DNA from: Argopecten irradians
Lineage: Eukaryota > Mollusca > Bivalvia > Pectinida > Pectinidae
Assembly: GCF_041381155.1 (NCBI RefSeq)
Contig: NC_091142.1
Coordinates: forward strand, 4,219,778-4,283,777
Direction: 5' to 3'
Length of the DNA: 64,000 nt
Shown piece by piece: positions 1-64,000 of the stretch. How positions within the stretch are numbered: position 1 is the stretch's first letter; every line of letters begins with the position of its first letter. The notes below the pieces were generated by a model, which made no database searches, was not told the DNA's origin, and saw nothing but the letters and a program-made list of their open reading frames with translations. The translations under genes were made by a program, and so were the position numbers.

Positions 1-53
1 AAACTTTCAACTTTTATGAGACTTTCGGTAATTCCGGATAATAAAACCATTTA

Positions 54-158
54 AATATCATGATTTAGCACAATGGAATTGATTGACGAGGCAGATATTC
101 ACATAACGGTAAACACTGACGTCCGTCCAGAGGTAAAAACAAGAGAGAAACGACACAT
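54..158 (+). pseudogene. Truncated duplicate of exon 50732 of the Hedgehog/M15-like gene
   Basis: These 105 bp are identical to 50717-50821. They include 15 bp of intron, the acceptor AG at 67-68 and the first 90 bases of the exon. The reading frame starts at the ATG at 73 and matches the real exon through residue H28. It then runs into unrelated sequence and stops at 178-180 after seven new residues. If spliced in, it would act as a poison exon. It could be a genuine duplication, a target-site-type duplication around a large insertion, or an assembly artefact. Confidence 0.85.
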
Positions 159-2756
159 AAGAAATGAAGCTTACAAATAGTTCATGTTTCTTTTAAGTAC
201 TAGTTTTATAAAGTTGAGATCTGTTCATCAAAATTTAGGCAAAATTCAACAGCTCTGTTAAATGAGTAAACTATTAACATTCACTTTGAACATTCGAAAC
301 GTTAACGTTCCGCTTCTGTAAATGCTTTCTATTATTCAGAATTTATTTTTTCAAAACTAACCGAATGTCGACACGAACTGTGAGGTTAATTTCACACACA
401 AGTTTGCAATTTGTGAAAGGCATATTGTATTCGTTTAATAATTATTCTACGGGAACATTCAATGTTAAACTAAAGTAAGATTTAGATGCGCCTCAACTGA
501 ATTTAGTTTATTGAAGAAATCGAAAATTCACGACCTAATTAGTACCTCACATAGTTATTTAGATTAAATTATAAGTGTAAAGTCATAGACAAAACACGGA
601 TGGACATTCCTTTTCTTCGCCCCAATCGCGTCTATGGAAAATGATGCTTATATAAATCGTGAAATAAATGTTTTATGACAACTTAACGTCTGTATTCTCT
701 GTTGTAAAATACACTTCGCTCTTACTTTAAAAACTTAAAAAGTAAAGATACGTTATTTTACCTTCAAGTAAAATTCTTTTTGGAGTTTTGTGTTTCGCTT
801 GGCTACTGCATTTTTCCTCCTTTTCAGAAGTCTCTGGAGAGATATTGAAAATTTAAAATTCGTATGACATCATCATTGATAAATGTTTTGATTGGTTGAT
901 TAAATGATTATGTTAACATCTTATCAACAGTCAGGATCATTTAAAGACAAACTCTTGTGTATATGGTGTCTTGCGTGTGTGAAGTGACGTGCGTATTCTG
1001 GGATAATTCATCGTGTTGTGCCGGTTTGCATTAGTGGGAATTCTAGCCCATTTTATAGTGCTATCTCACTGAAGCATACCGCCAGAAACTTTTTTTTTTC
1101 ATCCAATGAAATAAAATATGTACATTTACATTGAATTGATCAATTAAACACTTCGTATTGCGCTATTAGTTGACATGGTAATCAAATGCTATGTAATTTC
1201 CTCACAAACCTGTGTGTACAACTGTCTGTTCCCCTGTACATACATTGTCAGCATGTTTCACTTGCATAGTCTCAACTTTAATCTCATCTTTATATTGCCT
1301 GTTGTCAGTGTAATTGATGGTATCTGAAACACGTGAGAAATAATGTATTTACAAAAAGATCGAATTTTGCTGTCAGTGGTTGATTTTAATAAGAGTAGTA
1401 AAGTTACCGTAATTTTTATACTAACGAATCAAGATCAGCTTTTGATATTTTATTCCATAAATTACCAACATTTTCAGAATAACAATACTAACAATGCATA
1501 TGTTTTAATGTTAATAAGAGCTGAAAATGGTTTTGTTAGTACTGCCAACATCCATTTATATCTACATCTACAGTGCAGTGCAGTGACTACATACGATAAG
1601 ACCAATTTGTGGTCTACATTTTCATTTCACATTTTATAGTGTAATAAGAACTTATAAAGTTATTTCTGCATTTATATTCCAATCTCTACATTTAATATGA
1701 AAAGTTCTTCTAAACCCTTACTGATCTATAGGCTTAAAAATTCACATAGGTTCTGTTATATTTTAGACACTGTGATCATTTTCCTTCCACAAAATACACT
1801 TATAAACAAATTTGGAATTTTATTAAAAATTTTGAATTACACATCTATATAGTGAAATGTTAGTAGCATAGTGAACTTTATAAAGTAAAGGCGATTCATA
1901 ATTACTACTAATTATTCCTCATCGAAATAATAATGTCGGTGGTTGGTTTAACTGGAAACAAATATCAAATATCTCTCTCGGAAACCACTTCTATCCATTT
2001 TCACTGTCGAGTATCACTTTCGAAACCTCTCGGGTGTTTTCATAACAGTTATTGTTAACAATTATCTGACAAAAAGAAATGTTTTGATACAGATTACGAG
2101 ATGTTGATAAGATTTCATCACATTTGAATTTCTTGAAATAAATTATTTGAATTGCTGAATATTCATGTTGTATTTTTTTCATTTTGGTGAATGCCACTAC
2201 TGTCCATTAAGTCTACTTTTTGTACTGGTAGTAAACTATAAAGTTTTATGCAGTCTTTGGTACGTGGAACTAAACCATATACAGTTACAAATTATGAATA
2301 ATAAAACATGCAATGTCTTGGTATGAGGTAGACATGAAGATTGGTTTCCCCTTGAGAAAACATTATTTATCTCGGAGAAACGGAGAAAACTATATCCGTC
2401 ACAATAGGGTCATAAATGTGTAATGTCAAATTTTCACAACGGAACGATACCGAACAACACCTACAGATGGAAAAGGCAATGCCATTAGGATACCTCGGTT
2501 AACAATCATTCTTTAAAATGATAGATATCTGTCTTTTCATGTTTTTTTTTAATTTAATCAAACTCCTTATGGACGTTTATTTCAACAAAAACTTAATGTG
2601 TGTTTCAGAAATATATATTTATACAATCTCTTACTCTCGTTTACTCAACTTCATTTTTGCAAACCCTAGTGTAATGAGCACGCTGTCTATAATAACGTGC
2701 TCTTGATAGATATATTTGACTGTTTATAGGAAATGCATCTAGTCCATACATTGATT
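159..2756. other. Non-coding stretch with a dispersed repeat
   Basis: I see no supported gene here. Short open frames in the interval lack motifs, codon bias and credible splice sites. Positions about 985-1090 (around TAGTGCTATCTCACTGAAGC) resemble 20925-21010 and look like a degraded interspersed repeat. Confidence 0.5.
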
Positions 2757-2779
2757 GACAGTTGTTGGGATTGCCACTG

Positions 2780-2957
2780 CTCCAGAAGATGGTCCAGGTA
2801 TCGCTATTACTCCACCATTCTCTACAGATACACTACTTCCGGTCTGACTAGCTATCTCTATTACTCCACCACTCTCGTTTGATATACTACTTCCGGTCTG
2901 ACTAGCAGCGTCGCTATTACTCCACCACAGCGTTTGATACACTACTTCCGGTCTGAC
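2780..2957 (-). repeat. 54-bp minisatellite, about three units, partly open frame
   Basis: The motif GGTCTGAC recurs at 2841, 2895 and 2950, giving unit lengths of 54 and 55 bp. On the minus strand two units read in one frame as an 18-residue repeat (SQTGSSxSxExGGVIxIx). The outermost unit has compensating indels that break the frame. It may be a fragment of a repetitive secreted or mucin-like protein exon, but no splice model could be fixed. Confidence 0.65.
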
Positions 2958-3013
2958 GCGTCCAACAGGGTAAAAGTTTTCCCATCAGCTGACTGACCCT
3001 GTCAGCTCCATCT

Positions 3014-3177
3014 GGATTTATGTTGCTATCTGTAATGTAATAGGCACAATGAATGGATTGATGTTACTATCTGTAATGTTATATATACAACGAACGGATT
3101 GATGTTACTGTTTGTAATGTTATAGACACAAGGGATGGATTGATGTTACTAACTGTAATGTTATAGACACCAATAAT
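3014..3177. repeat. Four tandem copies of a 41-bp repeat
   Basis: Units start at 3014, 3055, 3096 and 3137, exactly 41 bp apart, each beginning GGATT(G/T)ATGTT. A partial fifth start (GGAT) lies at 3178. Units differ by several substitutions, so the array is not very recent. Confidence 0.85.
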
Positions 3178-4209
3178 GGATCGGCTTTGTTTTCTGTAAC
3201 TTTTTTAGAATAAAACTTCTCATAAACCTAGAGACATATTGGTCCTAATTTGCATATCGACGATGTGACCTTGTGACTTCTTATTACCATATATGTATTG
3301 TTATTTATTACCAGTTCTACATTCCAATGGGTTATATATGGTTTTGGTAAATAGATTTCATGGTCGCCCACGATCAATTTAAAGTTTTTGGTACATAATA
3401 CTTTTTAAAATAGCGCTTATTCAATAAATAGATTCATATTCGCCTTTGATGTATTATATAAAGGTATATAAAAAGAAAAGAAATTATTTTTATGCTATAA
3501 CATAGCAGTATATGTTATCTTTTAGGGGTATAAAAAATAAATGGTGATGTGGTTTTCCAGTTTTATTTTTATATTTTTCGTGAAAATAGAATAATTTCAT
3601 TTGATAACTTTATAATTAATTCCATTGATAAAAATGATAAATCCCGATTACAATACAATATCAATTTGAGCGAATTATTATTTATTACTTTTAGTTATTA
3701 TGGTTTCGGAATCTTACTCTGAAATATTATCAATCTGAAGATTGTCTGCTAAATAAAATAGGAGAATGCAAGACAGTTTTAAGAACAGATACACTTATTT
3801 CCCGATAAATATGAGAAATGTCTCATAGTATTATATTTTTCCTCATTCTTACTTTACAGAATCGTACTAATAGAAGAAGAAATTTCTACTTTGCAAATAA
3901 GGAAAGATACTATTTTGTATCTATTGTGTATTTGTCTTTAATTCCATCTCAATATACATCACATTACACCAGTATTTTAAGGATTTCTTTTCTACAATAT
4001 ATCTTTTTGACAGTTTATACTAATACACTGTATACTTAATATATTCAATTTGTAATAAATGTCGTAAAGTATGGCTGCTGAGAGCTACCCGTGAGTAGAT
4101 TTTTGTTGTTGATAACTTGAGAGACTTCGTTTGACTCATTTGCCCCTCAAATTCCATAATGGCTGGTCTAATCTTTGATTTAGAAGCAGCCTAAATGTGT
4201 CTTCGGGAG

Positions 4210-4262
4210 CGAATAAGTTAAGATGCTCCACCGCCGAAAGGGCATAAACGATTCTAATCACT
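4210..4262 (+). repeat. Short dispersed repeat with core AAGATGCTCCACC
   Basis: A related core occurs at about 56289 (AAAGATGCTACACCGCTGAC) and about 59956 (AAAGATGCTCCACTCCTGAC). Three scattered copies of the same core suggest an old interspersed element. Confidence 0.4.
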
Positions 4263-4429
4263 TAAATATTGATATGTCTGCTCCTGTTTGTATAGAGAAA
4301 AAATATTATATCTCAGTGTTGCAGCATCTTTAAGTTTCATATATTACTGAATCACTGAATTTCGTTTTGTTTTCTATCATTATTATTTCAAAATGTTAAA
4401 CTAAGCTTGTGTTATCGCCCCTTCATATT

Positions 4430-4870
4430 CTGTTATTCAGTTTCTTATCATTTTTTTGTTTGTTGGTATTTAAAACCAAAGAAAGAAAATGTAAAATTAA
4501 TTTAAAAAAGTAACAATTATGTTGATTAAAAATTATACCGGATTCTGCAAACAATTTTTTTCATAAACCGATAAAATTAAAAAATAGTGACATCAATGAT
4601 TATAATTAATTTTACACTCTATTTGATAAAACAAAGAAAAAAATAATTATAATTAATATGGAACAACTAAAGATAAAAACTGAAAATAAATTTTACAAAT
4701 ATTTTGAACAGTCAGCAATCGTAGTTTAAAATTCATCTTATCATATTCTGTGTTTGCTGGTATGCAACTTAATTTAAACCGAAAGAAAGAAATGATAAAA
4801 TTAAATGAAAAGGGTAATTATGATGATAAAAAAATGTACATGTTTATGGAATAACTATTAAAAGACAAAA
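4430..4870. repeat. Diverged direct duplication of AT-rich sequence
   Basis: About 4423-4535 and about 4738-4835 share the order CATATTCTGT, a GGTAT motif, AAAGAAAGAAA and a GATTA/GATGATAAAAA tract, with many differences. No coding potential is seen. Confidence 0.4.
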
Positions 4871-4899
4871 ACAAATAAGTAGTATTTTATCAAGCTTAC

Positions 4900-4951
4900 C
4901 TATAGTGATGTTTACATCATTGCTAACTTCTGTCTGATCAGGTGTAAACGG
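4900..4951 (-). CDS. Putative second coding exon of the 2A-leader gene
   Basis: On the minus strand this 52-bp segment has an acceptor (TTTGGCAG before 4951) and a strong donor (GTAAGCTT after 4900). Read in the phase set by the 5341-5573 exon it gives PFTPDQTEVSNDVNITI and ends in phase 1, with no stop. It lies 389 bp downstream of that exon in the direction of transcription. Matching phase and both splice signals are the evidence; the peptide itself is not recognised. I could not locate the next exon, so the gene may continue below 4900 or be broken. Confidence 0.45.
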
Positions 4952-5059
4952 CTGCCAAAGAAACAAGAAACAAAAAATAAATATATACATGCACAAACAT
5001 CATAATCGAGCATATCCATTTCCAAAAATCAATAAATATTAATATTCTTTTCGAACATT

Positions 5060-5285
5060 AGAAATTGGGGACAACGGTGGCAGGGTAGATAAGATGTCCC
5101 GACATATTACCACAAGCCACATACCTTTAGGATCCCATATCAGACAGTTGGCAAGTACTGACCGCTGGACGGTGTTTTTTCTGGGTACTCCAGCTTTCCA
5201 GGCCTTTGCAAGCCTGGAACGTGCTAAGTTACCCTGGCTGTTGTTTAGTTTTTCCTCTCCCCCAACTTTGCCTTTGGCAGATTAG
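5060..5285 (+). mobile_element. SINE-like interspersed repeat
   Basis: The stretch contains GTAGATAAGATGTCCCGACA, a GGTACTGACCG-like block (AGTACTGACCGCTGGAC), TTTTTTCTGGGTACTCCAG and TACCCTGGCTGTTGTTTAG in order. I recognise this arrangement from abundant tRNA-derived molluscan SINEs; the internal promoter boxes are degraded here. A related 3' half occurs near 62895-62950. It sits immediately downstream of the 5341-5573 exon on that exon's strand. Confidence 0.5.
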
Positions 5286-5340
5286 TGACATCTTTGATAC
5301 CAATAGACAGTGATAGATTATACTTCTTAATAATACATAC

Positions 5341-5573
5341 CTGCTGATCTCTATCCCTCGGGCCGGGGTTAGGCTCTATCCCTTGTAGTCGTAGCAACAG
5401 ATCAATGAATGATACAGCCCCTTTCCTGTCTAGTTTGTCATGTGTAAGGCTATACCAAAAGCTGGTTACTTCTTTATATATGTACTCCGTGTTTGATAGA
5501 ACATTTCTGGCTGTCACGTGAGTGAACGTGCCGACACGTGCACGGTACAGCGCCAAGTCAACACCCATGATTC
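5341..5573 (-). CDS. First coding exon with an N-terminal 2A-like NPGP motif
   Basis: The minus strand has an acceptor (TTACATCCTAG) at about 5574, an ATG at 5568-5566 and a donor (CAG then GTATGT) after 5341. It encodes 76 residues in phase 0. Residues about 54-70 contain FIDLLLRLQGIEPNPGP, the signature of 2A ribosome-skipping peptides ((D/G)xExNPGP), preceded by a leucine-rich stretch. In known 2A sequences the break falls between the final G and P, here after G69. 2A-like leaders are described in non-LTR retrotransposons and in sea urchin NLR immune proteins, where they can also act as signal sequences. The usual D before (V/I)E is G here, so activity is uncertain. The downstream protein is unknown. 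Confidence 0.6.
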
Positions 5574-5895
5574 CTAGGATGTAACAATGGAATAATGGTA
5601 ATTTTAGCTATAAAATATTAACTTAATACTACACTAATCCGCTTTTCCTGGTTAAGTGTGTTTTAGACAATTATAAATACTGAAATCAATTGACCCGTCT
5701 GGTTATTAAATAACTCGTGTTTGAGCATCAAGTGTAGTGTCGTCAATATCAGTCGTATGTCAGTTCAAAACAATAGGCGTTGCTAAACACATGTAGGTCT
5801 ACATGCATCAACTGTCCTAGCATTGTCAAGATTTAAAACATAGAGAAAATAGCGTCATATCTCGATATTTCCCCCGAAGATACAAAAATCTTAAT

Positions 5896-5941
<46 letters not shown>

Positions 5942-8900
5942 AGTGTGTGTACATATATATAAATATTTAATGAATAATGTAGTACAACCGATAAAAATAC
6001 CATGTGAGTATCTAGTGTTTGAGCATCAAGTGCACGCTATCATAAATATCAACGAATCGTATGTTAGCTTAACACAACTGCGTAGGTAACCGCATTTAGG
6101 TACTATACAGACCCTTTTAAGTCAGACAAAATATTAGATGTGTACCCAAACACCGACGAAAGAAATATGAAATACTTACAATTGATATGTCAATCATCCA
6201 TTACAATGTCCAAATCTAGATGTCAATTTATAGGCGGCTGAAAAATGTTCATTATGAGAGGTTGTCACTACTGCAGTTTCATGTTGATCTCCATGTCGCT
6301 AGTGTACTAAGGTTCAAAAGCGTTATCCAGTCATAGTTATAACTGATAAAGAAATTATGTATGGTGGCATATTTCTGCCACCTTTGCTTGCTGATATAGT
6401 TCAGCCATTATATCGACATAAGTTATGAAAAGATTTACTAGCATAAACTTACAAAAATAATGTCGACTTACTCGGTGACATAATAAATGCATGACAATGA
6501 TGTATGGAGTCGGAAACTCGACCATTAGTCGTGTTATTGCTCAGATGTGACACCGAATGGTGATGCATTCCATCACCCAAAAATGTTTTTGAAAAGTAAA
6601 ATTTTGGTGGAATATTGGAATACAACAAGATGATGACAAAGATCAAGTTAGAGGAGAAATTCGTTGACCGGCAATAGCCGTCGCACCATGTTAGTGTCAA
6701 TTCATTTGAGGAAAATGATAAAGTCGATGTATATTTTTGACTTAGCCTAATCAATGTTTAAAATCCGCATCTCCTGGTGTTTCACCCCGCCCCGTATACC
6801 ACAACAATACCATTTATAAGAATAATATTAATATGCCCAACAGCCTTGTGGTAGAATAATCTACAACACCATAGTTCGGGTATCTAGAACGCGACCTTTA
6901 TATCAGATACAATATTTTAGTGGATTTGGTACTAGGGTAAAACGTTTACTTGAACTGTAATAGCACAATTTTATAAAAGTCAAACATACTTGGCTGAATG
7001 CTGGGTGGCATTTCCAATACAGGTTCAATGCTTAAACGTGTAAATGTGCACAATATTCCCATGCATAAATGTTGAACATACGTTACGGTAATGATCCCGT
7101 ACTAGTAGTTATCAAATGCGTTTATTATATTATAGAAAATAAGATTCACAGCTCTGAAAACAGATTGGCATTATGAGTATTTACTCATTCGAACACTAGG
7201 TAGCGGTACAGAGAATTACATTTTGTATTAAGTATTGTTGACTTTTTTTACCTAAAATAATACGGCTGACAGAGAAGCTATATTACGTATATCAATTTCT
7301 TTTTTCATTATCTATAATATATCGAGAAAGAATCTCTATCAATGCAACATAAACCATGTGTTTATACCTCAATTCGTTTTCTTTTTAGCAAAACAAATAT
7401 TTAAGTATTCAGTGTTATACTGACGAGTTACGAGTTCCTGTCCCGGCTGGCTCACAATGACGTAATTTGTTTGCTATTATAGGTTACACTTTCACTTTCG
7501 GTTTTATATAATGATCAATTTTGTAGATCCCTATCAAACGTTTTATTGGAATAGTTGGTGTTTTATCTCTACAGCCAGTAGATACTTTGGAGGAAAAGCC
7601 GGCACTTGTCTGTTTATATCAAGTTTAATGATTTTTTTTTTCAGTAAATCACCACCACTACTAACACCAGCTACTATAAAAATCGTATTTTTTATAAAAC
7701 AGAAATAACATTGGTTGTATTTACAGACTGGGCCAATCGGCATAAAAAACAACATTTTAGTGTAACAAATCCATAGATATCCATATACTTATTTCATCTA
7801 CTTTTTAATGTATTATAATAGAACAAAATTTCTTATCGACATATATGCAATTGTTAAGTAAATCTCCGAATTAATCATAGCAACTTGTAAAGTAAAGGTC
7901 CTTTTGAATACATACACCAATGTTAGTCCCGATAGAATTGTTATCTGATAGATAACGTCGTTCCTTATTATTAATATTTAACTTTTCCCTCTGGAATCTA
8001 TTGAAGGCGGTTCAAACATGCAATTCTTAACGATATGCTTCGATGATGAGCAAACACCCGTGGTTATTTTTAAAGCACATTTTGATTTTTCATAATCACT
8101 TATGTCTCTATAATTACTGTGTAGGAATGACAAAGGTACCGAATGATACCCTTACAAAACAAAACTAAACTATAAGCTCAATTTTAAACTATAATAATAT
8201 TCAATGCAATATTTTCTGTAAGATATTTTTGCTTTTATTATCTCCATTTCATACCGCGATATCAGACATTCGTTTTGTATATAATTTGTGATCCCCCTCA
8301 CCTTAAGTATGAGTCCGATGAACCTTTTAATGAAATACAGAGCACATTTAATAAGAACTTACACCAGAGGAAAGATGGACGAACAGACAAAGTGTACGGA
8401 TTCAATGTTTAAGATTAATGATTTTATATGTTTACTGTCTTTCTATCCTGCATGTAGCTTAGTCAGTGTATAAAAAAACTGCGAATGTTTTATTCAATGG
8501 ACAATTTGGTTAGGTATCGGCACCTGAAACACCACAAAATTATAACCTGTACGTATAAATAGATCAATATCAGTGTATATATTCAGTATCTGGAAATGCC
8601 CGTTGTTGTAGCAAAACTGTTGAAATGTTAGGGTACATAACACACTCTATTGTATGAAGCTGTTTATTACTTCATACGAAACACAAGTCTGTGTGATAAA
8701 TGTGCCAACAATAAATTATATGCGTGTATTGTATTTTAAGATACACATAATTTGTGTTTTTTTGTTTATATTTGTTTAATATTATTTACCAATAATACCA
8801 TGGTTATTAGTGGTATAATGATTTGTTCTCTATGGTCTACAACGTTTTAAGGTAAAAAATTAATGTAATATGTAATATGATGGACGCAGGCATTAATAAT

Positions 8901-8989
8901 ATATAATAAAATTATACAAGATAGTCCATTTTCACATATGTGGAATGACATCTCTTCATAAACTTAGTAGTACAACAGTTATGAAAGGA
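5574..8989. other. Non-coding stretch with microsatellite and local repeats
   Basis: A (TA)n(GT)n microsatellite occupies about 5898-5955. The phrase GTGTTTGAGCATCAAGTG occurs at about 5718 and 6016, each followed by related sequence (ATATCA, TCGTATGT, then GCATTTAGGT or CATGTAGGT), indicating a diverged repeat of about 90 bp. No gene is supported. Confidence 0.55.
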
Positions 8990-11900
8990 TGTTTATACTC
9001 TTTGTTTGTTTATTTTACTCTGTGTTTGTTTGTTGTACTCTTTGTTTGTTATACTCTTTGTTTGTTTGTTATACTCTTTGTTTGTTTGTTGTACTCTTTG
9101 TTTGTTATACTCTTTGTTTGTTATACTCTGTTGTTTGTTTGTTATACTCTTTGTTTGTTATTACTCTTTATTTGTTTGTTATACTCTTTGTTTGTATATA
9201 TCTTTGTTTGTTATACTCTTTGTTTGTTATACTCTTTGATTGATTGTTATACTCTTTATGTTTGTTATACTCTTTGTTTGTTTGTTATACTCTTTTGTTT
9301 GTTATACTCTTTGTTTGTTATACTCTTGTTTGGTTTTACTCTTTGTTTGTTATACTCTTTGTTTGTTTGTTATAATCTTTGTTTGTTTACTCTTTGTTTG
9401 TTAAAACTCTTTTGTTTGTTTGTTATACTCTTTGTTTGTTTGTTATACTCTTTGTTTGTTTGTTTTACTCTTTTATTTGTTTGTTATATTCTTCATTTGT
9501 TATAATTTGTTTGTTTGTTAAACTCTTTGTTTTTTTTGTGTATACTCTTTGTTTTATATACTCTTTGTTTGTTTGTTATACTCTTTGTTTGTTTGTTACA
9601 CACTTTGTTTGTTATACCCTTTTCTTTGTTTGGTATACTCTTTGTTTGTTATAACTTTTGGTTGTTTGTTATACTCTTTGTTTGTTTTATACATTTTGTG
9701 TGTTTGTTATACTCTTTTGTTTGTTTGTTGTTACTCTTTGTTTGTTTATACTCTTTGTTTGTTTGTTATACTCTTTGTTTTGTTTGTTGTACTCTTTGTT
9801 TGTTATACCTTTGTTTGTTTGTTATACTCTTTGTTTGTTATAATCTTTGTTTGTTATACTCTTTGTTTGCTATACTCTTTATTTGTTTGTTATACTCTTT
9901 GTTTGTTATACTCTTTGATTGTATTTGTTATACTTCTTTGTTTGTTATACTCTTTGTTGTGTTTGTTATACTCTTTGATTGTTGTGCTACTCTTTGTTTG
10001 TTTGTTATACTCTTGTTTGTTTGTTTTACTCTTTGTCTTGTTATACTCTTTGATTGATTGTTATACTCTGTTGTTTGTTATACTCTTTGTTTGTTTGTTA
10101 TACTCTTTGTTTGTTATACTCTTTGTTTGTTTGTTTTATACTCTTTGTTTGTTATCTCTTTGTTTGTTATACTGTTTTTTTGTTTATACTCTTTGTTTGT
10201 TTGTTATTACTCTTTGTTTGTTATACTCTTTGGTTGTTACACGCACTTTGTGTTGTTAAACTGTTTGTTTGTTTGTTATACTCTTTGTTTGTTATACTCT
10301 TTTTTGTTTGTTATACTCTTTGTTTGTTATACTCTTTGATTGTTTGTTATACTCTTTGTTTGTTTGTTATACTCTTTGTTTGTTTGTTTTACTCTTCTTT
10401 GTTTGTTTGGTTATATTTCTTTATTTGTTATAATTTTGTTTGTTTGTTTGTTATACTCTTTGTTTTTTTTTGTTATTATACTCTTTGTTTTGTTATACTC
10501 TTTGTTTGTTTGTTATACTCTCTGTTTGTTTGTTACACACACTTTGTTTGTTATAATCTTTGTTTTGTTTGTTATAATCTTTGTTTTTGTTATACTCTTT
10601 TTTTGTTTGTTATACTCTTTGTTTGTTTTGTTATACTTTTTTTTTACTTTGTTTGTTGTTACTCTTTTGTTTGTTATTACTCTTTGTTTGTTTGTTATAC
10701 TCTTTGTTTGTTATACTCTTTGTTTGTTTGTTTTACTCTTTGTTGGTTTGTTATACTCTTTGTTTGTTTGTTTATACTCTTTGTTTTGTTTGTTATACTC
10801 TTTGTTTGTTATTCTCTTTGTTTGTTTGTTATACTCTTTGTTTGTTATACTCTTTGTTTGTTTTGTTACTCTTTGTTTTGTTTTACTCTTTGTTTGTTTG
10901 TTATACTCTTTGTTTGTTTGTTATAACTCTTTGTTTGTTTGTTATACTCTTTGTTTGTTTGTTATACTCTTTGTTTGTTTGTGTTATACTCTTTGTTTTG
11001 TTTGTCTTTATACTCTTTGTTTGTTATACTCTTTGTTTGGTTTGTTTACTACACTTTGTTTGTTTGTTTTTACTCTTTGTTTGTTTGTTTTACTCTTTGT
11101 TTGTTTGTTATTACTCTTTGTTTGTTTGTTATACTCTTTGTTTGTTTGTTATACTCTTTGTTTGTTTGTTTTACTCTTTGTTTTTGTTTGTTGATACTCT
11201 TTGTTTGTTTGTTATACTCTTTGTTTGTTTTATTCTCTTTGTTTGTTTGTTATACTCTTTTTGTTTTTTTATTATACTCTTTGTTTTGTTTGTTATACTC
11301 TTTGTTTGTTACATACTGTGTTTGTTTTTACTATTTTTTGTTTGTTTGTTTGTTATACTCTTTGTTTGTTTGTTATACTCTTTGTTTTCTTTTTTTATAC
11401 TCTTTGTTTGCTGTTCTCTTTGCGGTTTGTTATATCTTTGGTTTGTTTGTTATACTCTTTGTTTTATATACTCTTTGTTGGTTTTATTCTTTCGTTTGTT
11501 TTTTTTTTTTGCTATACTCTTTATTTTTTTTGTTAATACATCTATTGTTTTATATACTCTTTGTTTGATATACTCTTTGTTTGTTATAATTTTATTTGTT
11601 TTGTTATTTACTCTTTGTTTGTTTGTTTGTACTCTTTGTTTTATTGTTATACTCTTTGTTTTATATACTCTTTGTTTGTATACTCTTTGTTTGTTTGTTA
11701 TACTGGTTTGTTTGTTTTGTTACTCTTTGTTTGTTATACCTTCTTGTTTGTTGTGTTATACTCTTTGTTTGTTATACTCTTTTGTTTGTTTATCTTTGTT
11801 TTTGTTATACTCTTTATTTGTTTGTTAACTCTTTGTTTGTTTGTTATACTCTTTGTTTGTTTGTTATACTCTTTGTTTGTTATACTCTTTGTTTGTTATA

Positions 11901-13867
11901 CTTTTTGTTTGTTTGTTATACTCTTTGTTTGTTTGTTACTTTTGTTTGTTTGTTGTTTGTTGTATACTCTTTGATTTTGTTATACTCTTTTTTGTTGTTT
12001 ACTTTTGTTTGTTTGTTATACTCTTTGTTGTTGTTACTCTTTGATCTTTGTTTGTTTGTTTTTACTCTTTGTTTGGTTTGTTATACTCTTTGTTTGTTTA
12101 TATACTTTGTTATACTCTTTGTTTGTTATACTCTTTGTTTGTTTGTTGTACTCTTTGTTTGTTATACTTTGTTCTTGTTATACTCTTTATTTGTTATACT
12201 CTTTGTTTGTTTGTTAAAGCTTTGTTGTTTGTTAATCTTTGTTTGTTATACTCTTTGTTTGTTATACTCTTTGTTTGTTATTACCTTTCTTTGTTTGTTA
12301 TACCTTTGTTTGTTATACTCTTTGTTTGTTATACTCTTTGTTTGTTATACTCTTTGTTTGTTATACTCTTTGTTTGTTTGTTTTACTCTTTGTTTGTTTG
12401 TTATACTCTTTGTTTGTTGTTATACTCTTTGTTTGTTATACTCTTTGATTGATTGTTATACTCTTTATTTGTTATACTCTTTGTTTGTTTGTTATACTCT
12501 TTGGTTGTTATACTCTTTGTTTGTTATACTCTTTGTTTGTTATACTCTTTGTTTGTTATACTCTTTGTTTGTTATACTGTTTGTTTGTTACTGTTTGTTT
12601 GTTTGTTATACTGTTTGTTTGTTTGTTATACTCTTTGTTTGTTATACTCTTTGTTTATTACTCTTTGTTTGTTATACTGTTTTTTGTTTGTTATACTCTT
12701 TGTTTGTTATACTCTTTGTTTGTTATACTCTTTGTTTGTTTGTTATACTCTTTGTTTGTTTGTTATACTCTTTGTTTGTTTGTTTTACTCTTTTTGTTGT
12801 TATTTCTTTGTTTTTTGTTATATAATTGTTTTGTTTTGTTTGTTTATACTCTTTGTTTGTTTTTTTGTTATACTCTTTGTTTTTTGTTACTCTTGTTTGT
12901 TTGTTATACTCTTGTTTGTTTTTACACACTTTGTTTGTTTTACTCTTTGTTTGTTTGTTATACTCTTTGTTTGTTATACTCTTTTTTTGTTTGTTATACT
13001 CTTTGTTTGTTACACATTTTTGTTTGTTTGTTATACTCTTTGTTTGTTATACTCTTTGTTCGTTTGTTATACTCTTTGTTTGTTATTCTCTTTGTTTGTT
13101 TGTTTTACTCTTTGTTGGTTTGTTATACTCTTTGTTTGTTTGTTATACTCTTTGTTTGTTATTCTCTTTGTTTGTTTGTTTATACTCTTTGTTTTTTTTG
13201 TTATAGTCTTTCTTTGTTTGTTTGTTTTTTGTTATACTCTTTGTTTGTTATTCTCTTTGTTTGTTTGTTATACTCTTTGTTTTTTTGTTATACTCTTTGT
13301 TTGTTTGTTATACTCTTTGTTTGTTATACTCTTTGTTTGTTTGTTTTACTCTTTGTTTTTTTTGTTATACTCTTTGTTTGTTAGTTATACTCTTTGTTTT
13401 TTTTGTTATACTCTTTGTTTGCTATTCTCTTTGCTGGTTTGTTATACTCTTGGTTTGTTTGTTATACTCTTTGTTTTATATACTCTTTGTTGGTTTGCTA
13501 TACTCTTTGTTGTTTTTTTTTTTTGCTATACTCTTTTTTTTTTTTTTTATTTTTTGTTTTGTTATACTCTTTGTTTTATATACTCTTTGTTTGTTATACT
13601 CTTTATTTGGTTGTTATACTCTTTGTTTGTTTGCTGTACTCTTTGTTTTATATACTCTTTGTTTTATATACTCTTTGTTTGTTATACTCTTTGTTTGTTT
13701 GTTATACTCTTTGTTTGTTACAAACTTTGTTTGTCTGTTATTCTCTTTGTTTGTTATACTCTTTTTTTGTTTTGTTTTTTATACTCTTTGTTTGTTTGTT
13801 ATAATATTTGCTTCTATGTTATACTTTTTTGTTTGTTTGTTATAATCTTTGTTTGTTATACTTTTTT
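8990..13867 (+). repeat. T-rich tandem array of TTTGTTATACTC units
   Basis: Nearly 4.9 kb consists of 12-bp (TTTGTTATACTC) and 16-bp (with an extra TTTG) units in irregular order, with point changes and indels. No frame of the exact 12-mer contains a stop on the plus strand (F-V-I-L, L-L-Y-S or C-Y-T-L), which explains the many long overlapping open frames. The array's distal units become T-run rich (for example 13500-13560). It is a simple satellite, not a gene. Confidence 0.93.
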
Positions 13868-14398
13868 GTGTGTCGGACAATGTTCCACGGGGCCCTATGA
13901 ATTCCATACACGAAACCGTCTTCCTCCTTCTCCTGTTTTCCTTTCGCTACCTTTCCCTTCCCTTTAGCTATCGCGTTCCTCCTTCGAAAGGTCGTACCTG
14001 ATCTATACTTTATCCAATTAACTTTTATTATGCAGTTTTTTAAGACCATTCTTCTCTCTGTATCCTTTGAACCTAAAGTGACAATGATGGCACTGACAGT
14101 GGTATTTATGTTTATCTGGTTTTACTATCCGTACATTAGCATAGCATTCTTTAAATATTTCGTTTGTCTACAATTAACAGTTCACTGCCATTCCCATGAT
14201 AATACTCAAAGACTCAAAACACCATCATGATTTTCTTTTTCTTGCCATCTCTTCTGATTAAACCGAATCCATCTTGATAGTGACTGGTGCATTCATCGCT
14301 TTTAATTTCAATAGTTCTTCTTTTGCAATGTCTCTTACTATCGATTCTTCACAATTTGTATTAAATAATAACTACAATTTTGATGTTCTTGTTTCATA
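13868..14398. repeat. Spacer copy 1 between T-rich arrays
   Basis: A 531-bp complex sequence differs from 15993-16522 by only a few bases and one T in a homopolymer. On the minus strand, near 14075, it reads CHHCHFRFKGYREKNGLKKL followed by H, which is vaguely like a C2H2 finger. Stops break the frame, so I do not call a gene. Confidence 0.85.
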
Positions 14399-14403
14399 AA
14401 AGT

Positions 14404-15992
14404 TCATACTCTTTGGTTTGTTATACTGTTTGTTTGTTATACTGTTTGTTTGTTATACTGTTTGTTTGTTTGTTATACTCTTTGTTTGTTATACTCTTTG
14501 TTTGTTTGTTATACTCTTTGTTTGTTATACTCTTTGTTTGTTATACTCTTTGTTTGTTATACTCTTTGTTTGTTTGTTATACTCTTTGTTTGTTATACTC
14601 TTTGTTTGTTTGTTATACTCTTTGTTTGTTATACTCTTTGTTTGTTATACTCTTTGTTTGTTATACTCTTTGTTTGTTATACTGTTTGTTTGTTATACTG
14701 TTTGTTTGTTTGTTATACTCTTTATTTGTTATACTCTTTGGTTGTTATACTCTTTGTTTGTTATACTGTTTGTTTGTTTGTTATACTCTTGTTGTTATAC
14801 TCTTTGTTTGTTATACTCTTTGTTTGTTATACTCTTTGTTGTTTGTTATACTCTTTGTTTGTTTGTTATACTCTTTTTGTTTGTTTTACTTTTGTTTGTT
14901 TGTTATATCTTTATTTGTTATAATTTGTTTGTTTGTTTGTTATACTCTTTGTTTTTTTTTATACTCTTTGTTTTATATACCTTGTTTGTTTTTACTTTTG
15001 TTTGTTTACAAACTTTGTTTTTTTATACTCTTTGTTTATTTGTTATACTCTTTGTTTGTTATACTCTTTGTTTGTTATACTCTTTCTTTGTTTGTTATAC
15101 TCTTTGTTTGTTATACTCTTTGTTTGTTTGTTATACTCTTTGTTTGTTATACTCTTTGTTTGTTTTTTTTACTCTTTGTTTGTTTGTTATACTCTTTGTT
15201 TGTTTGTTATACTCTTTGTTTTTTGTTATACTCTTTGTTTGTTTGTTATACTCTTTGTTTGTTATTCTCTTTGTTTGTTTGTTATACTCTTTGTTTTTTT
15301 GTTATAGTCTTTGTTTGTTTGTTATACTCTTTGTTTTTTTGTTATACTCTTTGTTTGTTATTCTCTTTGTTGGTTTGTTATACTCTTTGTTTTTTTGTTA
15401 TACTCTTTGTTTGTTATACTCTTTGTTTGTTACACACTGTGTTTGTTTGTTATACTCTTTGTTTGTTTGTTATAGTCTTTGTTTGTTAGTTATACTCTTT
15501 GGTTTTTTTTGTTATACTCTTTGTTTGCTATTCTCTTTGCTGGTTTGTTATACTCTTGGTTTGTTTGTTATACTCTTTGTTTTATATACTCTTTGTTGGT
15601 TTGCTATACTCTTTGTTTTTTTTTTGCTATACTCTTTATTTTTTTTTGTTATACTCTTTGGTTTTTTTTTGTTATACTCATTGTTTTATATACTCTTTGT
15701 TTTATATACTCTTTGTTTGTTATACTCTTTATTTGGTTGTTATACTCTTTGTTTGTTTGCTGTACTCTTTGTTTTATATACTCTTTGTTTTATATACTCT
15801 TTGTTTGTTATACTCTTTGTTTGTTTGTTATACTCTTTGTTTGTTACAAACTTTGTTTGTTTGTTATTCTCTTTGTTTGTTATACTCTTTTTTTGTTTTG
15901 TTTTTTATACTCTTTGTTTGTTTGTTATAATATTTGCTTCTATGTTATACTTTTTGTTTGTTTGTTATAATCTTTGTTTGTTATACTTTTTT
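14404..15992 (+). repeat. Second T-rich TTTGTTATACTC array
   Basis: This 1.6-kb array has the same unit as 8990-13867. Its last several hundred bases (for example 15490-15990) match 13382-13867 nearly base for base, so the array and its spacer were copied together. Confidence 0.9.
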
Positions 15993-16522
15993 GTGTGTCG
16001 GACAATGTTCCACGGGGCCCTATGAATTCCATACACGAAACCGTCTTCCTCCTGCTCCTGTTTTCCTTTCGCTACCTTTCCCTTCCCTTTAGCTATCGCG
16101 TTCCTCCTTCGAAAGGTCGTACCTGATCTATACTTTATCCAATTAACTTTTATTATGCAGTTTTTAAGACCATTCTTCTCTCTGTGTCCTTTGAACCTAA
16201 AGTGACAATGATGGCACTGACAGTGGTATTTATGTTTATCTGGTTTTACTATCCGTACATTAGCATAGCATTCTTTAAATATTTCGTTTGTCTACAATTA
16301 ACAGTTCACTGCCATTCCCATGATAATACTCAAAGACTCAAAACACCATCATGATTTTCTTTTTCTTGCCATCTCTTCTGATTAAACCGAATCCATCTTG
16401 ATAGTGACTGGTGCATTCATCGCTTTTAATTTCAATAGTTCTTCTTTTGCAATGTCTCTTACTATCGATTCTTCACAATTTGTATTAAATAGTAACTACA
16501 ATTTTGATGTTCTTGTTTCATA
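15993..16522. repeat. Spacer copy 2 after T-rich arrays
   Basis: It matches 13868-14398 at an offset of 2125 bp falling to 2124 after one deletion. Observed differences include CTCCTGCTCC for CTCCTTCTCC, GTGTCC for GTATCC, and ATAGTAAC for ATAATAAC. After 16522 sequence becomes unique. Confidence 0.88.
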
Positions 16523-19500
16523 TAAGGTCATTCTTTCTTTAAATCTCTCATCATTTTTTTCTGTCTTTATACTACTTAAAAGGAAAAAATCGTGACGTTG
16601 CGTATTGATATGGAAGAGTAATAAATTCGAAAATAAATAGAGTCTTAATTTTAAACGTATTTGTTTTATCAAGACGTCTGAAAATTAATTATAAGCATTA
16701 ATGTCGCTATCTTTTAACATCATCGGGGTTAGAAATAAATTATGTTTGCAAACTTTGATGAGAATCTGTTACGCTATCCTTAAATGATTCTTATTCGCAA
16801 ATTAAACGACATTGAAATGTATGTCAGGCGTGAATTACGAAATTCAATCGTCACAACCTAGAACAATTCCGTCAAACTTTTATGATGTAAGATGGCTTTC
16901 CCGTCAATGTTTACAATACGCGTCCTAACTTAAAAGTATTGACGATCTAGTTTTAATCAGAATGTGTAAGCATAATTATGCAAATACGTGTTTCAAAGGT
17001 CATTTTATTTATGTGCAGCGTCAAACTCGGCTTGATATCAATGTGAAGTGCTCATTGTCTCAAAACCTAGGCACTCGCCATATGACTGATATGGGTCATG
17101 CGTAAGGATGACAAAACAGTTACTTTAGTAAAGCAGGTGCCAAACGAGTAATATGACCAAATATGTTAGCAAGTGCTATTTACTAAAGCAGTTGCCATGA
17201 CAATCACCACAAATGTGTGTACAACTACATTTTAGTAAAGCAGTTGCCATGTCGGCTGATGTGGGCCATCGTAGATATTAATGTCTTTTTTATGTTGCTG
17301 CAATATATTCTATTTTACAATATTCAGGACACAGTCAATCGTGTCCCGAATGCCAAAAAAACATCACACAATGTAAAGATAGCAATAGAAATACAAAATG
17401 TACATTTTATTACAATGATGATGTTACAAAATTAAAAAATGCATCCAGCAAAATATTTCGTATTATTAGTATTAATAAAACAAGGTATTCGAGTTAAATG
17501 ATTCCGCCTGTATTTATAAGCACAATGTCATGTACTTTGTACACAATAACTTAGAAAACAGTCAACATTTCTATACAACTGATGATTATTTCAAATATAT
17601 ATCGATGTATGATACTTCGTGTGAGACCCAGATGATTCTATGGCTCTGCTATTGTAAATATCTATTCTAACAACATCAACAACAACAATAACAATATTGT
17701 TCAGTAAAGAATCACAAGTCACATTTGAAATATCTGTAAGATAAATGGTCATAAAAAAAACAAGAATAATGTTTCTAATGTGTATCTGAGATCAATCTTT
17801 GTAGAGTAATTAATTTCCATGGTCCTTTAGAATTAAAACATATTTATTGGGAAACATTCTTGTCAGGGCGTTTAAGTCACATAGGATTACTGCCTGAAAT
17901 AGTCAGTAAAAACACTCAACACAAAAACTCACAAATTATCTGTTCTGAATTATTCAAATATTCACGGATATTCTTATACTCAAATACTTAGCAAAATAAA
18001 CTTTAAAATTAAACACGAAAATATACTTCTTTTATGATCAAGTCTATGGTAAGACATAACTATTTGAAAAATTGTAATAAATTCTGATGATTGTTTTTTC
18101 TAAAAATATACAAATATGAACTTAGTTGTCCTCTCGTAGGATATGGGTCAAAGATAAAGTATTAAAAAATCAATTTTCCAAAAATGTTATATTTCAATAT
18201 AACTGTGACTCCTTTAAATATATTTATTATAACATATATAGTGCCACTGCGGTAAAATAAAAGTTACCACAGTAACAAGCATTATCATAGAGTAACAAAA
18301 TAAACATTAAAGGCATAATTCTAGAGCAGTTACTACACATAAATAATGTAACATATTTACAAGCAGTTTTAAAACTCCTGTTTAAACAAGATATAATAAA
18401 TCTTATTCCAACTGTACTTACCAGTATTTGTGTAGACAATGGGTAATGCTTTTTGTCCCAGACATCGACATAAGCCAAAACCGTAAATTTATTATTTCAC
18501 TTTCGTCTATTTCATTTGTTAAGCCAACGGTAATGTTTCTCTGTATATTTGGAGTTGTACAAATGGATTACTCTGGACGGCTTACGAACGCATGATATAC
18601 GAGGTAGGGTTCAATCGCCAGCGTCCATGCTGTAGAGAACGCCTGATATTTAGCAATTGCATTGTCACATATATTCGTGAACCTTTTTCGTAGACAATAC
18701 AACGTATAAAATATATAGAGAGATGTTATTGATAATTTACCTGATAACCAACTTCAGAAGTCTTTTATGGGTATAATATTGTAACGAGTTCAAACAATGT
18801 TTGACATTCCATGATCTAAATTCTTAGCAAAATGGAATATTTCTAGTTTCTTACTATTGTGACAGATTTGCGAGTTTTTCCTCGTGGTTTTATAGAGATA
18901 GACACATGTAAAAACATAATACATAGTGTTTATTTCTATTGTTGCGTGCAACAGTGATGTTCTGTATTGTTGTTTAGATCTTGAAACTTTGCTTTATACT
19001 TGTTTATTGATTGAACTACTGTCATGAGAATACTGCATATACCTCAATGCGTAGACTTATGTAATCCCTGCATATCAGATATATTCACAAGGATCATCAG
19101 GGGAATCACCTTGGCCTGATTTAAAGTCAGTTTCAGACAATCTTTGTTTTCAAAGTTTGGGAGATATAGGGTCCGACATTGGCGTCTTATTTTGCTTCTG
19201 TAGAGGATTACATCATGAAATGTTTTTAGGTATTTTGTATCGATTTAGACATATTAGAATCTTACATGGGTCTGGGATAGGGCTAGCTCAACCCTAGTAA
19301 AAAATTTAAATCTTGTCAACCCGGGACAAGCATTGAGTTGACGGCCGAATTCTTTCACGAGGGTTGAGATGTCCACTTGATAGATCCATGTTTTATTCAT
19401 TTGATTCACAGAAAGATGAAATCTCAGTCAAAATTTATGGTATCTACAATGCACGCCGCGGTTACGTCACATGTATTGATGACGTCACGTAATTATCTGG

Positions 19501-20924
19501 TGCGCATTAGCTGTGCTAATATTTTTATAATTTCGCGTTTCGAGTATCGCGCAATGTTGTGATACGGTAATATATATAGGAAACCAAGAAGCATTTACAC
19601 AGAAATCGGGTATATAACAACGATTTTACAATGTCTTTGGCATTTAAATGCGAAGACCATAATAGTAAATTAGTAGTAGTATATTTCGGTTTGAACAGTG
19701 AATAAGATTAAATAAATACACAGTAAGAGATATTAATGCAAAGATTAACCGATACATAGATAAAGTTTATGCTGAATAAGATTTTTTTTTATAAAAGACA
19801 CTGAAGCCAAAGCTATCATATTGCAAAGTGAATCCCGTGTGAAATCACGAAAATAAGATTACCCCTAAATATGTACATATACAGTATATTAGGCGACGTT
19901 TGTTAGGGTATAATTACCTATAAGAAGCGCTTAGTGTTTATATAAATCCCATGTCGTATATCACATCAATTCTTTATCAATTCACTCGGTAGTCATATAT
20001 TTGTATATGAGATTACTATGACAACGATCGCGATGACTTTTCAGATAACATAAAGTTAACTGCTATCAAGAGATCCGCTGAATGTACTATTTCAAGTAAT
20101 GCGTTCTGATTGAACTACATGACCCATATAGTATGTCACAGTAACTGAAGGAAACGTCTGTTGTGTAGGGGTTGTTGTATGGGAGTAACGTGCAAAATTG
20201 TTTCAGTTATAATTTCTATGGTCATCTAAAACAAAAGGAATTAAATGGGGGAAACGCTTTCGTTGTTGAGGAATTAAATATTCCGAACAATATGATTGCT
20301 AAGAATGTTAGATATTTTTTTACACAACAACGTATCAATCAAACGTCGATTTAGTTGTGTAGATATACACATAAAAAAGTTTTATAAACATAATTTGTGT
20401 GTGAAGACCAACTACGGGCAAACGACACACATTTTTATAGCAGTTACAATACGCCCATTGTATATAGAAACAAAACATTTCTTATAATAAAATAATTGAT
20501 GCCCCCGTGATGGGATGACATGACGATTATACGTTTATTTTATTAGTGTACATTTCAAGTTCAACATGCTGTCGTTGACATTAATATACCACAGCCGTAC
20601 CGCAAATTATTTATCTTCACTAATCGAGTGAATAACAGTCTTCAATTTTGTATGTAGGTATTATATTTGCACAGGAGAACACTTAGATGATGTCTTTATT
20701 ATTCTCTATGTTAACTTCCCTGTACATTCAATTACAAATGGTCAACGTCAAACGCTCCTTTACATTCCTAAAGTAATTTTGTTGTCAATATATCACTTCT
20801 TATATCTACTTGAACATAACCAAGTTAACAAAAGTGATGATGCATCGGGTTTTATTTTAGACATTACTGTTGACCCGTAGATTGTTTTCTTTCGTGTGAA
20901 AATGTACATTTCATTTAATGTTGC

Positions 20925-21310
20925 ATTTTCGTGTTGTGTTCCCTTGTCCTTTTCGAACTACTGCCTTTTCATAGTACTATCTCGCTGAAACATGTCACCT
21001 AAGACACTAACCAAACACCATACCCGATCACATTAACGTGACAACAGCCAACCAGTCGTCCCACTCTCTTTATGCCAGGCGCTTATTTTTATAATAAGCA
21101 GAAGCAGAAACTGCCATCTTCATGGAATTTGGTGTGTGTCGGCCAGGGGAGATAATTAAAATATAACCCAGAGCTATCCTCATAGGGACTAGCGCTCAAA
21201 TAAGACTTAAGGTAAAGACGGTGTCGAGAGAGGCGATAGGAAGAAAAACGTCAGTTTTAAGGATATGAGAAAAGTTAAGATCCGTAGAGGACCTCAACAA
21301 ATGGCAGAAC
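20925..21310 (+). repeat. Dispersed repeat, probable molluscan interspersed element
   Basis: Its 5' part (TCGTGTTGTG, then TAGTACTATCTCGCTGAAAC) matches about 1010-1075. Its middle contains TAATAAGCAGAAGCAGAAAC and GCCATCTTCATGGAATTTGG, phrases I associate with abundant bivalve repeats. No protein domain is visible. Confidence 0.4.
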
Positions 21311-21360
21311 AATTAAAATAGCCTGATTTCAAGCTTTCTCTTTTATTAATACATCGGCGA

Positions 21361-21418
21361 GACCACAAAAACAGATAGTTTACAGTGAAGACCACAAAAA
21401 CAGATAATTTACAGTGAA
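21361..21418. repeat. 29-bp direct duplication
   Basis: Two adjacent 29-bp units beginning GACCACAAAAACAGATA differ by one base. Confidence 0.85.
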
Positions 21419-24175
21419 GAAATGGTTAAAACCTATTTTTATAACTAATCCTAATATTACATTTGACGATAGTTGAATTTAACGTTTTCATTTAATCACC
21501 TATAAGAGATACTCCGTTATAGTTATATCGGATTCAATGCTTTTGGAATTTTAACTCCGTTTATCTGATTTAGAAAAGAGTGCATGAAATCAATAAACCT
21601 AAAGACAGTATTTCACCAAATAAAAGATTAAAGTATTCCATCGAACTATGAATTTTGAAGAATATTGTTTGGTAACTGTTAAAAAGCAGTCGTAAATTAT
21701 TGACAGTCATTGTGTAAAGTTTGCCGAGGGAATCATCGATCAAAAACTTTATTGAATTTTCGATTCATGTTAAACTTAATGTACCCTTTGCACTCGAGCC
21801 TCTTTCATTAAATGAAGTACTAATCCATTTCATCTGAAAATTTTTAACGATATTATATCAACCATTTTATTTATTCCTTTTTGGGGGATTTTCGGGTTTT
21901 TTTCGGATTTTTTTTTTCGGATATGTATAGAGTTTTTATCAACGTTTTATCAAATAAGCCAAAGAAATTATTATTCAAATCAAGAATTGCACGGTAGCAG
22001 TTAAATGCGAAACGAAGATAGATGGAAAACTTTGTTTCGTTTTGCTTCCATAGTGACGTAGTGTACATTTACGTCGATTCCGGATACATGGAACTCTTCT
22101 GGATAGCCGGTAATCAAAAACAAAATGTTGATTTGGTCATGTGACCGCGAAAAATTTGGTGCACATTTTTCCATCATGGCGGTGACACTTAAAGGCAGTG
22201 AATATCAACGTCCAAGTAAAGGTTATTGTCGGTAATACCTGCTCGATAACGGAACAAATGTTAACTGTTTTACTTTGTGTTTCTTATTTGTTACCGATTT
22301 TTGGAGAAAAAAAATACCCTGGTAAGTAATGAAATATTTGTGAGTGAGACGTCAGATACTGTTGATTTCCAACTGCTAGAGGAGAGCTCCATTTGATGAC
22401 GTAATTTAACTATCATTCCCTTGTCTGAGATCAATTTTCATGCATATTTGAATTGTATTTAATAAAATAGTGATCTGATCTGACATGTAATTTTCCACCC
22501 GTGTACAATCATATCATATGCCGCCATTTTGTTTCAAATGATCCCTGAGTAAAGTCACGGGGTGGTTTAAGTCACATGACTAACCAGACTGAATGTTGTA
22601 TTCCGTAAACGGCGTATTGTGTATCTAGTTGTTTTTATGTCAATGACGAAGTGAATCTATACATTGTACTCATGATCAGTTTGCTGTTGTTTCCTACAAG
22701 TCTATCTAACGAGGGTTCTACTTCATATCCATATTTTATCTTCTTATGGGGTTCCGGTGATCGCGTAGTTAATGCATATATTATGTCTTCAAAACTCGAT
22801 ATCATGGATGCGAGGGTAAAACCCACGTCAGGTAGCTACCATTTTAGGGCTGCGCTTTTTCTACGGGTACTCTGCCTCCGAAACCTACCATGTCATTTAA
22901 TCGTCATAGTGGCAGTGTAACTTTAAACAAAATAAGTCAGAAAAGGATGGAAACCAAAACATATCATCTAGTTTTTTTCCGCATTACGTTTGAGCTCTAT
23001 CATGTAAAACCAAAATGATTATCTTGTAATAACGAGATAAGTTATGTCGTTATAACGAGACAGAAACCAACCCTAAATGACGCGTATCGGCTTCTTTGAT
23101 TGTCGTGATTGTACGAGTAACGATTAGGGAATGTTAGATGCTACACATCTGCAACAAAAATATCAGTAAGCTAATATATACTATAATAGTTTTCATCAAC
23201 TCTGGCAGTACATGATATCGACCTAAACATTATGACATAAAGCTGTCATATAAAGACTCCCATACAATACAAACCCGCTGCAGTCTGCCACGATCACCCT
23301 GTATAATTCCGCACTGCGCGTCTGATTTCCGGTTGTCTATTTCAAGTGATCGACTTTATAATTAACTTCAGAGTGCGTGGCGCTGAGGAAAAGGAAGCTG
23401 GTGATATGCTAAGTACATTTGCCTTTCTACAAAATGTATATAGAAGTTATCAGCATTGTTTGTGTGTGTTTAAGGTCACAATGATATCACACATGTCTCA
23501 CATTTCTTTATAGACGCTTATAGTGACATGAGTTTACATTATTCGAATGATCTGAGGATCTTTTTTGTTTCTTCTTCTGTCATAACGTATTATTTGAGCT
23601 TCTGCACGAGTCATGCATGTCAGTCATCTTATGTAATGACACGGATGAGTGATCTTTCATCAGCTTATATAAACACTATTGGAATTATCTATATCTTTTA
23701 AGATTGCTGTCATTTTTGATGACCTAGTAACTTCTAGATATGTGATTATGCAATATTCTGTCAATGCTTTAACATAATGGCATTATTCTTTTCATTTTAT
23801 TTTCATTTTATATTGTAAGATTAGAAAATGAGTAAAAGGTGTGCGAGACGTGTACTTCACATAAATGTAACCAGAGAAGCAATTACAGACCTATAATACA
23901 AAATTTTCATTTAACGTTTTTCCTGGCGTCTTATTTCCATCCACGAGATGTGGTTCACGTAAAAGTGCATATCTCTCGTACATTGTAAGTATAAGATATC
24001 TTTATCTATTGTTATAACAAAACTTTTGTACTTACGGTGTATTTGAGAATATGTACTGTAAGGTGAGGATCAGATGGAGGAAATAACAACTTTTATAATC
24101 ATGCATTTTATCTTATAACTATATGAACCCTAAGCAGATGATTGATCGATTTATTGTATAATTTATAAGAGTCAT

Positions 24176-24365
24176 ATTCGGCATTTGTATATTACATAGA
24201 TTTCTGCACTTGCGGGTAGGTATTGATTGTGACGTCATGATGTGTTTGCGAGCGTAAAGTCATACTTTTCAGAGAAAACGACGTGAGTTTCATTTTCAAA
24301 ACAATGACGTCACATTAAGATACATACCCGGAATAGAGGTAACTCAATAATATACAAAGACGAAA
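24176..24365. mobile_element. MITE copy 1 with about 65-bp inverted termini
   Basis: The left arm (TTCGGCATTTGTATATTA, then GCGGGTAGGTATTGATT, then TGACGTCA) pairs with the right arm read in reverse (TTCGTCTTTGTATATTA, then CCGGGTATGTATCTTAA, then TGACGTCA). Both arms carry a full TGACGTCA palindrome, at 24230-24237 and 24305-24312. Copy 2 is at 24991-25180. No open frame is present. Confidence 0.7.
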
Positions 24366-24397
24366 TCCCACACACCTGCCCGGGGTGTGTCACTTTT

Positions 24398-24656
24398 CTA
24401 GTTTATCAAACTAAGTTTTTGTTGCTTTACCGAAAAACGTGGTAAATCCGCTTCCTGTATCATCTCGTCAACTTCTCTCTCTCTGAGTTCATTTCTTAAA
24501 TCTTTTATTGAGTATCGTAATTCACTTGCACTAATGTAGCCATTTCCGTCTTTATCAAATACTTTAAACGATTCTTCGAGTGCTTCCTCGGGATCCCGTT
24601 CCTCCTCTTTTGTATCATTATTTTACAAAACTCTTCAAACTCGACGGTACCATTAC
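24398..24656 (-). pseudogene. Calmodulin-like EF-hand exon, frameshifted and truncated
   Basis: The minus strand begins after a good acceptor (CGTCTTCCAG) with the second half of an EF-hand loop, [14 protein letters not shown] single-base frameshift near 24612-24620 follows. The other frame then reads [27 protein letters not shown] and [10 protein letters not shown], which closely follow EF-hand 3 and its flanking helices in calmodulin. The loop [12 protein letters not shown] retains all calcium-ligand positions. After EAD the frame diverges from calmodulin, so EF-hand 4 is missing. It reaches a stop at 24398-24400, although a possible donor (GTAAAG) follows FS. It is either a decayed calmodulin-family exon or a live exon with a base-call error. 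Confidence 0.75.
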
Positions 24657-24990
24657 CTGGAAGACGAAATAATGTTTTGTTTCAGAAAAGAAAATTTTTT
24701 CTGGAAAAGAACGATATATATGGTAATACTTCATGTGTAAAATTTATTGTTGGAAAATTACTTTTAAACCTAACACATACTCTAGTCAGATTTTTCTATA
24801 AAATCACCTAGAGCGACAATTAAAGATATATATAGCACACAGAATAAGGTGCTTTGCAGTATATTACTGTTGTGAATCTGTCTGGGTTTTTTTATATAAT
24901 TAAATTTAACGAGAAATCCATTTATCATAATTATCCATCTCGTTACATTTTGTAGGACCTTACCATCATTGTCAAGACGTGCTTGTGGTA

Positions 24991-25180
24991 AATCTGTATT
25001 TGCATATTATAGAGTAATCTACCCTAACGGGTAGGTATTGATTAATACGTCATGTGTTTGTGAGCGTAGCGTCATACTTTACGGAGAAAACGACGTGAAT
25101 TGCGCTCACAAAATAATGACGTAACTATCGAAACCTACCCGCAAGGGAGCTAACTCTGTTATAGGCAAAGTCGGAATACC
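24991..25180. mobile_element. MITE copy 2
   Basis: It has the same organisation as 24176-24365, with GGGTAGGTATTGATT on the left and, in reverse, GGGTAGGTTTCGATAG on the right. The TGACGTCA sites have each lost a base match (TACGTCAT, TGACGTAA). The right edge contains GCAAGGGAGCTAACTC, a phrase common near molluscan repeats. Confidence 0.68.
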
Positions 25181-25879
25181 ATATCAAGTCGGTTATTTTA
25201 GTGGGTGCCGGTAATTTTCGTGGGTCAAAATGTTCGCGATTGACAAAGATAACTAGAAAATCCTATTTTAGAGAATAAAATTTTCGCAATTTGCTTCATA
25301 GTTACAGGTAATTCAACTAATTGATAATATTTTGGGATCAACATTTCGCAATCACATCGAAATCTCGAAAATACAGTCACTCCAAAAATAACCAATTAAA
25401 TGGTATTCCATGATCTTCAAGGCATCTCTTTTACGTTCCTATCATATCAACATTTTCTAAAACGTAAGTACACTTCACCGAGATGATCGAAAAAAAATTT
25501 ATCTTCAAAAATTACCGCAAAAGTACGCCTTGTATTATAAAACGAAAAGGTTAGGAAATAATCCGAATTTAATTTTAAAAATCATTTACAAATTTTCGTA
25601 TAACTTACTTATTTTAAATTCCAAAGAAGAAAACTAATCTTCTAATTGAATATGGGAAATGAGAGGAATATATAATTGTGACAAAAATTAAATTTTAGAC
25701 CAATTTGATGTTTTTGTAAATCTCAAGTGACAGCAAGAATACCAAATAGAAGGTACAAGACCCCTTTGTTGATATCACAAAATCTAATTATGATTCAACT
25801 ATAGTTACATCTAAATACTTTCTTCTACATTATACAATCTACATCGCGCATGAAATGAAAGTACAGTAAAATATATCGG
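25181..25879. other. AT-rich non-coding gap
   Basis: I see no gene, repeat array or RNA in this stretch between the MITE and the retrotransposon. Confidence 0.5.
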
Positions 25880-27255
25880 GGAAGCTAGAGGCCAATAGAC
25901 AAGAGATTGAAGAACACCTGCAGGGGACACACTCTGATGCGAAAAGGAACTTACCGCTTAGAGAGTGTTCCAGAATCCCTTCTTCTGAAGAACCATCAAT
26001 TCAACTCGATACGAAGGAGCCAACTTGGAAGGAGATCACAGAAGTGGTCAGGAAGGCACGGACGGCATCAGCACTAGGACCTAGCGGCATACCATACATG
26101 GCCTACAAGATATGTCCGAAACTCCTGAAACGGTTGTGGAGACTTTTAAAGGTATATATGGAGGAAAGGCAAGATACCGGATAGCTGGTAAAAAGCCGAG
26201 GGAATATTTGTTCCGAAAGAGAAGGATTCTAAGAACATCTCACAATTCAGGACGATTTCTTTACTTGGTGTGGAGGGGAAGATCTTGTTTGCCATACTCG
26301 CCAGACGGATGACAACGTACATGACAGCAAATACGTTGATTCATCTGTGCAGAAAGGAGGGATCCCAGGATTCCCGGGGTGTGTTGAACACACGAGTGCC
26401 ATCACCCAGCTCATCAGGGAAACTAAGATCAAGCACGGAGAACTCACTGTCATCTGGCTGGACCTCGCAAATGCCTATGGATCAATACCACACCAGTTGA
26501 TCCATAATGCGTTGCAGCACTACCACATCAAGGACCACGTCAAGGGAATAATTAGGAGCTATCTCCGCAACATCAAGCTCCGATTCACAGTTGGAAATAT
26601 GACCACAACGTGGAAGACGGTGGAGAAGGGAATCGTCACTGGCTGCACCATTTCGTTGATCCTGCTCGTGATGGGGATAAATCTGATTATCAAGGCAGCT
26701 GACAGAGAAGTAGAGGCCCGAAGACGTCGTCGGGGATTCGACTACCAACCAAAAGAGGCTTCATGGAGTTGACTGTTGAATGGGCAAGAATGAAATTCAA
26801 ACCTAGGAAGTCACGGAGCTAAATCATCAAGAGAAGCAAGGTCACGGAGAAGTTCTCGATGTTTATCCAGGGCGAAGATATTCCCCTTATCGTCAACAAC
26901 CCCATCTGGGAAAGTGGTTTGATACTAGCCTAAATGACTCTAACAACACCAGGAGGCAGCAAGGACAAGTGAAAGAATGACTAAGAACGATCGACAAGAC
27001 AGGACTTCTAGGGACATTCAAGGCGTGTCTCTATAAGTACGGACTTCTACCTCGTCTGACGTGGACGCTCACATTGTATAAGGTTACCACAACGACGGTA
27101 GAGGCACCGGAAAGAACCACCAGCAAGTCCCTGCGAAAATGGCTAGGAGTACCCTCAAGCTTCACGAATGTTGGTCGGTACAGCTCAACAGCCAAACTAC
27201 AGCTCTCAATTTCATCACTGGTTGAGGAGTTCAAGGTGGCTAAGGCAAGACAGGT
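25880..27255 (+). mobile_element. Decayed non-LTR retrotransposon, reverse transcriptase part
   Basis: Across several frames the stretch reads as a reverse transcriptase. A pre-RT block includes ASALGPSGIPYMAYKICPKL. Then come a QFRTISLL-like block (26240-26275), QKGGIPGFPGCVEHTSAIT (26347 onward), IWLDLANAYGSIPH (the first catalytic Asp of RT motif A, near 26460) and EKGIVTGCTISLILL. The thumb region ends with LVEEFKVAKARQVV near 27250. Stops and frameshifts occur throughout. The FxDD box expected after the GCTIS block is not intact; an apparent deletion near 26755-26780 joins FME to LTVEWARM. With the CCHC and endonuclease domains at 27705-28390 this fits the R2/NeSL/HERO type with a restriction-like endonuclease. 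Confidence 0.85.
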
Positions 27256-27613
27256 TGTGGTATAACGATGCCTTGATATGGAAATTTTATTTAAAGATTT
27301 TAGTTAAAGTAAGCTATATATAATTTGATAATATGATTGACTAGTGTGAATATTCTTCAATACAACATATTAAGGTTATTACATATTACATGTTTATGTC
27401 ACAACTGACCAGACACGAACATGTACTCGGACATGTAAAACTGACAAATCTGTCATGTTATGGCTTGGGGACATATACACGACGTATCATATGTATTTCT
27501 GAAATATGTGCCTGAAGAAGATTCACACTGGTCAATCATATTATCAAATTATATAGTTTATTTAACTTAAATCTTTAAATTAAATTTCAATATCAAGGCA
27601 TCGTTATACCACA
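27256..27613. mobile_element. 358-bp MITE with about 100-bp inverted termini inside the retrotransposon
   Basis: The left end reads TGTGGTATAACGATGCCTTG. The right end reversed reads the same, and the arms stay alignable for about 100 bp through TTTGATAATATGATTGAC and AGTGTGAAT. A partial related end (TGTGATACCTTGATATGAAA) follows at about 27618. No transposase frame is present. Target-site duplication is not obvious. Confidence 0.78.
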
Positions 27614-27704
27614 TTAATTGTGATACCTTGATATGAAAATTTAATTTTACTTTTGTAGCATTATGATTTCAAATTTTAACTAATTTGAAACCGTATATCA
27701 GTAA

Positions 27705-28390
27705 ACCTTCATAGATGGGGCTTGACTGAGACTCCACACTGTTCATTGTGCAACCGACCAGGGAACCTTGCGCATGTACTATCAGGATGCAATGTCGCCC
27801 TTACGCAAGGATGCTACAAATGGCACCATGACAAAGTGCTAAGGGAACTGGCTGATATTCTGGAGAGGGAGAGGGTTAAGAAGCGGAAGCCTGCTAAGGG
27901 TTGTACATGCATCAACTTTGTTCGAGGCAGGGGGGGGGACACACTTCTACAACTGTTCAACAGGGGAGAGTTCTTGACGGCGCACAGAACTGGGAGATGA
28001 GGGTCGATCTAGACAGGAGACTGGTACTCCCCGACATCATCCAGACCAATCTGCGCCAGATATCCTCATATGGTGAACGCAGGGAAAGAAGATGGTCATG
28101 TTGGAATTGACAGTTCCATCGGAAGAAAGACGTGAGGAGGCATTTGAACGAAAGAAGGGGAAGTATGAACAATTGGCAGTAGACCGACTGTCAAGAACAG
28201 CAGAGAGGTAGTCTAGCTGGCTGTGGTAGAGACAACAAGACATGAGCTGGAAGCTATCCACAGACGGGGAGTGATTTGGCCGATCACTGTCGACTCGCCA
28301 TCTTGAGGTGGTTCCAGGTTATTAGTCGAAACATTTAGGGAGAGATGGACCTGGCTGATGACGTCTGTGGAGCTGCAATCAAGGGATTAT
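27705..28390 (+). mobile_element. R2-type element C-terminal region: CCHC knuckle and restriction-like endonuclease
   Basis: The frame starting at about 27718 reads WGLTETPHCSLCNRPGNLAH with C-x2-C-x8-H-x4-C (C, C, H, C all present), the CCHC motif found just before the endonuclease in R2-type elements. After a frameshift near 27930 it reads MRVDLDRRLVLPDIIQTNLR. After another come KKMVMLELTVP-like residues, matching the restriction-like endonuclease core that is better preserved at 41467-41679 on the other strand. The element's 3' end (GACGTCTGTGGAGCTGCAAT) lies at about 28355-28400. Confidence 0.82.
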
Positions 28391-28400
28391 ATTATATTTA

Positions 28401-31400
28401 GGAAATATCTGTAACGATCGCACATGGGACAAAAATATAGTCAAGTGGTCTCTATATTGTCCCTTTGGTACCCAGGATTGTGGTCTTATAAAGCAGATAG
28501 TCTTTATACAGGGGTGTTTCTAAGGAAGTAGACGCTACATCGCTGTATTTCGTCTATGGATCGCGTTGATGTCGTGTCGCTTATCGCCTGTCGTCTATGA
28601 CTTGTCGTTTAACTCCTTTATGGTTCATATCGCATTGTCTGATGATTATATGACCTTTTGAAAAGAAAAAATCACATACTAAAGTTCGCAATGCAATCAA
28701 TGTGCTCTACACTCATCTATTTTATCGGGTACTGAAGTTATAGCTGATCGTTACGGAGATTTTCTATTGCTGTCTTGCCTTATCAAATCTTTACTACGGA
28801 GTAATGATGTAAAAAATATGTTAGGAAATAAAATAATCAAGAAGTTCTCCGCCTTTATCGACGATTGACTTCCATTTCAATTCAGTTCAACAACATAGTA
28901 CATATCAACAAACACGCAAGAAAATTCTGTAAACTGACCTATTTTAAGATGTAGTTAATTTTTGCGTACTTCGCCCCCCCAAAAAAGGCGTAAAATTTGA
29001 AATAGATTTATACGCCGTAAACAAAAACAAAAACAATCGGGAACCTTCGGCACTTTCCGTTAAGAGTATTTTCTCGATTACGGAAAGGTTCGCGGTTGAA
29101 AAAAGCTGATTTACTGTAAATTGATTCGAAGAAAATGCGGTTCGCTAATAATCTAGTATTGAGATTTTTCATCAACATTTGTTATCTCCTCATCCGAACT
29201 GATCTTACTTATATTACTTATACGTCGTGTGTTTGAGGGATGGAATATCGGTGACCATTGCAAAAACAAACACAATTCTATGATACTCACAAGTAACGAA
29301 TTAGTCCTTTATGCTTAATAGAGAAGAGAGAGTTTCTCAATTAGGGACCTGATTAAATGAGAGATATTGGTTTTTCATTCTGGCTAGATTTTCGTGGGTG
29401 AAACATTTTGCCGTTATTGTATTTGTTTCATGCTGCTCACGACTTAGCTATACAAGGGCACCAGAAGGTAACCTTTTTTTTCATTTTTGCCATTATGTTT
29501 ATGGTTTAGGTCAGGACATAAAATTACATCAAATGGATTAGTCCCGTTTGTCAGCTGGTGAAGAAAAATCGAGCACTGTTCTGGTAGACGTCTTTGCCAC
29601 CTTACAGAAAACCTTGGTTTCCAAATATAATGATAAGGAAGTCTGTTTCTTCTATGGTCGAGAAATATTTTTGATTTAGTCAGTTAAGTTATTTTTATAA
29701 ATCCTTTAGTCATGATCATCAATTATGTGACAACTAAATGGGGCATGACTGCTTAACACCACAGCATTGTCTTTCTCTTGTAAACAACGTAATGACCTGA
29801 CGCAGTTCCCACTACGAATACAATTTACATATAGAAATTACCTACAGATTTACATATCGAGCTTTAGAAACCTTATTGAGTGTTGGTGTGAAATCGCATT
29901 AAAGATCCGACTGTGGGTTTGTTATCTTGGGGTATAGTGTCCAGCTGTATTGTTTCCGTAATGAAGGTGGCAATGACATCGTCAATGTGACAGAATGAGC
30001 CGTCACGACTCCCATGTCAAGATGGTATTTTCAGGGCCATGAAAGAGACGCCGCGGAAGGAAGTCATTCTACAAACATAGAATTAGAAACGGCATTCCTG
30101 AGATTCCGGATGCAATCGGGACTATCAACAATCACTGATAGCCAGACAGAAGCCCCATTTATTCTTTGTATACGTAGGTGTGGGTAGTGACACTTTTGTT
30201 TATTTTTTCCTTGTTTGGGAAATAGTTTCCATTGTTTCAGATTGTAGTATTGACAAATTTCTTAAGATGAAGAAACTCAAGGTATCCGATTTCTGTCGCG
30301 TTTATTTTAATAAAACCATTTACAGTAAAACCGTATTAAGTGATCTCCTTCATTTAAAGACCACTTTCTGAAAACTTCAAAACCACACAGTCAACCATAG
30401 TGTACCGTTATACGACTCTTTTGATGTACATCAACAGACTAACTGTTTTATTCTGTTGCCTTCAGTTTTACTATGACATAGTCCAGGGGTGTAGAGATCG
30501 TAAGTGATCGTAACCCCTGGAATATGGAGGATGAAGAACCATATACTGGGAAAGCTTGTTATGTTTGAGTGACACAGACCTTGGTCTGATTGAGAAAGAA
30601 ATAAAGGATATTTATCGACTAAATACCATCCACGTCCATAAAACCAAACAAAAGCTACTTCCGGAAAGATCATTATTGGGCAATGAAGCCGTGACTTAAA
30701 GTAAAAGCAACCCAAAAGCTAATATCCTGATACTTAAAACGATCAAATGGGCGAGAAAGCACAGAAAACCTAAGAACACTCTGTGTGTTGAGAATGTCGG
30801 TACTGGACCAGTTTTAGTTGTCACCAAAATCAGCCTGCTATGTGGCGTGCTACTCGATTCGCCCATTGCTCTACCAAGTGTAGAAACAAGCAAATCGGTC
30901 GATATAGAAAGAGACCACACTACCGCACAGTATCCGAGTTTATAGAAGGCATAACATATCTATATTAATAGATAATTTATTATTTTTAGTCGCTTGGAAC
31001 AATGAAAACTGTTAGATGTTACAAACTGGTGTTCCGTTTATACCTTTACATTTTTTTTCAGCTTCTTTTTTGCTTAGAATTTCACATGATCTTTCGTTGA
31101 ATAAACCGTTTATGTTAACTATCAAATGTGCAAAGGAATTCTTTTTTTCTTAACTCACATGATCGATGATAACACAAATAGAACATATATCTGGGTGGGA
31201 GTAAACAAACACTTCTGCAGATGGAGTGAGAGACGGCAAAGTCAATAGATGGAGCGATAAGTAACTTCCGATTGAAAACTTCCGGGTTTTTTGCTGCTCA
31301 TTTTTTGAAATTCAGAATCAATCTTGAATGTTGATTGTAGTATATTTGCTGATTCCGTTATGAATTTTTATATTCATTTGTCAGGAATAGTTTGAAATAT

Positions 31401-32004
31401 TATATTTCAATGGGCAAAACTATAAAATGACATTTAATATCAGACAAATAAGTGCAAATAACGTACAATTCATTTTTGTATACATTCTGGAGACTCAAAC
31501 CTCGAAACTCCAGGAGTTACTTTCACTGTCGTTGAATCCACTCCTGGAATATCTCATCGTAAAAATAAAGGCTTTTCAAGAGAAAAACACAGGCCTGCAG
31601 AGACTTCCTTTAAAGATCACAGGGCTAACGAAGCTAAACTTCAAAACCACACAGTCGACAACAGTATACCGTTGTTCAATTCTTTTAATATTCATCAAAG
31701 GACCAAACACCTGTCTCTTCACACTGAGTTCATTTGCTATGAACAACAGTGAAAGTAACCTCTGGGATATGGTGGATGAACAAGAGCAAAAAACGACATA
31801 TAAATTCCGGAGACTCCTGTAAAAGTACAAGAATAATATCACAGCCAAGCACTGTAGAATAGGAAATCCTTTTGTAGTGTCTCTGTTAGGCGTCACACAA
31901 ATGCTATTCAAATCTTTTAGTATAAACCATAGTAATCATATTCAAGCATTAAATTCACTTTTTTAATTCAAAACGAACTGACACAATTATTTGGGAGGCT
32001 GAAG
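28401..32004. other. Non-coding stretch with dispersed repeats
   Basis: No gene is supported. About 30360-30560 and 31605-31780 share ACTTCAAAACCACACAGTC, then GTATACCGTT/GTGTACCGTT and a GGATGAA(GA)AAC/GGATGAACAAG ending, so they are copies of one repeat. Both carry CCCTGGAATATGG/CTCTGGGATATGG blocks. A related block lies at about 63350-63415. Confidence 0.5.
30440..30560. repeat. Repeat copy with inverted CCAGGGGT / AACCCCTGG boxes
   Basis: GTCCAGGGGTGTAGAGATCG and GATCGTAACCCCTGGAATAT lie about 30 bp apart as an inverted pair. A similar pair occurs at 63367-63405 (AAGGGGTG and AACCCCTGG) and a looser one at 31511-31555 (CCAGGAGT and ACTCCTGG). Confidence 0.5.
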
Positions 32005-35000
32005 TTGGTTCCGAGTTCCGAGTTCCGTTTAAGCTAAACGGAACTCGGAACCAGTTCCGAGTTCCGTTTAAGGATTTTGTTTTTTAAACAAATTTAAAAA
32101 AGTTCAATTTATGTAATTTGAACATATTACAAATGTTTTCTGTTGTGTTTTTTTCATGGATAATTTGTGATAGAGCTAGTTTAAATACGTTTTCAAATAA
32201 CATCTATTTCCGTTTAAGTAAAACGGAACTCGGAACCAGTTCCGTTTAAGGAGATTCTCTATCTTTTTAGATAAAAATTGTCAATGTGCTTTGGACATAT
32301 TAGAAATGTTGCCTGTTGGCTTTTTTAATGGATTAATATTGGTAAATCCTCTTTAATTTAGTTTTCGATCAACTCCCATTTCCGAATTCCGTTTAAGTAA
32401 AACGTTCCGAGTTCCGTTTAATGAAATTTTCTATCATTTTGGATAAAATCATTCTATATGCCTAAGACATATGAGAAATGTTGCCAGTTGTCTTTTATCA
32501 TGGGTTACTAGTGATGGATCTACTTTAATTCAGTTTTTGATCAACTCCTATCTCCCAGTTCCGTTTAAGTAAAACGGAACTCGGAACCAGTTCCGAGTTC
32601 CGTTTAAGGAAATTTTCTATCTATTTAGATGAAATCATTCTATATGCCTTAGACATATGAGCAATGTTGCCTGTTGTCTTTTTTCATCGGTTACTAGTGA
32701 TGAATCCACTTTAATTCGGTTTTCGATCAACTCCTATTTCCCAGTTCCGTTTAAGTAAAACGGAACTCGGAACCAGTTCCGAGTTCCGTTTAAGGAAATT
32801 TTCTATCATTTTAGATAAAATCATTCAATATACCTAAGACATATGAATAATGTTGCCTGTTGTCATTTTTCATGGGTTACTAGTGGCAAATCCACTTTAA
32901 TTTAGTTTTCGATCGACTTCCATTTCCCAGTTCCGTTTAAGTAAAACGGAACTCGGAACCAGTTCCGAGTTCCGTTTAAGGAAATTTTCTATCTATTTAG
33001 ATGAAAATCTTTCTATATACCTAAGACATATGAGAAATGTTGCCTGTTGTCTTTTTTCATAGGTTACTAGTGATGAATCCACTTTAACTCAGTTTTCGAT
33101 CAACTCCTATTTCCCAGTTCCGTTTAAGTAAAACGGAACTCGGAACCAGTTCCGAGTTCCGTTTAAGGAAATTTTCTATCTATTTAAATAAATTCATTCT
33201 ATATGCCTAAGACATATGAGAAATGTTGCCTGTTGTCTTTTTTCATAGGTTACTAGTGATGAATCCACTTTAATTCGGTTTTCGATCAACTCCTATTTCC
33301 CAGTTCCGTTTAAGTAAAACGGAACTCGGAACCAGTTCCGAGTTCCGTTTAAGGAAATTATCTATCTATCATTTTAGATAAAATCATTCAATATACCTAA
33401 GACATATGAATAATGTTGCCTGTTGTCATTTTTCATGGGTTACTAGTGGCAAATCCAATTTAATTTAGTTTTCGATCGACTTCCATTTCCCAGTTCCGTT
33501 TAAGTAAAACGGAACTCGGAACCAGTTCCGAGTTCCGTTTAAGGAAATTTTCTATCTATTTAGATGAAATCATTCTATATACCTAAGACATATGAGAAAT
33601 GTTGCCTATTGTCTTTTTTCATAGGTTACTAGTGATGAATCCACTTTAATTCAGTTTTCGATCAACTCCTATTTCCCAGTTCCGTTTAAGTAAAACGGAA
33701 CTCGGAACCAGTTCCGATCCGTTTAAGGAAATTTTCTATCTATTTAAATAAATTCATTCTATATGCCTAAGACATATGAATAATGTTGCCTGTTGTCATT
33801 TTTCATGGGTTACTAGTGGCAAATCCACTTTAATTCGGTTTTCGATCAGCTCCTATTTCCCAGTTCCGTTTAAGTAAAACGGAACTCGGAACCAGTTCCG
33901 AGTTCCGTTTAAGGAAATTTTCTATCTATTTAGATGAAATCATTCTATATGCCTAAGACATATGAGCAATGTTGCCTGTTGTCTTTTTTCATCGGTTACT
34001 AGTGATGAATCCACTTTAATTCGGTTTTCGATCAACTCCTATTTCCCAGTTCCGTTTAAGGAAATTTTCTATCTATTTAGATAAATTCATTCTATATGCC
34101 TAAGACATATGAGCAATGTTGCCTGTTGTCTTTTTTCATCGGTTACTAGTGATGAATCCACTTTAATTCGGTTTTCGATCAACTCCTATTTCCCAGTTCC
34201 GTTTAAGGAAATTTTCTATCTATTTAGATAAAATCATTCTATATGCCTAAGACATATGAGAAATGTTGTCTGTTGTCTTTTTTCATGGGTTACTAGTGAT
34301 GAATCCACTTTAATTTGGTTTTCGATCAACTCCTATTTCCCAGTTCCGTTTAAGTAAAACGGAACTCGGAACCAGTTCCGAGTTCCGTTTAAGGAAATTT
34401 TCTATCATTTTAGATAAAATCATTCAATATACCTAAGACATATGAATAATGTTGCCTGTTGTCATTTTTCATGGGTTACTAGTGGCAAATCCACTTTAAT
34501 TTAGTTTTCGATCGACTTCCATTTCCCAGTTCCGTTTAAGTAAAACGGAACTCGGAACCAGTTCCGAGTTCCGTTTAAGGAAATTTTCTATCTATTTAGA
34601 TAAAATCATTCTATATACCTAAGACATATGAGAAATGTTGCCAGTTGTCTTTTTTCATGGGTTAATAGTAATGAATCCACTTTAATTCAGTTTTCGATCA
34701 ACTCCTATTTCCCAGTTCCGTTTAAGTAAAACGGAACTCGGAACCAGTTCCGAGTTCCGTTTAAGGAAATTTTCTATCTATTTAAATAAATTCATTCTAT
34801 ATGCCTAAGACATATGAGAAATGTTGCCTGTTGTCTTTTTTCATGGGTTACTAGTGGCAAATCCACTTTAATTCGGTTTTCGATCAGCTCCTATTTCCCA
34901 GTTCTGTTTAAGTAAAACGGAACTCGGAACCAGTTCCGAGTTCCGTTTAAGGAAATTTTCTATCTATTTAGATGAAATCATTCTATATGCCTTAGACATA

Positions 35001-38000
35001 TGAGCAATGTTGCCTGTTGTCTTTTTTCATAGGTTACTAGTGATGAATCCACTTTAATTCGGTTTTCGATCAACTCCTATTTCCCAGTTCCGTTTAAGGA
35101 AATTTTCTATCTATTTAAATAAATTCATTCTATATGCCTAAGACATATGAGCAATGTTGCCTGTTGTCTTTTTTCATCGGTTACTAGTGATGAATCCACT
35201 TTAATTCGGTTTTCGATCAACTCCTATTTCCCAGTTCCGTTTAAGTAAAACGGAACTCGGAACCAGTTCCGAGTTCCGTTTAAGGAAATTTTCTATCATT
35301 TTAGATAAAATCATTCAATATACCTAAGACATATGAATAATGTTGCCTGTTGTCATTTTTCATGGGTTACTAGTGGCAAATCCACTTTAATTTAGTTTTC
35401 GATCGACTTCCATTTCCAGTAAAACGGAACTCGGAACCAGTTCTGAGTTCCGTTTAAGGAAATTTTCTATCTATTTAGATAAAATCATTCTATATACCTA
35501 AGACATATGAGAAATGTTGCCAGTTGTCTTTTTTCATGGGTTAATAGTAATGAATCCACTTTAATTCAGTTTTCGATCAACTCCTATTTCCCAGTTCCGT
35601 TTAAGTAAAACGGAACTCGGAACCAGTTCCGATCCGTTTAAGGAAATTTTCTATCTATTTAAATAAATTCATTCTATATGCCTAAGACATATGAATAATG
35701 TTGCCTGTTGTCATTTTTCATGGGTTACTAGTGGCAAATCTACTTTAATTTAGTTTTCGATCGACTTCCATTTCCCAGTTCCGTTTAAGTAAAACGGAAC
35801 TCGGAACCAGTTCCGAGTTCCGTTTAAGGAAATTTTCTATCTATTTAGATAAAATCATTCTATATGCCTAAGACATATGAGAAATGTTGCCTGTTGTCTT
35901 TTTTCATAGGTTACTAGTGATGAATCCACTTTAATTCGGTTTTCGATCAACTCCTATTTCCCAGTTCCGTTTAAGTAAAACGGAACCAGTTCCGAGTTCC
36001 GTATAAGGAAATTTTCTATCTATTTAGATAAAATCATTCTATATGCCTAAGACATATGAGAAATGTTGCCTGTTGTCTTTTTTCATAGGTTACTAGTGAT
36101 GAATCCACTTTAATTCGGTTTTCGATCAACTCCTATTTCCCAGTTCCGTTTAAGTAAAACGGAACTCGGAACCAGTTCCGAGTTCCGTTTAAGGAAATTT
36201 TCTATCATTTTAGATAAAATCATTCAATATACCTAAGACATATGAATAATGTTGCCTGTTGTCATTTTTCATGGGTTACTAGTGGCAAATCCACTTTAAT
36301 TTAGTTTTCGATCGACTTCCATTTCCCAGTTCCAGTAAAACGGAACTCGGAACCAGTTCCGAGTTCCGTTTAAGGAAATTTTCTATCTATTTAGATAAAA
36401 TCATTCTATATACCTAAGACATATGAGAAATGTTGCCAGTTGTCTTTTTTCATGGGTTACTAGTGATGAATCCACTTTAATTCAGTTTTCGATCAACTCC
36501 TATTTCCCAGTTCCGTTTAAGTAAAACGGAACTCGGAACCAGTTCCGAGTTCCGTTTAAGGAAATTTTCTATCTATTTAAATAAAATCATTCTATATGCC
36601 TAAGACATATGAAAATGTTGCCTGTTGTCTTTTTTCATGGGTTACTAGTGATGAATCCACTTTAATTCGGTTTTCGATCAACTCCTATTTCCCAGTTCCG
36701 TTTAAGTAAAACGGAACTCGGAACCAGTTCCGAGTTCCGTTTAAGGAAATTTTCTATCTATTTAGATAAAATCATTCTATATGCCTAAGACATATGAGAA
36801 ATGTTGCCAGTTGTCTTTTTTCATGGGTTACTAGTGATGAATCCACTTTAATTCAGTTTTCGATCAACTCCTATTTCCCAGTTCCGTTTAAGTAAAACGG
36901 AACTCGGAACCAGTTCCGAGTTCCGTTTAAGGAAATTTTCTATCATTTTAGATAAAATCATTCTATATGCCTAAGACATATGAATAATGTTGCCTGTTGT
37001 CATTTTTCATGGGTTACTAGTGATGAATCCACTTTAATTCGGTTTTTGATCAACTCCTATTTCCCAGTTCCGTTTAAGCTAAACGGAACTCGGAACCAGT
37101 TCCGAGTTCCGTTTAAGTAAAACGGAACTCGGAACCAGTTCCGAGTTCCGTTTAAGGATTTTGTTTTTTAAACAAATTTTAAAAAATTCAATTTATGTAA
37201 TTTGAACATATTACAAATGTTTTCTGTTGTGTTTTTTTCATGGATAATTTGTGATAGAGCTAGTTTAAATACGTTTTCAAATAACATCTATTTCCGTTTA
37301 AGTAAAACGGAACTCGGAACCAGTTCCGTTTAAGGAGATTCTCTATCTTTTTAGATAAAAATTGTCAATGTGCTTTGGACATATAAGAAATGTTGCCTGT
37401 TGGCTTTTTTAATGGATTAATATTGGTAAATCCTCTTTAATTTAGTTTTCGATCAATTCCCATTTCCGAGTTCCGTTTAAGTAAAACGGAACTCGGAACC
37501 AGTTCCGAGTTCCGTTTAAGGAAATTTTCTATCATTTTAGATAAAATCATTCTATATGCCTAAGACATATGAGAAATGTTGCCAGTTGTCTTTTTTCATG
37601 GGTTACTAGTGATGAATCCACTTTAATTCAGTTTTTGATCAACTCCTATTTCCCAGTTCCGTTTAAGTAAAACGGAACTCGGAACCAGTTCCGAGTTCCG
37701 TTTAAGGAAATTTTCTATCTATTTAGATAAAATCATTCTATATGCCTAAGACATATGAGAAATGTTGCCTGTTGTCTTTTTTCATCGGTTACTAGTGATG
37801 AATCCACTTTAATTCAGTTTTCGATCAACTCCCAGTTCCGAGTTCCGTTTAAGGAAATTTTCTATCATTTTGGATAAAATCATTCTATATGCCTAAGACA
37901 TATGAGAAATGTTGCCAGTTGTCTTTTTTCATGGGTTACTAGTGATGAATCCACTTTAATTCAGTTTTCGATCAACTCCTATTTCCCAGTTCCGTTTAAG

Positions 38001-39048
38001 TAAAACGGAACTCGGAACCAGTTCCGAGTTCCGTTTAAGGAAATTTTCTATCTATTTAGATAAAATCATTCTATATGCCTAAGACATATGAGCAATGTTG
38101 CCTGTTGTCTTTTTTCATGGGTTACTAGTGATGAATCCACTTTAATTCGGTTTTCGATCAACTCCTATTTCCCAGTTCCGTTTAAGTAAAACGGAACTAT
38201 CGTTTAATGAAATTTTCTATCATTTTAGATAAAATCATTCTATATGCCTAAGACATATGAGAAATGTTGCCTGTTGTCTTTTTTCATGGGTTACTAGTGA
38301 TGAATCCACTTTAATTCAGTTTTCGATCAACTCCTATCTCCCAGTTCCGTTTAAGTAAAACGGAACTCGGAACCAGTTCCGAGTTCCGTTTAAGGAAATT
38401 TTCTATCTATTTAGATAAAATCATTCTATATACCTAAGACATATGAGAAATGTTGCCAGTTGTCTTTTTTCATGGGTTACTAGTGATGAATCCACTTTAA
38501 TTCAGTTTTCGATCAACTCCTATCTCCCAGTTCCGTTTAAGTAAAACGGAACTCGGAACCAGTTCCGAGTTCCGTTTAAGGAAATTTTCTATCATTTTAG
38601 ATAAAATCATTCAATATGCCTAAGACATATGAGCAATGTTGCCTGTTGTCTTTTTTCATCGGTTACTAGTGATGAATCCACTTTAATTCGGTTTTCGATC
38701 AACTCCTATTTCCCAGTTCCGTTTAAGTAAAACGGAACTCGGAACCAGTTCCGAGTTCCGTTTAAGGAAATTTTCTATCATTTTAGATAAAATCATTCTA
38801 TATGCCTAAGACATATGAGAAATGTTGCCAAATAGTTTTCGATCAACTCCTATCTTCCAGTTCCGTTTAAAAAAACCGGAACTCGGAACTGGAAAGAATA
38901 TGCCTAAGACATATGAGCAATGTTGCCAGTTGTCTTTTTTATGGGTTACTAGTGATGAATTTACTTTAATTCAGTTTTCGATCAACTTCCATTTCCGAGT
39001 TCCGTTTAAGTAAAACGGAACTCGGAACCAGTTCCGAGTTCCGTTTAA
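32005..39048 (+). repeat. 186-bp satellite array 1 with nested palindromes
   Basis: Just over 7 kb is tiled by a monomer of typically 186 bp (for example 36724 to 36910). Each monomer has an AT-rich body (GGAAATTTTCTATC, CCTAAGACATATGA, GTTACTAGTGATGAATCC) and a GC-richer head. In the head AAACGGAACTCGGAAC and GTTCCGAGTTCCGTTT form 16-bp arms around CA, preceded by a third AGTTCCGTTT box. Two sub-types alternate: one with CTTTTTTCAT and GATGAATCC, one with CATTTTTCAT and GGCAAATCC. Longer diverged monomers occur at 32072-32400 and recur at 37156-37475. Some monomers are 147 bp. Confidence 0.95.
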
Positions 39049-39933
39049 AGGTAGGTTTCGCCCAACCAAATAAATATTTTTTTATGAAATGCGATAAGCG
39101 GAAGAAAAGATGAAAAAACGTATTAAAATATCTCAATTTAATTTCTTTATGTGTTTGAGATTGAACAAATGTGTCTTGAATACAAAACTGAAGGAAATCC
39201 TTGATTTATTACGGTGTCCGTCAGACAAAATAATATGCAAATGAAGCTGCGATGGATTGTGTTGTCGAAGTTTGGCGCATGCGCATTGTCACGCACTAAA
39301 AGTAAACAAAATGGCAGAACGAAAGTGTGTGAGATGAAAAAAATTTATCTGAATCGGCAACAAAGTGGAGGAAATTATAATGGATTCGGTAGCACCCTAG
39401 GATATCTATAGGGAATTAAATTCAGAGATGGGATGTAGCAATAGAAGAAACAGAAGCCACATCTCAAGCGGAACTTGCCGGGACCTGTTGGGACTCGTGT
39501 AACGGCATTGCACGTGGTGAGTTAAAACAGCCGCAGACTAACTACATGTATATTTGGTGTACAAAGTTAGCGAGCGTATTTAAGTAACATGGGTTGTTTT
39601 AGATTATATAATATGTATAAACAGCCCCTCGCACTTCGATTTGTTGTTGTTGTTTTTTTAACTAAACATGCCGTGGCAAGACTGTCACTTCTATCTGACA
39701 TTTTGTTGCACGCTTCCGTTTGTTGCTGCGGCCTCGTTTTGGAAAAAATACGTCATGTTCTATGTAAAGCTTGACTTCGCTCTATTTTTAGAGGAGTATT
39801 TTCCTGGTCAAGCTAGGCAACTGACCACCCATATTGTTCGCTGTATGCATTGAAAATGATCTGAAGATTATATCTATGTATAGGATAAATTTCAATTTCG
39901 TAGTCTTTATATTTCATTGGGCGAAACCTACCT
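39049..39933. mobile_element. 885-bp TIR element inserted at TTAA in the satellite
   Basis: The ends are AGGTAGGTTTCGCCCAA on the left and TTGGGCGAAACCTACCT on the right, a perfect 17-bp inverted repeat extended by AAATA. TTAA flanks both sides (39045-39048 and 39934-39937). Removing the element and one TTAA restores the normal satellite phrase GTTTAAGGAAATTTTC. TTAA duplication is the hallmark of piggyBac-type transposition. No transposase frame is present, so it is non-autonomous. The termini lack the usual CCC-type start, so the superfamily is inferred from the target site only. Confidence 0.85.
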
Positions 39934-39937
39934 TTAA

Positions 39938-40075
39938 GGAAATTTTCTATCATTTTGGATAAAAGCAGTCAATGTGCTTGGGACATAATAGAATTGTTGC
40001 CTGTTCCGAGTTACGTTGAAGAATTTTTTAATGAATAGACTACGAACCAGACCTGAGTTCCGTTTAGGCCGATGT
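39938..40075 (+). repeat. Diverged terminal satellite monomers
   Basis: The satellite resumes after the TIR element (GGAAATTTTCTATCATTTTGG) but decays within about 140 bp, ending near ACCTGAGTTCCGTTTAGG. Edge monomers being more divergent than central ones is usual for satellite arrays. Confidence 0.75.
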
Positions 40076-40079
40076 TGGC

Positions 40080-40500
40080 GTAGACATTGCTGTTAAAGAC
40101 TGAATATCCTGATGCTTATAATCGCATCGCAATACGGGTGCCTTTTAGTAATCAGGTTGTCCGTCTGCCTGTCGATCGGTCCGTCCGTCTGTATGGTTGT
40201 CTGTCCGCCTGTCAGTCCGGCTGTCTCGCTTTTTGTTACCACTATTTAATTGTTACCCTTTTATCTTAGAAAGTACCAACTGGATCGGTCTCAAATTTTA
40301 TAGGTAGATTTCCCTTAGGATCTTGTTGTGCATATGACATTTTTGGATAGATCTATTAAAACAATGGCTCTGAAGGACATTAGTTGTCGATGGGCCATAA
40401 AACTCGTTCAAGCAAATTCATCAAGATGGCCAAGAGGCAGCCATCTTGTATTTTGATATTTACAGTTTAAAAAAAAGAAAAGATCTCTTTTTCCATTGTC
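40080..40500. repeat. Dispersed repeat with a (GTCTGTCC)n-like tract
   Basis: A pyrimidine/GT-rich tract (TCCGTCTGTATGGTTGTCTG and neighbours, 40155-40235) is followed by AAGTACCAACTGGATCGGTC and ends with AGGCAGCCATCTTGTATTTT. This resembles interspersed repeats I associate with molluscs. No gene is seen. Confidence 0.4.
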
Positions 40501-40792
40501 AGAAATATATACTACTTTGGTAGGCGCCGATAATTCTCTGGGACCTTTTGTACTATACTGTCATCAATCTTTTTCGAGTGATAGCTTCAATTGTATATTC
40601 CATTTTCTAATCGTAATGTAGATTGAGCGGGGCCTTTTCTGATATGTCAGTGTTTTAGTTTTTTTACAGGAATCGTCTTCTGAACCTTCAATAACATAAA
40701 GTCACAGTAAAATTCTATATATCGTCGATTTCTTAAACGGAGCCAAAAACGAGGTCCCCGTTCCGTTTTAGATTACATGTATACCAAAAATA

Positions 40793-41168
40793 GGAACCAG
40801 ACCTGAGTTCCTTTTAACCCCACGCTTGCAAATTCCATGTTAAAGCTGACGATGCAAGTTAAAAAATATATATTTGAGATTTAAAACATTTTTTTTTCAA
40901 ATATCGTTTCTGAGACAACCCTTTGCGTTTCTAAGGACGGGCAGTCGCCATTTTGTTTGAACTCTGCTTGGATAGAAAACGCCTACCGGCCCCTAAATAA
41001 AGCGCATGGATCGACACACTTGCGCTCTATCATGTACATATAGACCTAGCAGTTGTCCACTGTGTATCACCTACTAATACGTAAAAAAACACTAACCTGT
41101 AAATCTGTGTAGGGCTTATTTTAGCAAGAATACATGTCAAATCCTCTAAGTTGTCATTTAGATGCTTG
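40793..41168. repeat. Left copy of a direct repeat of about 380 bp flanking a retrotransposon
   Basis: This 376-bp segment matches 42602-42985 with a net 8-bp length difference and scattered substitutions. It begins GGAACCAGACCTGAGTTCC (related to the satellite head) and ends GATGCTTG. The retrotransposon lies exactly between the two copies. Confidence 0.85.
41097..41164 (-). CDS. Putative host exon, copy A
   Basis: The minus strand has an acceptor (TATGACAAG) before 41164 and a GTTAGT donor after 41097. The 68 bases read HLNDNLEDLTCILAKISPTQ then IYR with no stop. Copy B at 42914-42981 encodes the same residues with one silent change (CCT for CCC), and its donor is the stronger GTAAGT. I do not recognise the protein. 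The retrotransposon's 3' end lies four bases before the acceptor AG of this copy. Confidence 0.4.
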
Positions 41169-42601
41169 TCATAACCTAAATACAATCCCTGGATTGCAGC
41201 TCCACAGACGTCATCAGCCAGGTCCACCTCTCCTTGAACGTTTCGACTTTGAACGTCCTCAAAATGGCGAGTCGACAAAGGTTGGCCAAATCACTGCCCG
41301 TCTGTGGATAGTGTCCAGCTCATGTGTTGTCGTCTCCACCACAGCCAGCTGGACGACTTCTCTGCTGTTCTTGACAGTCGGTCCACTGCTGATTTTCTGT
41401 CTCTGCCCTTCACACCCAGTGCTGCAAACATGCTTCATGGGGAATGTGCAGGTAATCCTCTGCATCCTATCTCCACCCTAGGGCCCCGATGTCTCCTACA
41501 AATTCTTCATACTTCCCCTTCTTTCGCTCAAATGCCTCCTCACATCTTTCTTCCCATGGAACTGTCAATTCCACAGTGACCATTTTCTTTCCCTGCGTTG
41601 ACCATATGAGGATATCTGGACGCAGATTGGTCTGGATGATTTCGGGGGATACCAGTCTTCTGTCTAGATCGACCCTCATCTCCCAGTTCTGTGCGCCGTC
41701 AAGGATACCCCCCTGGTGAACAGTTGAAGAAGTGTGTCCTCCCTCCTCGCCTCGTACAAAGTTGATGAATGTACAACCCTTAACAGGCTTCCGCTTCTAA
41801 TCCTCTCCCTCTCCAGGATGTCAGTCAGTTCATTTAGCACCTTGTCATGGCGCCATCTGTAGCGTCCTTGCGTAAGGGCGACATTGTATCCTGATAGTAC
41901 AAGCGCAAGGTTCCCTGGTCGGTTGCACAATGGACAGTCTGGAGTCTCAGTCAAGCCCCACCTATGGAGGTTAGTAGGCGAGGGAAGCAGGTCGTAAACT
42001 GACCTCAGCAGGAACTGGATTCGGCAAGGTTCCATAAGCCAGATGTCCGACCAAGACAGTCTTCTGTCTTTAGTTCCCCACCACGTCCATGCTCCCTTGG
42101 CTCCCAATATCCACCACTTTGGCCTTCCTGATTTCCTCCTCCCTTTTCCTGATGTTGTCCTGTACCATCTTCCTCTTGCCGGCTTTTTTTGATGTCCCCC
42201 AGCGCTGCACATGACTTGTACCCAGTCCCTGGCATCATACGCACGTTGTACCAACGATACCTTGATGTCTCAGGCGGCTCTCAGCTGCCTCTACTGCGTT
42301 GCTTGCAGACCATTTTCCTCCCCGTTCTCGTCTCTATGCCCGCGAATCTGATGTTATCGTCTTTTGAGTGCCTCACAGTCATCACCTGTCTTGCCTTAAT
42401 CACCTTGAACTCCTCAACCAGTGATGAAATTGGGAGCTGTAGTTTGGCTGATGAGCTGTACAGGCCAACGCTCGTGAAGCTTGGGGGTACTGCTAGCCAT
42501 CTTCGCAAGAACTTGCTGATGGTTCTTTCCAGTGCCTCTACTGTCGTTGTTGTAACCTCTTACAATGTGCGCGGCCACGTCAGACGAATCCTGGGATCCA
42601 C
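41169..42601 (-). mobile_element. 5'-truncated R2-type retrotransposon copy
   Basis: Read on the minus strand from 42600, the copy begins in the reverse-transcriptase thumb (RRWLAVPPSFTSVGLYSSSA, LVEEFKVIKARQV). It continues through the CCHC region (CPLCNRPGNLAL, where the expected H and last C are L and Y). It reaches the restriction-like endonuclease at 41467-41679 (LRPDILIWSTQGKKM, VTVELTVPWEE), which keeps the PD and E-x-T/K-type core. The C-terminal tail reads REVVQLAVVETTTHELDTIH. The 3' end GACGTCTGTGGAGCTGCAAT in reverse lies at about 41190-41215. It is a second copy of the family at 25880-28390, oppositely oriented. Confidence 0.85.
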
Positions 42602-42985
42602 GGAACCAGACCTGAGTTCCTTTTAACCCCATGCTTGCAAATTCCATGTTAAAGCTGACGATGCAAGTTTAAAAAAATATACATTTGAGATTTAAAACAA
42701 TAATTTTTTTTTTCAAATATCGTTTCTGAGATAACCCTTTGCGTTTCTAAGGACGGGCAGTCGCCATTTTGTATTAACTCTGCTTGGATAGAACACGCCT
42801 ACCGGCCCCTAAATAAAGCGCATGGATCAACACACTTGCGCTCAGTCATGTACATATAGACCAAGCAGCTGTCCACTGTGTATCACCTACTTATACGTAA
42901 AAATCCCACTTACCTGTAAATCTGTGTGGGGCTTATTTTAGCAAGAATACATGTCAAATCCTCTAAGTTGTCATTTAGATGCTTG
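42602..42985. repeat. Right copy of the direct repeat of about 380 bp
   Basis: It matches 40793-41168. Sequence to its right (ACAAAATAAAATTCC) and to the left of copy A (ATACCAAAAATA) would be contiguous with a single copy if the retrotransposon were absent, as expected for a long target-site duplication. Confidence 0.85.
42914..42981 (-). CDS. Putative host exon, copy B
   Basis: It has an acceptor TTTATTTTGTCAAG before 42981 and a strong donor GTAAGT after 42914. The 22 full codons encode the same peptide as copy A. The T-rich acceptor suggests this is the ancestral exon context. Function is unknown. Confidence 0.45.
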
Positions 42986-43689
42986 ACAAAATAAAATTCC
43001 AACACAAGTGAATAGAAATCCAAATTGATTATCATCGTACTCGATGCTCTCGACTGGCTATATACACGTGACGTAGCTGTCCCAAACGGGCGACAACTAC
43101 CAAGGACACACACGTGTCGATGTAAGTGTAAATTTTGTATATATTGAAGTGTTTTATTAGTTCGTATTATACATATTTTGGGATCTAGCTGACAACACAT
43201 TTATGTATTTCTTCATTGAAATCTTGTGAGTGCAGTGTTTATCTTCAGTTTGACATTGTTATTTGCAATATCACGGCATGTGTATCTTAGACCAGGTATG
43301 TTTAGAATGATGCACGTGTGTCAAGTCCCGTGCTTTTTTATAAGGGGTGGCCAGTGGTGGTTACTAAGCAGAGCAAAAGAAAAATGGCTGCCACTTTCTT
43401 GGATACAGCACCGTTATACAATGTAACTAGGGGATATCTCAAAAACAATTTTCGACAAAAATATTTCATTATATATATACATGTATATTTATTTAGTTTC
43501 AAATGCATGCTTTTCAACTTGCATTGTCAGCTTTAAGTTTACGTGCTTTTTTTACTGGCCAATGAGCGGAGTTCGTTTATTATGATTCCCAAATGTTTAA
43601 TTAGAATATTTTATTGGACAATTTTGACGTTTTCTTATCCAACAAGGAATAACAGTCAAGGTCATTCATATTTAAACTCTTTTGAAGAC
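42986..43689. other. Unassigned stretch, possible promoter-like segment
   Basis: No gene is fixed. Around 43065-43120 there are CACGTGACGT and ACACACGTGTCG motifs followed by a good plus-strand donor (GATGTAAGTG), which could mark a first exon. This is too weak to call. Confidence 0.3.
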
Positions 43690-45850
43690 GAATTCTTCTT
43701 CATCTCGCACGCATGGGTTAGCCAAACCGCATGACCTCTGGCCTAGAATCAGAGCATATCGGGATATACGTTATGCAGCCAGTAGCCGTTTTCGAGGAAA
43801 TCAACCACACCGAAGATTTCGCATGCGACACGCTGATTTGAATGAGGACTCGGTTCTTTCTGTCTTGTTTTGAAGAAAATTCAGACATTGAAGGCCATTA
43901 CCTCGCAGGGGTCAGCACCACCCAAGAAGAAGGCTAGATCTTCAGCTCCCAAGTGTACTGTGCGGTCGAAGTCAAAGCCTTGCTTCAAGGGCAACAGAAG
44001 GGTAAGAAGAGTATAAACCCTCAAGGGGACAGGGAGAAAAGTTCCTGATTAATTTTCCCCTCCTTGATCGTTCCATACGAAAGGTCTCTTCTGGAGAACT
44101 CAGATACAGCTCCTTCTCCTGCAGATGAGTCTTCGGGTTAGGAAACACCTAGGAGGGTCTCTATCTTCCTCGTCACTATCTTGTTGTAGCAGATCGACTG
44201 TTCGCCTTCCTCCCAAAGTCATTAGAAGGAAATCACACACGAGATCCACCATTTGCGTCAAGGTTTATCATCTTTCATCCATCGGGGGATCCAGAGAAAG
44301 CACTTGCCATTCAGGAGGAAGTAAGGACCACGCTTTAAAAGGGTGCGGTCGAGGAGGTACCTATGGTAGAATATACATCCGGCTTCTATTCAAGAATGTT
44401 TCTTATCCACAAGAAGTTGGGAGCGTCCCATCAGAAGCTGCTAGTTTTTACGGGATTTCTGCACTACGGGGAAGACATGTTCACATCTATTCTTTGGAGC
44501 GGAACACCCGTCTGGTCCTGAAACGTTTGATCAAAGTCGGCTTCATTCCTTCAAGACTCCGAGATGTACCCTTCCAGGACTTTGTCTTCAGAAACCGTTT
44601 CAACACAATTCAGGGTATTGTCCTTCCACCTTTGGAGAAATTCGAAAATGCCTCTTACTTTCATCTCGGCTGGTCCAACGTCAATATTCGTTGGTTTCAG
44701 TGTTTTGTGTTATATCAACGCATGGGGTTTCTCGGTGGTGTACTCTGAAAGGCAATTTAAAATATCCTGCAGGGGGTTTCGTTGTGTAGGCCAGCTCCAA
44801 CCATGACCATGTTCACGGATGCGTTCACGGGAAGGTTGTTGGCTTACCTTGACAGAGCACAACGACATGCTGGAGATGATGGCTTTTCTGTTTGCTCTGC
44901 ATGCTTAACAGAAGATTCTGCATTACAAGGGGGGTTTGTGTGACTACGAACAACTCTACAGATGTCGCGTATATAGAGAGAAAGGGAGATACGATATCAC
45001 GTCCTTTGTGCCCTCGCTATCCGTATTTCCGTATTCTTCCCATCTGTCAGGAAATGCAGTTGACTATTTTAGACAAGCATCTTCCAGGAAGGTTGAATGA
45101 TCTGGCGGATAATCTCTCCAGGCGCCACTAGCCGGTTCTAACAGAACGGCAACTAAATCCTTCGATCTTCGAGGGCATTTGTCATGCTTGGAAAATGCCT
45201 CACATAAACCTTTTTGCCACTTTCTTGAATAACCAGTTGCCAACATTTGTCTCTCAGTGCCAAACCAAATGGCTTGGGCTGTGGACGCACTATCTCTGAA
45301 TTGGTAGGAATTGCATGCTTATGCAGTCCCGTCAATGCATGCTTATGTATTCCCGTCATTCAACCTGGTGGACAGGGTTCTACATATCGAAAGCATCATT
45401 GTCCCTCCTTCCGATAGCGCCACCGTGTCCGAGACAACACTGGTTTCCGGAGCTCTTGTCGTTTCTGGTGGATGTTCTTTGGTTTTCCCACCCAGAATCA
45501 TGCTCCTGCGCAAGCCTAGGCCCGAGACGTTACATTCACGTCCTGAGATCGTCTACCTTCACTCATGGAAGTTTTTTCATGAGTCCTCTCTCAGACAGGC
45601 TTTTATTCGGATATGTCAGCTCGCATCGCCCGATCAATTAGGTCTTCCTCTTCTGCCGTCTACCAGTCACGATGAAAGATCTTCTGTGAGTGGTGTATCT
45701 TCAGAAAGATTGATCCGGTCATGGCCTCTGCCCAGCTGCTTGCGAGTTTCCTTATTCTTGTTGACTAGTGAGCGCCACCCTGTCCCTGGTAGTATTGCAG
45801 ACTATCGCACAGATACTGCCAGTGTACTTTTCATGGTAGACCAGAGGTAG
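43690..45850 (+). mobile_element. Decayed DIRS-like (tyrosine recombinase) retrotransposon
   Basis: Fragments in changing frames follow the order of a DIRS polyprotein. RT start: GFYSRMFLIHKKLGASHQKL (about 44380-44440). Palm end: RDVPFQDFVFRNRF (about 44563). RNase H: TMFTDAFTGRLLAYLD near 44807, then VAYIERKGDTISRPLCP (44963) and KHLPGRLNDLADNLSRR (45078). Linker: INLFATFLNNQLPTFVSQ (45195), AWAVDALSLNW (45270) and HWFPELLSFLVDV (about 45440). Start of the tyrosine recombinase: SIADYRTDTASVL (about 45790). Frameshifts, stops and an internal RT deletion make it non-functional. The basic stretch 43690-44120 may be the gag-like part. Confidence 0.75.
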
Positions 45851-46980
45851 AAACTTCCATTTCTTTGTCTGCCTTGATTTGGGGGTTCAGTCTCGACAGG
45901 CATATGGTACAGTAGTTAGCTCCACAGTGGAACATAGAACACGTGTTATGGGGGCACCATAATGTTTGTAACGTTTAAGACTGTGTTCCTTCTTACTCTT
46001 GCCTGATGCCGCGGGAGGAGTGATATATGTGCATTGCCTATTCGCTCTTCGCGCCTTCGTTGGGCTAGATATACCTCTGCCATTACCATTCTCATTTATC
46101 ATGTCGTTTCTTCTCGATGGGTCCTTGTTCCATGACATCATCTGCCGGTTGACGTGGTCAGTCTGCTTTCACTGACCTTCACTGTCTCTTTCCTCCCAAT
46201 CAGATGGGCAGATTTCCTTGGGTGCGGTTGTGGTGACTCAGTCTCTGACTGCTCCTCCTCAGTAGACATTATATACATTTGTGGTTTTTAACTGTATACG
46301 AGAGCAGGTTTCACAATGGTGCACCTCTTTTCACAAGGAGGTATATCCATTTTTTATTCCTTTCCTTCGGGGGTTAATTTGCCATTTGACTAGGCTGACT
46401 TGCTTCGGACTCTCTACTACGGAAAGACGCTTTCGTATACTAAAGTTGTGGTAGCGTATTGCTGAACTGAAATTGAGATTTTTCAGTGAAAAACCAATTT
46501 TTACAATGTAATACTTTATGGGGTCCCACAGTAGTTTATCCCCTTTCCTCCTCAGTCATTTTCCTCTTATGGCTACATAAAGATTTTAGAAGAAGGGATA
46601 CCACTCTATGTTACTCTCGTCAAATACGAGATAAGGTACGGTAGGGTAACGGGGTTCACAAATCTTATTTTTGTCAAGGCTACAAAGATTGGACAGATAG
46701 CGTGTTTGCATTCTAAACGTATGGATAATATTACTGTATATCATGAAGAGTGGTTTTACATTGATACACCTCAAATGTACATATGAAAGACTTCTTCTCT
46801 GAATCTAAGCACAGGATATAAGTCATATTGCAATGGTAGCATCTTTATTGGATGGGGATTCAAAATTATGCAAATGGTGTAGCTTACGTCCTTGGGTTCA
46901 GACCCCCGTTTATAAAAAAAAATGGTTCCACATCTCTCCAATGAAGCTTTAGACTAAATTAAAACTTTTCTTCATTCCTA
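45851..46980. other. Probable 3' remnant of the DIRS-like element, otherwise non-coding
   Basis: The reading frames degrade after 45850. TGAAATTGAGATTTTTCAGT and CTTTATGGGGTCCCACAG near 46470-46535 look like element non-coding termini, but I could not define the end. Confidence 0.3.
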
Positions 46981-46984
46981 CAGA

Positions 46985-47230
46985 AGAAAATGGATTTTAA
47001 AGAATTTGCAATATTTCCACTACTAGTCCTCGCTCCTCAGGCCTCCTGGGGGCCAGGGCCACCGTTCACACAAGGAAGCTTCAGCCGAATTTTCGTCAAA
47101 ATTCATTAAGCAATTCAGGACTAGTAGAGATTTTTTGTGAAAAAGTTGACAGACGAAGGACTGACAACGGAAACCAGAGGCCGCGGTATAACATAAGCTC
47201 ACCGGCCCTTCGGGTCAGGTGAGCTGTTGC
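46985..47230. repeat. Interspersed repeat ending in a TTCG-loop hairpin
   Basis: TCCTGGGGGCCAGGGCCACC and a terminal hairpin at 47196-47225 characterise the repeat. The hairpin arms AGCTCACC and GGTGAGCT are extended by GGCCC/GGTC around TTCG. Hairpins of this AGCTCACC type are very common in molluscan repeats as far as I recall. Confidence 0.5.
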
Positions 47231-47461
47231 ACGAAACTCGGGTTTGGTTTCTAGTTTAGTAAAAGGTTCAACGAATTTTTAAAGAAACTCAGGTTTGTGT
47301 GTCAGCTTCGTTTAAAAACTCAACGCTATAGAGATTTCCACTGTTTATCGATGATAAATGCTTCAATTACAATTAATTGATTACATTTGTAATTACGCAT
47401 CTTATCATAAGTAGAATTAAAAATAAACAGAACCTCGCTCGCTGATCAAGGATGCAAGCAT

Positions 47462-50400
47462 GAGGTTAAACGGAACTCGGGTCTAGTTCCGAGTTACGTT
47501 TAAGCTTAAACGGAACTGGGGTATGGGTGTTAGATATGTTTCAGAAAATACATTATGTGCTAAAGTGATTAATTCTGAGTTGTATCATTGCAGCAAAATC
47601 CAGAGTTCGATTCCAATATACAATATGTAATTAAACATGCAATTTGAGGTAGGAAACCTATTAAACGGAACTCGGCTCGTTGCAAAGTATTCGTGTTAAA
47701 CGGACTCGGGTCTGGTTCCTAGTTCCGTTTTACTTAAACGGAACTCGGAACTGGAAGTCGATCGAAAACTAAATCAATGTGGATTTACCAATATTAATCC
47801 ATTAAAAAAGTCAACAGGCAACATTTCTAATATGTCCAAAGCACTTTGACTGTTTTCATCTAAAATGATAGAGAATTTCCTTAAACGGAAACTCGGAACT
47901 GGTTCCTAGTTCCGTTTTACTTAAACGGAACTGGGAAATAGGAGTTGATCGAAAACTGAATTAAAGTGGATTCATCACTAGTAACCCATGAAAAAAAGAC
48001 AACAGGCAACATTTCTCATATGTCTTAGGCATATAGAATGATTTTATCTAAAATGATAGAAAATTTCCTTAAACGGAACTCGGAACTGGTTCCGAGTTCC
48101 GTTTTACTTAAACGGAACTGGGAAATGGAAGTATATCGAAAACTAAATTAAAGTGGATTTGCCACTAGTAACCCATGAAAAATGACAACAGGCAACATTA
48201 TTCATATGTCTTAGGCATATAGAATGATTTTATCTAAAATGATAGAAAATTTCCTTAAACGGAACTCGGAACTGGTTCCGAGTTCCGTTTTACTTAAACG
48301 GAACTGGGAAATGGAAGTCGATCGAAAACTAAATTAAAGTGGATTTGCCACTAGTAACCCATGAAAAATGACAACAGGCAACATTATTCATATGTCTTAG
48401 GCATATTGAATGATTTTATCTAAAATGATAGAAAATTTCCTTAAACGGAACTCGGAACTGGTTCCGAGTTCCGTTTTACTTAAACGGAACTGGGAAATGG
48501 AAGTCGATCGAAAACTAAATTAAAGTGGATTTGCCACTAGTAACCCATGAAAAATGACAACAGGCAACATTGTTCATATGTCTTAGGCATATTGAATGAT
48601 TTTATCTAAAATGATAGAAATTGTCCTTAAACGGAACTCGGAACTGGTTCCGAGTTCCGTTTTACTTAAACGGAACTGGGAAATGAAAGTCGATCGAAAA
48701 CTAAATTAAAGTGGATTTGCCACTAGTAACCCATGAAAAATGACAACAGGCAACATTATTGATATGTCTTAGGCATATTGAATGATTTTATCTAAAATGA
48801 TAGAAAATTTCCTCAAACGGAACTCGGAACTGGTTCCGAGTTCCGTTTTACTTAAACGGAACTCGGAAATGGAAGTCGATCGAAAACTAAATTAAAGTGG
48901 ATTTACCAATATTAATCCATTAAAAAAGACAACAGGCAACATTTCTCATATGTCTTTGGCATATTGAATGATTTTATCTAAAATGATAGAAAATTTCCTT
49001 AAACGGAACTCGGAACTGGTTCCGAGTTCCGTTTTACTTAAACGGAACTGGGAAATGAAATTCGATCGAAAACTAAATTAAAGTGGATTTGCCACTAGTA
49101 ACCCATGAAAAATGACAACAGGCAACATTATTCATATGTCTTAGGCATATTGAATGATTTTATCTAAAATGATAGAAAATTTCTTTAAACGGAACTCGGA
49201 ACTGGTTCCGAGTTCCGTTTTACTTAAACGGAACTGGGAAATGGAAGTATATCGAAAACTAAAATAAAGTGGATTTGCCACTAGTAACCCATGAAAAATG
49301 ACAACAGGCAACATTGTTCATATGTCTTAGGTATATTGAATGATTTTATCTAAAATGATAGAAAATTTCCTTAAACGGAACTCGGAACTGGTTCCGAGTT
49401 CCGTTTTACTTAAACGGAACTGGGAAATGAAATTCGATCGAAAACTAAATTAAAGTGGATTTGCCACTAGTAACCCATGAAAAATGACAACAGGCATCAT
49501 TATTTATATGTCTTAGGCATATTGAATGATTTGATCTAAAATGATAGAAAATTTCCTTAAACGGAACTCGGAACTGGTTCCGAGTTCCGTTTTACTTAAA
49601 CGGAACTGGGAAATGAAAGTCGATCGAAAACTAAATTAAAGTGGATTTGCCACTAGTAACCCATGAAAAATGACAACAGGCAACATTATTCATATGTCTT
49701 AGGCATATTGAATGATTTTATCTAAAATGATAGAAAATTTCCTTAAACGGAACTCGGAACTGGTTCCGAGTTCCGTTTTACTTAAACGGAACTGGGAAAT
49801 GAAAGTCGATCGAAAACTAAATTAAAGTGGATTTGCCACTAGTAACCCATGAAAAATGACAACAGGCAACATTGTTCATATGTCTTAGGCATATTGAATG
49901 ATTTTATCTAAAATGATAGAAAATTTCCTTAAACGGAACTCGGAACTGGTTCCGAGTTCCGTTTTACTTAAACGGAACTGGGAAATGAAATTCGATCGAA
50001 AACTAAATTAAAGTGGATTTGCCACTAGTAACCCATGAAAAATGACAACAGGCAACATTATTCATATGTCTTAGGCATATTGAATGATTTTATCTAAAAT
50101 GATAGAAAATTTCCTTAAACGGAACTCGGAACTGGTTCCGAGTTCCGTTTTACTTAAACGGAACTGGGAAATGAAATTCGATCGAAAACTAAATTAAAGT
50201 GGATTTGCCACTAGTAACCCATGAAAAATGACAACAGGCAACATTATTCATATGTCTTAGGCATATTGAATGATTTTATCTAAAATGATAGAAAATTTCC
50301 TCAAACGGAACTCGGAACTGGTTCCGAGTTCCGTTTTACTTAAACGGAACTCTGGAAATGGAGTAGTCGATCGAAAACTAAATTAAAGTGGATTTACCAA

Positions 50401-50716
50401 TATTAATCCATTAAAAAAGAAAACAGGCAACATTTCTCATATGTCTTTGGCATATTGAATGATTTTATCTAAAATGATAGAAAATTTCCTTTAAACGGAA
50501 CTCGGAACTGGTTCCGAGTTCCGTTTTACTTAAACGGAACTGGGAAATGGAAGTAGAATCGAAAACTAAAATTTATAACCATGAAAAAAGACAACAGGCA
50601 ACATTTGTTAATATGTCTTCAAGGTATATTGAATGATTTTATCTAAAATGATAGAAAATTTCCTTAAATGGAACTCGGAACTGGTTCCGAGTTCCGTTTT
50701 TTACTTAAACGGAACT
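47462..50716 (-). repeat. 186-bp satellite array 2, opposite orientation
   Basis: The monomer is the reverse complement of array 1 with the same 186-bp period (for example 49571 to 49757). Almost all monomers are the GGCAAATCC/ATGAATAATG sub-type, which is a minority in array 1. The left edge (47462-47760) is diverged. The right edge stops at 50716, directly against the 15-bp intron end of the next exon. Confidence 0.95.
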
Positions 50717-50731
50717 AATATCATGATTTAG

Positions 50732-53700
50732 CACAATGGAATTGATTGACGAGGCAGATATTCACATAACGGTAAACACTGACGTCCGTCCAGAGGTAAA
50801 AACAAGAGAGAAACGACACATGTCAAACGTCCTGAAGACCCTGCTTACAGACATTGAATGGAACAATACCATGGATACTATGATACCCTTCAACAAAGAC
50901 AACAAAGAGATAAGCTTGAGTAAATCATCTGGGGTCAAACAGCCAGTCCTTAACGTTACTGCAGAAGATGACGAGAATCTAGCTTTGACTAACGACACCG
51001 AATTCAAGTTTACTTGTTCAAATTGTGGCGGTTCAACGAAACTGAAGTATAAACTGTACGTGTATCATAAGAAAAATAATATGAATCGAAATATGCATTT
51101 ATTTATGAAGTAACTGATATTTATATATCTAAATTACAGCTAGTCAGAATAATGTGATTTCAAAAAAATAAATATTTAAGTAATGTCGGAAAAATAAAGT
51201 TCATCGTGCATAGATATGTTTCACTTGATTCGGCCAGTTGCTTTACAACTCATTTAAATACTTGAAATATTACTATATCTATAAACATTTTAAAAAAATT
51301 ACACTGACATCCTAGTTTGCGGTCTTTTTCGCATTTTAATTTTTGCTCTCAAACATATTGTACTGGGATATAAGTTCGATATGGTAATCTCAAAAAATAA
51401 AATGCATTAGCTTAATTTTAGAATCGAAGAAACAGTTTTTTTTCCAATTTTTGTTTTAAGTAATTTAAGTTTTATGTGCCATAACTTGGAACAATTTTGA
51501 CATGTTATTTTTTCTTCGATAATCTATTGAAAATAACAAATTTCGATGAATTAACAGTGAAAACCATTCAAAGGTACTGGCAAACAAATAAAAACTTATT
51601 TTGATTCGTGAATAGAAAATTACGGCACATATAGCTTTAAATAGGTTGAATTTTAACATTGATATATCTATGTTACAGACGTGTCAAAATCCACAAAGTC
51701 AACAATAAGCCTGTTATTAAGGTCTTCAGAACAGAGGTGATTGATGTATTCAACATTTTTATCATTTTTTAAGATTAAAAAGCAATGTTTATATTTAATT
51801 TTAATAATCATTACAATAACGCTTTACTAATTTGAACGGCATTTTTAGTTATTAATGTGGAAATCAATACTGTTAGAATTTGTCATTTAATGACATCATG
51901 ATTCTGCACCTTTTATAGATCTTAGAAAGGATAACAAGCATCATATTTCTTTACTTTCGATGCACGTGATCCAACACTATTGTGGAAATAGGATTGCGGG
52001 GTTCATGGTAAGGGAGGCAACTCATACTCGAACATCTTATAGCATAGTTGACCTTTACGTTAACGTTGTGTACCACAAAGGTATTTTTTTATAATAAACT
52101 TAAATTGTACAGTGATCCAAGTAATCATTTATTTGTTAACAACGTATTGTCATATGTCAGCGTTCGTTGTTTCTGACTTTTGTTTGACACGTATTGATTA
52201 CGTTACAGCTTTTCAATATTGCTTTTAGGTTGAAGGAGAGTTTAGCGGTCATTACGAATTCCATGCGTCTGGCAAGACCAATATGACTTTGAGTTTTGAT
52301 GGACCTCTATGGAAGACACAGCCTAAAATGTATCTGAAAGTTCCCATAGCAACCTTCTCTCGCCTTCCTCCTGTGGAGGTGATAGTTCAGGCTCATACCG
52401 AGGCGTTCCTAGCCGTTAACATGACAGCATTGAAACCATTCCAAATCTCCCATAATGTAACAACAGATGGGACATTTGTATATAGTACGTATATTAAATG
52501 TATAAAACGAATTTTGCGAAAATGATATTTAACAGTTCAGTGCCTTCTTTGAGCTATTGTTTCTGTGGACTCTTCAGTATGGATTTCAAATCCGCTACAT
52601 TTAAGTTATTTATTGATCTTTCATAAAGATAAACAATGATTGATCCTTCACACGATATGGTTAATATTTGTGTCTATTTGTCTAAGTTGGTGTATTTATA
52701 ACATAGCTGATGAAATGCAGTCTGGGGAATCCACGGGCACTATGACATTTCCTGATTGGATAACAGTTGGTACAACATCAGAATTAGAAACTGATGAGAT
52801 GTTCAGCTTCCGGGCGATAGTAACACATAAGGTATTTGGTTAACAATTTTAATTGAAATCTTACTTTTATATTTAGTTTATATTTTTAACATATTACATC
52901 CGCTGTTTTACATTTTCTGGCTTACTTATTTTCTTTATTTGTCAAATAATGGCTACATACAGTTTAATATTGTTGTCTTGAAATAACAGAAACATTTGTT
53001 TACATTATATGTTGTAGATTCACCTGAAGCCTTACATAGGATGGTCGCTCCGAGATGTAAAGATGGATTTTGGTGCTCCATATGAAATACAGTAAGTGAA
53101 ATGAAATTGTTATTTTAATATGCATTCGTGCCATCAATTATTACGTTGATATAATTTGAGTATTTAACTATCATTTTGAATAAAAACAAGCTTTATGTGT
53201 TGTTGTGTGAACGAATAAAAGACGAGTCATCTTATGTCCCCAATTATGAATTATAAAAGTATGGCACATATGCTAAGATAATAAAGATAGAGCGTGTACA
53301 ATAGAAACGTTACTGATGCATAATTGGATATTGTAATGATTTCGATATAATTTCTGATACTATAATAAGTGCCGTTTTGAATTTACATGGCAGTTACTTA
53401 CAAATTAAGAAGAGATAATATCATGCATAATGATACGTTTGACTGAAGGTTTGTTTGTGTATTTGTTTTATTTGTTGTCATTATTGCGATATTTGTAATA
53501 CTATTCGTAACTTTTTTTGTTTTATCTAATCTCTTTGCATCCACCAACTACTGACACCTAACACTAACTTAACTGACCATGCATGTGGAGAGTACGCGAT
53601 CTAATTATACTTTTGCTTCATTTTAGATTGAACCAACACCTGGAGACCAAGTCAGATATAGCTGACACAACATATTGCACCAATAGTGTGTCTGAGGTGA

Positions 53701-53761
53701 CCGGCTCATGGAAACACGACACAAACAAACTAGATGTAGAGGCTTTTGACATCGAAATATG
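50732..53761 (+). CDS. N-terminal region of the Hedgehog/M15-like protein (exons 1-5 of window)
   Basis: Residues 1-304 carry no domain I recognise. R24-E-K-R27 fits an R-x-K-R furin site. A CSNCGG knuckle-like pair is followed by alternating hydrophobic/polar strands (KLKYKLY joined to VEGEFSGHYEFH), then NMTLSFDGPLW and AFLAVNMTALK. This looks like a beta-rich extracellular domain with N-glycosylation sites. The exon 1 donor (TAC then GTGTAT after 51059) is the weakest splice call; it was chosen because it alone gives phase 0 to match the acceptor at 52229. The exon 2 end (TATA then GTACGT) and exon 3 start are linked by phase 1. Confidence 0.75.
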
Positions 53762-56700
53762 GTATACTTGCTAGGAATATTTGTAAATGCCGCTATATAT
53801 GTCATGGCCGAGTCTTTCGCATCTTTTTTATTTAAAAGTTCCTTATGAAATACAATAGAAACAACGAAAGTAGCATGTGCTTATGACGAATTATATAAAT
53901 AAGGAATTCTATGTTTTGTATTTACATTGAAATAAATACGATAAATAAAAGGAATCTCAGTAATGGAGCCATATTGGCAATGTGGTTTCTACTACAATAC
54001 CAATCATCAGATCAATTATACCTAAATTAAAAACATTTTGCTCTAGGGACGTCCTGTTGGAAAACGAGCAAATAGCTAACACATCGATATGTAAAATAGA
54101 GATCGCCAAACATTGCAGAGCAAACTGTAGAAATCCTGTTATCAATGGGTTTAGTGAGTCGACAATGGAGGGAGTATGTGGGGATGCCGAGAACCCAATC
54201 TACAGGGACAGCAGTAACTTCCATAAGTAAGATTACAAATAATTGATTGTATATGACTGATTTCTCCTCTCTACAGAAAAGCTGTTGTCGTTTTTAACTA
54301 AAGATTATAATGATGAGTTCCATAGAATTATAGCGTCTTCATCATGATTATTAAGGGAATCCATATATATATAATGTAGAGCACAAATGGCATTTAGAAT
54401 TTTCGCATGGCGATAGGATAAGAAAAATATGAAAAACACCTCCTTATATAAGAGTTATAATTTTTTTATAACATATTATATAACATCAATGACGTAGATA
54501 TCCCTTTCGAATCCTTGATGGTATAATCTTGCATTATGCTTCATCTATGTATATATTTGTTCGTTTTTTGCCCAACACAGCCTTAAGGAACTGTTCGGGA
54601 ACCTGATTGACTTCCCTGCTACGGACTCACAGTCTGACTGGTGTGGACAGCCCGGAATGACGTGTATAGGTTGTGATGAAAAGGGCAGCTCGGTTTGTGC
54701 TAACCGGCTGCTTACGGCACAAATGGCGGCCACAACTACTCGATTGGCTAAATTTATTAAGTCTGAATGGCCTAACCGTAAGTTGTGTTATTTGCTATAT
54801 CACTGAGAAAATGTCTCATTACTAAGACACAATGTGTTATATACACTAAATGGTTCGTTGATCCGAAGGTCTAAATTTGACTTTCATGTCAAAATGATAA
54901 ATTGACAATCATTATTGATATGAATTTATTTACTTGTAAACTATATGTAGAATCGTCATGACTTTTTTTAAATTGCGGTTAGTCTGTATTTTCATTATAA
55001 ATTGTAATGAATTGATATTACTTCTATTAGTCCCGCGATTTTGTTTAAATGATATATTTATCTATTTTTTCTAAACTTGTCCAGATTCCATCACTAAGTA
55101 AAAATTTTGGTAATTTTTTGAGACTAATAAATAATCTAAAAGCTAATATGACTTATTGAAGGTTTTTATGTGACTAATAATCGTGATTGAAAATGGGTAG
55201 ATTCATTTTCTATTGCATTTATGATGTCGTCAATATTTCAGGTAACTTGATCTTGAAAGAAGGCTGGAGCGAACCTACATCTCAGTACCCTGATGGAAAA
55301 TATGGCAACACGTCATTATATTACGAAGGCCGGGCAGCAAAGGTTGGAGTTAGCAAACCGACAACTTCTCTAGATAACAGCACAATGATGGAGGAAATTC
55401 CTGAAATAATCCACCGTCTGTTGGAGCTTACATCGTGTGCCGGATTCACATTTTATGAAAAGATGCTAGGCGCACAACAAAACATCATCAACACGTGCAT
55501 GAAGAAACCCGCGGCTCGCAGAAGGAGAAAGAAAAGAGAGGCGTCCCGAGAAGAACTTCACGATGCCGAAAAGCAACAATTTGTTGCCAAGTTAACGAAT
55601 TTAGGTACGAATTATGTTTCGGTTACAGACAACGTATTTTTTTCGGTAAAGAATACCACAGATTTTTTTTCTTAAGTCTATATGCTAATGGGAATGTTAA
55701 TGTCTTTCATTTCGTTCGATTTTTCCCGTTACCTCCTTCATATTTAGATAACTACTGGTTCTCTCTACTCTTTTTTTGATGCTATAGGCAGAACTTCTAC
55801 AATTTTATATTCATTGTCTTCTTGTGTATGGTATATGTAAGCTACCAAAGGGAATGTTGATTTATTTTATTTCTACAAATTTTCTTCGTAGTGTTAATAT
55901 ATGTGTGTGTTCCTCTTCTATTCAAAAGCAATAAAAGTTACGCCTACACCTCAAACCCATTTTGACACCCATTCTACCTACCCCAAGGATGTGGCCGTCG
56001 TTGATATCCTTGGTCCTGTGGACGAACCCTTTTCGGTGGACAATAACGCACAAATGAAAAGGTACGGAATCTATAATTCATACTTCTAAAATTTTACCTT
56101 AGAGTTATATTACAATTATAGTGTGAGTTGTTATATCTGTGTAAAAACAAACGACGTGCTGGACAATACTCTTTTCGTGCAGACATTACTTTAAATCAAA
56201 TTGTGTGCTATTAATATATGGAATATTTCAACAAGATTATATATCTTACATATGATTTATTTTGTGTAGATAACGAAATCCCATTTAAAGATGCTACACC
56301 GCTGACGAATGGTATTTTGCATTTATCAAAAACAGGAGCAGAGGAATTAGTATTTTTTCCTTCAGTTACAAAAGTTAATTTGTATCAATACCACCATTGA
56401 AAAATTTGGACTTATTTTACTTTCATTTTGTCTTATGTAACCAGGATGATGCAATATCCTCTGAATGACGTGGACTTTGACCCCGAGGGTCCTACCGACG
56501 CGTCCTGTGGTACAGACACGAGGCGATGTAAGGATTGTAAGACATACGAGGATGTGGAAGATCCCTGGGACTGGTGCCTCACGCGGACCATGACCCCGAG
56601 GATGGCCCTTAGACTTCGGCGGCTGGTTATTCTGAGTAAAATCAATCGTACGTTTCTCGCTTCAAATCATAAACTTTGAGAACAAAGTTTACATATATAC

Positions 56701-59700
56701 ATACACATGAATAGGAAACAATTCAGGTCGGTTTTGAAAATTATAAACTTCAAATTTTTCTTTATAGATTGTTTGAAGACCATATCACGTGTTGTCATTT
56801 GATTACACTACCATTCTGTATTTTAAATGATATATCTATCAACAGCGCATGACCTAATTTTAAACCATTATTACTTCTGGGTGATGTGGTTATGGCATTT
56901 ATGCAATGATTACAAATAAAATTACTGTTATTTTGGTAAAGTTATTAAGTTCGAGGTGAAAAATTCCGGATATTGTATTTAAAAAATGTACTTACTCGCT
57001 GTGAGATCTGTTGGGCATTGTAATTTCAACAGTAAGAGGTCGGAAATATTAACATGATAGTGACAATAATCCCATGCGAATATAAGCAAATATACACTAT
57101 ACGTATGTAGATGCGTGTACGATGTTTCTTACCAAATTGGCCAATTGTCACCTCCCAATTCCAATAAATTTCGAAACGTTTCCAGGTTAATTCTGAATAA
57201 TAAATAAAGATCTCGCCATTGTTGGAAATATTATAATCTTCTTGTGTTCTTATAATTTAAGGTACAATTTTGTGAGATATCGTATGTTTATCTCAAAATA
57301 ATATATTTGTATTCCATTCATTTTCTTTTGTAGCGACTGTAAAAGTACCACAGGAAAGAGAATATACCGATGTCGCCATATATAGGAATGTTGGCAGGTA
57401 AACAGTTTTGTTTTCGACATTATACTGATATTGTTATTATTTATGCTATAGCAAGTAGTTGTCCTGCTCTCAACATCAATACTACATCCGTTCCGTCTAT
57501 ATTGATACTGTTTTCCATTTATGCTATAGAAAGTACTTGCATTATATTAAAACTACACCCATTCCGTCTTTCTTCAAAAATATATCTCCATGTGCAATTT
57601 TGTAGGAAATTCCAAAAAGCTTTTTATAGGAATGTTTATTTTTTTATTTAGATTTAAGACATAATTTGTTTTCTTGTGAATTAATTTCATATCACGGTTG
57701 TATGTAAATTATTGTGTTATAGGTAGATGTGTGTGTCGCATAAGAGAGCTTGTATGTAATGTAAAATAAGAGAATAATTATGCTACCGTAAATATATTTC
57801 ACATTAAAAGTCGTTTTCTGTTTCATTTAGTTAAGTTTCATGATGAACAAGTTTTTAATATAGTTAATGACTTTGTTCAGTGTTGTTAATTTATTTGTTA
57901 TATAACAGAGCTTTGCGATTGGAATCGGGAAGTCCGGGTATATCCCAGAAGTCCTTGGCCAATATGGCGATTTCTGCCGGATTTGACTACATTTCTCTAG
58001 CCGGAACTTCCGGTGTTGACGTATTTGTACGGGATCAAGCCGGTTATTGGGCCACTTTAGAGGTCTACCCCCGTATCAGTGTGCTGCATGTCAATCCGTC
58101 AACATCTGAAATGGACGACTACAAACCTATCTATGTGAAACCGGAATCTGCCGAGACTATACCTGGCGTTATAGATGGAATCAATGAAAAACTTCCATTG
58201 TCAGACAATTACATGATATCGGATTTTAAGCCATTTGGAAAACGTTATTTCCGAATGGACGTTCGTCTGTTAGAATGCATTGAAGAGGTCACTAGTGATT
58301 TAGATAGAAAACTGAAAATTTTGGCAGGCTACAAAACGTCTTCTATGAATGATGAAAATATTGAGGAGAGACACCATGAAGAAAAGATTTATCATACCAG
58401 AGGTCAGGCCGTGCAGATATCGGGTATAAAAGAATCAGATGGCGTCGCAACCTTTGACCTTACAGAAATCGCGTCATCCTTGATAAAGAGCTGTGTCCCT
58501 GCCCTCAGTCTGAAACAGATGTCATTGAGTATTGGTTGTCACGCGAGGTTTGTTTACGTCGACGTGAGAGAGAAGAAGGCGGATGTGTCCGTTAATTTCT
58601 GGAATGTGGACAATGATCAATTATACAAAACCGTCAAGGAATTGGTAGATGTTCATAAGAAAGGTACAAATATTTGGTGTGAAACAAGATTTAAAGATGA
58701 ATATTTCTGAAAAGAATTATCGAATTAATATACATTTATATTTTTTGCTTGATTTTTTTAGATCTCTATGATTCAATTATCCGTCCATCACGAATTTGAT
58801 TTTTTTTTACATTCGTGACATTAATCAACTGTTGATCATCTATAAGTACTGGCCAAAGATACGACACGCATTAACAAGCTTTATTCAATAAACTTGATTT
58901 AATCACATGTTTTACTTAAAACAATATGTACATGTATTTTAACAGTCTTGTGATAGATGTTGTAATATATGATTCCGTGTCACAGGGGGAGTCCTGGTGC
59001 AAAGCAAGAAAACTGGAACAAAATGCGCAAAACATCCATTAGGAAATGATGCATTCTACATCAAATATGGAGACAAGTATGCTTTTTATGAATATTGATG
59101 AGATTTTTTTTATTTTAAAATACAGTTTTGATATATGTAACAGGGTGCAGAATTTATAATAAATTTAATCACTGCCTCTGCCAGAGATCGAACTCGGAAC
59201 ATCTGGATTACTAGTCTGACGCTCAACCGATCGAGCTAAAGAGAAGTTCTCTCTAGGCAAGAGGTATATTTTGCCTAGTATTGACCAGGGTTACATTTAC
59301 ATATGTACATGTAACACTGTGATTTAAAGGAACATATACTAAAGAATAAGATGTACTTTGCAAACTATGCAGGCATCATACAAAGAAATAAAAATTGTTT
59401 TGTTTTGTTTTCCGTAACTACCTGAACATACAATCTTTATGACAGCATCAACAAAGAAATAAAAATTGTTTTGTTTTGTTTTCCCGTAACTACCTGAACA
59501 TACAATCTTTACTCCCGACAAAAAGAAATTTCTCGTATCAAAATTTTAAACACAATAATAAAGTTATTCTAATTATCAGACTTATTGTATTATTTACAGT
59601 CATTCCATTGAATATTCTAATATATTTTTCCTAGAGGTTGTAAGCCGGCGGGGTACTATAAAAACTTCTGTGAGGATACGAAATCACACAGGAAAACTCT

Positions 59701-62163
59701 CTCTTCGAGTCTCTCCTCTCATCTTTGGGCCGGTGCCCAGGTACTTTCCAAACCGAAACTGGACAGACAGACGGAGGACTGTTTTGTCAATAATTGTGGA
59801 GGATGCATCGGCAAAGGTATCATAATAATCAGAAAACCAACCGCTGTATTTTCTTATTTATTTATTTATCTTACATGTACACCTGATGGTCATGTCAAGA
59901 AAAATCGGTAGTCAATTGAACCATAAGTATTTGTTTATGTCGCATCTTTATTTAAAGATGCTCCACTCCTGACACAGAATAAACGATACTCATTAATTGA
60001 ACAATAACTGGTGTTAACTCAATTGTAAAAGTATGTCTAGTTAACACACAAAAATATTATATTGAATAACTTGTTTTGCTTTTTGAAACGCTTTTAAAAA
60101 CTTTTCTCCGAAGGTACCTATCACCTGCTGTAATTGGTTTCACTACTTTCCTCTTACATTTTCTTTTTGTAATATATTATACACGTATAAAAATGATTAA
60201 ATGTTTCTTGTTGAAACTTAAGTGTTCCTAATAAATATTATAGGCATTTTCCTACACTGACGTGAACTTGGATTCGACTGTCTTCTATATACCACATATT
60301 AATACCATTTAAAATGTCTTTTGACTGTTGTAACTCCTTTTATTTTACAGGTGACGTATGGAACAAGAAGTTACGGGCGTGTTATGTTCTTCTTAAGATG
60401 ATCGTAGATGCCACCGCCTCCCCTTTCCCAGACATGACGGATAATGCGGCATTCTTTAATACAGAAAACCAGGACTCGAAGATCCACTCCTTGGCTTGCC
60501 ATGACGACAGCGTTTGTGTAGAAAATCTTCCTCTCTTTTCAAACTTTAGTATGTACATGTAGTTCATTAACATATTTGCCTAATATGGATCTTCGATATA
60601 CAATATATATGAATTGCATCTAAGGCAAACATTTTTCCGCATTCTTATCTTATAAGGCAGGTTGCAAAGAAGCTATTCTTTCAAGAAAAGGTCTTCTGAG
60701 TGATCGACTAGTAATAGTAATATGACTCATTGAATTGATGCAAACGAACATTTTAATGAGTATGAAGTCGTATACTGTGTAATCATTGCTCCCGCTTATA
60801 TTGATCAATTCTTTTCTTTAGCAAGATTGTGTCCAAGATACCAGAATATCATGTAATCATTTTATACGTACACACTTTGCATTGAAGAAGAAGTTGTCGT
60901 TTGCTATGTTTTGATCACCGTTTTATGAAGACGCCACTCCGATTATTTTCCAACGTATTTAAAACTTCCAAGAGAACGAGCGGAAAAATCTGATGTTCTG
61001 TGATAACACAGATTCATATCTAAAATCATATTTATGAGAAAAGAAACATTATTCCTTTTTTGTTCTTAATCTTATTTCATTTACATGTTTCAGTTACAAT
61101 GGTTAATGAGAAATACCGTCCATTTGCCGACAAAAATATTGAAGAGATGATTTATGGTCCTGTTGATAATCCATCGCCAGTACTCGATATGCTGGAACAG
61201 GAAATGTCGTATAGGGTCAAAGGTCATATCCGGGTTTATATTGAAACAAAGGATGACTTGTCTGCTTTGGAACAAGTGTTAAAGGTAAAACAAATACTGC
61301 GCGTGATCCACCACATATAGCCGAATGATCTGCAAAGTATTGCCTTATTTTTTTTTTATTTATATATATATATTTTTTTTTCATTCGATTTATAGTCAAC
61401 TTATGCAATAAAATAGAATTCATTGTATATAATATGGGTCCAATAAGTTCTATAAACGGTTGTATTCCAGTTTATACTGCCTCCTATAAGCGTATGTCTG
61501 TAGGATACGAACTGCTAAAAGTAGTAAATATGGAGCGAAGAAGTAGTTCCAACAATGTGGACAAAATATTGTTGAATTTTCGAGGCGATCTGCCCCTACC
61601 TCTTTCTCAAGACACAAAAGAACAACGACTGACATCCTTAATATGTAATTTTGATTCTTCTTAGTGTGGCTTGATAAATGAGCAGATCGCCTGGAAAATT
61701 CGACAATATTTTGTCCACCATGTTAGAATTATCGATTTGCTTCATGGTGTAGCTGGTGTATATACAATATTACATATTAATGCTCAATAAGTATGTTGTC
61801 TCATTTTATTTTTTTCCAATCAGAAACATAGTTACAAAACCACTATGATAAAGCAATACGCTTAATTTACATGTTGTATTTCAGATTCTTATGGTTTATA
61901 ACAAAAACGTGACTGACGTCTCGATTGAGATCACGGATGAATCACTGCGAGACTTCACAAGCAGTAGATTGCAAAAGAAACTAGACAAATGGAGTAGTTC
62001 CGTATGTCCAACACGGAGTCGACAAGTTATCACCCCTTACACCATATCTCTAATCCCAGATGGTCGAACGCGCCGAAGTATAGAACTCAGTAAGCACCGG
62101 AACAAGCGGAAGGCGCAGATGCGGAACTGGGAACTGGACTGGGCATCCCAAATCAGTCTGTAA
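50732..62163 (+). CDS. Large secreted protein with Hedgehog/M15-peptidase-like modules (17 exons, 5' incomplete)
   Basis: Exons: 50732-51059, 52229-52484, 52707-52831, 53018-53091, 53627-53761, 54047-54226, 54581-54777, 55242-55604, 55929-56061, 56445-56647, 57334-57397, 57909-58663, 58986-59076, 59635-59816, 60351-60548, 61094-61284, 61885-62163. All introns are GT-AG and all phases agree, giving 1,249 residues from the first ATG (50736). That ATG is internal: the exon begins with an acceptor in phase, so earlier exons with a signal peptide are missing. Eight or more N-x-S/T sites and many cysteines suggest secretion. Residues 386-505, 617-727 and 798-906 resemble the Hedgehog signal domain / D-Ala-D-Ala peptidase fold. 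Most zinc ligands are lost, so a binding or structural role is likelier than catalysis. No Hint autoprocessing domain is seen. The function is unknown. Confidence 0.85.
54047..56061 (+). CDS. Hedgehog-like module 1 and polybasic linker (exons 6-9)
   Basis: C386-x6-C393-x2-C396 and C404 precede a helix (AATTTRLAKFIKSEWP), then LILKEGWSEP, SLYYEGRAAKV (456-465) and SCAGFTFYEK (495-504). In Hedgehog proteins the same order is a basic helix, a VTEGWDE-type strand, a HYEGRAVD-type motif with two zinc ligands, and an AGFDWVYYE-type strand. Here the ligand His is Y458 and the Asp is K464, so zinc binding is probably lost. R523-R529 is RRRRKKR, a convertase-type site right after the module. Exon 9 (55929-56061) is a short linker joined in phase. 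Confidence 0.75.
56445..58663 (+). CDS. Hedgehog-like module 2 and M15-like module 3 (exons 10-12)
   Basis: Module 2 starts with C617-x6-C624-x2-C627 and C640, then a basic helix (TPRMALRLRRLVIL), a G684-R-A-L-R-L motif split by an intron, and LANMAISAGFDYISL (701-715), very close to the Hedgehog AGFDW strand, then VDVFVRD. Module 3 (798-906) reads LKILAGYKTSSMN, IYHTRGQAVQI (845-855) and FVYVDVRE (899-906). It follows the order of M15 peptidases (SGYRSxxxN, SxHxxGxAxDI, FVHVDVR). H847 is kept, but the Asp is Q854 and the last His is Y901. The large exon 57909-58663 holds the end of module 2 and all of module 3. Confidence 0.75.
58986..62163 (+). CDS. C-terminal region with a third cysteine cluster (exons 13-17)
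   Basis: C1016-x4-C1021-x2-C1024 and C1038 repeat the cysteine layout that opens modules 1 and 2. A helix (YVLLKMIVDATA) and HSLACHDDSVCVE follow. The later part has an amphipathic IRVYIETKDDLSALEQVLK stretch and a lysine/serine-rich helix. R1218-T-R-R1221 is a third convertase-type site, near the end. The gene stops at TAA 62161-62163. I cannot recognise a complete Hedgehog fold here; it may be a partial or strongly diverged fourth module. Confidence 0.7.
59140..59240 (-). mobile_element. tRNA-derived SINE in intron 13
   Basis: On the minus strand TTTAGCTCGATCGGTTGAGC (A box, 59221-59240) and GAGTTCGATCTC (B box, 59184-59195) flank an anticodon-like loop CTAGTAA. The arms are imperfect, so this is not an intact tRNA. 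The downstream part reads AATTCTGCACCCTGTTACAT. Confidence 0.6.
59372..59514. repeat. 71-bp tandem duplication in intron 13
   Basis: CAAAGAAATAAAAATTGTTT begins at 59381 and again at 59452, and both copies continue through GTAACTACCTGAACATACAA with a one-base length difference. Confidence 0.85.
61547..61728. mobile_element. 182-bp MITE in intron 16
   Basis: The left arm TGTGGACAAAATATTGTTGA and ATTTTCGAGGCGATCTGC pair with the reversed right arm (GGTGGACAAAATATTGTCGA, ATTTTCCAGGCGATCTGC). The arms are about 46 bp. No frame or target duplication is clear. Confidence 0.75.
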
Positions 62164-62359
62164 AAATGATTGGATATCATCGCTATGGAAATGTGTACTG
62201 ATTTTAACTAGATGATTCATATTTGAATGTATATACAATTGTTAAGATGTTAAGTTATCCAATAAGCTTGAATTTAAACCTTGAGGACAGAACAATGAGC
62301 ATTATCAAAAGAAATATACTTATTTTAGAGGACATTTCTTTTTTTATCGAATGCCAATG

Positions 62360-62365
62360 AATAAA
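62360..62365 (+). promoter_or_regulatory. Polyadenylation signal AATAAA
   Basis: AATAAA lies 197 bp after the stop codon of the Hedgehog/M15-like gene, followed by further AATAAAA-type motifs, consistent with its 3' end. Confidence 0.6.
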
Positions 62366-64000
62366 GAAAATAAAATAACATTATTTTACCTAATAAAACT
62401 ATTCTTGTATAATCTGTTGTTTTGTTAATGCCTTTATATCAGAGCCAGCAAAATACTTCATGCAGCATAAGTTTTTTACCACAAGACAGTATTATATATG
62501 CTTTTATTCGGTGACTTCAATGAAGTTTGATCACTGATGAGAAGTTTAAAGGTAAACGTGTAGGAATAGTTTTATTTCATTTTTTTCTGTTTTCAATTCT
62601 GTGATCGCTTTCTTCTTTATTCATACATTCATACGCTCTCTAGTCTTATGAAACAAGCCAAGGGAAGTTTTAGCCTTGGATAGACTAGATTCATTAACAT
62701 CTGATATGAAGATATTTTCTATCACATAACTACAAAACATTTTTTTTTAATTTCAAAATGTCCTGCAAACGTCCAGCAATGTGCGCATTTTTCCGCAATC
62801 CTCGTATCACCTCTTTGTGTTATGACGTCACTTCTTTGTTGCTGCTCCAGGTTATATATCGATAGTGACATACACACAAATCATCGGTTGTCGATGTTTT
62901 TTCTCCTGGTACTCCGGTTTTCCTCAACTGCCTGAACTTGACTCGTCCTAAACCCTTGTGTGAGACCCATCTTCATCATTTGACGACCAGAGAGCATTAC
63001 ATTAGAAGTATGTGTGAGAGTTTTGTTAAGGAATTTATGGCCATGTAGAGGAATAAATGGTACCCTCAGAAAACCGGTATCCAGATCTACAAGATAAGCC
63101 CTGAACAGGAACATACGGGGAGAGGTCTGTCACGTTTTGGCCATCATCGATATTTCCTGCGTTACTATTACTGTAGTAAGATCCACAACTGGAATATGTC
63201 AGAGCAAATCTGAAGGTTCTGTGTTCGACAACAGATGAGACAATTAGATAAGTTCTTTGACCTACATCAACATAATCGAATAATGGTACATTGAGGTTGA
63301 CTCTATGATTTTAGATGTGGTTAGTAATTTCTCCTGAAATCCCGTCAATTTCACCATGATATATTCAAGGGGTGGATATTACAACAGTGATAGTAACCCC
63401 TGGAATATCGAGAATGTGCAACGACTGGAGGCGAGACACTTACACAAAGTTGAGCCTGAGGGGAACAAATTGGTTGGGGTCGAGAACCTCAAAACAGAGG
63501 TCGATAATGAAGTGTTGTTGATGATCTATTTGGTTGTAACCATTGACAAGGCAAGGAGATTTACAAAGATGTTCAATATTTTATTGTTCTGGGGAATTTC
63601 CATTCCAATTATATTTAGAAATAGATAATCACCAAGAAACCATTATAGATTTACAGAATTTTGAGAACTGGTCACGTGTATTTGATAAAACCAGTCAAAA
63701 TCTTTTAACTACATAATAATATACATCATTGTTAAAACAGAGCATACATATTATACATCATGCTTAAAACATACTGTATGATCCCCTGTGATATACAGAT
63801 ATACATCATACTTGTCATGAGGATTTTAATATATTTAGTACATGTACATAAATATTACACAAAGTATTAAAAGTACTTTATAGAGTTCCTATATAATACA
63901 ATGTATTTAAACTTAGAGTACATAAATAATATGCATTGTTCTTTTATCTAAAAGTACAAAACTTATCTTTTGTCCTTAAAAAATGGTCAAAACTGTCAAA
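62366..64000. other. Downstream non-coding sequence with dispersed repeats
   Basis: About 62890-62960 contains TTTTTTCTCCTGGTACTCCG, related to the SINE-like repeat at 5060-5285. About 63350-63415 carries the AAGGGGTG / AACCCCTGG repeat seen at 30440. The last 300 bases hold several short ATACATCAT repeats. No gene is supported. Confidence 0.5.

Follow-up and report, generated by a model that had tools for sequence, protein, structure and literature searches.

A gene in the analysed stretch of the Argopecten irradians genome (64,000 nucleotides, here called the window) encodes, as judged from sequence comparisons, one chain with two Hedgehog-like domains and one domain resembling bacterial cell-wall peptidases, in which the zinc-binding residues are largely gone. 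The loss of these residues suggests that an enzyme/signal fold has taken on a new, non-catalytic role in a binder that is probably secreted. On balance we favor the interpretation that the gene is one of a small set of relatives encoding long, probably secreted proteins that consist of a Hedgehog domain, its decayed tandem copy and an M15_2-type domain, with no Hint domain, which would act as furin-processed pseudopeptidases binding extracellular partners and which most likely are Hedglets. New elements are the arrangement of several modules in one chain and a third module of M15 type.

Gene structure and paralogs

The original prediction described Hedgehog/M15-peptidase-like segments at positions 54581..58663. 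In a hand-built GT-AG splice model of an 18-exon gene, exon 8 starts and exon 13 ends at exactly these two positions, with seven further exons before and five after (Table 1). The model is in frame to 1267 amino acids, agrees with the residue numbers given earlier and has an open frame in all 18 exons; the gene covers at least 50732–62163, the 5' end being missing from the model. All the motifs quoted in the prediction are present: EGW and YYEGRAA in module 1, SAGFDY in module 2, and AGYKT, HTRGQAVQI and FVYVDV in module 3. A Pfam scan of the 1267 residues with E up to 10 detected no Hint, VWA or cadherin domain, and the predicted absence of Hint is also in line with the 846 Mb source genome, where one canonical hedgehog gene was detected, on another contig, and the sole detected Hint match (C4:8346817) adjoins it.

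Table 1. Features of the gene in the window (positions in the window; residues of the spliced model)
Feature	Position	Strand	Basis or remark
Exons 1–7, residues 1–383, N-terminal region	50732..54226	+	Splice model; exons also in copy B
Furin-like RxKR: REKR, residues 24–27 (RVKR in copies C, D)	50805..50816	+	4/4 copies A–D (two diverged pairs)
Exon 8: Cys-rich lead-in (C-x6-C-x2-C) and first helix of module 1	54581..54777	+	Intron phase 2 in, 1 out
Module 1, residues 422–524, split by intron 54778–55241	54696..55468	+	Pfam PF01085, hhalign, PDB Shh profile, alignment
Exon 9: EGW strand, YYEGRAA, CAGF, then polybasic RRRRKKR	55242..55604	+	Splice model, alignment
Polybasic RRRRKKR between modules 1 and 2	55517–55537	+	Exon 9
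Exon 10: linker between modules 1 and 2	55929..56061	+	Splice model
Exon 11: Cys-rich lead-in and first helix of module 2	56445..56647	+	Phase 2 in, 1 out; resembles exon 8
Exon 12: decayed middle of module 2	57334..57397	+	Splice model; copies compared
Exon 13: end of module 2 and complete module 3	57909..58663	+	Splice model; copies
Module 2 hairpin LANMAISAGFDYISLAGTSGVDVFVRD, residues 718–745	57952..58035	+	Aligns to last strands of Hedgehog-N (hhalign)
Module 3, residues 817–922, M15_2-type domain	58249..58566	+	hhalign vs M15_2; PF05951; alignment
Exons 14–18: conserved Cys-containing C-terminal region; stop 62161–62163	58986..62163	+	Splice model; copies
Furin-like RTRR, C-terminal region	62065–62076	+	Exons 14–18

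Three further copies of the same layout occur in the genome: copy B is close to the window copy (A), while C and D are diverged from it and near-identical to each other (dS 0.06), so that a feature present in four of four copies is documented in two diverged pairs. A fifth copy, at C9:3.80 Mb, is partial and broken, so that copies of this gene evidently do die. Between A and B, dN/dS is 0.151 over 1252 codons, and the DNA matches longer than 100 bases within the gene are centered on exons; the sequences of the family thus display purifying selection.

Relationship of the modules to Hedgehog and M15 domains

By its sequence, module 1 is specifically of the Hedgehog type and not a generic M15 domain. 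Pfam HH_signal (PF01085) scores 31 bits on the spliced window protein, in module 1 only, against a cut-off of 22.1 (31.6 bits in copy D), and the profile of the module 1 paralogs matches both Hedgehog (hhalign 98.0%, E = 1.6e-13) and the Shh structures in the PDB (E = 3e-8). Smith–Waterman alignment with the hedgehog of the same genome gives z = 15.9, a score reached by none of 500 shuffles, and exon 8 by itself aligns with Hedgehog-N (hhalign score 32.7, 0 of 200 shuffles). Comparison with M15 profiles yielded no match (E = 0.23, 60 of 200 shuffles). The alignment with Hedgehog begins only at the calcium loop, and no counterpart of the N-terminal Patched-binding and palmitoylated segment of Hedgehog was recognised in the window protein.

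Module 3 resembles M15_2 peptidases. Against 19 M15_2 sequences, hhalign gives 95.8% with E = 7e-9 and a score of 59.2, compared to a maximum of 22.2 among 200 shuffles, and the columns agree through GYR, N, HxxGxA and F-x-x-D. The 19 sequences are those of 31 loci (L041–L071) that carry both S[AG][YF]R and HxxGx[AL]x[DE], whereas 12 loci were excluded; a mixed M15 set comprises 24 of 40 loci. The percentage depends on the set, rising from 40.1% (n = 1) and 49.6% (n = 6) through 87.9% with misframed rows to 95.8% (n = 19) and 94.7% (the mixed set, n = 24). Its match to bacterial M15_2 is about equal to that of hedgehog, or better. PF05951 (Peptidase_M15_2/DUF882) reaches E = 0.0024 on module 3, below the cut-off, and is absent from the whole-protein scan; copy D has a weak M15_3 match (E = 0.07) at the same position. 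The comparison of module 3 with the hedgehog of the same genome gives z = 3.5 (4 of 500 shuffles), and Smith–Waterman alignments of module 3 with module 1 (397 of 500 shuffles) and module 2 (54 of 500) detected no relation. PDB sequence searches with module 3 and with exon 13 returned nothing relevant, PF13539 had no match in the source genome, and a scan of viral contigs with exon 13 found four pattern stretches, none of them confirmed.

The evidence for module 2 is moderate, and its sequence suggests a decayed tandem copy of the Hedgehog type, since exon 11 resembles exon 8 (hhalign 69.6%, score 27.6, shuffled maximum 16.4, 0 of 200), the two exons have identical intron phases (2 in, 1 out) and the AGFD hairpin resembles Hedgehog (85%, E = 6.3e-6 over 28 columns). 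The start of exon 13 alone matches Hedgehog at 93.4% (0 of 200 shuffles). Smith–Waterman alignments give z = 4.35 with the hedgehog of the same genome (1 of 500 shuffles) and z = 4.1 with module 1 (3 of 500). No match was found between the hairpin and exon 9 of module 1 (29 of 200 shuffles), and no counterpart of exon 12 was found in copies C and D.

Shuffling, Pfam and the paralog profiles thus place the proposed Hedgehog/DD-peptidase homology above chance, strongly for modules 1 and 3 and moderately for module 2. The profile check suggested with the prediction returned Hedgehog for modules 1 and 2 and M15_2 for module 3, the exception being module 1 against M15. The structure prediction suggested alongside it, a single-sequence AlphaFold2 model of exon 13, was unusable (pLDDT 33.2, pTM 0.20) and lends the fold no support.

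Loss of the metal ligands

The zinc ligands of Hedgehog are H141, D148 and H183 in the Shh numbering given in PMC6027127. Module 1 keeps none of the three in any of the four copies: in the window copy Y475 (55319) and K482 (55340) stand in place of H141 and D148, and the residues of copies A/B/C/D at the three places are Y/F/F/F, K/K/S/S and Q/Q/Y/Y, the last column lying in a gapped stretch. Module 1 of copies A and B still aligns a Glu with Shh E177. Of the six calcium ligands that PMC8052667 lists for Shh (E90, E91, D96, E127, D130 and D132), the window copy has three (E90, E127, D132) and copies C and D have four (D96, E127, D130, D132), as read from a single alignment with gapped loops.

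In module 3 the places of the M15 zinc site (H-x6-D and H-x-H/H-x-D) read H/Y/F/F, Q/Q/E/E and Y/Y/Y/Y in copies A/B/C/D, the window residues being H865 (58393), Q872 (58414) and Y919 (58555), while the GYK/RT (SYKT in B), N and GxAV core is present in all four. The predicted loss of the zinc sites therefore applies fully to module 1 and to module 3 of copies B, C and D (0 of 3), but the window copy of module 3 retains one of three ligands, the His of HTRG.

Flanking regions and possible export

The first exon in the model is internal; copies C and D enter it in equal phase and, by reading, with no Met. Two scans for a 5' signal-peptide exon found no candidate in 10.9 kb of B, 2.9 kb of C and 4.8 kb of D, and tblastx and blastn found no match between these stretches and the region upstream in the window. 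One candidate in the window (45721, the sole one in 38800–50716) was not adopted. No transmembrane-like stretch was detected in the protein lacking its 5' end, where the best 19-residue mean hydropathy is 1.08. NxS/T motifs occur six times at residues 43–202 and once at residue 334 (exons 1–7). Polybasic sites are found at three places in all four copies, that is, in the two diverged pairs, and such motifs are common by chance; a further one, RLRR, is located at residue 670 in the stretch equivalent to the first Hedgehog helix. The loss of most zinc ligands is consistent with the suggestion of a pseudoenzyme family, whose members would be putatively secreted, putative extracellular binders.

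A fourth module in exons 15–18 (Cx4Cx2C lead-in, SYRVKGHIRVYI) was considered and rejected. Its alignment with hedgehog was matched by 322 of 500 shuffles; hhalign against Hedgehog gave 0.5%, in an alignment that covered a different stretch and whose score 4 of 100 shuffles also attained; 44 of 100 shuffles reached the score against a mixed M15 set and 33 of 200 that against M15_2. Pieces compared with modules 1 and 2 and Hedgehog were matched by 50 to 198 of 200 shuffles, and no PDB sequence match was found. No kinship of exons 14–18 with Hedgehog or with M15 was detected.

Possible mechanism and alternative explanations

Under the binder interpretation, the protein would enter the secretory pathway, where cleavage by proprotein convertases at the conserved RxKR-type sites would separate an N-terminal, Hedgehog-like chain from a C-terminal, M15-like one. 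The former substrate cleft of each chain could then bind an extracellular partner without cutting it, candidates being the peptidoglycan stem peptide, a proteoglycan or a Hedgehog-pathway binder. The zinc His left in module 3 of the window copy, the Glu at the E177 place and the apparent remnant of the calcium site in module 1 weigh against this reading.

It is less probable, and on the whole unlikely, that the protein modulates the Hedgehog pathway, with the zinc-dead module 1 still binding Patched, Ihog/CDO, Hhip or heparan sulphate as a decoy or competitor. The specifically Hedgehog-type character of module 1, its calcium site, which seems partly retained, and the true hedgehog gene in the same genome are consistent with such a role, as is the report that Drosophila Hedgehog signals although it has no DD-peptidase motif (PMC6027127); however, the alignment starts only at the calcium loop, and no counterpart was recognised for the segment that binds Patched and carries the palmitate. 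We consider it quite improbable that a rebuilt metal site still makes module 3, or the complete protein, an active peptidase, such as a peptidoglycan hydrolase serving immunity or digestion. The retained core, the first His in the window copy, the Glu at the place of Asp in C and D, and the M15-like rusticalin-like proteins of ascidians, described as having conserved catalytic residues (PMC6339383), would fit an active enzyme, but the third ligand His is replaced by Tyr in all four copies and the first by Tyr or Phe in three.

Still less credible is the notion that module 1 is the sole real Hedgehog domain and that the motifs of modules 2 and 3 arose by chance. The sub-threshold Pfam match of module 3, the PDB searches empty of relevant matches, the dissimilarity of modules 1 and 3 and the poor AlphaFold2 model could be read this way, yet none of 200 shuffles reached the score of module 3 with M15_2, of exon 11 with exon 8 or of the hairpin with Hedgehog, and copy D has its second weak M15 match in the same place. 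That the gene is a decaying pseudogene without function we regard as barely plausible: the partial copy is broken, but the exons of the window gene are all open, dN/dS is low and the A–B matches follow the exons.

Comparison with known proteins

Hedgehog-like domains without the full catalytic residues have precedents. Foremost among these are the Hedglets of molluscs, echinoderms and cephalochordates; their description in the available text of PMC8052667 covers a region of about 105 residues with the calcium and zinc sites, in which the catalytic and calcium residues are not conserved. The window protein is most likely a Hedglet, an identity suggested by likeness to this description. A search for a molluscan haemocyanin domain gave no match, nor did its controls, an uninformative outcome. 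In both, a Hedgehog-N-like domain that has lost the zinc ligands occurs beside a true hedgehog in the animal, and the window protein has no Hint; a Glu remains at the E177 place in copies A and B. Relative to that description, the calcium site of the window protein seems partly kept, and the present analysis adds a further Hedgehog-like module in tandem, one of M15_2 type, furin-like sites and the layout of the exons. Hedgling of choanoflagellates, sponges and cnidarians similarly is a large extracellular protein with an incomplete zinc motif in Hedgehog-N and no Hint, but its adjacent VWA domain, cadherin repeats and transmembrane segment, as described in PMC4054682, were not found in the window protein, whose 5' end is missing.

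Hedgehog itself (PF01085 + PF01079) shares with the window protein a signalling domain above the Pfam cut-off, whereas the window protein is multi-modular and has neither Hint, zinc ligands nor a recognised Patched/palmitate segment. Peptidase_M15_2/DUF882 aligns with module 3 over the helix, SGYR, HxxGxAxD and FVHVD, and differs in that the window protein is an animal multi-domain protein with replaced zinc ligands and a match under the Pfam cut-off. Bacterial Hedgehogs (BacHh) share the domain family. In three from flavobacteria, a single chain reads as Hedgehog joined to an M15-like part, which was confirmed for two (VanY + HH_signal); BacHh keep the zinc residues and have the M15 part before Hedgehog, the reverse of the window order. 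An improbable extension is that Hedglets form a separate old animal lineage and not stripped-down Hedgehogs, in which Hedgehog-type and M15-type domains travelled together, possibly rooted in flavobacterial-like VanY-plus-Hedgehog proteins, all clefts becoming binding sites. If true, the bacterial Hedgehog domain would have reached animals along a second route as well, one free of Hint.

Significance

How the Hedgehog ligand originated from bacterial cell-wall peptidases is an open question, and Hedglets have been called enigmatic in their distribution (PMC8052667, in the text available). A protein that joins zinc-less modules of the Hedgehog and M15 types provides a concrete architecture for searching other animals and a natural experiment on the features of the fold that count when zinc is absent. 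It also offers candidate Hedgehog-like proteins beyond maturation by Hint, and its evolutionary significance is independent of a proven function.

Gene structure and gene family

The span 54581–58663, in which the original prediction placed a multi-module secreted protein, corresponds to exons 8 to 13 of a plus-strand gene (copy A). Our hand-built model has 18 exons from 50732 to 62163 and encodes 1267 amino acids followed by a stop. Because its GT-AG junctions were picked by hand to preserve frame, the open frame is no independent proof by itself. Independent support comes from copy B (contig C9, 3.65 Mb), where tblastn and splice fitting recovered all 18 exons; within the gene, DNA matches longer than 100 bases between A and B are centred on exons. 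Exon 1 of the model is internal. By our reading of the upstream sequences, the coding frame of both C and D, the diverged copies, continues into this exon at one shared phase and without a Met, indicating that the model lacks an exon at its 5' end together with any signal peptide; scanning the DNA upstream of A, B, C and D found no such exon. Residues 71–123 (the tail of exon 1 together with exon 2; 50946–51727) touched the CpXC family below cut-off (E 0.0026), in a match surrounding a C-x2-C.

A genome search with residues 383–954 gave 22 matches. They fall in the gene of the window itself, in copy B, in a further copy, P, that is partial, and, on contig C3, in copies C and D. Identity to the window gene is 91% over exon 13 for copy B (62–96% by exon) and 36–46% by match for C and D (28–48% in exon-wise comparison). 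As C and D are near-identical, the family here amounts to two diverged pairs. C and D each yielded ten of the 18 exons (1, 8–11, 13, 15–18) in unchanged order; exons 2–7, 12 and 14 were not recovered. Copy P (C9:3795001–3805000) is ~90% identical to the window gene, introns included; its exon 13 is broken (four stops by search count, one within the conserved part by translation) and its exons 14–18 are open. Homology and selection are both established; pairwise dN/dS is 0.151 for A–B (1252 codons), 0.351 for C–D (903 codons) and 0.173 for A–P over exons 14–18 (310 codons); A–D is saturated.

Copy C (C3:61.95–61.98 Mb) has an internally duplicated cassette, exons 10–11 occurring twice at a spacing of ~2.5 kb. 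Exons 15–18 (59635–62163) encode the last 282 residues, which are ~36% conserved between the diverged copies and match no Pfam family above its cut-off; the motifs CFVxxCGGC and YGPxDNPxPVLD are invariant there. The unit of the satellite arrays has a palindromic core around AACGGAACTCGGAAC, and the ~9 kb between the arrays holds reverse-transcriptase-like fragments by ORF reading.

Features of the window and its protein
Feature	Position	Strand	Remarks
Module 1	residues 422–524	+	Hedgehog signalling domain by Pfam HH_signal, phmmer, profiles
Module 2	residues 614–745	+	first-exon likeness to module 1, hairpin likeness to Hedgehog
Module 3	residues 817–922	+	M15_2-type by profile comparison
Furin-like site 1	before first domain		REKR/RVKR
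Furin-like site 2	between modules 1 and 2		RRRRKKR/RRKR
Furin-like site 3	near C end		RTRR/RRKR
Degenerate TTTGTTTGTTATACTC-type array	8993–15982		seven kb, extreme AT skew
Satellite array 1	32404–38829		~186 bp unit, opposite orientation to array 47696–50716
Satellite array 2	47696–50716		same ~186 bp unit; ends 15 bases ahead of exon 1

Domain assignments

The Hedgehog likeness originally proposed is borne out for module 1. Pfam HH_signal scores 31 bits on the whole protein (cut-off 22.1), 25.1 bits on module 1 alone and 31.6 bits on copy D, and phmmer retrieves, at a best E of 9.3e-5, fly, Indian, Sonic and Desert Hedgehog. A four-copy profile of the module finds Shh structures (E 3e-8) and matches a profile of the organism's own hedgehog and five bacterial Hedgehogs (98.0%, E 1.6e-13), a score reached by none of 100 column shuffles. 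A single-exon genome search for HH_signal, a method that also misses split genes of the window type, matched only the canonical hedgehog on contig C4, as did the search for Hint.

For module 2, the direct match of the first exon to Hedgehog is weak (5 of 200 shuffles reach the score) and the middle is decayed. Its first exon resembles that of module 1 (69.6%, score 27.6; maximum of 200 shuffles 16.4), and with single sequences 3 of 500 shuffles reach the score. The near-equal sizes of these exons (203 and 197 bases in modules 2 and 1) and their identical intron phases (2 in, 1 out) argue for an internal duplication. The hairpin LANMAISAGFDYI...DVFVRD matches the last Hedgehog strands (85%; 93.4% in a second comparison, 0/200 shuffles) and does not match exon 9 of module 1 (29/200 shuffles). 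For exon 12, no counterpart was recognised in C or D.

Module 3 alone matches Peptidase_M15_2 below cut-off (E 0.0024), that family is absent from the Pfam listing of the whole protein, and the equivalent stretch of copy D (~36% identical) touches Peptidase_M15_3 (E 0.07). PDB sequence searches with module 3 and an exon 13 profile returned nothing relevant. By hhalign, module 3 matches 19 M15_2 sequences out of 31 fetched loci (95.8%, E 7e-9, score 59.2; best of 200 column shuffles 22.2). The score depends on the M15 set, poorer sets giving 40.1%, 49.6% and 87.9%. The alignment spans the D-x-x-L helix, SGYR, N, HxxGxAxD and FVHVD. As a yardstick, Hedgehog-N scored 87.3% (E 3.8e-6) against the same 19 sequences; against a mixed M15 set (n = 24) Hedgehog-N scored 95.2% (E 2.7e-8) and module 3 94.7% (E 5.7e-8). 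By these scores module 3 lies nearer to M15_2 than Hedgehog does; for M15 at large the two are about level.

Metal sites and possible role

The zinc ligands of Shh are given as H141, D148 and H183 (PMC6027127). At these places module 1 of copies A/B/C/D aligns Y/F/F/F, K/K/S/S and Q/Q/Y/Y, the H183 column sitting in a gapped stretch; at the catalytic E177 place, also gapped, A and B have Glu. The corresponding places of module 3 read H/Y/F/F for the first His, Q/Q/E/E for the Asp and Y in every copy for the last His. The predicted loss of zinc sites is right, except that the window copy retains one module 3 His. The protein has ten NxS/T motifs, furin-like sites at three places in all four copies (C and D near-identical) and no transmembrane-like stretch, which fits a secreted, processed precursor. 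Such a precursor would be cut into a Hedgehog-like and an M15-like chain, whose former clefts, their zinc sites lost, may bind and not cut.

The module 1 calcium site appears to be retained in part: of six Shh ligand places (PMC8052667), three are kept in the window copy (E90, E127, D132) and four in C and D (D96, E127, D130, D132). This raises our estimate for a module 1 acting as a modulator of the Hedgehog pathway, which we nonetheless consider unlikely, and lowers that for a secreted, furin-processed pseudopeptidase used as an extracellular binder, the reading towards which we lean.

The protein would best be named a Hedglet, and it may be orthologous to the published Hedglets. These are reported from molluscs, echinoderms and cephalochordates that also possess Hedgehog, in a distribution termed enigmatic; they are described as without catalytic residues and less conserved than Hedglings, and the sequences analysed were trimmed to ~105 residues (PMC8052667). 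Among the literature searched, the term 'hedglet' occurs in that paper only, and the portions covered held no description of the present architecture. Hedgling, unlike our protein, has VWA, cadherin repeats and a membrane anchor (PMC4054682). Lophohog, from molluscs and annelids, is described as joining a Hog/Hint part to another N-terminal domain, the reverse case (PMC9695228).

Six bacterial loci encode close relatives of the organism's own hedgehog (60–67% identity). In three of them (two Flavivirga, one Algibacter) an M15-like part, by reading, precedes the Hedgehog part, an order opposite to that of the window protein. For two of these three flavobacterial loci (L005, L007) Pfam confirms VanY (51 and 54 bits) and HH_signal (179 and 176 bits) in one chain; for the third, L008, the VanY-like part ahead of Hedgehog rests on reading. 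Bacteria thus also have M15 and Hedgehog domains in tandem, and, while we claim no descent, these chains bear on the question of origin.
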